From Onthophagus taurus (lineage: Eukaryota > Arthropoda > Insecta > Coleoptera > Scarabaeidae), in NCBI RefSeq assembly GCF_036711975.1, contig NC_091973.1, positions 7,068,001-7,132,000 on the forward strand: a DNA stretch of 64,000 nucleotides. The letters are read 5' to 3'. Each line of letters begins with the position of its first letter. The stretch's first letter is position 1. This document shows, piece after piece, positions 1 through 64,000 of this stretch. Under the pieces are notes generated by a model. That model was not told the origin of the DNA and did not search any database. It worked only from the letters and a program-made list of their open reading frames with translations. Both the position numbers and the translations under genes were made by a program.

Positions 1-1180
1 TTTTCTAAATAACATTTTTTGATATTTCATGAAATAACGGAGGAAAATTAGAAATTCCCACACCGATATATTGTAATAATCTCCTAATTTTTGTATTAGC
101 CGCACCCTCAAAGGATTGGTGGTGTGGCAAACCGGTTTTAGCCGGTTTTTTATTGAATACAAAAATTAGGAAATTATTACAATATTTCAGCGTGGGAATT
201 TTTAATTTTCCTCCTTTATTTTATGAAATAACAAAAAATTTTTCAAACAAAAGTTGTTTAAAAATGGAAAATCTATACTTTTTCTGCAAGATATTTGATT
301 AATTATTATTAATTATCGAGATTATTAAGAAGTATTTTTAAAAGGGCTTGGTAGAGGTGTAGATAATTATTAAACGAACACTTTTTCTAAATAACATTTT
401 TTGATATTTCATGAAATAACGGAGGAAAATTAGAAATTCCCACACCGAGATATTGTAATAATCTCCTAATTTTTGTATTAGCCGCACCCTCAAAGGATTG
501 GTGGTGTGGCAAACCGGTTTTAGCCGGTTTTTTATTGAATACAAAAATTAGGAAATTATTACAATATTTCAGCGTGGGAATTTCTAATTTTCCTCCTTTA
601 TTTTATGAAATATCAAAAAATTTTTCAAATAAAAGTTGTTTAAAAATGGAAAATTTATACTTTTTCTGCAAGATATTTGATTAATTATTATTAATTATCG
701 AGATTATTAAGAAGCATTTTTAAAAGGGCTTGGTAGAGGTGTAGATAATTATTAAACGAACACTTTTTCTAAATAACATTTTTTGATATTTCATTAAATA
801 ACGGAGGAAAATTAGAAATTCCCACGCCGAGATATTGTAATAATTTCCTAATTTTTGTATTAGCCGCGCCCTTAAAGGATTGGTGGTGTGGCAAACCGGT
901 TTTAGCCGGTTTTTTATTGAATACAAAAATTAGGAAATTATTACAATATTTCAGCGTGGGAATTTCTAATTTTCCTCCTTTATTTTACGAAATATCAAAA
1001 AATGTTATTTAGAAAAAGTGTTCGTTTAATAGTTATTTACACCTCTACCAAGCCCTTTTAGAAATGCTTCTTAATAATCTCGGTAATTAACAATAATTAA
1101 TCAAATATTTTGCAGAAAAAGTATCAATTTTCCATTTTTAAACAACTTTTGTTTGAAACTTTTTTTGATATTTCAAACGG
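1..1180. repeat. Foldback tandem repeat array (about 382-bp unit)
   Basis: Three successive units start near 1, 382 and 764, judged from the repeated string CTTTTTCTAAATAACATTTT. Each unit carries an inverted repeat with arms of about 75 bp (AATTAGAAATTCCCAC on the left, GTGGGAATTTCTAATT on the right). The arms flank a loop of about 60 bp with its own small hairpin (AAACCGGTTTTAGCCGGTTT). After the last unit, 1000-1178 is the reverse complement of the spacer between units, so the last copy (about 600-1178) folds into one long palindrome. The window starts inside the array. This is probably a foldback or MITE-type DNA element amplified in tandem. The short ORFs on the minus strand here are by-products of the repeat. 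Confidence 0.8.
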
Positions 1181-1204
1181 TTAACGCGTATTATTGGAAA
1201 TACG

Positions 1205-1290
1205 TTTGTCGTAGCGGTCGAACTTGTCGTATTTGACGTCATCATTGCAAGTATGCAACCAATATCACAATATTGGTATTGCAATATAAT
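1205..1290. mobile_element. Fragment of the AGTGTGTTAATTAATTATCG MITE family
   Basis: The string GCAAGTATGCAACCAATATC followed by an ATTGGTATTGCAAT palindrome also occurs in the complete element at 28625-28753 (as reverse complement), and at 41745 and 43170. The terminal inverted repeat itself is missing here. The fragment sits directly beside the foldback array and just upstream of the first visible exon of the coiled-coil gene. Confidence 0.6.
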
Positions 1291-1322
1291 CTAAATTAAT
1301 TTTTGTTATAATTTAAAGAAAG

Positions 1323-4300
1323 TATCAAGAGAATCTTTAACCAGAGGAGGGTCGCAAGAGGACCCAGCTCAATTATTGAGGGATTTACAAGATTCAATGG
1401 AAAGAGAAGCTGATTTAAAGGAACAATTAAAATTTGCTGAGGAAGAGGTGAGAATTTTTGATTTTAAACATTTATTTTTATAAATAATCCTTGTAACAAA
1501 AATAAAAGCTGAGACAACAAAGGAAAAAACGAGTAATTCCGGTAAAGGTGGATGTGGAACTTCCGGTTTATAGAAAACCGGTTCCTTTAGTGTTATTTAA
1601 TAGTGAGTTTGAAGAAAAAGCGATTCAAACGGATATCCCGATAACTATTTTGCCAAAGTACGAGCAAAGATATCAACTTTCGACGTCAATGTACAATCCT
1701 AGAAAGGACTTTTCTCCGATGACTGCTCTGATATCGCCGATTGGTAATTTGAATTTTTTTCTTTCGTTACAGGCGCAAAATTTACGAAAAAAAGCGTCGA
1801 GGATTGAAGACGATAACGAATCGCTGGCTATGCAATTAAAGAAAATGGCTACAAGGGCAAGAAGTAGGATAATTATTTAAGGATTTCTTATTTCCCCAAA
1901 CTAACTTTTTTTTTCACTAACATGCTGATATAGCCATTTTCTCCGTGTAGAAAACAACAAATCCTTTTGTAAATTTTGATGCCTGTTTTATTTTCCTTCA
2001 TAACATTAGCTTATTACTCACTTATTTAATTTCTTTTTACCCTTTAGGCAGAAAATTAAGTCCAACTAACGCCGGTAATAGATCATCTGACCAATCAATG
2101 GAAAAAGATGAGGGTATTTCCGATGATGAAGACGTAGGAGAATTAAAACTACAACTAGAATTAAGCGAACAAGAAGCTTCAGTTTTAAGAAAGAAAGTTG
2201 AAGAATTAGAAGGAGAAAATGAAAGAGCAAAGAAAAAAACTAAAGAATTACAAGATAAATTAGCAATTAAACCGAAAAAAACATTGGACGCGGAAATTAA
2301 AGCTTTGCAGAAAAAACTAGAAGAGAGTGAAAAAGAATGCCAAAAATTGAAAAGAAAACCGATTGAAAAACAAAAATCGATTGAAATACTGGACCAAAAT
2401 ACTTTAGATTTAAAAAGTCAACTTCAAGCAGTGGAACAAGAAGCAAACTTATTAAGAACGAGAGTACAAAATTTAGAAAACGATAATGAAAAATTAACAA
2501 CAGAAAATAAAAGGTATCAATTATCAAGAAACACAAAAAGTTTAAAAAGTGATAAATCCCTGAATAAATATATTGACCAAATAGCTACTTTAGAAGTAGA
2601 ACTTGGCGATGCAAATAACAAAATAAAAGATTTAACTGATAAACTAAATGAAGCTACGAAAATCGACAACAGCAAACTAAAATCAGTTGAAACCGAAAGA
2701 GACGTTTTAATAGAAACATTAAATAAATTAAAACAAGACTCTTCTAAATCCTTTAGAAATAGAACTCCAAAAAAACCCAACGAATTGACTACCAAATCAC
2801 AATTAAAAACGTGGGTAAACGATTTAGAAAAAGAAATTAGCGACGTTTTAGTCGTTTTACATAACTCCGAATCATCAAAAAATAAACTCCAAGAAGAACT
2901 GAACGAAATAAAATCGGAGAAAAAAAATCCTGGAGATATAGCGGCGAAGTTGGCAGCTTTAGAAAAAGAATTAGCTAACGAAAAAGGCAGCTTAATTAAA
3001 GAAAAAAGTAAAAACGATGAGCTTACAAAGAAATTATCGAAAATGAAAGATTCCGAAAACTTGAAAGCGACAAATTTAAAATTGCAAGAAGAAATTAGTA
3101 AATTAACGGATGAAATAAATAATTTAAAAAATGAATTGAGTTCAAAAACCGTTAAAAGTGATAACGCTAAAGTTAAAGAATTAAATAAATTAAAAGGAGA
3201 ATTGGAAGAAAAATCAAGAAAATTATTAGTAATTGAAAAGGATTATAAAGATATTGAAGAAAAGTATCAAAAAATTGAGAAGGAGAAAAAGCAGGAAATT
3301 AATAAATTGGAACATAGGGTAAATAATATTTAAGTTTTAAAAATTCGTTTAAAATCAATTTCTGGGAATAGGAGTTTGAAAATTTCCCAAAGTGTTAATA
3401 AGAGTGTGAGATTAATTCATATATTAATAATGCAGCCGTTTTGAATAATCGCTTTTAGTTATTGAGAAATACATTTTTGAAATGATGAATTTTACAATTT
3501 TCGCCGATTAAATTCTAATAATTCGCACAAAATCGATTTCTTGGAATATGAGTATGAAAATTTTCCAAAGTGTTAATAAAAGTGTCCTCTTTCCAATGTA
3601 CTAACCCCTTTTGAAAAATAACTTTTAGTTTTTGAGAGAACAATATTTGAAGTTTTGAAAAATTTTTCGATGTTGCAATTTTCATCGATAATTTTCAAAA
3701 TTCGCTATAAAATTAATTTCTTGAAGGATCCTTGTAGAAATATCACCAATTATTAACTAAAGTATCCTCTATTTAATGCAAAAAGCCGTTTTGAAAAATC
3801 ACTTTCAGTTCTTGAGAAATAAATGTTTGAAATGATCGAGAATTTTTTCGAATTTAGCAATTTTCGCCGATTAAGTTTTAAAAATTCGTATAAAATCCAT
3901 TTCTTGGAATATGAGTTTGAAAATTTCTCAAAGCGTTAATAAAACTGTCCTCTTTCCAATGAACTAACCCGTTTTGAAAAATAACTTTTAGTTTTTGAGA
4001 AAGCAATATTTGAAGTTTTGATACATTTTTCGATGTTACAATTTTTATCGATAATTTTCAAAATTCGCTATAAAATTAATTATTTGAAGGATCCTTGTGG
4101 AAATATCACCAATTATTAATTAAAGTATCCTCTTTTTAATGCAATAAGCCGTTTTGAATAATCGCTTTTAGTTTTTGAGAAATAAATGTTTGAAATGATC
4201 GAGAATTTTTTCGAATTTTGCAATTTTTGTCGATTAAGTTTTAAAAATTCGTATAAAATCCATTTCTTGGAATATGAGTTTGAAAATTTCTCAAAGCGTT

Positions 4301-7300
4301 AATAAAAGTGTCCTCTTTCCAATGAACTAACCCGTTTTGAAAAATAACTTTTATTTTTGAGAAAACAATATTTGAAGTTTTGATAAATTTTTCGATGTTA
4401 CAATTTTTATCGATAATCTTCAAAATTCGCTATAAAATTAATTATTTGAAGGATCCTTGTGGAAATATCACCAATTATTAATTAAAGTATCCTCTTTTTA
4501 ATGCAACAAGCCGTTTTGAATAATCGCTTTTAGTTTTTGAGAAATAAATGTTTGAAATGATCGAGAATTTTTTCGAATTTTGCAATTTTTGTCGATTAAG
4601 TTTTAAAAATTCGTATAAAATCCATTTCTTGGAATATGAGTTTGAAAATTTCTCAAAGCGTTAATAAAAGTGTCCTCTTTCCAATGAACTAACCCGTTTT
4701 GAAAAATAACTTTTAGTTTTTGAGAAAACAATATTTGAAGTTTTGATAAATTTTTCGATGTTGCAATTTTCATCGATAATTTTCAAAATTCGCTATAAAA
4801 TTAATTTCTTGAAGGATCATTGTGGAAATATCACCAATTATTAATTAAAGTATCCTCTTTTTAATGCAACAAGCCGTTTTGAGTAATCGCTTTTAGTTTT
4901 TGAGAAATAAATTTTTGAAATGATTGACAATTTTTTTTGGAATTTTGCTATTTTCGCCGATTAAGTTTTAAAAATTCGTATAAAATCGATTTCTTGGAAT
5001 ATGAGTATAAAAATTTCCCAAAGTGTTAATAAGAGTGTCCTCTTTCCAATGAACCAACCCGTTTTGAAAAATTACTTTTAGGTTTTAAGAAAATAATAGT
5101 TGAAGTTTTGATAAATTTTTCGATGTTGCAATTTTCATCGATTTTCAAAATTCGCTATAAAATTAATTTCTTGAAGAATCATTGTGGAAATATCACCAAT
5201 TATTAATTAAAGTATCCTCTTTTTAATGCAACAAGCCGTTTTGAATAATCGCTTTTAGTTTTTGAGAAATAAATGTTTGAAATGATCGAGAATTTTTTCG
5301 AATTTTGCAATTTTTGTCGATTAAGTTTTAAAAATTCGTATAAAATCCATTTCTTGGAATATGAGTTTGAAAATTTCTCAAAGCGTTAATAAAAGTGTCC
5401 TCTTTCCAATGAACTAACCCGTTTTGAAAAATAACTTTTAGTTTTTGAGAAAATAATATTTGAAGTTTTGATAAATTTTTCGATGTTACAATTTTTATCG
5501 ATAATCTTCAAAATTCGCTATAAAATTAATTATTTGAAGGATCCTTGTGGAAATATCACCAATTATTAATTAAAGTATCCTCTTTTTAATGCAACAAGCC
5601 GTTTTGAATAGTCGCTTTTAGTTTTTGAGAAATAAATTTTTGAAATGATCGACAATTTTTTTTGGAATTTTGCTATTTTCGCCGATTAAGTTTTAAAAAT
5701 TCGTATAAAATCGATTTCTTGGAATATGAGTATGAAAATTTCCCAATGTGTTAATAAGAGTGTCCTCTTTCCAATGAACCAATCCGTTTTGAAAAATTAC
5801 TTTTAGGTTTTAAGAAAATAATAGTTGAAGTTTTGATAAATTTTTCGATGTTGCAATTTTCATCGATAATTTTCAAAATTCGCTATAAAATTAATTTCTT
5901 GAAGGATCATTGTGGAAATATCACCAATTATTAATTAAAATATCCTCTTTTTAATGCAACAAGCCGTTTTGAAAAATCGCTTTTAGTTTTTGAGAAATAA
6001 ATGTTTTCGAGAATTTTTTCGAATTTTGCAATTTTTGTCGATTAAGTTTTAAAAATTCGTATAAAATCCATTTCTTGGAATATGAGTTTGAAAATTTCCC
6101 AAAGTGTTAATAAGAGTGTCCTCTTTCCAATGAACTAACCCGTTTTGAAAAATAACTTTTAGTTTTTGAGAAAACAATATTTGAAGTTTTGATAAATTTT
6201 TCGATGTTGCAATTTTCATCGATAATTTTCAAAATTCGCTATAAAATTAATTTCTTGAAGGATCATTGTGGAAATATCACCAATTATTAATTAAAATATC
6301 CTCTTTTTAATGCAACAAGCCGTTTTGAAAAATCGCTTTTAGTTTTTGAGAAATAAATGTTTGAAATGATCGAGAATTTTTTCGAATTTTGCAATTTTTG
6401 TCGATTAAGTTTTAAAAATTCGTATAAAATCCATTTCTTGGAATATGAGTTTGAAAATTTCTCAAAGCGTTAATAAAAGTGTCCTCTTTCCAATGAACTA
6501 ACCCGTTTTGAAAAATAACTTTTAGTTTTTGAGAAAACAATATTTGAAGTTTTGATAAATTTTTCGATGTTACAATTTTTATCGATAATCTTCAAAATTC
6601 GCTATAAAATTAATTATTTGAAGGATCCTTGTGGAAATATCACCAATTATTAATTAAAGTATCCTCTTTTTAATGCAACAAGCCGTTCTGAATAATCGCT
6701 TTTAGTTTTTGAGAAATAAATTTTTGAAATGATCGACAATTTTTTTTGGAATTTTGCTATTTTCGCCGATTAAGTTTTAAAAATTCGTATAAAATCGATT
6801 TCTTGGAATATGAGTATGAAAATTTCTCAAAGTGTTAATAAAAGTGTCCTCTTTCCAATGAACTAACCCGTTTTGAAAAATAACTTTTAGTTTTTGAGAA
6901 AACAATATTTGAAGTTTTGATAAATTTTTCGATGTTGCAATTTTCATCGATAATTTTCAAAATTCGCTATAAAATTAATTTCTTGAAGGATCATTGTGGA
7001 AATATCACCAATTATTAATTAAAGTATCCTCTTTTTAAGGCAACAAGCCGTTTTGAATAATCGCTTTTAGTTTTTGAGAAATAAATGTTTGAAATGATCG
7101 AGAATTTTTTCGAATTTTGCAATTTTTGTCGATTAAGTTTTAAAAATTCGTATAAAATCCATTTCTTGGAATATGAGTTTGAAAATTTCTCAAAGCGTTA
7201 ATAAAAGTGTCCTCTTTCCAATGAACTAACCCGTTTTGAAAAATAACTTTTAGTTTTTGAGAAAACAATATTTGAAGTTTTGATACATTTTTCGATGTTA

Positions 7301-10300
7301 CAATTTTTATCGATAATCTTCAAAATTCGCTATAAAATTAATTATTTGAAGGATCCTTGTGGAAATATCACCAATTATTAATTAAAGTATCCTCTTTTTA
7401 ATGCAACAAGCCGTTTTGAATAGTCGCTTTTAGTTTTTGAGAAATAAATTTTTGAAATGATCGACAATTTTTTTTGGAATTTTGCTATTTTTGTCGATTA
7501 AGTTTTAAAAATTCGTATAAAATCCATTTTTTGGAATATGAGTTTGAAAATTTCTCAAAGCGTTAATAAAAGTGTCCTCTTTCCAATGAACTAACCCGTT
7601 TTGAAAAATAACTTTTAGTTTTTGAGAAAACAATATTTGAAGTTTTGATAAATTTTTCGATGTTGCAATTTTCATCGATAATTTTCAAAATTCGCTATAA
7701 AATTAATTTCTTGAAGGATCATTGTGGAAATATCACCAATTATTAATTAAAGTATCCTCTTTTTAATGCAACAAGCCGTTTTGAAAAATCGCTTTTAGTT
7801 TTTGAGAAATAAATTTTTGAAATGATCGACAATTTTTTTTGGAATTTTGCTATTTTCGCCGATTAAGTTTTAAAAATTCGTATAAAATCGATTTCTTGGA
7901 ATATGAGTATGAAAATTTCCCAAAGTGTTAATAAAAGTGTCCTCTTTCCAATGAACTAACCCGTTTTGAAAAATAACTTTTAGTTTTTGAGAAAACAATA
8001 TTTGAAGTTTTGATAAATTTTTCGATGTTGCAATTTTCATCGATAATTTTCAAAATTCGCTATAAAATTAATTTCTTGAAGGATCATTGTGGAAATATCA
8101 CCAATTATTAATTAAAGTATCCTCTTTTTAATGCAACAAGCCGTTTTGAATAGTCGCTTTTAGTTTTTGAGAAATAAATTTTTGAAATGATCAACATTTT
8201 TTTCGAATTTTGCAATTTTCGCCGATTAAGTTTTAGTTTTAATTTTAGTACATTTTTCTTATTTATTCTAGCTTGAAGAAGAAAAAAATAAATTACAATC
8301 AGAATCTAAAAATCACATCACCCAAATAGACGATTTAAATAATAGTTTATTATGTTTAGAAACAACAATAAAGTCGAAAAATATGTTAATAAAACAATTA
8401 GAAGACTCGTTAGAAAAAGAACGTTCCGAATCTTCCACAAAAACGAAAACAGATACAAAACAATTATCCGATTTAAAAGATGAACTGGCTAAAGTAAAAT
8501 CGAATCTTGCCGAAATCGAAGGAAAACTGGGCGTTTCTGAGAAAAACAAGAAAACGGCTGAAAGTAAAGTCAAAAAGCTTGAGGATGAATATAAAACAGA
8601 AAAGCTTAAATTGCAAAAGAAAGTTAGCGAGTTAGAGGTTGATGTACAAAATGAGAAGAAAAAAATTGATATTCTAAAAAATAATTATGAAAAAGAGCAT
8701 AAAAATAAAGAAATTGAACTGGGGATTTTAAGGAACAAAATTAAAAGTCTTGAAAGCAATGGAAATAGCAAAAAAATGATTAATGAAATTAAGCAGGAAT
8801 ATCAAACTAAAATTGAAAGTAAGTAAAATATTAAAAAAGGCAATCAGAAAAATAAGAAATAAATTTTTTAGAATTAGAAAATGTTATGGGCGAAGAAAAA
8901 AAAGAATATGAAGAATTAACTGCGAAATATGAAATTTTAGAAGAAGAACATGTCGTTACAAAAGCAAAATTAGTAGCGGAAATAAGTGCTTTAAACAAGT
9001 TTGTATTTAATTAATTAATTTGACTAATAATTAAAATACTTTTTCTAGTCAAATAAACGCGATGAAAAAACAAGAAGAAGAAAAAGCTAAAGAAGCCGAA
9101 AAGCATTCTAGAAACGGAAACGATTTAGAAAGAGTACGATTAAAAGCAACATTAGAAGAAACAAAATTGGAATTAGATCAAATCAAAAGGGAATATAACG
9201 TAATTAACGATCAAATGGAATATATGAGAAGAGAAAACGACGAGTTAAGAAGAAAACTTGACGATTACGACAAAGTATCAAAAATACAAAGAACAATAAG
9301 CGCTGATAGTACAGCTCTTGAATTTCATGTAAAAGAACTCCAATCAAAATTATCTAACGCCGAAAAAGCGAAAAAATCGGATTTAGCCGAGTTTAAATTG
9401 CGATACGAAAGTCAAATAAAAATCATTAACGATGAATTGAGATCGCTTCAAACTCAAGTGACTCGATTTAAACGCGAAAGAGATACTTACAAACATATGT
9501 TGGAAGGTGCCCAAAAAACCATAGGCGAATTAAAAAATTCTGACCGACCCAGTTCGAACGAACGAAGAAAATCAGCTAGCAGTATCGATGAAATTGAAGA
9601 TTATAAAATGAAGGTGGCTTCTTTGGAACAACAAATAAGTTGCATGGAAGACGAACTTTCCGAAGCGCGCCTTGAAAGTTCTAAATTAAAAACGGAATTA
9701 GTATCGGGTCGATCAACTTATGAAGTAAAATTATCCGAGCTTCATTCCCGTGTTAATGAGTTAGAAGAAGAAAAGATTTTGATCAGCGGCCGAACGAAAA
9801 TCGCCGGATTAAGAACGCGAATGGAATTAGCTTGGCATAAAGAAAGAGAAGAACAACAAAGGTTACTACAAGAAACGGCAACTTTAGCACGCGATTTACG
9901 ACAAACTTTATACGAAGTAGAACGAGAACGCGACAAAGAAAAATTAGAAGGACGAAGAAAATTAGAACAATTAAAAAAATCCGGGGAAGAAGAACAAGAA
10001 GAAACTAAACGTAAATTAAATGAGCTTCAATGTGATTTATTAGAACTTCGTGATGCACACGCTAAATTACGAACGACTAATGAGAAATTAAGAAGAGAAA
10101 AAGAACGTAATGAGAGAGAACGCGGTGAAATGAAAGGAATTATTCAAGGAAGAAAACGAACCGATCAAAACGAAGATCGCCGATTAAGTATTTTACTTGA
10201 GCAAATTGAAAGTTTAGTTCAATCTGCTCCGGATTGGTGTCAACCAACTCAATCCTATCAAGCACCTTACACTCCAACACCTCCAAGAAGAACAAGAGCA

Positions 10301-11201
10301 TCAAAATCGCGAGAATCTTCACCGGCACTTGAAGGATCTCGAAATTCTAAAGAATCTTCAGTTCCACGAGACGATAAAAGCGCACAATTTAAAACTGCTA
10401 TGCGAAGATTATCAGAAGCTGCCGACGAATTGAAACGATCCCAAAAATTAAATGAGGAAGATCGAGAAAGGGAAAGGATAAAGAGAGCCATGGGAACGAG
10501 AAGAGCAACTTCCACAGAACATGATGATACGGATATTGTTGGAAGAATGCGACATTATTCATCTAGAAATGGAAATCTTACCTCTAGTTTACATAGAAAG
10601 AGTTTATCTTTGGAACACACATCTGCTATTCACGAACAAAATATTTGGAAAGGAGACGCTGACAGCGTTTCTAGCGTGCAATCTTTAGAATATGGATCGG
10701 ATGCAGAAAATGCAAGGTACGCAAGAAGAGATGTCGGCTTGGATAGTCGATTATCAGGAGGATCAACACAAAGCGATGTTGTCGGCGAGAAGAAAAAGAA
10801 GAAAGGGATTATAGGAAAATTAAAGAAATTTACCAAGTCAAGGAGTATTGATGACCAAGACCCTGGACATTTTTCTTCAAATGAAGCACTTTCTTTGACT
10901 AAGGTTTTTTAAAATTTTTCATTTCTCTTCATTTTTTCACAACTTCCATTTTTAGCCTGATTCTACTTCAGATGTTGCCGAAGACACAAAAGGAAGTAAG
11001 AAAGATTTAAAGGAACGATTAACCGGTATTTTTAAGCGAAGTGGTTCATCGTCAAGGAGTAACAGGTATATTTATCATATTTCGTAATTTATTTTTATGT
11101 ATCCTTGTTATTGCATTTTTAGTTTGGAAAGGCAGTCGAAACCAAAGGATAATACAAGTTCGACGCAAAGACCTTTGATGCGAACCGAATTCCAAAGATA
11201 A
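1323..11201 (+). CDS. Long coiled-coil protein, SOGA/MTCL-like (3' part of gene)
   Basis: Exons read from splice signals and phase: about 1323-1447, 1773-1863 (or 1509-1863), 2048-3318, 8272-8818, 8872-8998, 9049-10903, 10956-11065 and 11123-11201. All junctions keep one frame and give about 1400 residues; the 5' end lies outside the window. The recurring block (QLKFAEEE-A-NLRKK, LELSEQEASVLRKKVEEL, LQAVEQEANLLRTRVQNL) resembles the repeated N-terminal block of SOGA/MTCL1 proteins, which are large coiled-coil proteins; MTCL1 cross-links microtubules. Nearly all of the product is heptad-rich Glu/Lys/Leu coiled coil. After about 10210 it becomes Ser/Arg-rich and disordered, with a basic KKKKKGIIGKLKKFTKSRS segment (10786-10842) and a related ERLTGIFKRSGSSSRS (11012-11059) that could bind membrane or microtubules (inference). 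The 4.95-kb intron 3319-8271 is almost entirely satellite S1. The family name is moderately sure, the coiled-coil nature very sure. Confidence 0.75.
1509..1772 (+). other. Possible in-frame alternative exon extension
   Basis: Between the exon ending at 1447 and the short exon starting at 1773 there is an open stretch of exactly 88 codons from an AG at 1507-1508. It runs in the same frame into the downstream exon. It encodes a non-repetitive peptide (including VELPVYRKPVPLVLFN and EEKAIQTDIP) unlike the coiled coil around it, and its codons are less AT-rich than nearby introns. It could be retained by use of the upstream acceptor. The polypyrimidine tract there is weak, and the acceptor at 1771-1772 is better. 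A donor at 1744 would give the wrong phase for a separate cassette exon. Confidence 0.4.
3335..8245. repeat. Satellite S1 array, about 363-bp dimer, intronic
   Basis: About 13.5 copies. The marker TCCTCTTTCCAATGAAC falls at 3585, 3948, 4311, 4673, 5038, 5398, 5763 and 6119, giving spacings of 356-365 bp. Each copy consists of two diverged halves of about 181 bp. One carries TCCTCTTTCCAATGAAC and AACAATATTTGAAG, the other TCCTCTTTTTAATGCAAC and AATAAATTTTTGAAATGATC. The array starts about 15 bp after the splice donor at 3319 and ends about 25 bp before the acceptor of the exon at 8272, so it fills the intron. Confidence 0.95.
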
Positions 11202-11285
11202 CATTTGCCCATTAGATGCGTTAAATGTTATAGTTAGCCAATTTGTTTTTGTCCATGTATATTTATTAATGTATCCTTTATAGTT

Positions 11286-11291
11286 AATAAA
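11286..11291 (+). terminator. Polyadenylation signal of the coiled-coil gene
   Basis: An AATAAA hexamer lies 85 bp after the stop codon at 11199-11201, in AT-rich sequence. This is a plausible 3' end for the coiled-coil transcript. Confidence 0.55.
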
Positions 11292-11399
11292 AATTCCCTC
11301 GATTCGTATATTTTATGATTTTTTTTAATATACATACATATCTTTCACGCAGCAGTTCTGTCATCTTTTTATAAGTCAAATTCTCTTAAGTAGTGATAT

Positions 11400-14300
11400 T
11401 CCTGGGAGAGTTCCACAGACATTGACTTTTATGGACTTCAGGCATTTTAACCACCAATGCTTATTGGATGACCTAAACTATCTAAACTGGCACAACTTTC
11501 TTATTTCTGATTCCATTGATGATAAGGTAGATTTTTGTAATAATTCCATATTATCCTTATTTAGAGCTCATGCACCACTCCGAACAGTTACATTGCGAAA
11601 GAATTATCGCCCGTGGATAACCGGTACTATTAAAATTTTCATTAATTTACGAAATAATGCCTATTCGAAATACAAGTCTACCAGGGATCCCTCTCATTTT
11701 GAGTCGTACAAAGATTTGAGAAACTATACTAACTCAGCAATCCGTCGGGAAAAAAAGGCTTACCTTTCTTTAATATTTCATAACGTAACGTTGCGCTCGG
11801 GATGCACGACGATTCATATTTGTTGCGTTTATATTCCCCCTCACGATATTACTTCCCTAAATAATTTTTTAAATCAATTAACCTTAATTATCGAAAGTAA
11901 ACCTAATGATCGTTTTATAATTTGTGGAGACTTTAATTTGCCTGAATTAAACTGGTCACTTGACTTGGATTCCGGTTTCGCCACTGCTTCCGGATCCGTC
12001 AGCGCCCGCTCCAGTGAATTTCTGGATGTTCTTTCCCTTTGCGGACTTAACCAACTAAATTATCATAAAAATTCTTATGTAAACACACTTGATCTTGTTA
12101 TTACGAATTCTGCTGATGTACATCAATTATCTCTTTGTAGTGATCCATTGCTTCCTGAGGACAGTGCGCACTCCACTCTAAAGTTTTCCTGCTCAATTTC
12201 ATTTACTCGTTCATTATCTATACATCATGGTGATGCTTTTTGTTTTAGAAAAGCCCGGTTTCCTGAATTGAATGAGTACTTTAATGGAATTGACTGGGAA
12301 TCAGAGCTCGCTGGTCGTGATATCAATGACGCTGTTCAAATTTTTTATAACTATGTTAATACTGCTATTCGCGAATTTGTCCCTTTAAAACGCAAAGCTA
12401 TCAAGGGTTTTCCCAGTTGGTTTTCATATAGTACCATTAAAGTAATTCGAGAGAAAAGGAGGGCGCACTGTAGATGGAAGCGTTTTAAAAACCGACTTGA
12501 CTACCTCACTTTTTCAATTCTAAGGAGTCGTGCAAAGTATCTAATCCATCACAATTACATGGAGTATGTTAAAAGAGCTGAAAGTAATATGCAATCTGAT
12601 CTAAAGGTGTTTTGGGCTTTTACTAGGTCTAAGAAGCGCGCGGATGTCATTCCTTCTACGATGTCATGGAATGGAACTGTTGTCGGTGATGGTGTCGGAG
12701 TATGCTCATTGTTTGCTGATTTCTTTTCTTCGGTTTTTGTGGATCCTGCTCCAATCCAGCAGAATGTCGATTGTATAGAAATGGATACCCTTCCTTTGAG
12801 TCAGATGCAGTTTGACAGAATTGAGGTTGAGGAGGGTTACAAACAGTATACGTACTGATGGTATTCCATCAATTTTAATCAAGGAATGTTCACACTCTCT
12901 GTCCCTTCCTTTAACTATTTTATTTAATGCTTCATTGAAAGTGGGTGTCTTTCCTTTATTGTGGAAGCGGGCTTTTGTTCTTCCCATTTTTAAATCTGGG
13001 GACCGTGGTGCTATATCCGATTACCGCCCCATATCTATTTTGCCAGCATTTGGGAAAGTGTTTGAGAAAGTAGTTCATGCACGTCTATTCTTTGCCCTTA
13101 AGTCTAAAATCAATTCTAGACAACATGGTTTTTTTGCTGGTCGCTCGGTGGAGAGTAACTTGCTTGAATATACCCAGTATATCTTATCTACTCTGGATGA
13201 TTCTTGTCAGGTTGATTCAGTTTATACGGATTTTAGTAAAGCTTTCGACCGGGTGGATCACAACTTACTTCTGTTCAAACTAAAGAAGTTTGGTGTTCAG
13301 GGAAATCTTTTGCAATGGCTTGCTTCCTATCTGAAGGAGAGATGCCAGATTGTATCGGTTAATGGTTTTTTCTCTAATCCTGTGTCGGTTCCTTCTGGTG
13401 TTCCACAGGGTAGCCATCTGGGCCCTTTACTGTTTAATATTTATGTTAACGACATATTTGACGTCGTTAATTATGCCCAATGTTTAATGTATGCTGACGA
13501 TTTAAAACTCTTTCTCCGTATCTCCTCACCTCTTGATTGTTCTAAACTGCAATCTGACTTAAACAATCTACATGCTTTTTGCTTAAATAATCGCCTTTCA
13601 TTAAACTTATCAAAGTGTAATGTTATTTCCTTCTCTAGGAGGGTGAACACAATCCACTACAATTATAGCGTCGCTGGTGAGAGGTTGCAACGTGTCTCAT
13701 TTATTAGAGATTTGGGTGTTACATTTGATTATAAATTATTATTTGATAAACATATCGATACTGTTGTCTCCAAAGCCTGGCGTATGTTAGGATTTATTAT
13801 GAGATCAACGGTAGCTTTTTCAAACATTGCTGCAATTAGAAATCTCTATTTTGCCTATGTTTACAGCACACTTAACTTCTGCAGCGTATTCAATCTAAAT
13901 TCCTCAAATACCTTTGTTTTAAATTTTCCATTCAATACATTGATTACGAATCAACTTGCACTTGTTTTCGTATGTTAACCCTCAACCAGCGTCGCTTTTG
14001 TGGGGATATATTATATTTTTACAAACTTCTGAACAACAAGTGTGATTCTCCAATGCTTGTTGGTTCTATATGTGTTCACGTTCCTCCGAGATTACTTCGC
14101 TTTGATTTTCTATTTATGACACCTACTCCTAGAACCAATGCCTGTCAAAACTCTCCTTTATTGAGAATGGCAAGATCGGCAAATCGTGTTAACATAGATC
14201 TGTTTCAGCATTCTTTCTATGCATTTAAAAAACTGCTCTTTGCTGCAGTTGGTGTGTTGCCTCGAGCGTTCATTTGATATATGATATATTTATATCACCT

Positions 14301-14480
14301 AAACTTAGTTTTAGTTTTTTTTTCCTTTTGAATCCCTTTTGTACTATTAATGTTAATTCATTATTATTATTATTGTGAACTGTAATTCTATTTTATTTGT
14401 ATACAATTGGTTGTTTGTGGTACAGTATTATTGGGTTCGACCTGTTTCTGTACCCACATGAAATAAATAAATAAATAAAT
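11400..14480 (+). mobile_element. Degraded non-LTR retrotransposon (CR1/jockey-like), rearranged
   Basis: Carries an endonuclease motif (FIICGDFNLPELNWS, about 11915-11960) and a reverse transcriptase with SVYTDFSKAFDRVDH (13216-13260), SGVPQGSHLGPLLFNIY and the catalytic LMYADDLK (about 13485-13508). The tail at 14461-14485 is a run of AAATA/TAAA repeats, as expected of a non-LTR 3' end. The reading frame shifts near 12830 and again near 13870. The first part (11422-11760) encodes a linker normally found between endonuclease and RT, but here it precedes the endonuclease, so two pieces have been joined. The copy is inactive. Confidence 0.9.
11422..14277 (+). pseudogene. Broken retrotransposon ORF2 (endonuclease-reverse transcriptase)
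   Basis: Three open pieces in shifting frames: 11422-12858 (linker remnant, endonuclease start, linker), 12812-13978 (RT) and 13972-14277 (C-terminal region, with FRMLTLNQRRFCGDILYFYK in frame across the start of the last piece). The RT catalytic YADD is intact. The usual start of the endonuclease is absent: the sequence enters it at about VTLRSGCTTIHICCVYIPP (11780). At least two frameshifts and the scrambled 5' part mean it cannot make a working protein. Confidence 0.85.
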
Positions 14481-14499
14481 AACAATAATTCTCGTAAAC

Positions 14500-14925
14500 T
14501 CTGGAACAATCTCAAGTCGTTTAGAGTAATATGTGGTGCTAAAACGAAGTCAGTTCCGTCTACAGTGGGAAATGCTGATGACATAAATAATTTTTTTCTT
14601 TCCTCTCAAAATCAACATGATTGCGATCCTGACTTATTGTACTTCTACAATACTCATAGATTATCTTCTGTTTCTACAGAATTTTCCTTTTCTTTAATTT
14701 CTGAGGAAGAGGTTTTGCAAGCGCTTAATCGAATTAATGCTGATGCTTTTATTAAGTTCTCCGGTGACACTGCCGTACATGTGCCACATTATCAACTTTT
14801 ACATCGAAGGGTCGGTCTATCCGAAGCAGTGGAGGGGTGCTCTTGTTAAACTTGTCCCTAAAACTGGAACGGTTGCTTGTTTGCAGGATCTTAGGCCGAT
14901 AAGTATTTTGCCGGTCTTCTCTAGT
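14500..14925 (+). pseudogene. 5' piece of a second non-LTR retrotransposon RT
   Basis: Encodes the linker before RT (NADDINNFFLSSQNQHD, 14568 onward) and the first RT block (LVPKTGTVACLQDLRPISIL, about 14854-14910) in two frames. It is cut off in the middle of the RT at about 14925. The missing continuation (FKVFERLL) appears at about 19206, beyond an inserted block of about 4.3 kb. The C-terminal RT part at 19206-19718 and this piece are therefore one element interrupted by later insertions. Confidence 0.75.
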
Positions 14926-14938
14926 AGTATAGAAACGC

Positions 14939-15279
14939 CGATTCTAGACAGGAAGTTGCACCTCCGCACCTCCGTGACGTCATCAATCCAATGTAAAAGC
15001 ATAGGGAAGGGTACCAAGGTGAAAAAAAAATAGGTTGGTATTGAAAAAGTAACTAGATCTGGTGACTTTTAAAAAAAAGTAACGCGCCACCTAGTGGCTG
15101 GTAGTGGAACTAAACCACTACCAACCAGATAGACTGTTACTTTTTTTAAAAAGTCACCAGGTCTAGTTACCAACCTATTTTTTCCCCCAAGCCTTTGGTT
15201 GACACCCCTCCCCCCTATCCTTTTACATTGGGCGGATGACGTCACGGAGGTGCGGAGGTGCAACAACTTCCTGTCTAGA
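14939..15279. mobile_element. MITE with long terminal inverted repeats
   Basis: The left end reads TCTAGACAGGAAGTTG then CACCTCCGCACCTCCGTGAC. The right end is its inverse, GTGCGGAGGTGCAAC then TTCCTGTCTAG. Inner parts also pair (AAAAAGTCACCAGGTCTAGT against ACTAGATCTGGTGACTTTTA), so almost all of the roughly 340 bp can fold back on itself. It carries no coding capacity. Superfamily not assigned. Confidence 0.75.
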
Positions 15280-16810
15280 AGGCGCGCCTCATAACTCTTG
15301 AATGCGCGTGCGCAGGAACTTGGGAATATTCCGGAAAATAATAATAACACAATTTAATTTTTCCCCCCAAGCAACCCAATAAAAGTATTAATAAACATTT
15401 TTATAATAATAATAAACATTACATAATAAATAGTAAAAAAAAAATAATAAAATCCTTAATGTTATGGTACTTTTTTTACAAATTCAATTAATATGAGCGG
15501 GCTTCGGTTTACCAACATCCTTTATTATTATTATTATACACGATACATTGATCTTGTAACCATCTTGATCGATAATACCCTTAGCGAGCCGGGTAGGTAA
15601 AAAAAAACGTTGAGAAGCAAGCCCGCTAACTCCACCACAACGGAAGGCCATGCGCAGCTCGTAAGACATTTTCCATGAACAATAAATAAGGTAAATCCAA
15701 CTCAACTTCGAATAAATTTTTTCTTTGGTTTAAACTCACAGAGACCGCGAAAAAAAACACCGAGACATTGCGCGCGGTTTACGTTTGACACGTTCGATTT
15801 GTAAAGTAAAACTGATTATGAGTTATAGTCTTCCACACGGCGATCGGTTTTTATGACTCTGTCACTTTCCTACTGTAGTTGTAAAACTAACAAAGACGGA
15901 GTTGTAACAGGTAGTTCCCCATTGTAAAATGCTGGGATTCCTCACTCAGGGCGGCATTAAGGACCACACTTTACTGGAAAATTGTAGAAAAATACATTAT
16001 TCTCTTATTTGTTGTGTTTCTAATATTAAGTACATATTTTTTCTAAGAAATGTTTTGAGGAGGCATGCATTGTCTACTTACAAAAGAGGGCTTAGAATAA
16101 TTAGATTCTTTAAAATTTTGTTATTCTATTATTTAGACATTCCTAAAAATAATATTTTTTTCTAAGACTTTTATACTAGTTTTTATAATTAAATTTTAGT
16201 TGTTATAACTAAACTTTGGTTTTTTATTAAATTTTAGTTTAAAAATATTTAAGTTCGACCCTGTCCTTGTATGACTGTCATAAGTCTTTTCAGGTACTAG
16301 AGGGGGCAAAAATCACCCCGGCTTTTATTTATGACTGTCATAAAAACCGATCTGGATGTGGAAGAGTATACGTGATACAATGCTTTCCTCGCCGGGCGGA
16401 AGTGTCAAGTTACGACGAAAGACGCGGCGCATTGCCAATTAAAGTGCGATACATCTCGCCGGCGGAAGTGTCAAGTGACATAGCGGCTGCAATAATGCTG
16501 ACCAATGGAATAATTGACCTAAATGAAATGCTATTGTATAATTAATATTAAGGAAGTAAAAAAATAATACAAATTATAAAATTGTTTTAATGCATTTTCA
16601 TTAATAAAAATGATGTACGTGAAAAAAAAAATACATTTAAATAAAAGAAGGAAATCGTTTAAATAATACAATTTAATTTTCCCAATTAACCCAATTTAAA
16701 TATATTGAAACATTTTAAAATAAAATCTTGAAAGTTTACACACAATTAAATATATACAAAATTTAACAATCGGTAAAATTAACAAATACTAACAGTTTAA
16801 ATTTAAAATA
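15280..16810. other. Inserted non-coding block with diverged inverted segments
   Basis: Part of the block that splits the retrotransposon. The stretch near 15833-15860 (CGATCGGTTTTTATGACTCT) is roughly the reverse complement of 16331-16360 (GACTGTCATAAAAACCGATC), with further weak pairing outward. This suggests an old foldback element. A short segment ACAATTTAATTTTTCCC near 15350 recurs near 16668 in the same direction. The small ORFs here (15484-15705 minus, 15929-16165 plus, 16267-16545 plus) match nothing I recognise. Confidence 0.4.
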
Positions 16811-18988
16811 CAGTGAAAGCTCTCCTTGCGGTCAGCTCTAATAAGCGGACATCTCTTATAAGCGGACAAAAATCTTGGAACCAACCCCAAACCTATATTT
16901 TCATGTACATATTTATTTCCCATAAACGGGCGGTCTAATAAACGGACGCGGACACTATTTTTCTTTACATAACGGGCAAAAATTTCTAATAAACGGACGC
17001 GTAGGTAACTAAACCCACACATCAAAGTAATCTGTAATAGATATTTACCAACATGTGTTCGGGGATTCCTCGTTTTACGAGTTCCGCTTGTTAACGAATC
17101 CCAAAACATTAGTACATAGTTATTATTAGTTTGTTCGTTTCGGTGTAACGTGCGTTGAAATGGCTTCCAAGGTGGTAAAGAAAAAGATGCTTATGTTAAA
17201 GGAGAAAATGGAAATAGTGTATTTATTAGATAAAGAAAAGTTGTCAGTTCGTGATATTGCTAAAAAATTTAAAATCGGGAAAGCACAAGCGGCAAAAATA
17301 ATCAAAGATAAAGAAAAGATTCGAAAGAAATGGCAGTCTGGAGTCAGTGTAAAAACAAAGAAAAACTTTTTGAGTAGTGAGGGTTCAAAGATCGACAAAG
17401 CCTGTTTCGAATGGTTTGTGAAAGCTAAAAATCAAAATATTGCCGTATCAGGGTCATTCGTAAAGAAAAAAGCAAAAGAAATTGCAGGAAGATTAGGAGT
17501 GAGTACCTTTAAAGCGTCTGATGGGTGGTTACAAAAGTGGCGTTTGAGAAATAATGTTGCATTTAAGTGTATCTCCGGAGAAGCAGCAGATGTAAATGAA
17601 GAGGGCATTAATGAATTTATGAAAAAATTACCGACCTTCTTACTGGGCTATCGACCAGAGGACATTTTTAACGCAGATGAAAGTGGGCTCTTTTTTCGTG
17701 CATTATCAAATAAAACTTTAGCTTTAAAGTCGGAAAAATGCACAGAAGGAAAACTGTCCAAAGAACGATTAACCGTTTTGTTCTGTGTAAATAGTGTAGG
17801 TGAAAAAGAGGAGTTGCTAGTTATTGGAAAGTCGGCACGTCCCCGAGCATTAAAAAATGTTGCTCCCAAGGATTTACCGGCTATCTGGAAATCAAACAAA
17901 AAAGCATGGATGACACGAGACATTATGACGGAGTGGTTAAGTAATTTCGATAAAAACATGGGTATAAAAAAAAGAAAAATCATTTTATTTCTTGATAATG
18001 TCACTTCACATCCACATGACTTAAAATTAAAATGTATAAAAATTATTTTTTTACCTCCTAATGCAACATCTGTCTGCCAGCCATTAGATCAGGGTATCAT
18101 ACGCAATTTTAAATTTTATTATCGCGATTTAATAGTGAGTCACCTATGATCAAAAATAGATTTCGCAGAATCGGCTTCTAAATTATTAAAATCTATTGAC
18201 ATATTAGAGAGCTTGTACTTTATAAAATCTGCGTGGCAGAAGGTCACTCCAAAGACAATTAGAAAATGTTTTAAAAAAGCTGGATTTCTGATGGATCAAG
18301 GAAGTTCAACTGACAGTAACTACGATGTTGAAGATAATTTGCCACTTGCGAGACTAGCTGATTTGTTTAAATTTAGCTGATTTGATTTGTAGTAAAAGAC
18401 TGGGAATAGATAATGTAAAAACAGCAGAAGAATATTTAACTGTTGATCAAAACGTCGATATAGAAGATAATGACTTGGAATTTTCGGTAGTCACAAAAAA
18501 TGTTGAAAATGAGACAGAAGAGGAAGAGAATGAAGAGGTAGAGGTGGAGAAGGACGAGGAACGTAATCCAATCACATCTTATAAAGAAGCATTGAATGTA
18601 ATTTCCAAACTAAAATCATTCGTGAAAAATGATTTTACTACATTTCAACATGTGAAAAATTTAGAAACACATATTGAACGTTGTCTATAATTACAAAGAG
18701 AAACTTCATTGCTGCAAAGCAATATACTAGATTTTATTCAAACGAAAAATAAATAGTTTTAGTTTTAAGTTTACCTTTTTTATGTATGAACGTTCGTTTT
18801 TAATAAAAAAAAATTAAAATATAAAAAAAAGTTTGTTTTATTAAAGCGAAATTTTCGAAAACTGATCAAAATAATACATGTATGTGTATGTACTTTAATT
18901 TGAGTAGTCTTTTCTCATAAGCGGACATCTCTGATAAGCGGACAAAAGTAACGGAACCGTCGCTGTCCGCTTATTAGAGCTTTCACTG
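16811..18988 (+). mobile_element. Tigger/pogo DNA transposon with both ends
   Basis: The left end CAGTGAAAGCTCT at 16811 and right end AGAGCTTTCACTG ending at 18988 are inverted repeats flanked by TA, as expected for pogo elements. Subterminal motifs of the type ATAAGCGGACATCTCT and ATAAGCGGACAAAA occur in both ends, and variants (ATAAACGGACGCG) recur at 16920-17000. These are probably transposase binding sites. Length 2178 bp. It is nested inside the block that interrupts the 14500-19835 retrotransposon. Confidence 0.92.
17160..18690 (+). pseudogene. Tigger/pogo transposase, broken by a stop and a frameshift
   Basis: The first open part (17160-18149) has an N-terminal psq-type helix-turn-helix (about residues 12-60), a CENP-B-type DNA-binding domain (residues about 80-140, with FKASDGWLQKWRLRNNV) and a DDE_1 catalytic core. 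The three acidic residues lie in IFNADESGLF, ILFLDNVTSHP and QPLDQGIIRNFK, the DDD pattern of pogo. A TGA at 18147-18149 stops the frame. The same frame continues in good homology (IKSAWQKVTPKTIRKCF) to about 18380, and a shift then leads into the acidic C-terminal part 18382-18690. Two lesions only, so the insertion is fairly young. Confidence 0.9.
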
Positions 18989-19197
18989 TAATAGGATTTA
19001 CTAACATTTAAGTTGACTATAATGTAAATAATACAAATTACAGATTAGATTGAATTTAAGCAGATTGATGAATTGAAGGTGAAATACAAACAACAGAATG
19101 ATGTGTTTAAGAAATACATTTATTATTATTATTTAATTTTTAAGTATACATAACTTTTATTATACAATTACATTTTAAAAAAAATATATCCATACAG

Positions 19198-19835
19198 ATG
19201 AACATCTTCAAAGTATTTGAAAGATTATTGTCCACTAGGTTGTGGTCACATTTAAATGCGCAGTACATACTACCTAGCTTGCAGTCAGGTTTCCGTTCTG
19301 GGTATAGCTGCACTACGACTCTTTTGGATATCACGGATGATGTTCTGCGTTGGCCACGGTTCTGGTCTTGCTTGACTTTTCCAAAGCTTTTGATACTTTG
19401 CATCATTCGCTGTTGGTTGGAGTGCTTGGGTATATTGGACTGTCGGGGTCTGCTCTCAATCTTATTCAGAGCTATCTTTATTACCGTTCACAGCGAGTAG
19501 CTTGTAATGGTGAGTTATCTGCACAAGTTGAGGTCGTGTCGGGTGTGCCGCAGGGTTCTATTCTTGGCCCAATTCTGTTCTCAATTTATAGTTCCCAACT
19601 GTGTTTGGCTGTAAAGCACTGCACTGCGCACATGTACGCTGATGACATTCAATTATGCCGTTCTGCCGTCATGAAGTTTAAGTTTATATATAAAAAAATG
19701 TTGAAAAAGGACCAATGAAAAACTGCTGATCCATTGGGAATGGTGACTTGGTCCTTTTTAACTCATGGCATTTAATTTTTGTTTTTAAGTATTTTGTTAT
19801 AGGGGTTATAAATATTATTATTATTGTTATTATTA
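19198..19835 (+). pseudogene. 3' piece of the interrupted non-LTR retrotransposon RT
   Basis: Continues the RT that stops at 14925: FKVFERLLSTRLWSHL, LPSLQSGFRSGYSCTTTLLD, then after a frameshift (about 19350) LVLLDFSKAFDTLHHSLLV, VVSGVPQGSILGPILFSIY and the catalytic MYADDIQL (about 19630-19656). The coding part is truncated at 19718. The element ends in ATT repeats near 19810-19835, typical of a non-LTR tail. Confidence 0.8.
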
Positions 19836-19859
19836 AATCTTTAACCCGTGCAGAACTAG

Positions 19860-21060
19860 CATTAAAATAGACTGAAATTCAAAAAGAATACAACATAATG
19901 AATCAATAGAGACGGATTTCTCCTAAAAAGCAAGGCTTCAAAACCTGATGTAAAAATCTTACTAGACTCACTAAAAAATAGAAATACTATATCCGAATAT
20001 AAAGAAAGTCAATCAAGAAACTTTGCATCCAAACATGAAAATACTGAATCATACTCGGCAATAATTTGCAATATGGAAACAGAAATAAAAGATGACGCTC
20101 TAAGCGCTTTTCTAGTAGAAAAAAACATTAGACACAGATATTGTAAACCTACACTTAAAGTCCGAATCATAACAGGAGATGTAAATGCTTGATGTTCAAT
20201 CATTATAAAATAATAGTAAGCGACGCGCCTCCATCAGCACCAATAGCTTGTGCCAAATGTTCATCATTCTCCCACATAACCTAAAACTGTGACAAAATAA
20301 TAACCTGCGGTAAATACAAGGAAAAACGCAGAACAGATAAATGTCCCCACAACTTTACCCGAAATTTGCAGAGCATGCGGGATAGAAGGTCACCAAGCGT
20401 GGTCCTTCAAATGCAAAAAGCAACCAACACAACCAATAGAAAGAATCCCATCAATAAAAAATAAATCCGCCAACAAGAAAACCAATGAAATAGAAAGTTC
20501 AATAACCCAAAACTCTAGAATACACAAACCAATTATCACACACGACTTCGTTATCGACACATAACGATCAACGGCAACCAAATGATGATGGAAATATCAG
20601 CTTTACCAAAAAAAGCATCTAATTTTTAATTACATACAATAAAACGATATTGACCTAGCTCTACTTACAGAAACCAAAATGAAGACAGACTACACTATTC
20701 AGTACAGAAACTGGGATACTATCCAAAGGCAAGGCTTTCAAACAACAAATGCCAGAGGAGGTTCAATAATAATGTCGAATCCAACATACAAACTAAAGAA
20801 AGCCTTCCATAAACAATCTTTATAATGAATGCCTACACTGCTCATCCCTTTTAAAAAATTTCCTAGTATATTTCCACCCTCACTATCCACTAGAAACAAA
20901 TGTATTTCGAAAAGCGTCACAATACTCATACTTCAATCATTTCTGGACAACTCAAATTTCATAAAAAGGCTCACACACCTAACGTTCATTATGACAGGAA
21001 ACAATGACACCACACCAGACATCATCATCCACACCGACAACCTAAAAGATGTAACAACAT
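19860..21060 (+). pseudogene. Decayed jockey-like retrotransposon (ORF1 zinc knuckles and endonuclease start)
   Basis: No long ORF, but the translated frames show a retrotransposon gag-like region. They include ending residues resembling LKVRIITGDV (20152-20181), a CCHC knuckle CAKCSSFSHIT-NC (about 20250-20290) with an internal stop, and a second knuckle CRACGIEGHQAWSFKC (about 20370-20415). Further on, DIDLALLTETKMKTDYTIQY (about 20650-20705) resembles the start of an endonuclease domain. Stops and frameshifts are frequent. The 3' part is missing and the copy ends near 21060. Confidence 0.6.
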
Positions 21061-21361
21061 AGCTACAACTATTATAGTATTGTATGATTGAATTTAATAT
21101 ATCCAAAATAATTCAAAATATTAAAACATTACTTTTTAAACTAGTTTTTGTACCAAAAAAAAACACAAAAAACTAAACTTGAGACAAGATGTTATTCGCA
21201 TGCGCTTTCTTGTTATTGTATTTTAACTCTTATGCGCTAGAGACTTAGCGTATTTTGTTTCCGTTTAGTAACGTCTTATTCTTTCAATACAATTGTGAAA
21301 TTATAACAGTTTTATATACTTTTTAAAAGAATATTATTACGCCGTTGGTGCGAACGTTGCT

Positions 21362-21925
21362 ATGAACAGTAGTGTTGAAATTATTTCTGAAGAAAACTTA
21401 AATGGATCTATTGCACACATGGATAGAAAGAAAGATGAAGGTAATTTTCAAATAAATACAAGCAAATATAAAATTAAAGATTAAAATATTTCTTTTTAAT
21501 TCTAGATTACGAGAACGAATTTTTTGGTTCCTCAGAATTCGGAGTATACACATCATTTGTTAAAATTAGCAGTTCTGATGGTCGCTTCAACGATCGTATT
21601 ACCGGTCGAATAATGATATATCCTTTAATGGAAACTAAAAACGTTTTACATAACAGCGAAATGGTATTTTTTAGATTTCTTTATATGAATTTATCCAAAA
21701 TAATTACTTTTCTAGCATCTAATGCAAGCTGATCGTGGATATTTTAGTATTACAATCAAGAATAATGATAACACAATTAACAATCCAGCTACGGTTCAAT
21801 ATATCACACCAGAAACCGTTGGTTTACTTTATGTACGAGTTCCAATAGGATCAACTTACACGATTAGAAACATTGGTGTTGCAAAACTGGAGTTATATTA
21901 TTGTCAAAAATCAATATATGAATAG
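21362..21925 (+). CDS. Cupin-only protein resembling the CENP-C C-terminal domain
   Basis: Three exons, 21362-21440, 21506-21663 and 21716-21925, with good splice sites and matching phases. They give a complete 148-residue protein. Residues about 31-145 read like the CENP-C/Mif2 cupin fold: a FF...GVYTSFVKISSS strand region, GRIMIYPL, a central sheet, and the strongest match RVPIGSTYTIRNIG (120-133) followed by AKLELYYCQ. CENP-C proteins end in the pattern 'FYVP.GN.Y.I.N......L.F.Q'. In CENP-C this domain dimerises the protein at centromeric chromatin. Upstream of the cupin, CENP-C normally has a nucleosome-binding CENP-C motif and a long disordered region; here only 30 acidic/polar residues precede it. 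The region upstream of the ATG contains a transposon remnant, not more exons. It may be a truncated paralogue or a separate cupin protein. The assignment is by motif recall and needs a profile search. Confidence 0.65.
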
Positions 21926-21984
21926 TTTGTAAAATTTTATATCTATATATTTTTGTTGTTATTTTAAAATTTAATTTGGTGTAA

Positions 21985-22560
21985 TTATATATTGGAATAC
22001 TTTTTCGGCAAATAAAATGTAAGATTAAACAATTAGAATCTCGTTTAGGTGTTGGACACTGCATATAATAATCAAGTTCAACCCCAATAGGACTTTTTTC
22101 ATTGAATACAACTTTATTTATATCAGGTTCACTCATCAATATATATACCCATACAGTTGCAGAATCCTGATGACATAAATAATTTCTTTGTGCCGATGTT
22201 GCGTTGGGCGAGGCTAACAAAAAATTCACATAATTCGTTATATTGAACAGAACAGCTTGTTACCAGTTCAGCAATCCAATTTTCGTGCAGATCATAGTGA
22301 TGATCCTGTTGAACTTCTCTAAGGCACTCGGCAAATACATTACTTTGCCGCATACTGGGGTTATTGGGACTGGGTCGAAGTGCTGTGGAACTAATGGATA
22401 ACTATTTAACAAGTAGAACACAAAAGGTAAGAGTTGGTGATCGGGAATCGCAAGAAGTTATTGTTGGTTTTGGTGTTCGGTCCTGGGGCCGCTTCTTTTT
22501 GCACTCTATACTTCTAGATTCGCTACCCGGTTGACCTATTCCAACATTAACATATATGAT
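21985..22560 (-). pseudogene. Unrecognised gene fragment, tail-to-tail with the cupin gene
   Basis: The minus strand carries an open stretch (22353-22129, including LHENWIAELVTSCSVQYNEL) and, in another frame, PDINKVVFNEKSPIGVELDY and QCPTPKRDSN (about 22115-22035). A near-identical peptide block occurs again at 29935-30040, also on the minus strand and also beside a satellite S1 array. A further minus-strand ORF at 22584-22402 (ESRSIECKKKRPQDRTPKP) may belong to the same unit. The frames do not join cleanly, so I treat this as a remnant. Family not known to me; a MADF/BESS-type or transposon-derived protein is possible. Confidence 0.4.
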
Positions 22561-22569
22561 GTATGATTC

Positions 22570-25500
22570 AAATAAAAATTGCAAAATTCGAAAAAATTGT
22601 CGATCAATTCAAAAATTTATTTCTCAAGAACTGAAAGTGATTTTTTAAAACGGCTTGTTGTATTAAAAAGAGGATACTTTAATTAATAATTGGTGATATT
22701 TGCACAAGGATCCTTCAAGAAATTAATTTTATAGCGAATTTTGAAAATTATCGATGAAAATTGCAAATTATTAAAATTTCAAATATTGTTTTCTCAAAAA
22801 CTAAAAGTTATTTTTCAAAACGGGTTCGGTCATTGGAAAGAGGACACTTTTATTAACACTTTGGGAAATTTTCATACTCATATTCCAGGAAATGGATTTT
22901 ATACGAATTTTTAAAACTTAATCGACGAAAATTGCAAAATCGATTATTTCAAAAATTTATTTCTCAAGAACTAAAAGTGATTTTTCAAAACGGATTTTTG
23001 CATTAAAATGAGGATACTATAATTAATAATTGGTGATATTTCCACAAGGGTCCTTCAAGAAATTAATTTTATAGCGAATTTTGAAAATTATCGATGAAAA
23101 TTGCAACATCGAAAATTTTATCAAAACTTCAAATATTGTTTTCTCAAAAACTAAAAGTTATTTTTCAAAAGGTGTTGGTTTATTGGAAAGAGGACACTTT
23201 TATTAACACTTTGGGAAATTTTCATACTGATATTCCAGGAAATGGATTTTATACGAATTTTTAAAACTTAATCGACGAAAATTGCAAAATCGATTATTTC
23301 AAACATTTATTTCTCAAGAACTAAAAGTGATTTTTCAAAACGGCTTTTTGTATTAAAAAGAGGATACTTTAATTAATAATTGGTGATATTGCCACAAGGA
23401 TCCTTCAAGAAATTAATTTTATAGCGAATTTTGAAAATTACAACATCGAAAATTTTATCAAAACTTCAAATATTGTTTTCTCAAAAACTGAAAGTTATTT
23501 TTCAAAACGTGTCGGTTCATTGGAAAGAAGACACTTTTATTAACACTTTGGGAAATTTTCATACTCATATTCCAGGAAGTGGATTTTATACGAATTTTTA
23601 AAACTTAATCGGAAAAAATTGCAAAATTCGAAAAAATTGTCGATCATTTCAAAAATTTATTTCTCAACAACTAAAAGTGATTTTTCAAAACTGTCTTTTA
23701 CATTAAAGAGAGGATACTTTAATCAATAATTGGTGATATTTCCACAAGGATCCTTCAAGAAGTGAATTTTATAACGAATTTTGAAAGTTATCGATGAAAA
23801 TTGCAATTATCAAAACTTCAAATATTGTTTTCTCAAAAACTAAAAGTTATTTTTCAAAAGGTGTTGGTTTATTGGAAAGAGGACACTTTTATTAACACTT
23901 TGGGAAATTTTCAAACTCATATTCCAAGAAATGGATTTTTTACGAATTTTTAAAACTTAATCGACGAAAATTGCAAAATCGATTATTTCAAAAATTTATT
24001 TCTCAAGAACTAAAAGTGATTTTTCAAAACGGCTTTTTGTATTAAAAAGAGGATACTTTAATTAATAATTGGTGATATTGCCACAAGGATCCTTCAAGAA
24101 ATTAATTTTATAGCGAATTTTGAAAATTGCAACATCGAAAATTTTATCAAAACTTCAAATATTGTTTTCTCAAAAACTGAAAGTTATTTTTCAAAACGTG
24201 TCGGTTCATTGGAAAGAAGACACTTTTATTAACACTTTGGGAAATTTTCATACTCATATTCCAGGAAGTGGATTTTATACGAATTTTTAAAACTTAATCG
24301 GAAAAAATTGCAAAATTCGAAAAAATTGTCGATCATTTCAAAAATTTATTTCTCAACAACTAAAAGTGATTTTTCAAAACTGCCTTTTACATTAAAGAGA
24401 GCATACTTTAATCAATAATTGGTGATATTTCCACAAGGATCCTTCAAGAAGTGAATTTTATAACGAATTTTGAAAGTTATCGATGAAAATTGCAATTATC
24501 AAAACTTCAAATATTGTTTTCTCAAAAACTAAAAGTTATTTTTCAAAACTGGTTGGTTCATTGGAAAGAGGACACTTTTATTAACACTTTGGGAAATTTT
24601 CATACTCATATTCCAGGAAATGGATTTTATACGAATTTTTAAAACTTAATCGACGAAAATTGCAAAATCGATTATTTTAAAAATTTATTTCTCAAGAACT
24701 ATAAGTGATTTTTCAAAACGGATTTTTGCATTAAAAACAGGATACTATAATTAATAATTGGTGATATTGCCACAAGGATCCTTCAAGAAATTAATTTTAT
24801 AGCGAATTTTGAAAATTGCAACATCGAAAATTTTATCAAAACTTCAAATATTATTTTCTCAAAAACTGAAAGTTATTTTTCAAAACGTGTCGGTTCATTG
24901 GAAAGAAGACACTTTTATTAACACTTTGGGAAATTTTCATACTCATATTCCAGGAAGTGGATTTTATACGAATTTTTAAAACTTTATCGGAAAAAATTGC
25001 AAAATTCGAAAAAATTGTCGATCATTTCAAAAATTTATTTCTCAACAACTAAAAGTGATTTTTCAAAACTGCCTTTTACATTAAAGAGAGGATACTTTAA
25101 TCAATAATTGGTGATATTTCCACAAGGATCTTTCAAGAAGTGAATTTTATAACGAATTTTGAAAGTTATCGATGAAAATTGCAATTATCAAAACTTCAAA
25201 TATTGTTTTCTCAAAAACTAAAAGTTATTTTTCAAAACGTGTCGGTTCATTGGAAAGAAGACACTTTTATTAACACTTTGGGAAATTTTCATACTCATAT
25301 TCCAGGAAATGGATTTTATACGAATTTTTAAAACTTAATCGACGAAAATTGCAAAATCGATTATTTCAAAAATTTATTTCTCAAGAACTGAAAGTGATTT
25401 TTCAAAACGGCTTTTTGTATTAAAAAGAGGATACTTTAATTAATAATTGGTGATATTTCCACTAGGATCCTTCAAGAAATTAATTTTATAGCAAATTTTG

Positions 25501-25780
25501 AAAATTATCGATGAAAATTGCAAATTATTAAAATTCCAAATATTGTTTTCTCAAAAACTAAAAGTTATTTTTCAAAACGGGTTCGGTCATTGGAAAGAGG
25601 ACACTTTTATTAACACTTTGGGAAATTTTCAAACTCATATTCCAAGAAATGGATTTTTTACGAATTTTTAAAACTTAATCGACGAAAATTGCAAAATCGA
25701 TTATTTCAAAAATTTATTTCTCAAGAACTATAAGTGATTTTTCAAAACGGATTTTTGCATTATAAAGAGGATACTATAAA
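22570..25780. repeat. Satellite S1 array with a 689-bp higher-order unit
   Basis: Same satellite as at 3335-8245 but in the opposite orientation. The marker ATTGGAAAG falls at 22832, 23182, 23519, 23871, 24208, 24560, 24896, 25248 and 25588. Spacings in the middle alternate 352 and 336-337 bp, so the true repeat there is 688-689 bp, made of two dimers (four monomers). One dimer type carries GGTGTTGGTTTATTGG or GGTTGGTTCATTGG, the other CGTGTCGGTTCATTGG. The array ends about 270 bp upstream of the ANKRD27 start codon. Confidence 0.92.
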
Positions 25781-25789
25781 CAAGGGCTT

Positions 25790-26056
25790 GTTGTCTGTTC
25801 GAATAATTTTTGGAATCACTGTACATAGCAGGCTGGTAAAATAGTTTTCGTTTTTTTAAATGGCGGCATAAGCCGATAAAGTAGGTTCATATTCGATTGT
25901 TATTATGACATTTCAGTGACATTTAATACTCGTACAATGTTTAGTTTTTGTAATTTACCTTTTTAAAAGGTTTCAAATAAGTAAGTATTTTTTTTTTTTT
26001 TACTTTCAACCCTCAATTAATTATTAATTTGAAATTGGTCTTAGAAATTATTAACG
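25790..26056 (+). promoter_or_regulatory. Probable promoter and 5' UTR of the ANKRD27 gene
   Basis: Non-repetitive sequence between the satellite and the ATG at 26057. A candidate 5' UTR intron runs from GTAAGTATTTT (donor at about 25981) through a T-rich tract to TTGGTCTTAG just before the start codon. No TATA box is evident. This is inference from splice-like signals only. Confidence 0.35.
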
Positions 26057-28492
26057 ATGGGGACGGAGTATGATGAAAACTTGAATGAAAATGAATTTTT
26101 TAAACAACTGAAGAAAAACTTTCATGATGTTCTTCGGACGGCATCAGATAACAACTGGATCATTTGCATACCTCGAAAAGGATCATTTAGTGATTTAAAA
26201 TTAACAAAGATTGACGTTTTGGAACATATTTTAATACGAGGTTTAGAATATCGCAATTTAACCGGGAAAGTGGTTAAGAAAGAAGGCAATAATTTAATAT
26301 ATGAAAATAGAACTGTTTCAATTCTGTTCTATGAGGATTTTGTTATTAAAAATTCAAAATTTTCTATTTGGTGTATTGACCAATTTTTATTTGGCAATAT
26401 TGAAAATCTTGAATTAAAGAGTATACAGATAAATAATTTTACAGATTGTATAAATTTATTGTGGAATGATAATTGTTTGGTTTTGGATGAGATTAATAGT
26501 TTGGTAGAGATATTTTTATCAAAAAACCATTTAAATGGCGATGATTTTGATATAAAACGCTTACAAAATGATATTAAAGATTTATTTGATAATTGTTTTG
26601 AGGTTGCTTTAACTTTTGGGTATGAACAGGATGACAACTTGATGAAAAATTTAAAACTATCAGTTGAATCATTTATGCAAGTATGTTTAAAAGAACATTT
26701 ATTTAATTATATTTGCGATTATACAGCAGCAAGCGATGCGAATATCAACAAAATAATCAGAAATTCCCAACAAATATCACTAAAAAATTTTGAATTAGAA
26801 AAATATTTCGAGATAATCCCATTGGCACGCTTAGAACTAAACAAAATTAATAACGGAAACGTCGTTTTAAACAAAATTATTTGTTTAAAACGCGTTTTTA
26901 ATATATTAAAAGGCGTGGACGCCGAAATTTTATTAAAAATCTTTATTTTTTTAATAATAAAGTCGAACGTTTTTAATTGGATCGCAAATTTAGTTTTTAT
27001 AACAAACTTTCATTTTAGCAAAGCCAACTTCTGCGATGAAAACGATTTCATAATAACAACATTAAACGCCGCTTTAAAATTTATAACCGAAAATGATTTA
27101 AAAATAAACGAGCAACTGGAAAAGAATTCATTTAATTCGATTATTAAATTAATAAAAGACGGCAATTTAACGATGTTAATTAAAAAATCTTTTTTAAAAG
27201 TAGAAAATAATTTCATTAATCAGCTTTGTCATCCCTTATGCTCCTGCGATTCGTGTGAAATTTTATTAAAAGCAAATCAAAATTGCGAAATTGATGAAAA
27301 AGGTGCATCTTTTTTACATCACGCGTCTAAATATAATCATCCCGATATAATTCATTTTTTAATCATCGAAGGTTTCAATATAAATTCCCCCGATTTTAGA
27401 GGTTACACCCCTTTGCATTACGCGGTTAGTTATGGAAATCAACACGGAACTTTTTTATTATTACATTCGGGTTGTAACGCTAATTTAAAAGATTTTGAAG
27501 AAGGAAATACGCCTTTACACGTTGCTGTTAAAAACGGACACGAGAATTGCGTCGAAGCTTTGTTATTTTTTACAAATAACAATGGAGAAAATATTGACGT
27601 TAATTGTTTAAATAATAACAACGATACTCCGTTACATTTCGCGGCTAAATTTGGGTATTTAAACTTGGTTAAACTCCTCGTCGATTTTGGGGCGATAAAT
27701 AAAGTGAATAAAAAAGGTTTAACGCCGTTATCGTTGGCTCATAATAGTTTTATTAAAGATATTTTAATAAATAATATGATTATAAACGACTACGTTATTA
27801 TTCAAATTCAAAAGGAAGAAACAAATAATTCAACAACCAAAAATTTTAACCAAATCAAAAAAATGGATTTACTTTTAAAAGCTATCGAAAATAACGATAT
27901 GCCTTTAACTTGTTTTTACATTGGCATATCATTACCTAACTTACAACAGTTTTCAGTAAATAATTGCCATCCTCTATGTAATTGCGAGAAATGTTTCGAA
28001 AAAAATTATTCACATAATTCCCAGTCAATTTCATTAGAAAATAAAAAAAATAATCTCAATATAAATTCTTGTAACCCCGAAGGTTACACCCCTTTACACA
28101 TAGCCGCCAAATTTGGACGATTAGATATTTTACGATTACTTTTAGATTCCGGCGCTTTAATAAATTCGAAAACTTGTAAAGATTTATATTCCGCGTTACA
28201 TTTGGCTTGCAAATATAAAAGAAAGCGAATAGTTAAAGAGTTATTAAAATGCGGTAATTGCTTAATTGATTCTCGCGATCATTTTGGAAATACACCCCTG
28301 CATTACGCCGTTTATAATAACGACTTGGAAATATTTGAAATGTTATTAAGCGAGGGTTGTGACTTTAATATTAAAAATAATCAAGGAGAAACTGTATGGA
28401 AAATCGCCGAAAAAATGAATCATTTAAGCATTTTAAGAATACTTAAGGAAAGGGATAAAAAGGAGCGTTGTTCCGCCGAATTTTTATTGTAA
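26057..28492 (+). CDS. Ankrd27: VARP / ankyrin repeat domain-containing protein 27
   Basis: A single uninterrupted ORF of 811 residues. The N-terminal region (1-115) resembles VARP. Residues about 240-345 form a VPS9 domain (LKGVDAEILLKIFIFLIIKS and FITNFHFSKANF), the Rab21-family GEF module. Cysteine motifs CHPLCSCDSC (391-400) and CHPLCNCEKC (637-646) are the two zinc 'fingernails' that in VARP bind the retromer subunit VPS29. Ankyrin repeats lie at about 410-580 (TPLHYAV, TPLHVAV, TPLHFAA, TPLSLA) and 675-800 (TPLHIAA, SALHLAC, TPLHYAV). In animals VARP acts on endosomes, linking Rab21/Rab32/38, retromer and VAMP7 in recycling to the surface. It is shorter than the human protein (about 1050 residues), and no intron is visible in the coding part, which is unusual for such a long gene in this window. 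Its 5' side abuts satellite S1. Confidence 0.93.
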   Translation: MGTEYDENLNENEFFKQLKKNFHDVLRTASDNNWIICIPRKGSFSDLKLTKIDVLEHILIRGLEYRNLTGKVVKKEGNNLIYENRTVSILFYEDFVIKNSKFSIWCIDQFLFGNIENLELKSIQINNFTDCINLLWNDNCLVLDEINSLVEIFLSKNHLNGDDFDIKRLQNDIKDLFDNCFEVALTFGYEQDDNLMKNLKLSVESFMQVCLKEHLFNYICDYTAASDANINKIIRNSQQISLKNFELEKYFEIIPLARLELNKINNGNVVLNKIICLKRVFNILKGVDAEILLKIFIFLIIKSNVFNWIANLVFITNFHFSKANFCDENDFIITTLNAALKFITENDLKINEQLEKNSFNSIIKLIKDGNLTMLIKKSFLKVENNFINQLCHPLCSCDSCEILLKANQNCEIDEKGASFLHHASKYNHPDIIHFLIIEGFNINSPDFRGYTPLHYAVSYGNQHGTFLLLHSGCNANLKDFEEGNTPLHVAVKNGHENCVEALLFFTNNNGENIDVNCLNNNNDTPLHFAAKFGYLNLVKLLVDFGAINKVNKKGLTPLSLAHNSFIKDILINNMIINDYVIIQIQKEETNNSTTKNFNQIKKMDLLLKAIENNDMPLTCFYIGISLPNLQQFSVNNCHPLCNCEKCFEKNYSHNSQSISLENKKNNLNINSCNPEGYTPLHIAAKFGRLDILRLLLDSGALINSKTCKDLYSALHLACKYKRKRIVKELLKCGNCLIDSRDHFGNTPLHYAVYNNDLEIFEMLLSEGCDFNIKNNQGETVWKIAEKMNHLSILRILKERDKKERCSAEFLL

Positions 28493-28591
28493 ATAGTATT
28501 TATAGTCACTATTAAACTTTTGTAAATTATAAAAAAATTATTATTTTACCCGATGCACATCCCGATGTTTTTGGTGTCTGCGTGATATAAT

Positions 28592-28597
28592 AATAAA
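28592..28597 (+). terminator. Polyadenylation signal after ANKRD27
   Basis: An AATAAA hexamer 100 bp after the stop codon, followed by a T/G-containing stretch. It is a plausible 3' end and lies just before the MITE at 28625. Confidence 0.5.
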
Positions 28598-28624
28598 CTT
28601 TATTGTGCACCATATAACTAAATA

Positions 28625-28753
28625 CAGTGTGTTAATTAATTATCGTACCCGAATGCAACCAAATACGCAAATCGCGTATTGCAATACCTATACTGTGATA
28701 TTGGTTGCATACTTGCAATGATGACGTCGGGTACGATAATTAATTAACACACT
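28625..28753. mobile_element. Complete palindromic MITE, AGTGTGTTAATTAATTATCG family
   Basis: About 129 bp with inverted ends AGTGTGTTAATTAATTATCG and CGATAATTAATTAACACACT, flanked by TA. The interior is also partly palindromic (AATACGCAAATCGCGTATT) and contains GATATTGGTTGCATACTTGC. TA flanks suggest mobilisation by a Tc1/mariner-type transposase. This copy serves as the reference for fragments at 1205, 41718 and 43133/52275. Confidence 0.8.
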
Positions 28754-28764
28754 ATATATATATA

Positions 28765-29515
28765 CAGTGTGTCCCAGGATAGATGTTACAAGAGGTATAA
28801 TGACTTAAAAATTTTTGAATTTTATTTTAAGGTTAAGGAATTAACCCCTACTTGGTGTGAACAGAATTTTAAGAATATTTTCATATTTTGAAAACAAAGG
28901 CGGCCTTGACAGTGACTCGAAAACTATGTTTAGTTTAGGTAAAGTAATCTTTTTGTTCATGATATGGAAAAATTTTATTAAGAAAACTTGTTCAAAATGA
29001 GAAATTACGGTCATATACAAAATTTCAGAAGGATCTATCTAGTTTGGTTGAACCATCACATTTTAGTTTAAATAATATAAATATTGTATAGTAACTGAAA
29101 TGTGAACTAAAACTGACGTATAATACAATTTATTTGTTAATATTTGCGATTACTTAAGTCATTTTTTTTCTTGGCATTTTTCATTGTTTTTTTTTTCTTC
29201 ACTCTGATCTAATCTAAAATATGGTAGTTTAATCAATGTAGATAGATCTTCCTGAAATTTTGCATAATGCCATAATTTTTCATTCTGAACAGCTTTCCTT
29301 AATGATATTTTGCCGTACCATGAACAAAAATCTTACTTTACCTCAACTAAAAATAGTTTTCGCGTCACTATCAAGGCCGAGTCGATTTTCAAAATATGAA
29401 AATATACGTAAAATTCTCTCCATACCAAGCAGGGCTTAATTCCTCAGCCTTAAAATAAAATTCAAAAATTTTTAAGTCATTATACCTCTTGTAACATCTA
29501 TCCTGGGACACACTG
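28765..29515. mobile_element. Foldback mariner-like element, 751 bp, long inverted arms
   Basis: The ends CAGTGTGTCCCAGGATAGAT and ATCTATCCTGGGACACACTG are perfect inverted repeats flanked by TA. Pairing continues inward through most of the element (TAATGACTTAAAAATTTTTG; GACTCGAAAACTATG against CATAGTTTTCGAGTC-like sequence), with a centre near 29140. It has no ORF. It is probably a non-autonomous mariner derivative whose transcript would form a long hairpin. Confidence 0.85.
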
Positions 29516-29529
29516 TATATATAATTAAA

Positions 29530-29934
29530 TATATATATATATATACATAAAATAAAAAGATTCCAGACTTTAGTCTGATCTCCCGTAAGATTTATAGACT
29601 TTATAGAAACCTGGTTGGATATCTTCCGTCATTTGAGTTAAATGCAATTTTGTCATAGAGATATCGTGGCGATACTCGGTCATACTTCCTGATTCCCTAG
29701 ATGTAACGGAGGCAGCAATTTTGTATTTTCCGTATACGATAAGACGTATCATATGTCGTCCGCAGCATGGTAAATTGGTGCCATATAATTAAATTGTGAC
29801 AAGACGTAAGTATTACATAATTAATTATTGATATTATAAGACAGATACGCTCTATGAGGATAGAAGCTTCCTTAGATAGAAATATGCTTTCTTTATATTA
29901 AAATCTGTTACTTAGTACTCCACCATTCACAGGA
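29530..29934. other. Intergenic stretch with one unrecognised minus ORF
   Basis: Begins with a short TA repeat. A 60-codon minus-strand ORF (29752-29570, with MIRLIVYGKYKIAASVTSRE) has a balanced composition and might be a decayed exon, but I recognise no family and see no clear splice partner. Nothing else stands out. Confidence 0.3.
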
Positions 29935-30160
29935 ATTAGTATCTCTTTTAGGTGTTGGACACTGCAAATAATAATGTTCAACCCCAATAGGACTTTTTTC
30001 ATTGAATACAGCTTTATTTATATCAGGTTTGTCTTTAGCAACCTCATTGTAACAATCCCAATACGATATATAAAATCTCTTGTCGCAGTTTCGTCTAGTT
30101 TCCTTCTCTTCGCTTGTAATTCACCATTACATTCATTACTAAGAGAACTGTCGCTGTTAT
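29935..30160 (-). pseudogene. Second copy of the unrecognised fragment seen at 22.0 kb
   Basis: The minus strand encodes PDINKAVFNEKSPIGVEHYY then LQCPTPKRDTN, nearly the same as the fragment at 22035-22115. Further upstream on the minus strand it extends with SNECNGELQAKRRKLDE and WDCYNEVAKDK, separated by a two-base shift. The satellite S1 array starts immediately after (30165). The copy is broken and the family is unknown. Confidence 0.45.
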
Positions 30161-30164
30161 CACG

Positions 30165-32545
30165 TTCGATTATTAATTAAAGTATCCTCTTTTTAATGCA
30201 AAACGCCGTTATGAAAAATCGCTTTTAGTTTTTGAGAAATAAATTTTTGAAATGATCGACAATTTTTGTAAATTTTGCATTTTTTACTGATTAAGTTTTA
30301 AAAATTCGTATAAAATCCATTTCTTGGAATATGAGTATGAACATTTCCCAAAGTGTTAATAACAGTGTCCTTTCTCTAATGGACCAACACGTTGTGAAAA
30401 ATAAGTTTTAGTTTTTGAGAAAACAATATTTAAAGTTTTGATAAATTGCAATTTATATCGATAATTTTAAAAATTCGCTATAAAATTAATTTCTTGAAGG
30501 ATCCTTGCGGATATATCACTAATTATTAATTAAAGTATCCTCTTTTTAATACAACAAGCCGTTTTGAAAAATCGCTTTTACTTTTTGAGAAATAAATTTT
30601 TGAAATGGTCGATAATTTTTTCGAATTTTGCAATTCTCGCCGATTAAGTTTTAAAAATTCGTATAAAATCCATTTCTTGGAATATGAGTATGAAAATTTC
30701 CCAAAGTGTTAATAAGAGTGTCCTCTTTCCAATGAACCAACACGTTGTGAAAAATAATTTTTAGTTTTTGAGAAAACAATATTTAAAGTTTTGATAAATT
30801 GCAATTTATCGATAATTTTCTAAATTCGCTATTAAATTAATTTCTTGAAGGATCCTTGTGGAAATATCATCAATTATTGATTAAAGTATCGTCTTTTTAA
30901 TGCAACAAACCGTTTTGAAAAATCGCTTTTAGTTCTTGAGAAATAAATTTTTGGAATAATCGATTTTGCTATTTTCGCCGATTAAGTTTTCAAAATTCGC
31001 ATAAAATCCACTTCTTGGAATATGAGTATAAAAATTTCCCAAAGTGTTAATAAGAGTGTCCTCTTTCCAATGAAACAACCCGTTTTGAAAAATAACTTTT
31101 AGTTTTTGAGAAAACAATATTTGAAGTTTTGATAATCTCCAATTTTCATCGATAATTTTCAAAATTCGCTATAAAATTCATTTCTTGAAGGATCCTTGTG
31201 GAAATATCACCAATTATTAATTAAAGTCTCCTCTTTTTAATGCAAAAAGCCGTTTTGAAAAATCACTTTTAATTCTTGAGAAATAAATTTTTTTAATGAT
31301 CGGCAATTTTTTCAAATTTTGCAATTTTCGCCGATTAAGTTTTAAAAATTCACATAAAATCCACTTCTTGGAATATGAGTATAAAAATTTCCCAAAGTGT
31401 TAATAAGAGTGTCCTCTTTCCAATGAAACAACCCGTTTTGAAAAATAACTTTTAGTTTTTGAGAAAACAATATTTGAAGTTTTGATAATCTCCAATTTTC
31501 ATCGATAATTTTCAAAATTCGCTATAAAATTCATTTCTTGAAGGATCCTTGTGGAAATATCACCAATTATTAATTAAAGTCTCCTCTTTTTAATGCAAAA
31601 AGCCGTTTTGAAAAATCACTTTTAATTCTTGAGAAATAAATTTTTTTAATGATCGGCAATTTTTTCAAATTTTGCTATTTTCGCCGATTAAGTTTTCAAA
31701 ATTCGCATAAAATCCACTTCTTGGAATATGAGTATGAAAATTTCCCAAAGTGTTAATAAGAGTGTCCTCTTTCCAATGAAACAACACGTTTTGAAAAATA
31801 ACTTTTAGTTTTTGAGAAAACAATATTTGAAGTTTTAATAATCTCCAATTTTCATCGATAATTTTCAAAATTCGCTATAAAATTCATTTCTTGAAGGATC
31901 CTTTTGGAAATATCACCAATTATTAATTAAAGTCTCCTCTTTTTAATGCAAAAAGCCGTTTTGAAAAATCACTTTTAATTCTTGAGAAATACATTTTTTT
32001 AATGATCGGCAATTTTTTCAAATTTTGCAATTTTCGCCGATTAAGTTTTAAAAATTCGTATAAAATCCATTTCTTGGAATATGAGTATGAAAATTTCACA
32101 AAGTGTTAATGAAAGTGTCCTCTTTCCAATGAACCAACACGTTGTGAAAAATAAGTTTTAGTTTTTGAGAAAATAATATTTAAAGTTTTGATAAATTGCA
32201 ATTTATATCGATAATTTTCTAAATTCGCTATTAAATTAATTTCTTGAAGGATCCTTGTGGAAATATCACCAATTATTAATTAAAGTCTCCTCTTTTTAAT
32301 GCAAAAAGCCGTTTTGAAAAATCACTTTTAATTCTTGAGAAATAAATTTTTTTAATGATCGGCAATTTTTTCAAATTTTGCAATTTTCGCCGATTAAGTT
32401 TTAAAAATTCGTATAAAATCCATTTCTTGGAATATGAGTATGAAAATTTCACAAAGTGTTAATGAAAGTGTCCTCTTTCCAATGAACCAACACGTTGTGA
32501 AAAATAACTTTTAGTTTTTGAGAAAACAATATTCGAAATATCACC
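30165..32545. repeat. Satellite S1 array, third copy, about 353-bp dimer
   Basis: About 6.8 dimers in the same orientation as the intronic array at 3335-8245. The marker spacing is 353, 338, 353, 353, 353, 353 bp. Two internal dimers around 31010-31720 are nearly identical, pointing to recent local duplication. The array stops where the inverted junction sequence shared with 34765-34845 begins. Confidence 0.92.
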
Positions 32546-32620
32546 AATTATTAATTAAAGTATCTTCTTTTTAGAGTTGCTTCGTTAGTTAAATCAGCAT
32601 CAAAAAAGTTCATTTAGGGT
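32538..32620. repeat. Left arm of an inverted repeat bracketing SIRT5
   Basis: S1 satellite edge followed by AGAGTTGCTTCGTTAGTTAA and ATCAGCATCAAAAAAGTTCA. The inverse appears at 34765-34845 (TTAATTAACGAAGCAACTCT). Arms are about 80 bp with a few mismatches and enclose 2.1 kb containing the whole SIRT5 gene. Confidence 0.8.
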
Positions 32621-33480
32621 ATCACTTCAGAAAAGCACCAGAAATTATAACCATAATGGCCGGATAGGTATGCTGGATAACCGGATATCCGGCCGAATAT
32701 CCGACAAACATGCATAAACGACTTTAAGGAACGTTTAAATATCCAACGATCATAAAATTTCTTTCTAAATCTGCAAAAAAAAGTTTTTATGGGTTAACAC
32801 CAAGATAAACACTCGAACGATTCCAAAAACCGCTTTTACATTCAAAATAAACAACTACAAAAGTAAAAATAAGTACAATTATCACAGTTAACATTCAGGG
32901 GTTTGTCGTGAAAGTTGACAGAGAAGATCCCGGTTGAGAGCGGTGTATCAAGCACTTCATCAGGAATGTCGGTTATATTCTTGCTCAGACAACTCTGGAA
33001 AATAAATCTGAATATTATCTTTGGTTTGAGTTCTTGTTATTAAAATGAATCACAAGGTCATGTTTGCTTTTTAATTCTAACAACATTTCCTTCCATGATC
33101 TGAATTTATATCTTTGCGAAATTAATTGAAATAATTGTCACCAAAGAGTTGATGACTTCTTGCAAATGCTTGGGGAGTGTTTTACTGACAAGAGTATCAA
33201 ATGTCAATATGGTAAAGGTACTATTACAAAAGAAAAAAAACACATGGTTGATAATATACGTTTAAATACCATATAAAAATAACTAGACACAATAATAAAT
33301 GTATTGCGCGTTTAAATAACAATCCAAATAATTTGAAAAATTTTAACAAAATAACATTTTCTAAAATTCAGTACTTCTAATTATAAGTATTATGTAAGAA
33401 AGTAATTCTTAATAAATTATTAGGAATGGAGCTTAACTATTTTTGTATTAAATAATATTTAAAAAATAAACAAGATACTG
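32621..33480. other. Intergenic stretch 3' of SIRT5
   Basis: Mostly AT-rich, without a supported gene. A short GC-richer segment at 32655-32705 repeats GGATA-type words around palindromes (AACCGGATATCCGGCC). The remainder shows no readable domain. No AATAAA-type signal was identified for SIRT5 in the part checked. Confidence 0.3.
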
Positions 33481-34464
33481 TTACAAATTCACTCCTAAAG
33501 CTTTAGGCAAGGTGATACCACATTTTCCATTAAAATAAAATTTAAAGTCATCACTGGCTGGTTCTTCATTTATGTTAAATTCAGCGACAGGTTTTCCGCG
33601 TTCAGCAATTGTAGGAGCAAACATAGCTGCTGGATATACCACGGATGAAGTCCCCACAACAATGCACATATCTGCTGTTTCCACAAGTGACACTATAAAA
33701 AAAATTGAAAAAATTTTTTGCAAATAAGTTTATAATTATTTAACTTACTTGCTTTTTCAATTGTCTCTGGATCCAACATTTCTCCAAACCACACAATATA
33801 TGGTCTAACTAATGAACCACATTTTGAGCATTTGGGTAATTCATCTATGGGAATTTGAGATTCATTGGTGTCCTTTGCAATGGGATCACCTTTATCTTTT
33901 AATGCTTCGCAAATTGGATTATCAATATTAACATCAATAAATTTGCACTTGGTACATTTCACTTTTGTTAATGATCCATGTAGTTCAATTACTTCTTTTG
34001 AACCTGCCCGAAAATGTAAACCATCTACATTTTGAGTAATGATGTGGAATTGTCTGCCTTCCTGTTTACAACGTTCTTCATAAAGTGCCAAGGCATAATG
34101 GGCCTGGAAAACAAATTTTGTACAAAAGAAATTAAATATTTATGAAGTTACTCACATTATTTGGAATACTATTAAAAGCAATGTTTCTTCGATAATGATA
34201 AAATTCCCAAACTAAGGCAGGATTTCTTTGAAAAGCTTCTGGTGTGGCTAATTCAGTAGCTCGATGATTTCTCCACCAACCGCCAGCCCCTCGAAAAACA
34301 GGAATCCCTGATTCGGCGGAAACACCAGCGCCTGTTAGGGCTATTATATTCTGGGCCTTATCCAAGATTTTTTTAAAACTTGCGTAATCAGACTGAAATC
34401 TTGACATTTCTTGGGTGATGGCACGTAAGTTTTTTAATAATATACCACGCGTCAACCGATTCAT
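33481..34464 (-). CDS. Sirt5: NAD-dependent protein deacylase sirtuin-5
   Basis: Three exons on the minus strand, 34464-34156, 34103-33749 and 33692-33481, with GT-AG junctions and matching phases; 291 residues (human SIRT5 about 310). Residues 45-59 ([15 protein letters not shown]) bind [12 protein letters not shown] follows, and H145 in IELHGS is the expected catalytic base. Zinc ligands are C153/C156 and C195/C198. FYHYRR places Tyr89 and Arg92 where SIRT5 has the Tyr-Arg pair that selects succinyl, malonyl and glutaryl lysine, so acyl specificity is expected to be kept. [16 protein letters not shown] closes the Rossmann fold. The N-terminus is basic with few acids ([17 protein letters not shown]), consistent with mitochondrial import. 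The second zinc pair is CxxC, slightly tighter than in human. Confidence 0.95.
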
Positions 34465-34764
34465 TAATTACAAATCTAAAATAACTTTGTTTTAGGCGAA
34501 ATAGAGGTTAGGAATAAAAAAAAAAACATGGAGTTGTGTCAAATGTCAATACATGTACGTGTACAGTGACTACAAAAAGTATTAGCTCACCATGTGTATT
34601 CGTACTATTAATTTGATAAAAATAAAATAAATTGCAATAGAAAAGATTTATTATAATACAAATAGACGTTGTAATGTCCTTATAAGAAATTAGTGACCGT
34701 AAAAAGTATATTGCCACATTATTGCGATATTATTTGAATAAAAATGAAATTAATAAGAAAATGA
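34465..34764. other. Upstream region of SIRT5
   Basis: AT-rich sequence without satellite. It contains GTACAGTGACTACAAAAAGT (34560-34580), which looks like the end of a mariner-type element, but I found no partner end. The SIRT5 promoter must lie here; no core element is recognisable. Confidence 0.3.
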
Positions 34765-34939
34765 AATGAATTTTTTAATGCTAATTTAATTAACGAAGCA
34801 ACTCTAAAAAGAGGATACTTTAATTAATAATTGGCGATATTTACACATTTTGAAAATTTTATCAAAACTTCAAATATTGTTTTCTCAAAAACTTTGGGAC
34901 ATTTTTTTTACTCATATTCCAAGAAATGCATTTTATACG
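34765..34939. repeat. Right inverted arm and S1-to-S2 satellite junction
   Basis: 34765-34845 is the inverse of 32538-32620. It continues as about 130 bp of degenerate S1 in reverse orientation (AAACTTCAAATATTGTTTTC, then a deletion, then ATTCCAAGAAATGCATTTTA). It then switches within a few bases to satellite S2 (AGCTTCAACTTGTGATATAA) near 34945. Two unrelated satellites are thus directly fused. Confidence 0.8.
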
Positions 34940-37900
34940 AATTTTAGCTTCAACTTGTGATATAAATCGTTTCGTAACTCCAAAAAATAAAGTTACTACG
35001 ATTTTTTTAAATTTTGACGTTTTCGAACATAACCTAATTCAAGTTAATTAATTTTGAAGAACTTTTTTCTAAAAATTTTTATTATTAACATATTAATTTT
35101 TAAATCATATCAGGAAATATCATCCTTTATCTTCAATTTGTGATATAAATCACTTCTTAATTCGAACAAATAAATTCAAGACGTTTTTTTTTTAATTTTG
35201 GCATGTTCGAGATTATTTTTTTTTAACTTTTTCTACAAATTTTTATTATTAATACAACTATTTTTATACCACATCCAAAAATATGTTATTTAAGCTTCAA
35301 CTTGTGATATAAATCGTTTCGTAACTCCAAAAAATAAAGTTAATACGAATTTTTGAAAACTTTTACTTTTTCGAACATAACCTAATTCAAGTTAATTAAT
35401 TTTGAAGAATTTTTTTCTAAAAATTTTTATTACTAACATATTAATTTTTAAATTCATATTATAAAATATCATCCTTTATCTTCAATTTGTGATATAAATC
35501 ACTTCTTAATTCGAACAAATAAATTCAAGACGATTTTTTTAATTTTGGCATGTTCAAGATTATTTTTTTTTAACTTTCTCTACAAATTTTTATTATTAAT
35601 ACAACTATTTTTATACCACATCCAAAAATATGTTATTTTAGCTTCAACTTGTGATATAAATCGTTTCGTAACTCCAAAAAATAAAGTTAATACGAATTTT
35701 TAAAACTTTGACGTTTTCGAACATAACCTAATTCAAGTTAATTAATTTTGAAGAACTTTTTTTTAAAAATTTTTATTCTTAACATATTAATTTTTAAATC
35801 ATATTATAAAATATCATCCTTTATCTTCAATTTGTGATATAAATCACTTCTTAATTCCAACAAATAAAGTTAATGCGATTTTTTTTAATTTTGGCATGTT
35901 CGAGATTATTTTTTTTTTATCTTTTTCTACAAATTTTAATTATTAACAAGACTATTATTATACCACATCCAAAAATATAATATTTTAGCTTCAACTTGTG
36001 ATATAAATCGTTTCGTAATTCCAAAAAATAAAGTTACTACGAATTTTTAATATTTTGACGTTTTCGAACATAACCTAATTCAAGTTAATTAATTTTGAAG
36101 AACTTTTTTCTAAAAATTTTTAGTGTTAACATATTAACTTTTAAATCATATCAAGAAATATCATCCTTTATCTTCAATTTGTGATATAAATCACTTCTTA
36201 ATTCCAACAAATAACGTTAAGGCGATTTTTTTAAATTTTGGCATGTTCGAGATTATTTTTTTTTTATCTTTTTCTACAAATTTTAATTATTAACACGACT
36301 ATTTTTATACCAGATCCAAAAATATAATATTTTGGCTTCAACTTGTGATATAAATCGTTTTATAACTCAAAAAAATTAAGTTAATACGATTTTTTTTTAA
36401 TTTTGACGTTTTCGAACATAACCTAATTCAAGTTAATTAATTTTGAAAAACTTTTTTCTAAAAATTTTTATTATTAACATATTAATTTTTAAATCATATC
36501 AGGAAATATCATCCTTTATCTTCAATTTGTGATATAAATCACTTCTTAATTCGAACAAATAAATTCAAGACGATTTTTTTTAATTTTGGCATGTTCGAGA
36601 TAATTTTTTTTTTAACTTTCTCTACAAATTTTTATTATTAATACAACTATTTTTATACCACATCCAAAAATATGTTATTTTAGCTTCAACTTGTGATATA
36701 AATCGTTTCGTAACTCTAAAAAATGAAGTTAATACGAATTTTTAAAATTTTGACGTTTTCGAACATAACCTAATTCAAGTTAATTAATTTTGAAGAACTT
36801 TTTTCTAAAAATTTTTATTATTAACATATAAATTTTTAAATCATATCAGGAAATATCATCCTTTATCTTCAATTTGTGATATAAATCACTTCTTAATTCG
36901 AACAAATAAATTCAAGACGATTTTTTTTAATTTTGGCATGTTCGAGATTATTTTTTTTTAACTTTTTCTACAAATTTTTATTATTAATACAACTATTTTT
37001 ATACCACATCCAAAAATATGTTATTTTAGCTTCAACTTGTGATATAAATCATTTCGTAACTCCAAAAAATAAAGTTAATACGAATTTTTGAAAATTTTTA
37101 CTTTTTCGAACATAACCTAATTCAAGTTAATTAATTTTGAAGAACTTTTTTCTCAAAATTTTATTATTAACATATTAATTTTTAAATCATACCAGGAAAT
37201 ACCATCCTTTATCTTCAATTTGTGATATAAATCACTTCTTAATTCCAACAAATAAAGTTAAGGCGATTTTTTTTTAATTTTGGCATATTCGAGATTATTT
37301 TCTTTAATCTTTTTCCACAAATTTTAATTATTAACACGACTATTTTTATAGCACATCCAAAAATATAATATTTTAGCTTCAACTTGTGATATAAATCGTT
37401 TCGTAACTCTAAAAAATGAAGTTAATACCATTTTTTTTAATTTTGACGTTTTCGAACATAACCTAATTCAAGTTAATTAATTTTGAAGAACTTTTTTCTA
37501 AAAATTTTTATTATTAACATATTAATTTTTAAATCATATCAGGAAATATCATCCTTTATCTTCAATTTGTGATATAAATCACTTCTTAATTCGAACAAAT
37601 AAATTCAACACGATTTTTTTAATTTTGGCATGTTCGAGATTATTTTTTTTTAACTTTCTCTACAAATTTTTATTATTAACACAACTATTTTTATACCACA
37701 TCCAAAAATATAATATTTTAGCTTCAACTTTTGATATAAATCGTTTTATAACTCAAAAAAATGAAATTAATACGATTTTTTTTAAATTTTGACGTTTTCG
37801 AACATAACCTAATTCAAGTTAATTAATTTTGAAGAACTTTTTTCTAAAAATTTTTATTATTAATATATTAATTTTTAAGTCATATTATAAAGTATCATCC

Positions 37901-40025
37901 TTTATCTTCAATTTGTGATATAAATCACTTCTTAATTCTAACAAATAAATTCAAGACGATTTTTTTAAATTTTAGCATGTTCGAGATTATTTTTTTTTAA
38001 CTTTCTCTACAAATTTTTATTATTAATACAACTATTTTCATACCACATCCAAAAATATGTTATTTTAGCTTCAACTTGTGATATAAATCGTTTCGTGACT
38101 CCAAAAAATAAAGTTAATACGAATTTTTAAAATTTTGACGTTTTCGAACATTACCTAATACAAGTTAATTAATTTTGAAGAACTTTTTTCTAAAAATTTT
38201 TATTATTAACATATTAATTTTTAAATCATATCAGGAAATATCATCCTTTATCTTCAATTTGTGATATAAATCACTTCTTAATTCCAACAAATAACGTTAA
38301 GGCGATTTTTTTTAATTTTGGCATGTTCGAGATTATTTTTTTTTTATCTTTTTCTACAAATTTTAATTATTAACACGACTATTTTTATACCACATTCAAA
38401 AATATAATATTTTAGCTTCAACTTGTGATATAAATCGTTTCGTAACTCCAAAAAATAAAGTTAATACGAATTTTTAAAATTTTGACGTTTTCGAACATAA
38501 CCTAATTCAAGTTAATTAATTTTGAAGAACTTTTTTCTAAAAATTTTTATTATTAACATATTAATTTTTAAATCATATCAGGAAATATCATCCTTTATCT
38601 TCAATTTGTGATATAAATCACTTCTTAATTCGAACAAATAAATTCAAGACGATTTTTTTTAATTTTGGCATGTTCGAGATTATTTTTTTTTAACTTTTTC
38701 TACAAATTTTTGTTATTAACACAACTATTTATATACCACATCCAAAAATATAATATTTTAGCTTCAACTTGTGATATAAATCGCTTCGTAACTCAAAAAA
38801 ATGAAGTTAATACGATTTTTTTTAATTTTGACGTTTTCGAACATAACCTAATTCAAGTTAATTAATTTTGAAGAACTTTTTTCTAAGAATTTTTATTATT
38901 AACATATTAATTTTTAAATCATATCAGGAAATATCATCCTTTATCTTCAATTTGTGATATAAATCTCTTCTTAATTCCAACAAATAAAGTTAAGGCGATT
39001 TTTTTAATTTTGGCATGTTCGAGATTATTTTTTTTTTAACTTTCTCTACAAATTTTTATTATTAATACAACTATTTTTATACCACATCCAAAAATATGTT
39101 ATTTTAGCTTCAACTTGTGATATAAATCGTTTCGTAACTCTAAAAAATGAAGTTAATACGAATTTTTAAAATTTTGACGTTTTCGAACATAACCTAATTC
39201 AAGTTAACTAATTTTGAAGAACTTTTCTCTAAAAATTTTTATTACTAACATATTAATTTTTAAATCATATTATAAAATATCATCCTTTATCTTCAATTTG
39301 TGATATAAATCACTTCTTAATTCGAACAAATAAATTCAAGACGATTTTTTTAATTTTGGCATGTTCGAGATTATTTTTTTTTAACTTTCTCTACAAATTT
39401 TTATTATTAATACAACTATTTTTATACCACATCCAAAAATATGTTATTTTAGCTTCAACTTGTGATATAAATCGTTTCGTAACTCTAAAAAATGAAGTTA
39501 ATACCATTTTTTTTAATTTTGACGTTTTCGAACATAACCTAATTCAAGTTACTTAATTTTGAAGAACTTTTTTCTAAAAAATTTTATTATTAACATATTA
39601 ATTTTTAAATCATATCAGGAAATATCATCCTTTATCTTCAATTTGTGATATAAATCACTTCTTAATTCGAACAAATAAATTCAAGACGATTTTTTTTAAT
39701 TTTGGCATGTTCGAGATTATTTTTTTTTTAACTTTCTCTACAAATTTTTATTATTAATACAACTATTTTTATACCACATCCAAAAATATGTTATTTTAGC
39801 TTCAACTTGTGATATAAATCGTTTCGTAACTCTAAAAAATGAAGTTAATACGAATTTTTAAAATTTTGACGTTTTCGAACATAACCTAATTCAAGTTAAT
39901 TCATTTTGAAGAACTTTTTTCTAAAAATTTTTATTATTAACATATTAATTTTTAAATCATATTATAAAATATCATCCTTTATCTTCAATTTGTGATATAA
40001 ATCACTTCTTAATTCCAACAAATAA
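34940..40025. repeat. Satellite S2 array, about 346-bp dimer
   Basis: About 14.7 copies. The marker CATCCTTTATCTTCAATTTG recurs every 345-349 bp (35121, 35470, 35815 and so on). Each dimer has two related halves of about 173 bp: one with CTTCAACTTGTGATATAAAT then CGTTTCGTAAC and a TTTTGACGTTTTCGAAC word, the other with CTTCAATTTGTGATATAAAT then CACTTCTTAATTC and TTTTGGCATGTTCGAGA. Short ORFs inside are by-products of the repeat. Confidence 0.95.
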
Positions 40026-40029
40026 TTTA

Positions 40030-41690
40030 TTATTATTTAAATTATTATTTTTATTAATTTAGTGTGAGTTAACCCAACTTATTTTTGATACGAGAGAGAG
40101 AAAACAAATTTTATTTTTGGGTGCAAAAAATACAAATAAATTTAAAAAAAAGGAGTATATAAGTACAAAAAAAAGTTATAAATTAAAACTCAGTTTTCAC
40201 TTTCATCTTCACTTTGATGGCGTGGGCAGAGAATTTTAGGGTTCTGTCGAGTGTTATGCCTAGGTATTTGCAGGTTGGTGAGACTGAGAGGGGAGTGATT
40301 GTAGGAGAAGGATTGAAGGATGAAGAATTAGCTTTCGGATCAAAGAGGCAACGTCCCTGTCGTGCGAAATCAGTGTTGTGTCATCGGCGTATAGTAGAGT
40401 ATATTTATTCACATCAAAGGCGTCTGGATTGTTGTCGTAAATATCGTGGCAGAAGACGTTGTATAGAGAAGGAGAGATGGGAGATCCCTGCTAGAGTGAT
40501 GGTTTTTCAGCTTCACAGAACAAGAGCGATCTGAAAGGAATTGCCTTATCAAATTTAGGAGGTAATATGGAACATTTAACTTATCCAGTTTGAATAGTAG
40601 GCCTTTGTGCCAGACTGAGTCGAAAGCCTTTTGGACATCCAGAAACACAGCAGCGGATTTACGTTTTTGATAGCGTGCCGCTTGAAAGATGGAAACCAAT
40701 ACCGTAAGTGGAATTGGTTGGAATCGAAATTGATAGGGTGGGATGTTCTTTGAGACGACAGCCAGAAGCTTGTTCTTGAGATGTGTCTCGAGAAGCTTTC
40801 ATATCACTGGCAGCAGTGAGATCGGGCGGTAGTTTGCTGGATCGGAAAGTAACGAATCCTTGGGGATGCAGATTACGATACAGATCCTCCAGTCTCGTGG
40901 AAAATATTGAGTCATGAGGCAGAAGTTAATTATTTCCCTGATGTAGGAGTGAATATCAAGGTCCAAGCTTCTCAACACCTTCCTCGAGATGTTATCATAA
41001 CCAGGAGCCGTGTTCTTTCCTTGGCCTAGAAGAGTGAAATACTCGTCCTTCAGCATAATAGTATCCTCAGGTGTTTCAGAGGAATTTATAAAAGCAAGTT
41101 GATACCAGTTGTCTATTGTGCTTTTGTTCTGCGAACAAAATGAGGCATCCTCAGCAAACGAAAATATTCCTTCCAGGTAGTCAGCATGGATGTTAACAAT
41201 CTCTTCAGGGTTCGAATACGCAGTTCCATTAGTGGGATCGGTAAGCTCTTTTGTTTCAGAAAACTTTTGGTATCTAGACAGTTTACGAACTTCCTGCCAA
41301 TAATTTTTCCCCTTACATGAATTGATTTTGTTACAGGCTTCCATATATTTCTCCATTCTATATTGCTGTACTAGGTTTTGTTGAGCTCGTTAAACTTTTT
41401 TTTTCAGTTCAGGGATCTCGCATGCTGTAAAGTCTCGGAACAGCCGTCTCTTATCTTTGATTAGGCGGATGATGAATGGTGGTAACGGAAAGGTGTAATA
41501 TTTACAAATTCTAGATGGGCTCGCTTCGTCCTTTGCTGAGTTGACTCTCTCCATGTTGCAAAGTTTGTAATTTTTAGTTATAGTTGGAGCAGGTTTAGAT
41601 AACTTTGCTGTGTTGATGTGAACAAGAATACCAAGGTGGTCGAAGCACAGATCAGGAACGACCTCTACCAGATCCAATCTTTAAAGTTAA
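40030..41690 (-). mobile_element. 5'-truncated jockey-like non-LTR retrotransposon
   Basis: Minus strand. It starts in the end of the endonuclease (FDHLGILVHI, about 41620), then linker (41677-41390 and 41356-40799), RT start (DWRICIVICIPKDSLLSDPA and NYRPISLLPVI), RT core (SAAVFLDVQKAFDSVWHKGL, 40660-40600) and a catalytic TLLYADDT at about 40400-40375. A C-terminal YLGITLDRTLKFSAH follows, at about 40265-40220. The 3' tail is AT-rich with AATAATAAT words and abuts the S2 array. Frames are broken at about 41370, 40750 and 40430. Inactive. Confidence 0.85.
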
Positions 41691-41717
41691 TATAAGATTT
41701 TGATTTTGTCTAATGTA

Positions 41718-42198
41718 CAATGTGTTAATTAATTATCGTACCCGACAAAGTATGCAACCAATATCACAGATTGGTATTGCAACGCGACGAAAGTTCCTAA
41801 AAGCAATGGCGACAATTCATTAACTTTAAAAGCCGTTTAAAATATATTTTAATAATTAAAAAAATATTTTAAATATAAAAAAACAATCCAACTTTTTGTC
41901 CTTTTATTTAAAATAATTTTTAGTGTACCCATAGACTGAAGTTAATGTTGAAAGTAGTGGTTATTTTGACTTGTCTGTTGACTTAAAGCAATTGCTAGAA
42001 ACAACGGTAGGTCTAAAAAGAACTGTTTCGAAAAATATAGAGGCAGCAACAAAGCGTACGACAATCACAACAATAACACACGATCAGCTGTCAACATCTG
42101 GTTACTAATTTAAAATTATCCAAGCTACCACTACATATTGAGATATGCAGCCAATATTACACAGGTCACATGGGTTACAATAATTAATTAACACAGTG
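41718..42198. mobile_element. 481-bp member of the AGTGTGTTAATTAATTATCG family
   Basis: The left end CAATGTGTTAATTAATTATC and right end ATAATTAATTAACACAGTG are inverted and TA-flanked. The left interior has GTATGCAACCAATATCACAG as in the other copies. About 350 bp of unrelated sequence lies between the conserved ends. It shows that this family carries different internal cargo in different copies. Confidence 0.7.
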
Positions 42199-42437
42199 TA
42201 TGTGATTTGCTATAATGTAGTTTCCAATTAGGTGTGATTTCGGATGGTAACTATTGATGTTTGCATATAATAATTAATTTTTGACAATTAATAATCTATA
42301 TTATCAAGTTTAGTGTAGGGTATATAATATAAATAAGAATATGTTAAGCAACCAACTTTACTTCATAATAATATATTAATTAAAATGCATACAAAAATGT
42401 TATGGCATAATCAAAAGCGATTTTTGTTGCATAATGT

Positions 42438-45400
42438 TTAGTTTGTAAGAGTATGCGTTAAAATCCAAGGTAAATATTTATTAACTCTCGTATAAACTCC
42501 AGGATTGGTTTTTAATCCGCATCCAATTCCCCAAGAAACAATCCCAATAGCAACCCATCTCCCATTCTCTAATTGGTATAGCAAAGGACTCCCGGAATCG
42601 CCCTAAATATTATTTAAAATTTTATAAAATTGTAGCAATAAAATGTTTTTTCATACTTTGCACGAATCCAGATCGCCATCATATCCAGCGGCACACATAT
42701 TATTTTCCGTAATCCTTTGTGCATAAGAATCGATGCATTTTTGTTGAGGCCAAACTGGGACAGAAATCTCTAAAAGGGTTTCGCTCGTTGGGCCCCCATA
42801 ATAAACTTGGCCCCATCCTGCCACAGCAACTGTTTCGTTTTCAAACGATCTATTTATCGGAGGCAGACAAATTGGCCAAATATACGAGTTGAAAGTGGTT
42901 GGTTTTTGTAGTCTCACAATCGCCAAGTCGTTTTCAAAGCTGGCCGAGTTAAATTCCTCGTGGGTAATTAACGATGAGATGAGGAAATCTTTCGAACGCG
43001 TTTCGTTTCGTCTCAAAAAATCGTATTCTCCTAATCGAACACGAATGTTTTCTTTGCGAATACTAAAATTAGAGGAGAATAATTAAAAATGTATACAGTG
43101 TGTTTCATTTTAGTTGTCACAACAGATATCTACAGTGTGTTTATTAATTATCGTACCCGTCGTCATCAATGCAAGTATGCAACCAATATCACAGTATTTG
43201 GAGTTTCATAACTTAAAAATTATTATCACAACCCAACAAATAAAGTCAAGCCGATTTTTTTAATTTTGGCATGTTCGAGATTATTTTTTTTTAACTTTTT
43301 TTACAAAATTTTTATTATTAACACAGCTATTTTTATACCACATCCAAAAATATAATATTTTAGCTTTAACTTGTGATATAAATCGTTTCGTAACTCAAAA
43401 AAATTAAGTTAATACGATTTTTTTTTAATTTTGTCGTTTTCGAATTTAACCTAATTAAAGTTAATTCATCTTGAAGAACTTTTCTCTACAAACTTTTATT
43501 ATTAACATATCAATTTTTAAATCATATCATGAAATATCATCCTTTATTTTTAATTTGTGATATAAATCACTTCTTAATTCCAACAAATAAAGTCAAGGCG
43601 ATTTTTTTAATTTTGGCATGTTCGAGATTATTTTTTTTTAACTTTTTCTACAAATTTTTATTATTAACACAACTATTTTTATACCACATCCGAAAATATA
43701 CTATTTTAGCTTCAACTTGTGATATAAATCGTTTCGTAACTCAAAAAAATGAAGTTAATACGATTTTTTTTAATTTTGTCGTTTTCGAATTTAACCTAAT
43801 TCAAGTTAATTCATTTTGAAGAACTTTTTTCTACAAACTTTTATTATTAACATATCAATTTTTAAATCATATCATGAAATATCATCCTTTATCTTCAATT
43901 TGTGACATAAATCACTTCTTAATTCCAACAAATAAAATCAAGGCGATTTTTTTTAATTTTGGCATGTTCGAGATTATTTTTTTTTAATTTTTTCTACAAA
44001 TTTTTATTATTAACACAACTATTTTTATACCACATCCAAAAATATAATATTTTAGCTTCAACTTGTGATATAAATCGTTTCGTAACTCAAAAAAATGAAG
44101 CTAATACGATTTTTTTTTAATTTTGTCGTTTTCGAATTTAACCTAATTAAACTTAATTCATCTTGAAGAACTTTTCTCTACAAACTTTTATTATTAACAT
44201 ATCAATTTTTAAATCATATCATGAAATCTCATCCTTTATCTTTAATTTGTGATATAAATCACTTCTTAATTCCAACAAATTAAGTCAAGGCGATTTTTTT
44301 TAATTTTTGTTTGTTCGAGATTATTTTTTTTTAACTTTTTCTACAAATTTTTATTATTAACACAACTATTTTTATACCACATCCAAAAATATAATATTTT
44401 AGCTTCAACTTGTGATATAAATCGTTTCGTAACTCAAAAAAATGAAGTTAATGCGATTTTTTTTAATTTTGACGTTTTCGAACATAATCTAATTCAAATT
44501 AATTCATTTTGAAGAACTTTTCTCTACAAACTTTTATTATTAACATATTAATTTTTAAATCATATCATGAAATATCATCCTTTATCTTCAATTTGTGATA
44601 TAAATCACTTCTTAATTCAAAGAAATAAAGTCAAGGCGATTTTTTTAATTTTGGCATGTTCGAGATTATTTTTTTTTAACTTTTTTTACAAATTTTTATT
44701 ATTAACACAACTATTTTTATACCACATCCAAAAATATAATATTTTAGTTTCAACTTGTGATATAAATCGTTTCGTAACTCTAAAAAATAAAGTTAATATG
44801 ATTTTTTTTTAATTTTGACGTTTTAGAATTTAACCTAATTCAAGTTAATTCATTTTGAAGAACTTTTCTCTACAAACTTTTATTATTAACATATCAATTT
44901 TTAAATCATATCATGAAACATCATCCTTTATCTTTAATTTGTGATATAAATCACTTCTTAATTCCAACAAATAAAGTAAAGGCGATTTTTTTAATTTTGG
45001 CATGTTCGAGATTTTTTTTTTTTAACTTTTTTTACAAATTTTTATTATTAACACAACTATTCTTATACCACAACCAAAAATATAATATTTTAGTTTCAAC
45101 TTGTGATATAAATCGTTCCGCAACTCAAAAAAATGAAGTTAATACGATTTTTTTTTAATTTTGTCGTTTTCGAATTTAACCTAATTCAAGTTAATCCATT
45201 TTGAAGAACTTTTCTCTACAAACTTTTATTATTAACATATCAATTTTTAAATCATATCATGAAATACCATCCTTTATCTTTAATTTGTGATATAAATCAC
45301 TTCTTAAATCGAACAAATAAATTCAAGGCGATTTTTTTAATTTTGGCATGTTCGAGATTATTTTTTTTAACTTTTTCTACAAATTTTTATTATTAACACA

Positions 45401-48400
45401 ACTATTTTTATACCACATCCAAAAATATAATATTTTAGCTTCAACTTGTGATATAAATCGTTTCGTAACTCAAAAAAATGAAGTTAATACGATTTTTTTT
45501 AATTTTGACATTTTCGAATTTAACCTAATTCAAGTTAATTCATTTTGAAGAACTTTTCCCTACAAACTTTTATTATTAACATATTAATTTTTAAATCATA
45601 TCATGAAATATCATCCTTTATCTTCAATTTGTGATATAAATCACTTCTTAATTCCAACAAATAAAGTCAAGGTGATTTTTTTAATTTTGGCATGTTCGAG
45701 ATTATTTTTTTTTAACTTTTTTTACAAAATTTTTATTATTAACACAACTATTTTTATACCACATCCAAAAATATAATATTTTAGCTTTAACTTGTGATAT
45801 AAATCGTTTCGGAACTCAAAAAAATGAAGTTAATACGATTTTTTTTTTAATTTTGACGTTTTCGAATTTAACCTAATTCAGGTTAATTCATTTTGAAGAA
45901 CTTTTCTCGACAAACTTTTATTATTAACATATTAATTTTTAAATCATATCATGAAATATCATCCTTTATCTTTAATTTGTGATATAAATCACTTTTTAAT
46001 TCCAACAAATAAAGTCTAGGCGATTTTTTTAATTTTGGCATGTTCGAGATTATTTTTTTTTAAATTTTTCTACAAATTTTTATTATTAATACAACTATTT
46101 TTATACCACATCCAAAAATATAATATTTCAGCTTCAACTAGTGATATAAATCGTTTCGTAACTCAAAAAAATGAAGTTAATACGATTTTCTTTTAATTTT
46201 GACGTTTTCGAATTTAACCTAATTCAAATTAATTCATTTTGAAGAAGTTTTCTCTACAAACTTTTATTATTAACATATCAATTTTTAAATCATATCATGA
46301 AATATCATCCTTTATCTTTAATTTGTGATATAAATCACTTCTTAATTTCAACAAATAAAGTCAAGGCGATTTTTTTAACTTTGGCATGTTCGAGATTATT
46401 TTTTTTTAACTTTTTCTACAAATTTTTATTATTAACACAACTATTTTTATACCACATCCGAAAATATAATATTTTAGCTTCAACTTGTGATATAAATCGT
46501 TTTGTAACTCAAAAGAATGAAGTTAATACGATTTTTTTTTAATTTTGACGTTTTCAAATTTAACCTAATTCAAGTTAATTCATTTTGAAGAAGTTTTCTC
46601 TACAAACTTTTATTATTAACATGTCAATTTTTAAATCATATCATGAAATATCATCCTTTATCTTCAATTTGTGATATAAATCACTTCTTAATTCCAACAA
46701 ATAAAGTCAAGGCGATTTTTTTAATTTTGGCATGTTCGAGATTATTTTTTTTTAACTTTTTCTACAAATTTTTATTATTAACACAACTATTTTTATACCA
46801 CATCCAAAAATATAATATTTTAGCTTCAACTTGTGATATAAATCGTTGCGTAACTCCAAAAAATAAAGTTTATACGATTTTTTTTAATTTTAACGATTTC
46901 GAATATAACCTAATTCATTTTGAGGAACTTTTCTCTACAAACTTTTGTTATTAACATATCAATTTTTAAATCATATCATGAAATATTATCCTTTATCTTC
47001 AATTTATGATATAAATCACTTCTTAATTCCAACAAATAAAGTCAAGGCGTTTTTTTTAATTTTTGCATGATCGAGATTATTTTTTTTTAACTTTTTCTAC
47101 AAATTTTTATTATTAATACAACTATTTTTATACAACATCCAAAAATATAATATTTTAGCTTCAACTTGTGATATAAATCGTTTCGTAACTCAAAAAAATG
47201 AAGTTAATACGATTTTTTTTAATTTTGACGTTTTCGAATTTAACCTAATTCAAGTTAATTCATTTTGAACAACTTTTCTCGACAAACTTTTATTATTAAC
47301 ATATTAATTTTTAAATCATATCATGAAATATCATCCTTTATCTTCAATTTGTGATATAAATCACTTCTTAATTCCAACAAATAAAGACAAGACGATTTTT
47401 TTTAATTTTGGCATGTTCGAAATTATTTTTTTTTAACTTTTTCTACAAATTTTTATTATTAACACAACTATTTTTATACCACATCCAAAAATATAATATT
47501 TTAGCTTCAACTTGTGATATAAATCGTTTCGTAATTCTAAAAAATAAAGTTAATACGATTTTTTTTAATTTTGACGTTTTCGAACAACCTAATTCAAGTT
47601 AATTCATTTTGAAGAACTTTTCTCTACAAACTTTTATTATTAACATATCAATTTTTAAATCATATCATGAAATATCATCCTTTATCTTCAATTTGTGATA
47701 TAAATCACTTCTTAATTCCAACAAATAAAGTCAAGGCGATTTTTTTAATTTTGGCATGTTCGAGATTATTTTTTTTTAACTTTTTCTACAAATTTTTATT
47801 ATTAATACAACTATTTTTATACCACATCCAAAAATATAATATTTTAGCTTCAACTTGTGATATAAATCGTTTCGTAACTTAAAAAAATGAAGTTAATACG
47901 ATTTTTTTTTAATTTTGACGTTTTCGAATTTAACCTAATTAAAGTGAATTCATTTTGAACAACTTTTTTCGACAAACTTTTATTATTAACATATTAATTT
48001 TTAAATCATATCATGAAATATCATCCTTTATCTTTAATTTGTGATATAAATCACTTTTTAATTCCAACAAATAAAGTCTAGGCGATTTTTTTAATTTTGG
48101 CATGTTCGAGATTATTTTTTTTTAACTTTTTCTACAAATTTTTATTATTAACACAACTATTTTTATACCACATCCAAAAATATAATATTTTAGCTTCAAC
48201 TTGTGATATAAATCGTTTCGTAACTCAAAAAAATGAAGTTAATACGATTTTTTTTAATTTTGACATTTTCGAATTTAACCTAATTCAAGTTAATTCATTT
48301 TGAAGAACTTTTCCCTACAAACTTTTATTATTAACATATTAATTTTTAAATCATATCATGAAATATCATCCTTTATCTTCAATTTGTGATATAAATCACT

Positions 48401-51400
48401 TCTTAATTCCAACAAATAAAGTCAAGGTGATTTTTTTAATTTTGGCATGTTCGAATTATTTTTTTTTAACTTTTTTTACAAAATTTTTATTATTAACACA
48501 ACTATTTTTATACCACATCCAAAAATATAATATTTTAGCTTCAACTTGTGATATAAATCGTTTCGTAACTCAAAAAAATGAAGTTAATACGATTTTTTTT
48601 AATTTTGACATTTTCGAATTTAACCTAATTCAAGTTAATTCATTTTGAAGAACTTTTCCCTACAAACTTTTATTATTAACATATTAATTTTTAAATCATA
48701 TCATGAAATATCATCCTTTATCTTCAATTTGTGATATAAATCACTTCTTAATTCCAACAAATAAAGTCAAGGTGATTTTTTTAATTTTGGCATGTTCGAG
48801 ATTATTTTTTTTTAACTTTTTCTACAAATTTTTATTATTAATACAACTATTTTTATACCACATCCAAAAATATAATATTTTAGCTTCAACTTGTGATATA
48901 AATCGTTTCGTAACTTAAAAAAATGAAGTTAATACGATTTTTTTTTAATTTTGACGTTTTCGAATTTAACCTAATTAAAGTGAATTCATTTTGAACAACT
49001 TTTTTCGACAAACTTTTATTATTAACATATTAATTTTTAAATCATATCATGAAATATCATCCTTTATCTTTAATTTGTGATATAAATCACTTTTTAATTC
49101 CAACAAATAAAGTCTAGGCGATTTTTTTAATTTTGGCATGTTCGAGATTATTTTTTTTTAACTTTTTCTACAAATTTTTATTATTAACACAACTATTTTT
49201 ATACCACATCCAAAAATATAATATTTTAGCTTCAACTTGTGATATAAATCGTTTCGTAACTCAAAAAAATGAAGTTAATACGATTTTTTTTAATTTTGAC
49301 ATTTTCGAATTTAACCTAATTCAAGTTAATTCATTTTGAAGAACTTTTCCCTACAAACTTTTATTATTAACATATTAATTTTTAAATCATATCATGAAAT
49401 ATCATCCTTTATCTTCAATTTGTGATATAAATCACTTCTTAATTCCAACAAATAAAGTCAAGGTGATTTTTTTAATTTTGGCATGTTCGAATTATTTTTT
49501 TTTAACTTTTTTTACAAAATTTTTATTATTAACACAACTATTTTTATACCACATCCAAAAATATAATATTCTAGCTTTAACTTGTGATATAAATCGTTTC
49601 GGAACTCAAAAAAATGAAGTTAATACGATTTTTTTTTTAATTTTGACGTTTTCGAATTTAACCTAATTCAGGTTAATTCATTTTGAAGAACTTTTCTCGA
49701 CAAACTTTTATTATTAACATATTAATTTTTAAATCATATCATGAAATATCATCCTTTATCTTCAATTTCTGATATAAATCACTTCTTAATTCCAAAAAAT
49801 AAAGTCAAGGCGATTTTTTTAATTTTGGCATGTTCGAGATTATTTTTTTTTAACTTTTTCTACAAATTTTTATTATTAACACAACTATTTTTATACCACA
49901 TCCAAAAATATAATATTTTAGCTTCAACTTGTGATATAAACCGTTTCGTAACTCAAAAAAATTAAGTTAATGCGATTTTCTTTTAATTTTGACGTTTTCG
50001 AATTTAACCTAATTCAAGTTAATTCATTTTGAAGAACTTTTCTCTACAAACTTTTATTATTAACATATCAATTTTTAAATCATATCATGAAATATCATCC
50101 TTTATCTTCAATTTGTGATATAAATCACTTCTTAATTCCAACAAATAAAGCCAAGGCGATTTTTTTAATTTTGGCATGTTCGGGATTATTTTCTTTTTAA
50201 CTTTTTCTATAAATATTTATTATTAACACAACTATTTTTATACCACATCCAAAAATATAATATTTTAGCTTCAACTTGTGATATAAATCGTTTCGTGACT
50301 TCAAAAAATAAATTTAATACGATTTTCTTAAATTTTGAAGTTTTCGAATTTAACCTAATTAAAGTTAATTCATTTTGAAGAACTTTTCTCCACAAACTTT
50401 TATTATTAACATATCAATTTTTAAATCATATCATGAAATATCATCCTTTATCTTCAATTTGTGATATAAATCACTTCTTGATTCCAACAAATAAAGTCAA
50501 GACGATTTTTTTAATTTTGGCATGTTCGAGATTATTTTTTTTTAACTTTTTCTACAAATTTTTATTATTAACACAACTATTTTTATACCACATCCAAAAA
50601 TATAACATTTTAGCTTCAACTTGTGATATAAATCGTTTCGTAACTCAAAAAAATTAAGTTAATACGATTTTTTTTTATTTTGACGTTTTCGAATTTAACC
50701 TAATTCAAGTTAATTCGTTTTGAAGATGTTTTCTCTACAAACTTTTATTATTAACATATCAATTTTTAAATCATATCATGAAATATCATCCTTTATCTTT
50801 AATTTGTGATATAAATCACTTCTTAATTCCAACAAATAAAGTCAAGGCGATTTTTTTAATTTTTGCATGTTTGAGATTATTTTTTTTAACTTTTTTTACA
50901 AATTTTTATTATTAACACAACTATTTTTATACCACATCCAAAAATATAATATTTTAGCTTCAACTTGTGATATAAATCGTAACGTAACTCCAAAAAATAA
51001 AGTTAATACGATTTTTTTTTAATTTTGACGTTTTCGAATTTAACCTAATTCAAGTTAATTCATTTTGAAAAAGTTTTCTCTACAAACTTTTATCATTAAC
51101 ATATCAATTTTTAAATCATATTATAAAATACCATCCTTTATCTTCAATTTGTGATATAAATCACTTCTTAATTCCAACAAATAAAGTCAAGGCGATTTTT
51201 TTAATTTTTGCATGTTCGAGATTATTTTTTTTTAACTTTTTCTACAAATTTTTATTATTAAACAAACTATTTTTATACCACATTCTACAATATAATATTT
51301 TAGCTTCAACTTGTGATATAAATCGTTTCGTAACTCAAAAAAATGAAGTTAATACGATTTTTTTTTAATTTTGACGTTTTCGAATTTAACCTAATTTAAG

Positions 51401-53241
51401 TTAATTCATTTTGAAGAACTTTTATCTACAAACTTTTATTATTAACATATTAATTTTTAAATCATATCATGAAATATCATCCTGTAACTTCAATTTGTGA
51501 TATAAATCACTTCTTAATTCCAACAAATAAAGTCAAGACGATTTTTTTTAATTTTGGCATGTTCGAGATTATTTTTTTTTAACTTTTTCTACAAATTTTT
51601 ATTATTAACACAACTATTTTTATACCACATCCAAAAATATAATATTTTAGCTTCAACTTGTGATATAAATCGTTTCGTAACTCAAAAAAATGAAGTTAAT
51701 ACGATTTTTTTTAATTTTATCGTTTTCGAATTTAACCTAATTTAAGTTAATTCATTTTGAAGAAGTTTTCTCTACAAACTTTTATTATTAACATATCAAT
51801 TTTTAAATTATATCATGAAATATCATCGTTTATCTTCAATTTGTGATATAAATCACTTCTTAATTCCAACAAATAAAATCAAGGCGATTTTTTTTAATTT
51901 TGGCATGTTCGAGATTATTTTTTTTAAATTTTTTCTACAAATTTTTATTATTAACACAACTATTTTTATACCACATCCAAAAATATAATATTTTAGCTTC
52001 AACTTGTGATATAAATCGTTTCGTAACTTAAAAAAATGAAGTTAATACGATTTTTTTAAAATTTTGTCGTTTTCGAATTTATCCTAATTCAAGTTAATTC
52101 ATTTTGAACAACTTTTCTCGACAAACTTTTATTATTAACATATTAATTTTTAAATCATATCATGAAATATCATCCTTTATCTTCAATTTGTGATATAAAT
52201 CACTTCTTAATTCCAACAAATACGCAAATCGCGTTTTATAAAATAAATGCTGTGAATGATAATTAATTAACACCCTATAAGATCGGACAGCTAAAATCGA
52301 ACACGCTGTATAATGAAGTGGTTATGTTTAGTCGTACTTAATGAAACAGTGGGCGGCTGTTAAGATGTGTTTATCAGTTATCAACGCACCACCGCAGAAT
52401 TGTTCTTCTGGTTTATGTTGTTCGTATAAAACAGCAATCCAAGGCCAACGTTTTAAAGTTTGGGGTGATTTTGATGTGGATCCCGCCATTGATGGTAATC
52501 CGCAACCTAATATGATTTTTTTTTAATCTTAAAAATCAAAGAAAGAAAAATTTGTTTATTAACCTGAATTTTTATCATCGTCATCATAATCAGTTCCCGA
52601 TGCTGGCAAATCTTTTATGACTAAGGAACCTTGAGCAGTTGCTAAAAGAATATCATCTGGGCAACAGACCCCAATATGTCTAAAAATGATAAATTCAAAA
52701 ATTTTTGACCGCATAAACAAGAATGTTTAAAAATTGATAAGATATTTAATGAGATTACTATAAATCAGCTGGATGAAACATCTGTGTTTTTAACTACCGA
52801 CAAAGAAGACCTTCAACGCGACCTTTTGCGGAGAAAACAAATTGATAGTTGTAAGAAAATGTTAAGTTGAAACAAAAACAGTTTTATCAATTCATGCGCA
52901 TTAAAATTAAATTATTTTCTTACGTTTTAGCGATTACGCAAAGATAATCTAAGACGTTTTTGGACATGGCCGTAACGTCTGTTTGACAATAAATAGCGTG
53001 TTTGCAATGGCCTTGTATATCGCCGGGTCCAACGCATTCTTGGTATCTTCGGTTCAACTAGAAAACAATTCACTTTTACATAATGAGTAAATTATAATGT
53101 ATACTTCACCTTAAAGCTTCTGCTCAATCCTATGTAGCGTTTGTATCGTTGCAAAGAGATTTTTGGTTTCATACATTTTGAATAGTTTAAGTGTCCAAAT
53201 AAAGAAATTAATAAAAAATTAAAGAAAATTAGTTTATTCAT
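42438..53241 (-). CDS. Clip-domain trypsin-like serine protease
   Basis: Six exons on the minus strand: 53241-53110, 53057-52924, 52679-52564, 52506-52338, 43062-42657 and 42602-42438. All phases agree; 373 residues. A signal peptide ([16 protein letters not shown]...) is followed by a clip domain ([18 protein letters not shown] ... [15 protein letters not shown]). The catalytic triad is complete: TAAHC (His), ENDLAIVRL (Asp) and GDSGSP (Ser). The DSCK before GDSG puts Asp at the S1 pocket, so trypsin-like cleavage is expected. In insects such secreted enzymes act in melanisation, Toll or clotting cascades. Two oddities: the usual R-IVGG activation site is not recognisable ([15 protein letters not shown] precedes WPWIAVLY), and the linker contains [10 protein letters not shown]. 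Intron 4 (9.3 kb) holds the S2 array inside MITE ends. The pathway role is inference. Confidence 0.88.
43094..43130. mobile_element. Short mariner-type end fragment
   Basis: ACAGTGTGTTTCATTTTAGT and a few following bases look like the terminus of a mariner-like element inserted directly beside the MITE end at 43131. No matching opposite end was found nearby. Confidence 0.4.
43131..52277. mobile_element. MITE ends enclosing a 9-kb satellite S2 array
   Basis: The left half, 43131-43198, reads TACAGTGTGTTTATTAATTA, then TCGTACCCGTCGTCATCAAT and GCAAGTATGCAACCAATATC, as in the complete MITE. The right half, about 52219-52275, reads AATACGCAAATCGCG and then AATGATAATTAATTAACACC. Between CAGTATTTGG and AATACGCAAATCGCG lie about 26 S2 dimers. 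The whole is 9.1 kb within intron 4 of the clip protease. Confidence 0.75.
43200..52220. repeat. Satellite S2 array with a roughly 1036-bp higher-order repeat
   Basis: About 26 dimers of 345-346 bp. In 47660-49740 a block of three dimers (about 1036 bp) is repeated with rare variants in step: GTAACTTAAAAAAATGAAG at 47875 and 48911, GTGAATTCATTTTGAAC at 47944 and 48980, and the shortened CATGTTCGAATTATTTT at 48447 and 49483. Another shared variant set (TTTCGGAACTC, CAGGTTAATTC, CTCGACAAAC) links 45800-45910 with 49590-49700. This variant family differs slightly from the 34940-40025 array (TTCGAATTTAACC instead of TTCGAACATAACC). Confidence 0.93.
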
Positions 53242-54225
53242 CGTAGCTTTAAAGCAACGCGATTACTAATTTGAAAAAAAATTGGAGTTCAGTTTTGAAC
53301 AGGATGAAAGAATTTCCGGAGTGGATGATAATTTTTTATCTATTTTAGTGTTTTGTCGAATAAAATTTTATAAAATGGCGTGGGATGAATGAGAAAGCCA
53401 ATTTCTCTTTTCAAGTTTCGCTTGGGTTGGGTGTTATACGAAATACGAAATAAGTATACATATTTATATATATTTTTATTATTGAGATAAATAAATGAGT
53501 AAATAAATAAATAAATAAACAATCAGTCTAGTTGGCGCCAAGAGTTCGAAAACGTACAATCTAACTTGCATATGCATGCCATTAGGCGAGCAAATTAGCA
53601 TGCGCCCACATTCGCGTTAGCATGTGGCTTTTTATCGCACCATTCCCCAACTTAAACGCAACCTGTTTACAAAACTTTGTATTGGAAATTTATCGGAAAC
53701 GGCCGCTTTCTTTAAAATTATCACGAAAACTAATAATAATTAAAATTTGAGGTCTCAAAGAATTTTCTTTGACTATAAATACTTACGTTAATAATAAATA
53801 GTAATCGTACGTATACGGGCACGTAGTATAATAGGTGTTTTAAAACGAGTTGAAAACCTACGTACCACCTACTAACGAGACATACAGGTGCGGTTAAGCC
53901 GCTTTTAAAAATTTCCTCTTCGCACCACAAGAACAACTTGGATTACTAGAAAACAAGAGGACAAAATAACTTCTCCCGGCCGCATTATTATCTTTAATTT
54001 TACTTCGCCATTTTAATATTGCCTTTAATTTAAACCATTTGAGATAAGTACTCTTCCTCAATTTAAATTCATTAATCCAAACTTCCATGAATATATATAT
54101 ATATATAGACATATTTTAGAATTTTTTTTAATAATTCTTTTCTGGAAATTTCAATAATAAAATCTGATTTGACAGTATTTCAACTACAAAATAGGACTCT
54201 GCCCTTTTGTTTACAAATTAATTCC
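53242..54225. other. Upstream region of the clip protease
   Basis: Contains the protease promoter somewhere near 53245-53340 (no clear TATA). A simple AAATA/TAAA repeat lies at 53488-53520. The GC-richer stretch at 53525-53660 has a GCATATGCATGC palindrome and repeated TTAGCATG/GCATGTGG words. No further gene is supported; two short minus ORFs (53936-53730 and 54112-53894) show no domain. Confidence 0.3.
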
Positions 54226-54229
54226 AACA

Positions 54230-56255
54230 ATTAATTCTTAATTCCAACAATTAAAGTGAAGGCGATTTTTTAAATTCTAAAAATATTTATTATTAATACA
54301 ATTATTTTTATACCACATCCAAAAGTATAATATTTTAGCTTCAACTTGTGATATAAATCGTTTCGTAACTCAAAAAAATGAAATTAATACGATTTTTTTT
54401 AATTTTGACGTTTTCGAACATACCCTAATTCAAATTAATTCATTTTGAAGAACTTTTCTCTGCAAACTTTTATTATTAACATATTAATTTTTAAATCATA
54501 TCATGAAATATCATCCTTTATCTTCAATTTGTGAAATAAATCACTTCTTAATTCGAACAAATAAATTCAAGACGATTTTTTTAATTTTGGCATATTCGAG
54601 ATTTTTTTCTTTTAACTTTTTCTACAAATTTTTATTATTAACACAACTATTTTTATACCACATCCAAAAATATATTATTTTAGCTTCAACTTGTGATATA
54701 AATCGTTCCATAACTGAAAAAAATGAAGTTAATAAAATTTTTTTTAATTTTGACGTTTTCGAACATAACCTAATTCAAGTTAATTCATTTTCAAGAACTT
54801 TTCTCTACAAACTTTTATTATTAACACATCAATTTTTAAATCATATCACGAAATATCATCCTTTATCTTCAATTTGTGATATAAATCACTTCTATATTCG
54901 TACAAATAAATTCAAGACGATTTTTTTAATTTTGGCATGTTCGAGATTATTTTTTTTTATCTTTTTCTACAAATTTTTATTATTAATACAATTATTTTTA
55001 TCCCACATCCAAAAATATAATATTTTAGCTTCAACTTGTGATATAAATCGTTTCGTAACTCAAAAAAAATGAAGTTAATACGATTTTTTTAAATTTTGAC
55101 GTTTTCGAATTTAACCTAATTCAAATTAATTTATTTTAAAGAACTTTTCTCCACAAACTTTTATTATTAACATATCAATTTTTAAATCATATCATGAAAT
55201 ATCATCCTTGATCTTCAATTTGTGATATAAATCACTTCTTAATTCCAACAAATAAAGTCAAGGCGATTTTTTTAATTTTGGCATGTTCGAGATTATTTTT
55301 TTTTAACTTTTTCTACAAATTTTTATTATTAATACAACTATTTTTATACCACATCCAAAAATATAATATTTTAGCTTCAACTTGTGATATAAATCGTTCC
55401 ATAACTCAAAAAAATTAAGTTAATACGGTTTTTTTTTAATTTTGTCGTTTTCGAACATAACCTAATTCAAATTAATTCATTTTGAAGAACTTTTCTCCAC
55501 AAACTTTTATTATTAACATATCAATTTTTAAATCATATCATGCAATATCATCCTTTATCTTCAATTTATGATATAAATCACTTCTTAATTCGAACAAATA
55601 AATTCAAGACGATTTTTTTAATTTTGGCATATTCGAGATTTTTTTCTTTTAACTTTTTCTACAAATTTTTATTATTAACACAACTATTTTTATACCACAT
55701 CCAAAAATATATTATTTTAGCTTCAACTTGTGATATAAATCGTTCCATAACTCAAAAAAATGAAGTTAATAAAATTTTTTTTAATTTTGACGTTTTCGAA
55801 CATAACCTAATTCAAGTTAATTCATTTTCAAAAACTTTTCTCTACAAACTTTTATTATTAACACATCAATTTTTAAATCATATCAGGAAATATCATCCTT
55901 TATCTTCAATTTGTGATATAAATCACTTCTATATTCGTACAAATAAATTCAAGGCGATTTTTTTAATTTTGGCATATTCGAGATTATTTTTTTTTAACTT
56001 TTTCTACAAATTTTTATTATTAACACAACTATTTTTATACCACATCCAAAAATATACTATTGTAGCTTAAACTTGTGATATAAATCGTTTCGTAACTCAA
56101 AAAAATGAAGTTAATACGATTTTTTTTAATTTGGACGTTTTCGAACATAACCTAATTCAAATTAATTCATTTTGAAGAACTCTTCTCTACAAACTTTTAT
56201 TATTAACATATCAATTTTTAAATCATATCATGAAATACCATCCTTTATATTCAAT
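54230..56255. repeat. Satellite S2 array, third copy
   Basis: About six dimers of 346 bp. The two dimer pairs around 54500-55170 and 55540-56200 are near-duplicates of one another (both have GGCATATTCGAGATTTTTTTC and CTATATTCGTACAAATAAAT), giving a block period of about 1037 bp. The array ends abruptly in a mariner-type transposase fragment. Confidence 0.93.
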
Positions 56256-56283
56256 TTGACTCAAATTCCCAAAAGCGCATAAA

Positions 56284-56511
56284 GCCAAGACAATTTATGT
56301 TCAACAAGATATTGCAAAACCGCATTCTTATGAAAACGATGCAGAATTGCTGGCCGAAGGATCAAGAGATGGATGGTGTATTAAATTCAAATCACAGCCA
56401 CCGAATACTCCTGATTTGAATGTTTTAGACGTTGGCTTCTTCTATGCTATTCAGTCTTTGCAGCACCAAACATCGCCAAAAACTATGTGTATAAAAGTGA
56501 ATTGTGTTTAA
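56284..56511 (+). pseudogene. Fragment of a mariner-superfamily transposase
   Basis: One open frame of 75 codons ending in TAA. It contains IYVQQDIAKPH (second catalytic Asp region) and QPPNTPDLNVLDVGFFYAIQ (third acidic region), typical of the Tc1/mariner DDE domain, particularly the mariner type with 'NSPDLNVLDLGFF'. The N-terminal two thirds are missing and replaced by satellite S2, so this is a dead 3' remnant. Confidence 0.75.
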
Positions 56512-56559
56512 TATTAATATATGTTTAAATTAAGTTACAAATTAAATTACTAATTTTAG

Positions 56560-58770
56560 AAATACAATAAAGCAGTTTTCAAAGTTTTGTATACCATAAT
56601 TTGGGACATACTATGTCTCTTAAAAATACGGTCGATATAATTTTTTGAAAATTCCGCGAAATTTTTAATTTATAAATTTGTTAATTCGTCTCTAATAATT
56701 ATTCCTGGAAATTTCAATAATATTATCTTATAGTTTCTGTCATATCAAAAAGTAGAATCTTTAAGCTTCAATTTAACATACACATTATATTATGATTCTT
56801 AAAATTAAGGAAGATGTAGTTTTTTGAAAATTCCGCGCAATATTTAATTTATAAATTTGTCAATTCTTCTTTAATAATAATTCCTGGAAATTTCAATACT
56901 GTTATCTTATAGTTTCTATATCATATCAAAAAGTAGAATCTTTAAGCTTCAATTTAACATACACATCATATTATGATTCTTAAAATTAAGGAAGATGTGA
57001 TTTTTTGAAAATTCCGCGAAATATTTAATTTATAAATTTGTTAATTCTTCTTTAATAATAATTCCTGGAAATTTCAATAATGTTATCTTATAGTTTCTAT
57101 ATCATATCAAAAAGTAGAATGTTTAAGCTTCAATTTAACACACATATCATATTTTGATTCGTAAAAATACGGTAGATATGATTTTTTGAAAATTTCGCGA
57201 AATTTTTAATTTATAAATTTGTTAATTCTTCTCTAATAATAATTTCTGGAAATTTCAATAATGTTATCTTATAGTTTCTGTCATATCAAAAAGTAGAATC
57301 TTTAAGCTTCAATTTAACATACACATCATATTATGATTCTTAAAATTAAGAAAGATGTGATTTTTTGAAAATTCCGGGAAATTTTTAATTTATAAATTTG
57401 TTAATTCGTCTCTAATAATAATTCCTGGAAATTTCAATAATGTTATCTTATTGTTTCTATATCATATCAACAAGTAAAATGTTTAAGATACATATCATAT
57501 TATGATTCGTAAAAATACGGTAGATACGATTTTTTGAAAATTTCGCGATTTTTTTAATTTGTAAATTTGACAATTTCTTTTTAATAACTCTTTCTTGGAA
57601 ATTTCAATAATATTATTTTATAGTTTCTATATCATATCAAAAAGTAAAATGTTTAAACTTCAATTTATCATACATAATATATAAACAAAATTTAATTTAA
57701 AAAAATTGACTGTTATTCAACATAAAAGTTGATTTTTCTCAAAACCTTCAGTACTTTTTTGTATAGAAATTTCAATAATATCTTATTGTTTCTATATCAT
57801 ATCAAAAAGTAAAATGTTTAAGATACATATCATATTATGATTCGTAAAAATACGGCATATACGATTTTTTGAAAATTTCGCGATTTTTTTAATTTGTAAA
57901 TTTGACAATTTCTTTTTAATAACTCTTTCTTGGAAATTTCAATAATATTATTTTATAGTTTCTATATCATATCAAAAAGTAAAATGTTTAAACTTCAATT
58001 TAACATACATAATATATAAATAAAATTTAATTTAAAAAAATTGACTATGTTATTCAACATAAAAGTTGATTTTTCTCAAAACCTTTAGTACTTTTTTGTG
58101 TAGAAATTTCAATAATATTATCTTATTGTTTCTACATCATATCAAAAAGTCAAATGTTTAAGATACATATCATATTATGATTCGTAAAAATACGGTAGAT
58201 ATGATTTTTTTAAAATTTCGCGATTTTTTTAATTTGTAAATTTGACAATTTCTTTTTACTATCTCTTTCTTGGAAATTTCAATAATATTATTTTATAGTT
58301 TCTATATCATATCAAAAAGTAAAATGTTTAAACTTCAATTTAACATACATAATATATAAATAAAATTTAATTTAAAAAAATTGACCATGTTATTCAACAT
58401 AAAAGTTGATTTTTCTCAAAACTTTCAGTACTTTTTTGTGTAGAAATTTCAATAATATTATCTTATTGTTTCTATATCATATCAAAAGGTAAAATGTTTA
58501 AGATACATATCATATTATGATTCGTAAAAATACGGTAGATATGATTTTTTGAAAATTTCGCGATTTTTTTAATTTGTAAATTTGACAATTTCTTTTTAAT
58601 AACTCTTTCTTGGAAATGTCAATAATATTATTTTATAGTTTCTATATCATATCAAAAAGTAAAATGTTTAAACTTCAATTTAACATACATAATATATAAA
58701 TGAAATTTAATTTAAAAAAATTGACCATGTTATTCAAGATAAAAGTTGATTTTTCTCAAAAACGGTCAAC
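56560..58770. repeat. Satellite S3 array (181-bp monomers, then 339-bp dimers)
   Basis: In 56560-57480 the marker GTAGAATCTTTAAGCTTCAA recurs every 179-181 bp (56752, 56933, 57114, 57293). From about 57480 the marker AAGTTGATTTTTCTCAAAAC falls at 57726, 58067, 58405 and 58743 (338-341 bp), because a second half-type carrying ATAATATATAAATAAAATTT alternates with the first. The array therefore passes from simple to dimeric organisation. It is unrelated in obvious sequence to S1 and S2. Confidence 0.92.
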
Positions 58771-58935
58771 TTTAGACCGTACTTTTTCCAGTGGCGTAGA
58801 AGTTGGGTTAAATTTCTTTAAATTATTAAATTTCAAGTATCTCGAAAATAGTGCATTTTAGAGGGTAAGTCGATAGAAATTTTTGGAAAAGCTATTACAT
58901 CCTGAAGTCCTGCGCATATATTATGAAACACCCTG
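58771..58935. mobile_element. Possible transposon end (AAACACCCTGTATA)
   Basis: Unique sequence after the satellite, ending in ATTATGAAACACCCTGTATA and a TA repeat. This looks like the terminus of a TA-targeting DNA element. The opposite end was not found. Confidence 0.35.
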
Positions 58936-59973
58936 TATATATATATATACGTATACAAATTTTTTATTGCCTTGATACTAACACAATCAATTAATATTGA
59001 GAACGCAGTGCAAAAAATAAACATGATGTGAGATTTATCACGTAGAACGTAAAGAATGGTATCGATAGCCGTGAAAAAAACCGTATGTAATCGTTCGGTT
59101 ATCGGTTTTGATAAACTAGGTCGAAGCGAATTGAACGGAACGACGTTATAAGATAAGTACGAGAGACGTTCGGGACCAAAGAGGCTATGAGCACCTCCAA
59201 CTTGAAAAGTAAAGTTAGTAAAGTTGCGTGTAACAGAGGAGACTATCCTTATCTATCGAGCGAGAGAAGGATTCGGTGGGAGTCCGAGCCAAAGAGGTTT
59301 TAGATCTCGAAACTCGTACCACTCGAGCGTCTTTAGTGGTAAAGTCAACGTGGTGTGGACATGTGTCCATGTTCTTGGACGAACTCAAACAACCTTACGC
59401 TATGTAGTCAAGGTCGTAAGAGTAGACAAGTCGTTTTTTCAAAAAAATAACACAATCCAAGCAGTTTTGAGCAACTTTTTTTAGTTTTAAACATTGTTTT
59501 AATAGTTTTAATCAAGTTTTTGTTGTTGGTTGGTTAAAGAACATCTTTGGTGCAGTGATTTTTGCAAAAACCGTAGCAGATTCGTTTTTGTAATGGAAGG
59601 TCGGTGATTTTACGTCCCCACCATCGGGTCGACAATGTTGCGCTTTAGAAATTGTACCTGGTATGTTGGTTTTCTTAGAATTCGCTCTTTAAACCCGCCC
59701 GCTCAAACACATCTGTTTGCGTTTTATTACAAAACACCCCTAATTTTTAAAAAACCCTATTTTTAATTTAATAAATTAAAATGTTTCAACCCGAAAAGGT
59801 AACAACATAAATCTAGTTACACGTGGGATAAAAATGTTATTTGCTTGCAATGTAAATAATATTATCTCCACGGAGTAACTTGAGCTGTAAATATTTGTAA
59901 ATTGTTCTAGATTGACGCGCATCAAGAATGAAACTTAATTTATTTGAATTATTTTTATTTCAGATGTGCCAAA
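58936..59973 (+). promoter_or_regulatory. Probable promoter / 5' UTR region of the gene starting at 59974
   Basis: From about 59050 the sequence is less AT-rich than the surrounding repeats, for example 59100-59440 (ACGAGAGACGTTCGGGACCA). It could include a non-coding first exon with a donor near GTAAGAGTAG (59418) and an acceptor TTATTTCAG at 59963. The small ORF 59224-59484 shows no known domain. Confidence 0.35.
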
Positions 59974-60082
59974 ATGTTGCATGTTTGTTCAGTGATACTC
60001 CTAATTTTACTAACCCAAGAGAGTTTATTAGCATCTCAACTTGGCGATTTAAACAACGATTATAGATTTATATCGTATAAAG
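59974..60082 (+). CDS. First coding exon of a secreted protein (partial)
   Basis: The ATG at 59974 starts MLHVCSVILLILLTQESLL, a clear signal peptide, then ASQLGDLNNDYRFISYK, and reaches a good donor (GTAAGT at 60083) in phase 1. An acceptor (TTTATTTCAG) precedes it. No following exon is recognisable before 64000; the intron would contain transposon copies. An out-of-frame ATG at 59964 precedes it by 10 bp. Product family unknown. Confidence 0.6.
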
Positions 60083-60970
60083 GTAAGTCTTAATATACAG
60101 TGACACAGAAAAGTATACATTACACACCGTTTTGAGTAATTTATGGAAATTTGAAGTATAATATTTGAAATTGAAGAATTAGCGTGTTGAACAACATTTA
60201 TTAATAATAATAATTAAAATTAATTTTTTAAACAAAAAAATTTTTGTATGAGAAATCGTTTATCTTCACTTCGCCGAGGTCGCTTGCGGCCGAGGCGCTA
60301 GGATTGAGTGAAATTTTTATTTTCAACTTATGAGAATAAGCAAATCAGAAATCTCAATATTACCGGCGATAAAATATGATGTAGGTAGAAGTAAAAACTT
60401 TTTGAGAAATACTAAAATGTTTAATTCAATTCAAGCAGACATGTTTCGAAACTAATGTTTCATCTTCAGTACTTAGAATATTATACAATATAATGGAAAA
60501 ATATTATGTTAGTAGGTGGGGATCAGGAATAGATCTAAATCTCTTTTAACTTAATTTACAAATAAAAATTAAATTTAACAAAATCAAAAATTAAAAAACT
60601 TCAATAATATGCAAAACCAGACATTTGACATTCGAATAGTTTTGAGTAAAGCGCGAAAAACCTCTCATCGTCGTTTAAGTCGCTCAATCGACTTGGTATT
60701 TTAACCAAAAGTAGATAATACATTGACAGGTCTGTATGTGCTTTAAAGCGCAAGTCAGGCTTATAGTAAAAAAGTTATTTTGATTAAAAAAATGAGAATG
60801 TCTTGTTTTGCATCTAAGGCTTGAAAATCTCTGCTTCGTGAACTGCAAAGTTCTGGATTTGGCGTTTCTGTAAAAAGACACTAATAAAATTTGGAATTGC
60901 GATAAAAGAGATTTTAAAGAAGCTGATTTTATTGAAAAAAAGTACATAATTAGTTTCTTAGGTACAAATT
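60083..60970. other. Intron or intergenic sequence with transposon-end motifs
   Basis: TACAGTGACACAGAAAAGTA at about 60098 resembles a mariner-type end, with no partner found. CATGTTTCGAAACTAATGTT at 60440-60460 resembles repeat-element tails. A GC-rich hairpin-like segment (CGAGGTCGCTTGCGGCCGAG) lies near 60275. No gene is supported. Confidence 0.3.
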
Positions 60971-60975
60971 TAAAT

Positions 60976-62715
60976 TCGTAAGTCAGTATCTTCTTCATTA
61001 TCAGAAAACACTAGTGTGTCATTCACATCCAGCTGAGTTTCCGAAGTGTTGGCTGGATTGTCTTGAAAGGCGTTTTTGAAGAACTCCAGACGTTCATCGT
61101 TTTCCCATTCTGCACCATAGTGTTTGGCTAGCAAAGAGGAAGTGCTTCTTATCTTGTCCGGTTTAAGGCTTCTGCCGGTATTCAGTGGTTGTAACTTGAA
61201 GTGTTTGAAATTTCTTACAGATGCTCTTAGCTATAGAAATATCGTTTTTGTAAAATGGTTCACCCCTGACAAGAACGGAACCATCGGTGGCCTTTGTAAA
61301 AATTATGCGTTTAGACGGTTGAAAGCGGAAATGCTTTTCCAGATCCAGGGCTCTTCTGAACTTTTTTCACGTCACTTTTCCAGTCGAAGATTGGGTAATC
61401 TTCGCCCATTCTAAGTACTGTAGCATACTCTTTAATTATCTTCAGGTGCATCTCTGGGTTAATTATGGTGGCACATTTTTTAATCTTCCTCTCGATTTGG
61501 CCAAAGACTCGATCTGAGTTCTATGAGTTGTATCTGAGGTGGAGAACAGCGCTTCAGCCAGTATTGGACCATACCGATCATCGAACTATTTTTATTTTGT
61601 CCTCCACACCGATCGCACACCAAACGCACTTGCTGTACCTCTTCATCAAAATTAAAGTTCTGCAATGAGTAAAAAACTGCAGAAACTATTTCATTTGAGC
61701 TTCTTTGGCGGTCCTTTTCTGTCCAAATAAATGATTTTACGTTTTCAGGAGTGAGTTTCGACTTTGAGTGCCCACTTACTACCGTCAAATTATATAAATT
61801 GACCTGCATACTAAAATAACAGGCTTGATCTGGAATTTTTGACAGTGGTAAGTTTTTCTGACAGTCATAGGAAAAAATTGCAGTTTTGGGATCGTTTAGC
61901 ATTATGCCGTTATTTTTTCTTGAGGGTCGGTAATTTTTCTTAGTTTTTCTGAAAACTGCAGGCATTTTGAACATACATCAACCTTCGGAGATCCAAAGCC
62001 AATGTTGTATTGTCGTACAAAACTGTTTAACTTTTAGGGTTTCATCCATTCGGTCATTGTACATCTTCCATAATTTGACAATATTCAGCTCACATGGTAA
62101 GTATCGCCTAATAATTGTTTTATTACGTGCATAATGGGTCTCGCAGCAATTTAATCCCTCGATGAAATTCTTTATAGCTTGTCTTTTAGCAGCCGTTTTG
62201 TGTGATATTTGATCACCTCCTCTGTTTTCTGCTGGTAAACCTCCGGTCTGGTGATATCTGCTAAGTATTCTTTCAAGTCGGTTTTTTCCAATACCTAGTA
62301 TAGCCACAAATGTTTTTTTGCACACAGGAATTGTCCCTTCGGAAGTTTTAATGCCTTTTAATCGCCTTTGGTTTACTACGAACATTTTCTTTAATTTTGG
62401 TACCCGGCCTTTTCGGCTTACTTGTGACGCAATGCTTCAATACAAACATATCTTGAAACAATTTATTTTTCTTTTGGTAAAAACCCTCATTGAATTTCCT
62501 TATTTCAGTCATAGTTAATAAACAACATTGCATTGTTTTTGTTCTATGCCTACAAGTGGGGAATTCAGGTAGATGTTGCCGAGAATAAATACAAAAGTAA
62601 AAGAACAAACATACCTCTTTGTTTTGGCTTTTTCACGCTTCCACTCTTGCTTATTTGCTATTCTCTTTCGCCCTTTGCCACGAGGACTTGGCTCAATGGT
62701 AATGTTGTTATCCAT
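60976..62715 (-). pseudogene. Transposase-like protein with CDRCGGQNKN motif, broken
   Basis: Minus strand. The first exon, MDNNITIEPSPRGKGRKRIA (62715-62614), ends at a GTATGT donor. After a short intron come EIRKFNEGFYQKKNKLFQDM (about 62510-62450), VCKKTFVAILGIGKNRLERI (about 62320-62260), YLPCELNIVKLWKMYNDRMD, IFSYDCQKNLPLSKIPDQAC, VRLVCDRCGGQNKNSSMIGM (61600-61540) and an acidic C-terminus DTLVFSDNEEDTDLRI (stop about 60976). I recognise this as a widespread insect/cnidarian repeat-encoded protein with a 'D-x-CGGQNKN' core, probably a DDE-type transposase. I cannot name the superfamily. Frameshifts near 62360, 61990 and 61480 and stops near 61300-61150 make it a pseudogene. Confidence 0.7.
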
Positions 62716-63029
62716 TTATTTTGTCACAGATAGTCAAAACATCAAATCATGCAGAAGCGAACAAAACTAACAGCTGCTTCAATGTCACGGCGATCACGTG
62801 ACGTAATGCGAGAACTGGATAGGTTCAAACACAAACGTCTGCTTTAGCATCTAACTACTTGGCGCAAATGTCTGCTTTTGCATTTAAAGTGGAATTTATT
62901 ATCGCAATAACTCGCTTAAATGTATTGTTACGCTCCTGGGGACCACAAAAATCGATTCCTTGCTAAATTTGCAATACAGATCCGTGTCTAACTAATTTTT
63001 GAAGAAAATGTCGAACGTCTGCTTTTGCA
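62716..63029. other. Intergenic stretch between transposon copies
   Basis: Carries a direct repeat of the word AACGTCTGCTTT (about 62840 and 63012), with a similar AATGTCTGCTTTTGCAT at 62868-62885. No gene is visible. It probably holds the 5' region of the minus-strand transposase-like gene. Confidence 0.3.
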
Positions 63030-63350
63030 TTTATACGCCTCATGTGATATGGTTGTCATAAAGAGAAGGATTATGGAATATTTAGAGGCAGAAGATCTCA
63101 TAACCAAATATTTGCATGGATACATACAAGGCAGATCAACCACAACACCGTTACTAAATGTTATCCAAAAAATAGCAGATGGTTTTGACCAACAGAAATA
63201 CACGCAAATAGCCTTTTGTGATCTCAGCAGGCTTTTGATCACAGAATTTTAAATTACATAAATATGGCTTCAAAGCTACTTCATATAATTTATTAGCCTC
63301 TTACCTGGATCAGAGAGAACAACAAGTGTATTGAAAAGGAATACACTCAG
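63030..63350 (+). pseudogene. Non-LTR reverse transcriptase fragment
   Basis: Encodes a central RT piece: EAEDLITKYLHGYIQGRSTT, LLNVIQKIADGFDQQKYTQ and IAFCDLSR followed by a frame change into a YGFKATSYN-LLASYLDQREQ region. Both ends are missing. It lies between the two oppositely oriented transposase-like genes. Confidence 0.65.
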
Positions 63351-63482
63351 AATGGGCCTATACTTTTTCTGATATGTATATGAAGGGCTTAGTGTGAAAC
63401 AATGACAAGTCAGATTTTTTTCAAATATGACTTTTGCTGCACCACAAATTCGTAGTAATGTGAATCGAATAATTTTAATATA

Positions 63483-64000
63483 ATGAACAGTGAAATGAGT
63501 GATGTAGATTCTCCAGTCGATGATAGTGATATTGATAGAGATTATGTACCTAGTGATGCGGAAAAGGTAGATACAAAAGACTTTTTTCATTTATGTGGCA
63601 TGTTATTGTATTGCCATTGTTAATTCTATGCAAGCAAATTGGGTTGTCAATGGGTGGCTAGTTTAGTACTGCTTTTTCAATATATAGAACGATGGTATAA
63701 AAGAATCAGATGGGGAAACCGGAAGCAGAACATTAAAACGGATTAGGGCTGATACTCCTGAACCTGCCCCTAGAAGTAGATTCAAACACCGAAAAGAAGA
63801 CATATATCCACGATCAAAAAGAAAAATAAGAAGAAATCTGGGACAGCAGTATACTAGTGACAAAACCAAAAAGACTGTTGCAGCTCGGTAGTTAGGACCT
63901 CCTTGTGAGTGTAAAAAAAGATGTAGAGAGAAACTAGATGGTAATGAAAACCGTATTTTCAATGAATTTTGGAATTTGGGATCTCTTTGGATGCATTGCT
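63483..64000 (+). pseudogene. Second copy of the CGGQNKN-type transposase-like gene, 5' part
   Basis: Exon 1 is 63483-63566 (MNSEMSDVDSPVDDSDIDRD..., acidic), with donor GTAGAT. Exon 2 from 63688 encodes GIKESDGETGSRTLKRIRAD and a basic region. It then gives a cysteine cluster LGPPCECKKRCREKLDG and NRIFNEFWNLGSLWMH, the N-terminal block expected for this family. A TAG at 63889-63891 interrupts the frame just before the cysteine cluster. The gene runs off the window. Orientation is opposite to the copy at 60976-62715. Confidence 0.6.

Follow-up and report, generated by a model that had tools for sequence, protein, structure and literature searches.

A small gene related to the cupin exons of CENP-C, apparently intact, in a repeat-rich region of the Onthophagus taurus genome

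Results

A small cupin gene hemmed by repeats

The DNA analyzed here, referred to as the window, is a stretch of 64 kb (C8:7068001-7132000) from the beetle Onthophagus taurus, of whose genome 290.8 Mb in 33 contigs were searched. On its plus strand lies a small cupin gene of three exons, with a spliced length of 447 nt corresponding to 148 codons followed by TAG. Both introns (65 and 52 bases) start with GT and end with AG. An earlier note on this DNA had described a three-exon gene with an intact coding frame and intact splice sites; its exons, its GT-AG introns and its product of 148 residues were all reproduced, and the protein was verified to contain RVPIGSTYTIRNIGVAKLELYYCQ. As judged from its sequence, the small cupin gene is apparently intact. 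The features of the gene and of its immediate flanks are as follows (C7, C8 and C11 are contigs; the C7 gene is described in the next section).

20401-21070, plus strand: repeat remnant adjoining the gene upstream, also present on C11 (96% identity for 20401-20565, 81% for 20598-21070)
21071-22030, plus strand: stretch containing the entire gene
21362-21440, plus strand: exon 1, 26 codons plus one base, N-terminus MNSSVEIISEENLNGSIAHMDRKKDE, ending at a phase 1 donor
21441-21505, plus strand: intron 1, GTAATT...TTCTAG, phase 1, in place and phase as the intron preceding the first cupin exon of C7
21506-21663, plus strand: exon 2, which encodes the first half of the cupin
21664-21715, plus strand: intron 2, GTATTT...TTCTAG, phase 0, coinciding precisely with the C7 cupin intron, the M/HL split being the same in both genes
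21716-21925, plus strand: exon 3, which encodes the rest of the cupin, including VPIGSTYTIRNIG...LELYYCQ, and ends with the TAG stop codon
22011-22016, plus strand: AATAAA, a possible poly(A) signal by position only
22031-22558, unstranded: repeat pieces adjoining the gene downstream, 22031-22129 at 95-97% identity in at least 25 places and 22146-22558 in diverged copies

When 20401-22560 was compared with the genome at the DNA level (very common words being skipped), the stretch 21071-22030 had no other match among those listed, which were the best 40 of 960 candidates scored; the listed matches elsewhere stop at 21070 and restart at 22031. A search at the protein level, in which all three candidates were scored, recovered the window gene, one weak second locus at C7:8641161-8641078 (E 1.94) and nothing else, which brings the number of such cupin loci in the genome to two. 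The cupin gene looks single-copy and is closely hemmed by repeats.

A complete-looking CENP-C-like gene on another contig

The weak second locus belongs to a gene on the minus strand of C7, at about 8647031-8641042, which we modeled by eye from 30 kb of sequence. It starts with a charged, serine-rich open stretch of 1228 codons (8647031-8643348), probably interrupted by a small intron, which is followed by an exon with the CENP-C-motif-like RRSGRQRTQTKFPLCYYMMDS, another exon and finally two cupin exons (8641450-8641302 and 8641236-8641042) separated by a GT...AG intron (8641301-8641237). The CENP-C motif reads R-R-S-x-R...P-x-x-Y-W. A stretch resembling it, RRSGRQRTQTKFPLCYY, was found on the same strand at about 8643330, i.e. 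about 1.9 kb ahead of the cupin exons, with extra residues and a Y replacing the final W.

In Pfam, the spliced C7 cupin ranked PF11699 (Mif2/CENP-C) first, with an E value of 4e-6 and 27.5 bits for a cut-off of 29 bits, followed by general cupin families. This ranking was obtained only with both cupin exons joined, the last exon alone placing Cupin_2 (1.7e-4) ahead of PF11699 (5.2e-4), both below their cut-offs. In the PDB, the top two matches of the C7 cupin, tied at an E value of 0.0056, were plu4264, which we take to be a bacterial cupin, and fission-yeast Cnp3, and plant 7S globulins came after. The C7 gene is taken as the CENP-C of this genome, with the proviso that its motif and upstream model were read by eye. 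The separate full-length CENP-C that the earlier note had asked to look for thus has a good candidate, and, as this gene has its own motif-like stretch and cupin, the exons in the window are not its 3' end.

Relationship of the window protein to CENP-C cupins

Local alignment of the window protein with the C7 cupin gave a score of 108, compared with a mean of 27.5 and a maximum of 64 for shuffled sequences (none out of 5000 reached 108; fitted P 7.5e-11). Omitting the C-terminal strand pair reduced the score to 64 (P 1e-5), and exon 2 alone resembled C7 weakly (P 0.0035; 23 of 5000 shuffles reached its score). In a global alignment, 39 of the 103 aligned residues (38%) were identical. The two genes have in common a C-terminal cupin, the signature GSTY.I.N...LELYYCQ and two introns, one before the cupin and one inside it, in the same place and phase; exon 1 showed, by eye, no likeness to the exon that comes before the cupin exons on C7. 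With two introns in common, shared descent at the level of DNA is by far the most convincing interpretation, and these comparisons lend good support to the view that the window gene arose, at the DNA level, as a paralogue of the final CENP-C exons. The lack of any Pfam match and the first tblastn link to C7, with its E value of 1.94, might have suggested an unrelated cupin or a chance resemblance, yet the shuffle P value and the agreement of both introns in place and phase make this extremely improbable. A retrocopy or processed pseudogene of CENP-C was also considered, and was ruled out by the retention of two introns and by the open frame.

A direct match, made independently of C7, was obtained with the cupin stretch of S. 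pombe Cnp3 (PDB 6o2d), over 21 residues, with VPRGNYYSIKNIGKEAVRLYY aligned with VPIGSTYTIRNIGVAKLELYY (P 5e-5, 0 of 3000 shuffles); the corresponding value for C7 against Cnp3 was 4e-8. The Cnp3 cupin is part of a full-length CENP-C. General searches were negative: the window protein matched no Pfam family at E values up to 10, and, in the PDB, gave matches at chance level only, none of them a CENP-C, as did a two-sequence profile. A search of the genome with the PF11699 profile, in which exons were taken separately and both cupins are divergent, found nothing. In viral contigs, 66 stretches fitted a pattern and none was confirmed as a relative. An AlphaFold2 model of exon 3 alone, computed from the single sequence, contained six strands with a mean pLDDT of 49, which is too poor for a fold search.

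The window protein can thus be connected with the CENP-C cupin domain (PF11699 type) by homology, through C7 and Cnp3, and not by the Pfam cut-off, which the C7 cupin itself narrowly misses. The identification as a CENP-C cupin made in the earlier note is upheld in this way, by the C7 gene of the same genome and, more weakly, by Cnp3; the first refuter that the note had named in advance, the lack of a match to the CENP-C cupin profile, did literally occur, as the Pfam search gave no hit.

Because C7 nearly passes the Pfam cut-off and the window copy has no match at all, the window copy is, by its sequence, the more derived of the two. Its alignment to C7 moreover requires an insertion of 12 residues within the cupin, which may have altered the surfaces involved in dimerization and partner binding. 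This insertion, the identity of 38% and the missing Pfam signal, against 27.5 bits for the C7 cupin, would be in keeping with a CENP-C-derived cupin that no longer acts at the centromere, its fold being kept for another protein-protein role without contact with CENP-C. We find this doubtful, as the window copy shares its most conserved segment, VPIGSTYTIRNIG...LELYYCQ, with both C7 and Cnp3, and as there is no pointer to another partner.

Only the cupin part of CENP-C appears to be encoded

Two elements of a full CENP-C, the motif for CENP-A binding and the long N-terminal part devoted to the outer kinetochore, are missing from the window gene, which has only 26 residues ahead of exon 2; the C7 locus, in contrast, has both its 1228-codon open stretch and the motif-like RRSGRQRTQTKFPLCYY. 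Neither a scan of the window in all six frames nor the 148 residues of the protein revealed a CENP-C motif. The pattern used in the six-frame scan was looser than a first one, which had missed the C7 motif as well. A tblastn search of the window with the upstream exons of C7 gave nothing above noise (best E 0.89, 27 residues, minus strand). These scans agree with the statements that no CENP-C motif precedes the cupin and that only the C-terminal cupin is encoded.

Alternatively, the exons could form the 3' part of a longer gene, a second CENP-C more complete than the one described, with upstream exons located beyond the repeat at 20401-21070. Following an in-frame TGA at 21296, the frame is indeed open from 21299 to the ATG and contains a possible acceptor (AACAG, up to 21309), and widely spaced exons are usual in this family, as illustrated by the distance between motif and cupin in C7. 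Against this, there is no CENP-C motif pattern in any of the six frames, nothing above noise matches the upstream exons of C7, and repeats box the gene in. We consider a longer gene unlikely.

The open frame and selection

An open frame is by itself weak evidence in this window. Frames of 69 and 52 codons were open at 8.3% and 11.7%, respectively, of 18620 random non-satellite window positions, figures that include real genes and transposon frames. The real evidence for the cupin gene is its match to C7 in sequence and introns.

The comparison with C7 is more informative. Over the aligned codons, the two genes were identical at 54, 62 and 43 of 103 first, second and third positions (51% nucleotide identity), and this order is the one expected of a constrained protein. 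Despite such a divergence, the window copy contains no stop, no frameshift and no lost splice site. When the C7 coding sequence was made to diverge neutrally (3000 simulations per level), 16, 4, 1 and 4 copies were stop-free at 80, 70, 60 and 55% identity, respectively; these simulations comprised substitutions only, and indels and splice sites would lower the counts further. A frame remaining stop-free at this divergence is therefore unlikely in the absence of selection, and we conclude from these comparisons that selection has probably maintained the window protein for most of its history.

These data also bear on the idea of a decaying partial duplicate whose frame would be open by luck. 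The gene does lie between repeats, and small Cenp-C fragments found in Drosophila, some of them next to transposable elements, were judged not to be intact in the account given in PMC12724597. Unlike those fragments, the cupin-only gene of the window is open and spliced, and the absence of any lesion at 51% nucleotide identity, when only 1 to 16 of 3000 neutral runs per level stayed open, makes decay very unlikely.

Surroundings of the gene

Satellites occupy 32.8 kb of the window, in seven arrays that we grouped in four families, two of which are weakly similar to each other (about 71% over 102-132 bases). The "three different satellites" of the earlier note were therefore about right. The other features of interest in the window are the following.

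2098-3333: coiled-coil open reading frame with a SOGA domain, no second full-length copy in the genome
9062-10912, same strand as 2098-3333: coiled-coil open reading frame, no second full-length copy in the genome
11422-13978 and 17160-18149: transposon open reading frames
22600-25779, unstranded: array of the 350-bp satellite, of the same family as 3434-8235 and 30169-32537 and inverted relative to both
26057-28492: open reading frame of 811 codons with VPS9 and ankyrin repeats, without another full-length match in the genome, lying between two 350-bp arrays

The flanking array, at 22600-25779, is 87.5% identical to the oppositely oriented one at 3434-8235, and the 350-bp satellite was found on at least nine contigs among the best 40 of 1446 candidates scored. 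As it is so scattered, this family is no mark of the cupin gene, and the satellite setting, which had been called suggestive, looks coincidental. The 346-bp satellite (34941-52222 and 54275-56258) was found on C8 as well as on C1, C3, C5, C6 and C16, at 73-85% identity (best 40 of 375 candidates scored). Its closest listed copies are in the same part of C8, with a piece at C8:7.19 Mb. A function linked to satellites was set aside, in view of the presence of the 350-bp family on at least nine contigs and of the 346-bp family on other contigs too.

The gene had also been opposed to the decayed elements around it. It is apparently intact, but it shares the window with long open reading frames that have a single full-length copy (2098-3333, 9062-10912 and 26057-28492). 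The first two may belong to a single SOGA/MTCL-like gene, the 4.8-kb satellite array between them lying in its intron; the third is Varp/ANKRD27-like.

Elsewhere in the genome, a copy of mitochondrial COX1 spanning the whole profile was observed inside a large contig (C1:21446788-21448128), with 11 in-frame TGA codons under the standard code. It fits an invertebrate mitochondrial origin and, judged by eye, looks insect; such a copy would be expected from a recent mitochondrial insertion or from misassembly.

Discussion

The reading that we favor, with a probability of about 0.5, is that the window gene is a cupin-only paralogue of CENP-C. It would be transcribed from its own start, and the product would fold as a CENP-C-type cupin and pair with the cupin of CENP-C or with itself. 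Alternatively, it would occupy the site where the CENP-C cupin takes its partner, which in flies is the CENP-A chaperone CAL1. Without the CENP-C motif and the N-terminus that recruits the outer kinetochore, such a protein would modulate CENP-C or compete with it rather than replace it.

In Drosophila, the cupin dimerizes CENP-C, each dimer binding a single CAL1 beside its interface, and CAL1 is lost in dimer mutants (PMC7110144, PMC6900781). The C-terminal half of fly CENP-C (residues 789-1411) is found on centromeres, does not recruit Spc105R or Mis12 and may be dominant-negative, as described in PMC10721191. This half-protein is much longer than the window protein and should carry, by its position, the CENP-C motif that the window protein lacks. 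Given these fly data, the simplest action on CENP-C of a cupin devoid of motif and N-terminus would be that of a heterodimerization partner, a cap or a competitor for the chaperone. The CENP-C-binding end of CAL1 has, however, been suggested to be dipteran and to have arisen after the split between Diptera and Hymenoptera (PMC13001451), so that a different partner may be in play in this beetle.

A more specific proposal, which we make tentatively and consider rather improbable in its full form, is that of a dedicated cupin-only regulator, which would cap CENP-C or heterodimerize with it and limit the recruitment of the CENP-A chaperone, perhaps in the germ line, a setting in which a separable copy would be free to evolve in response to centromere conflict. 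The cupin is the part of CENP-C that makes the dimer and, in flies, receives the CENP-A chaperone. Its presence as a gene of its own beside a complete-looking CENP-C would represent a natural test of the cupin acting alone, and a stand-alone cupin would be a possible route to dosing or blocking centromere inheritance.

Duplicated CENP-C genes have been described in flies, the Cenp-C paralogues being co-retained in the Drosophila subgenus as well as in D. vulcana (PMC12724597). According to the same source, the genes of the montium group appear to retain Cenp-C motifs, whereas the window gene is without one. A CENP-C cupin without a recognizable CENP-C motif, the latter having decayed, is also found in dragonfly CenpC. 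There, however, it belongs to the CENP-C homologue of an insect without CenH3, while in the present case a gene with a motif-like stretch and a cupin coexists on another contig (PMC4359364). In the accessible parts of the open-licence literature, we found no description of a cupin gene standing alone next to a complete CENP-C. To the extent covered by these sources, CENP-C duplicates that keep their motifs were known before, as was a CENP-C whose motif has decayed, and a cupin-only gene beside a complete one would add to these.

The reverse arrangement has been reported as well, putative CENP-Cs of hymenopterans and of a cockroach having the motif and no cupin; none was recognized in Tribolium in that survey (PMC4359364). 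As a separate observation, drift such as that seen in the C7 motif RRSGRQRTQTKFPLCYY could account for motif searches missing CENP-C in some insects.
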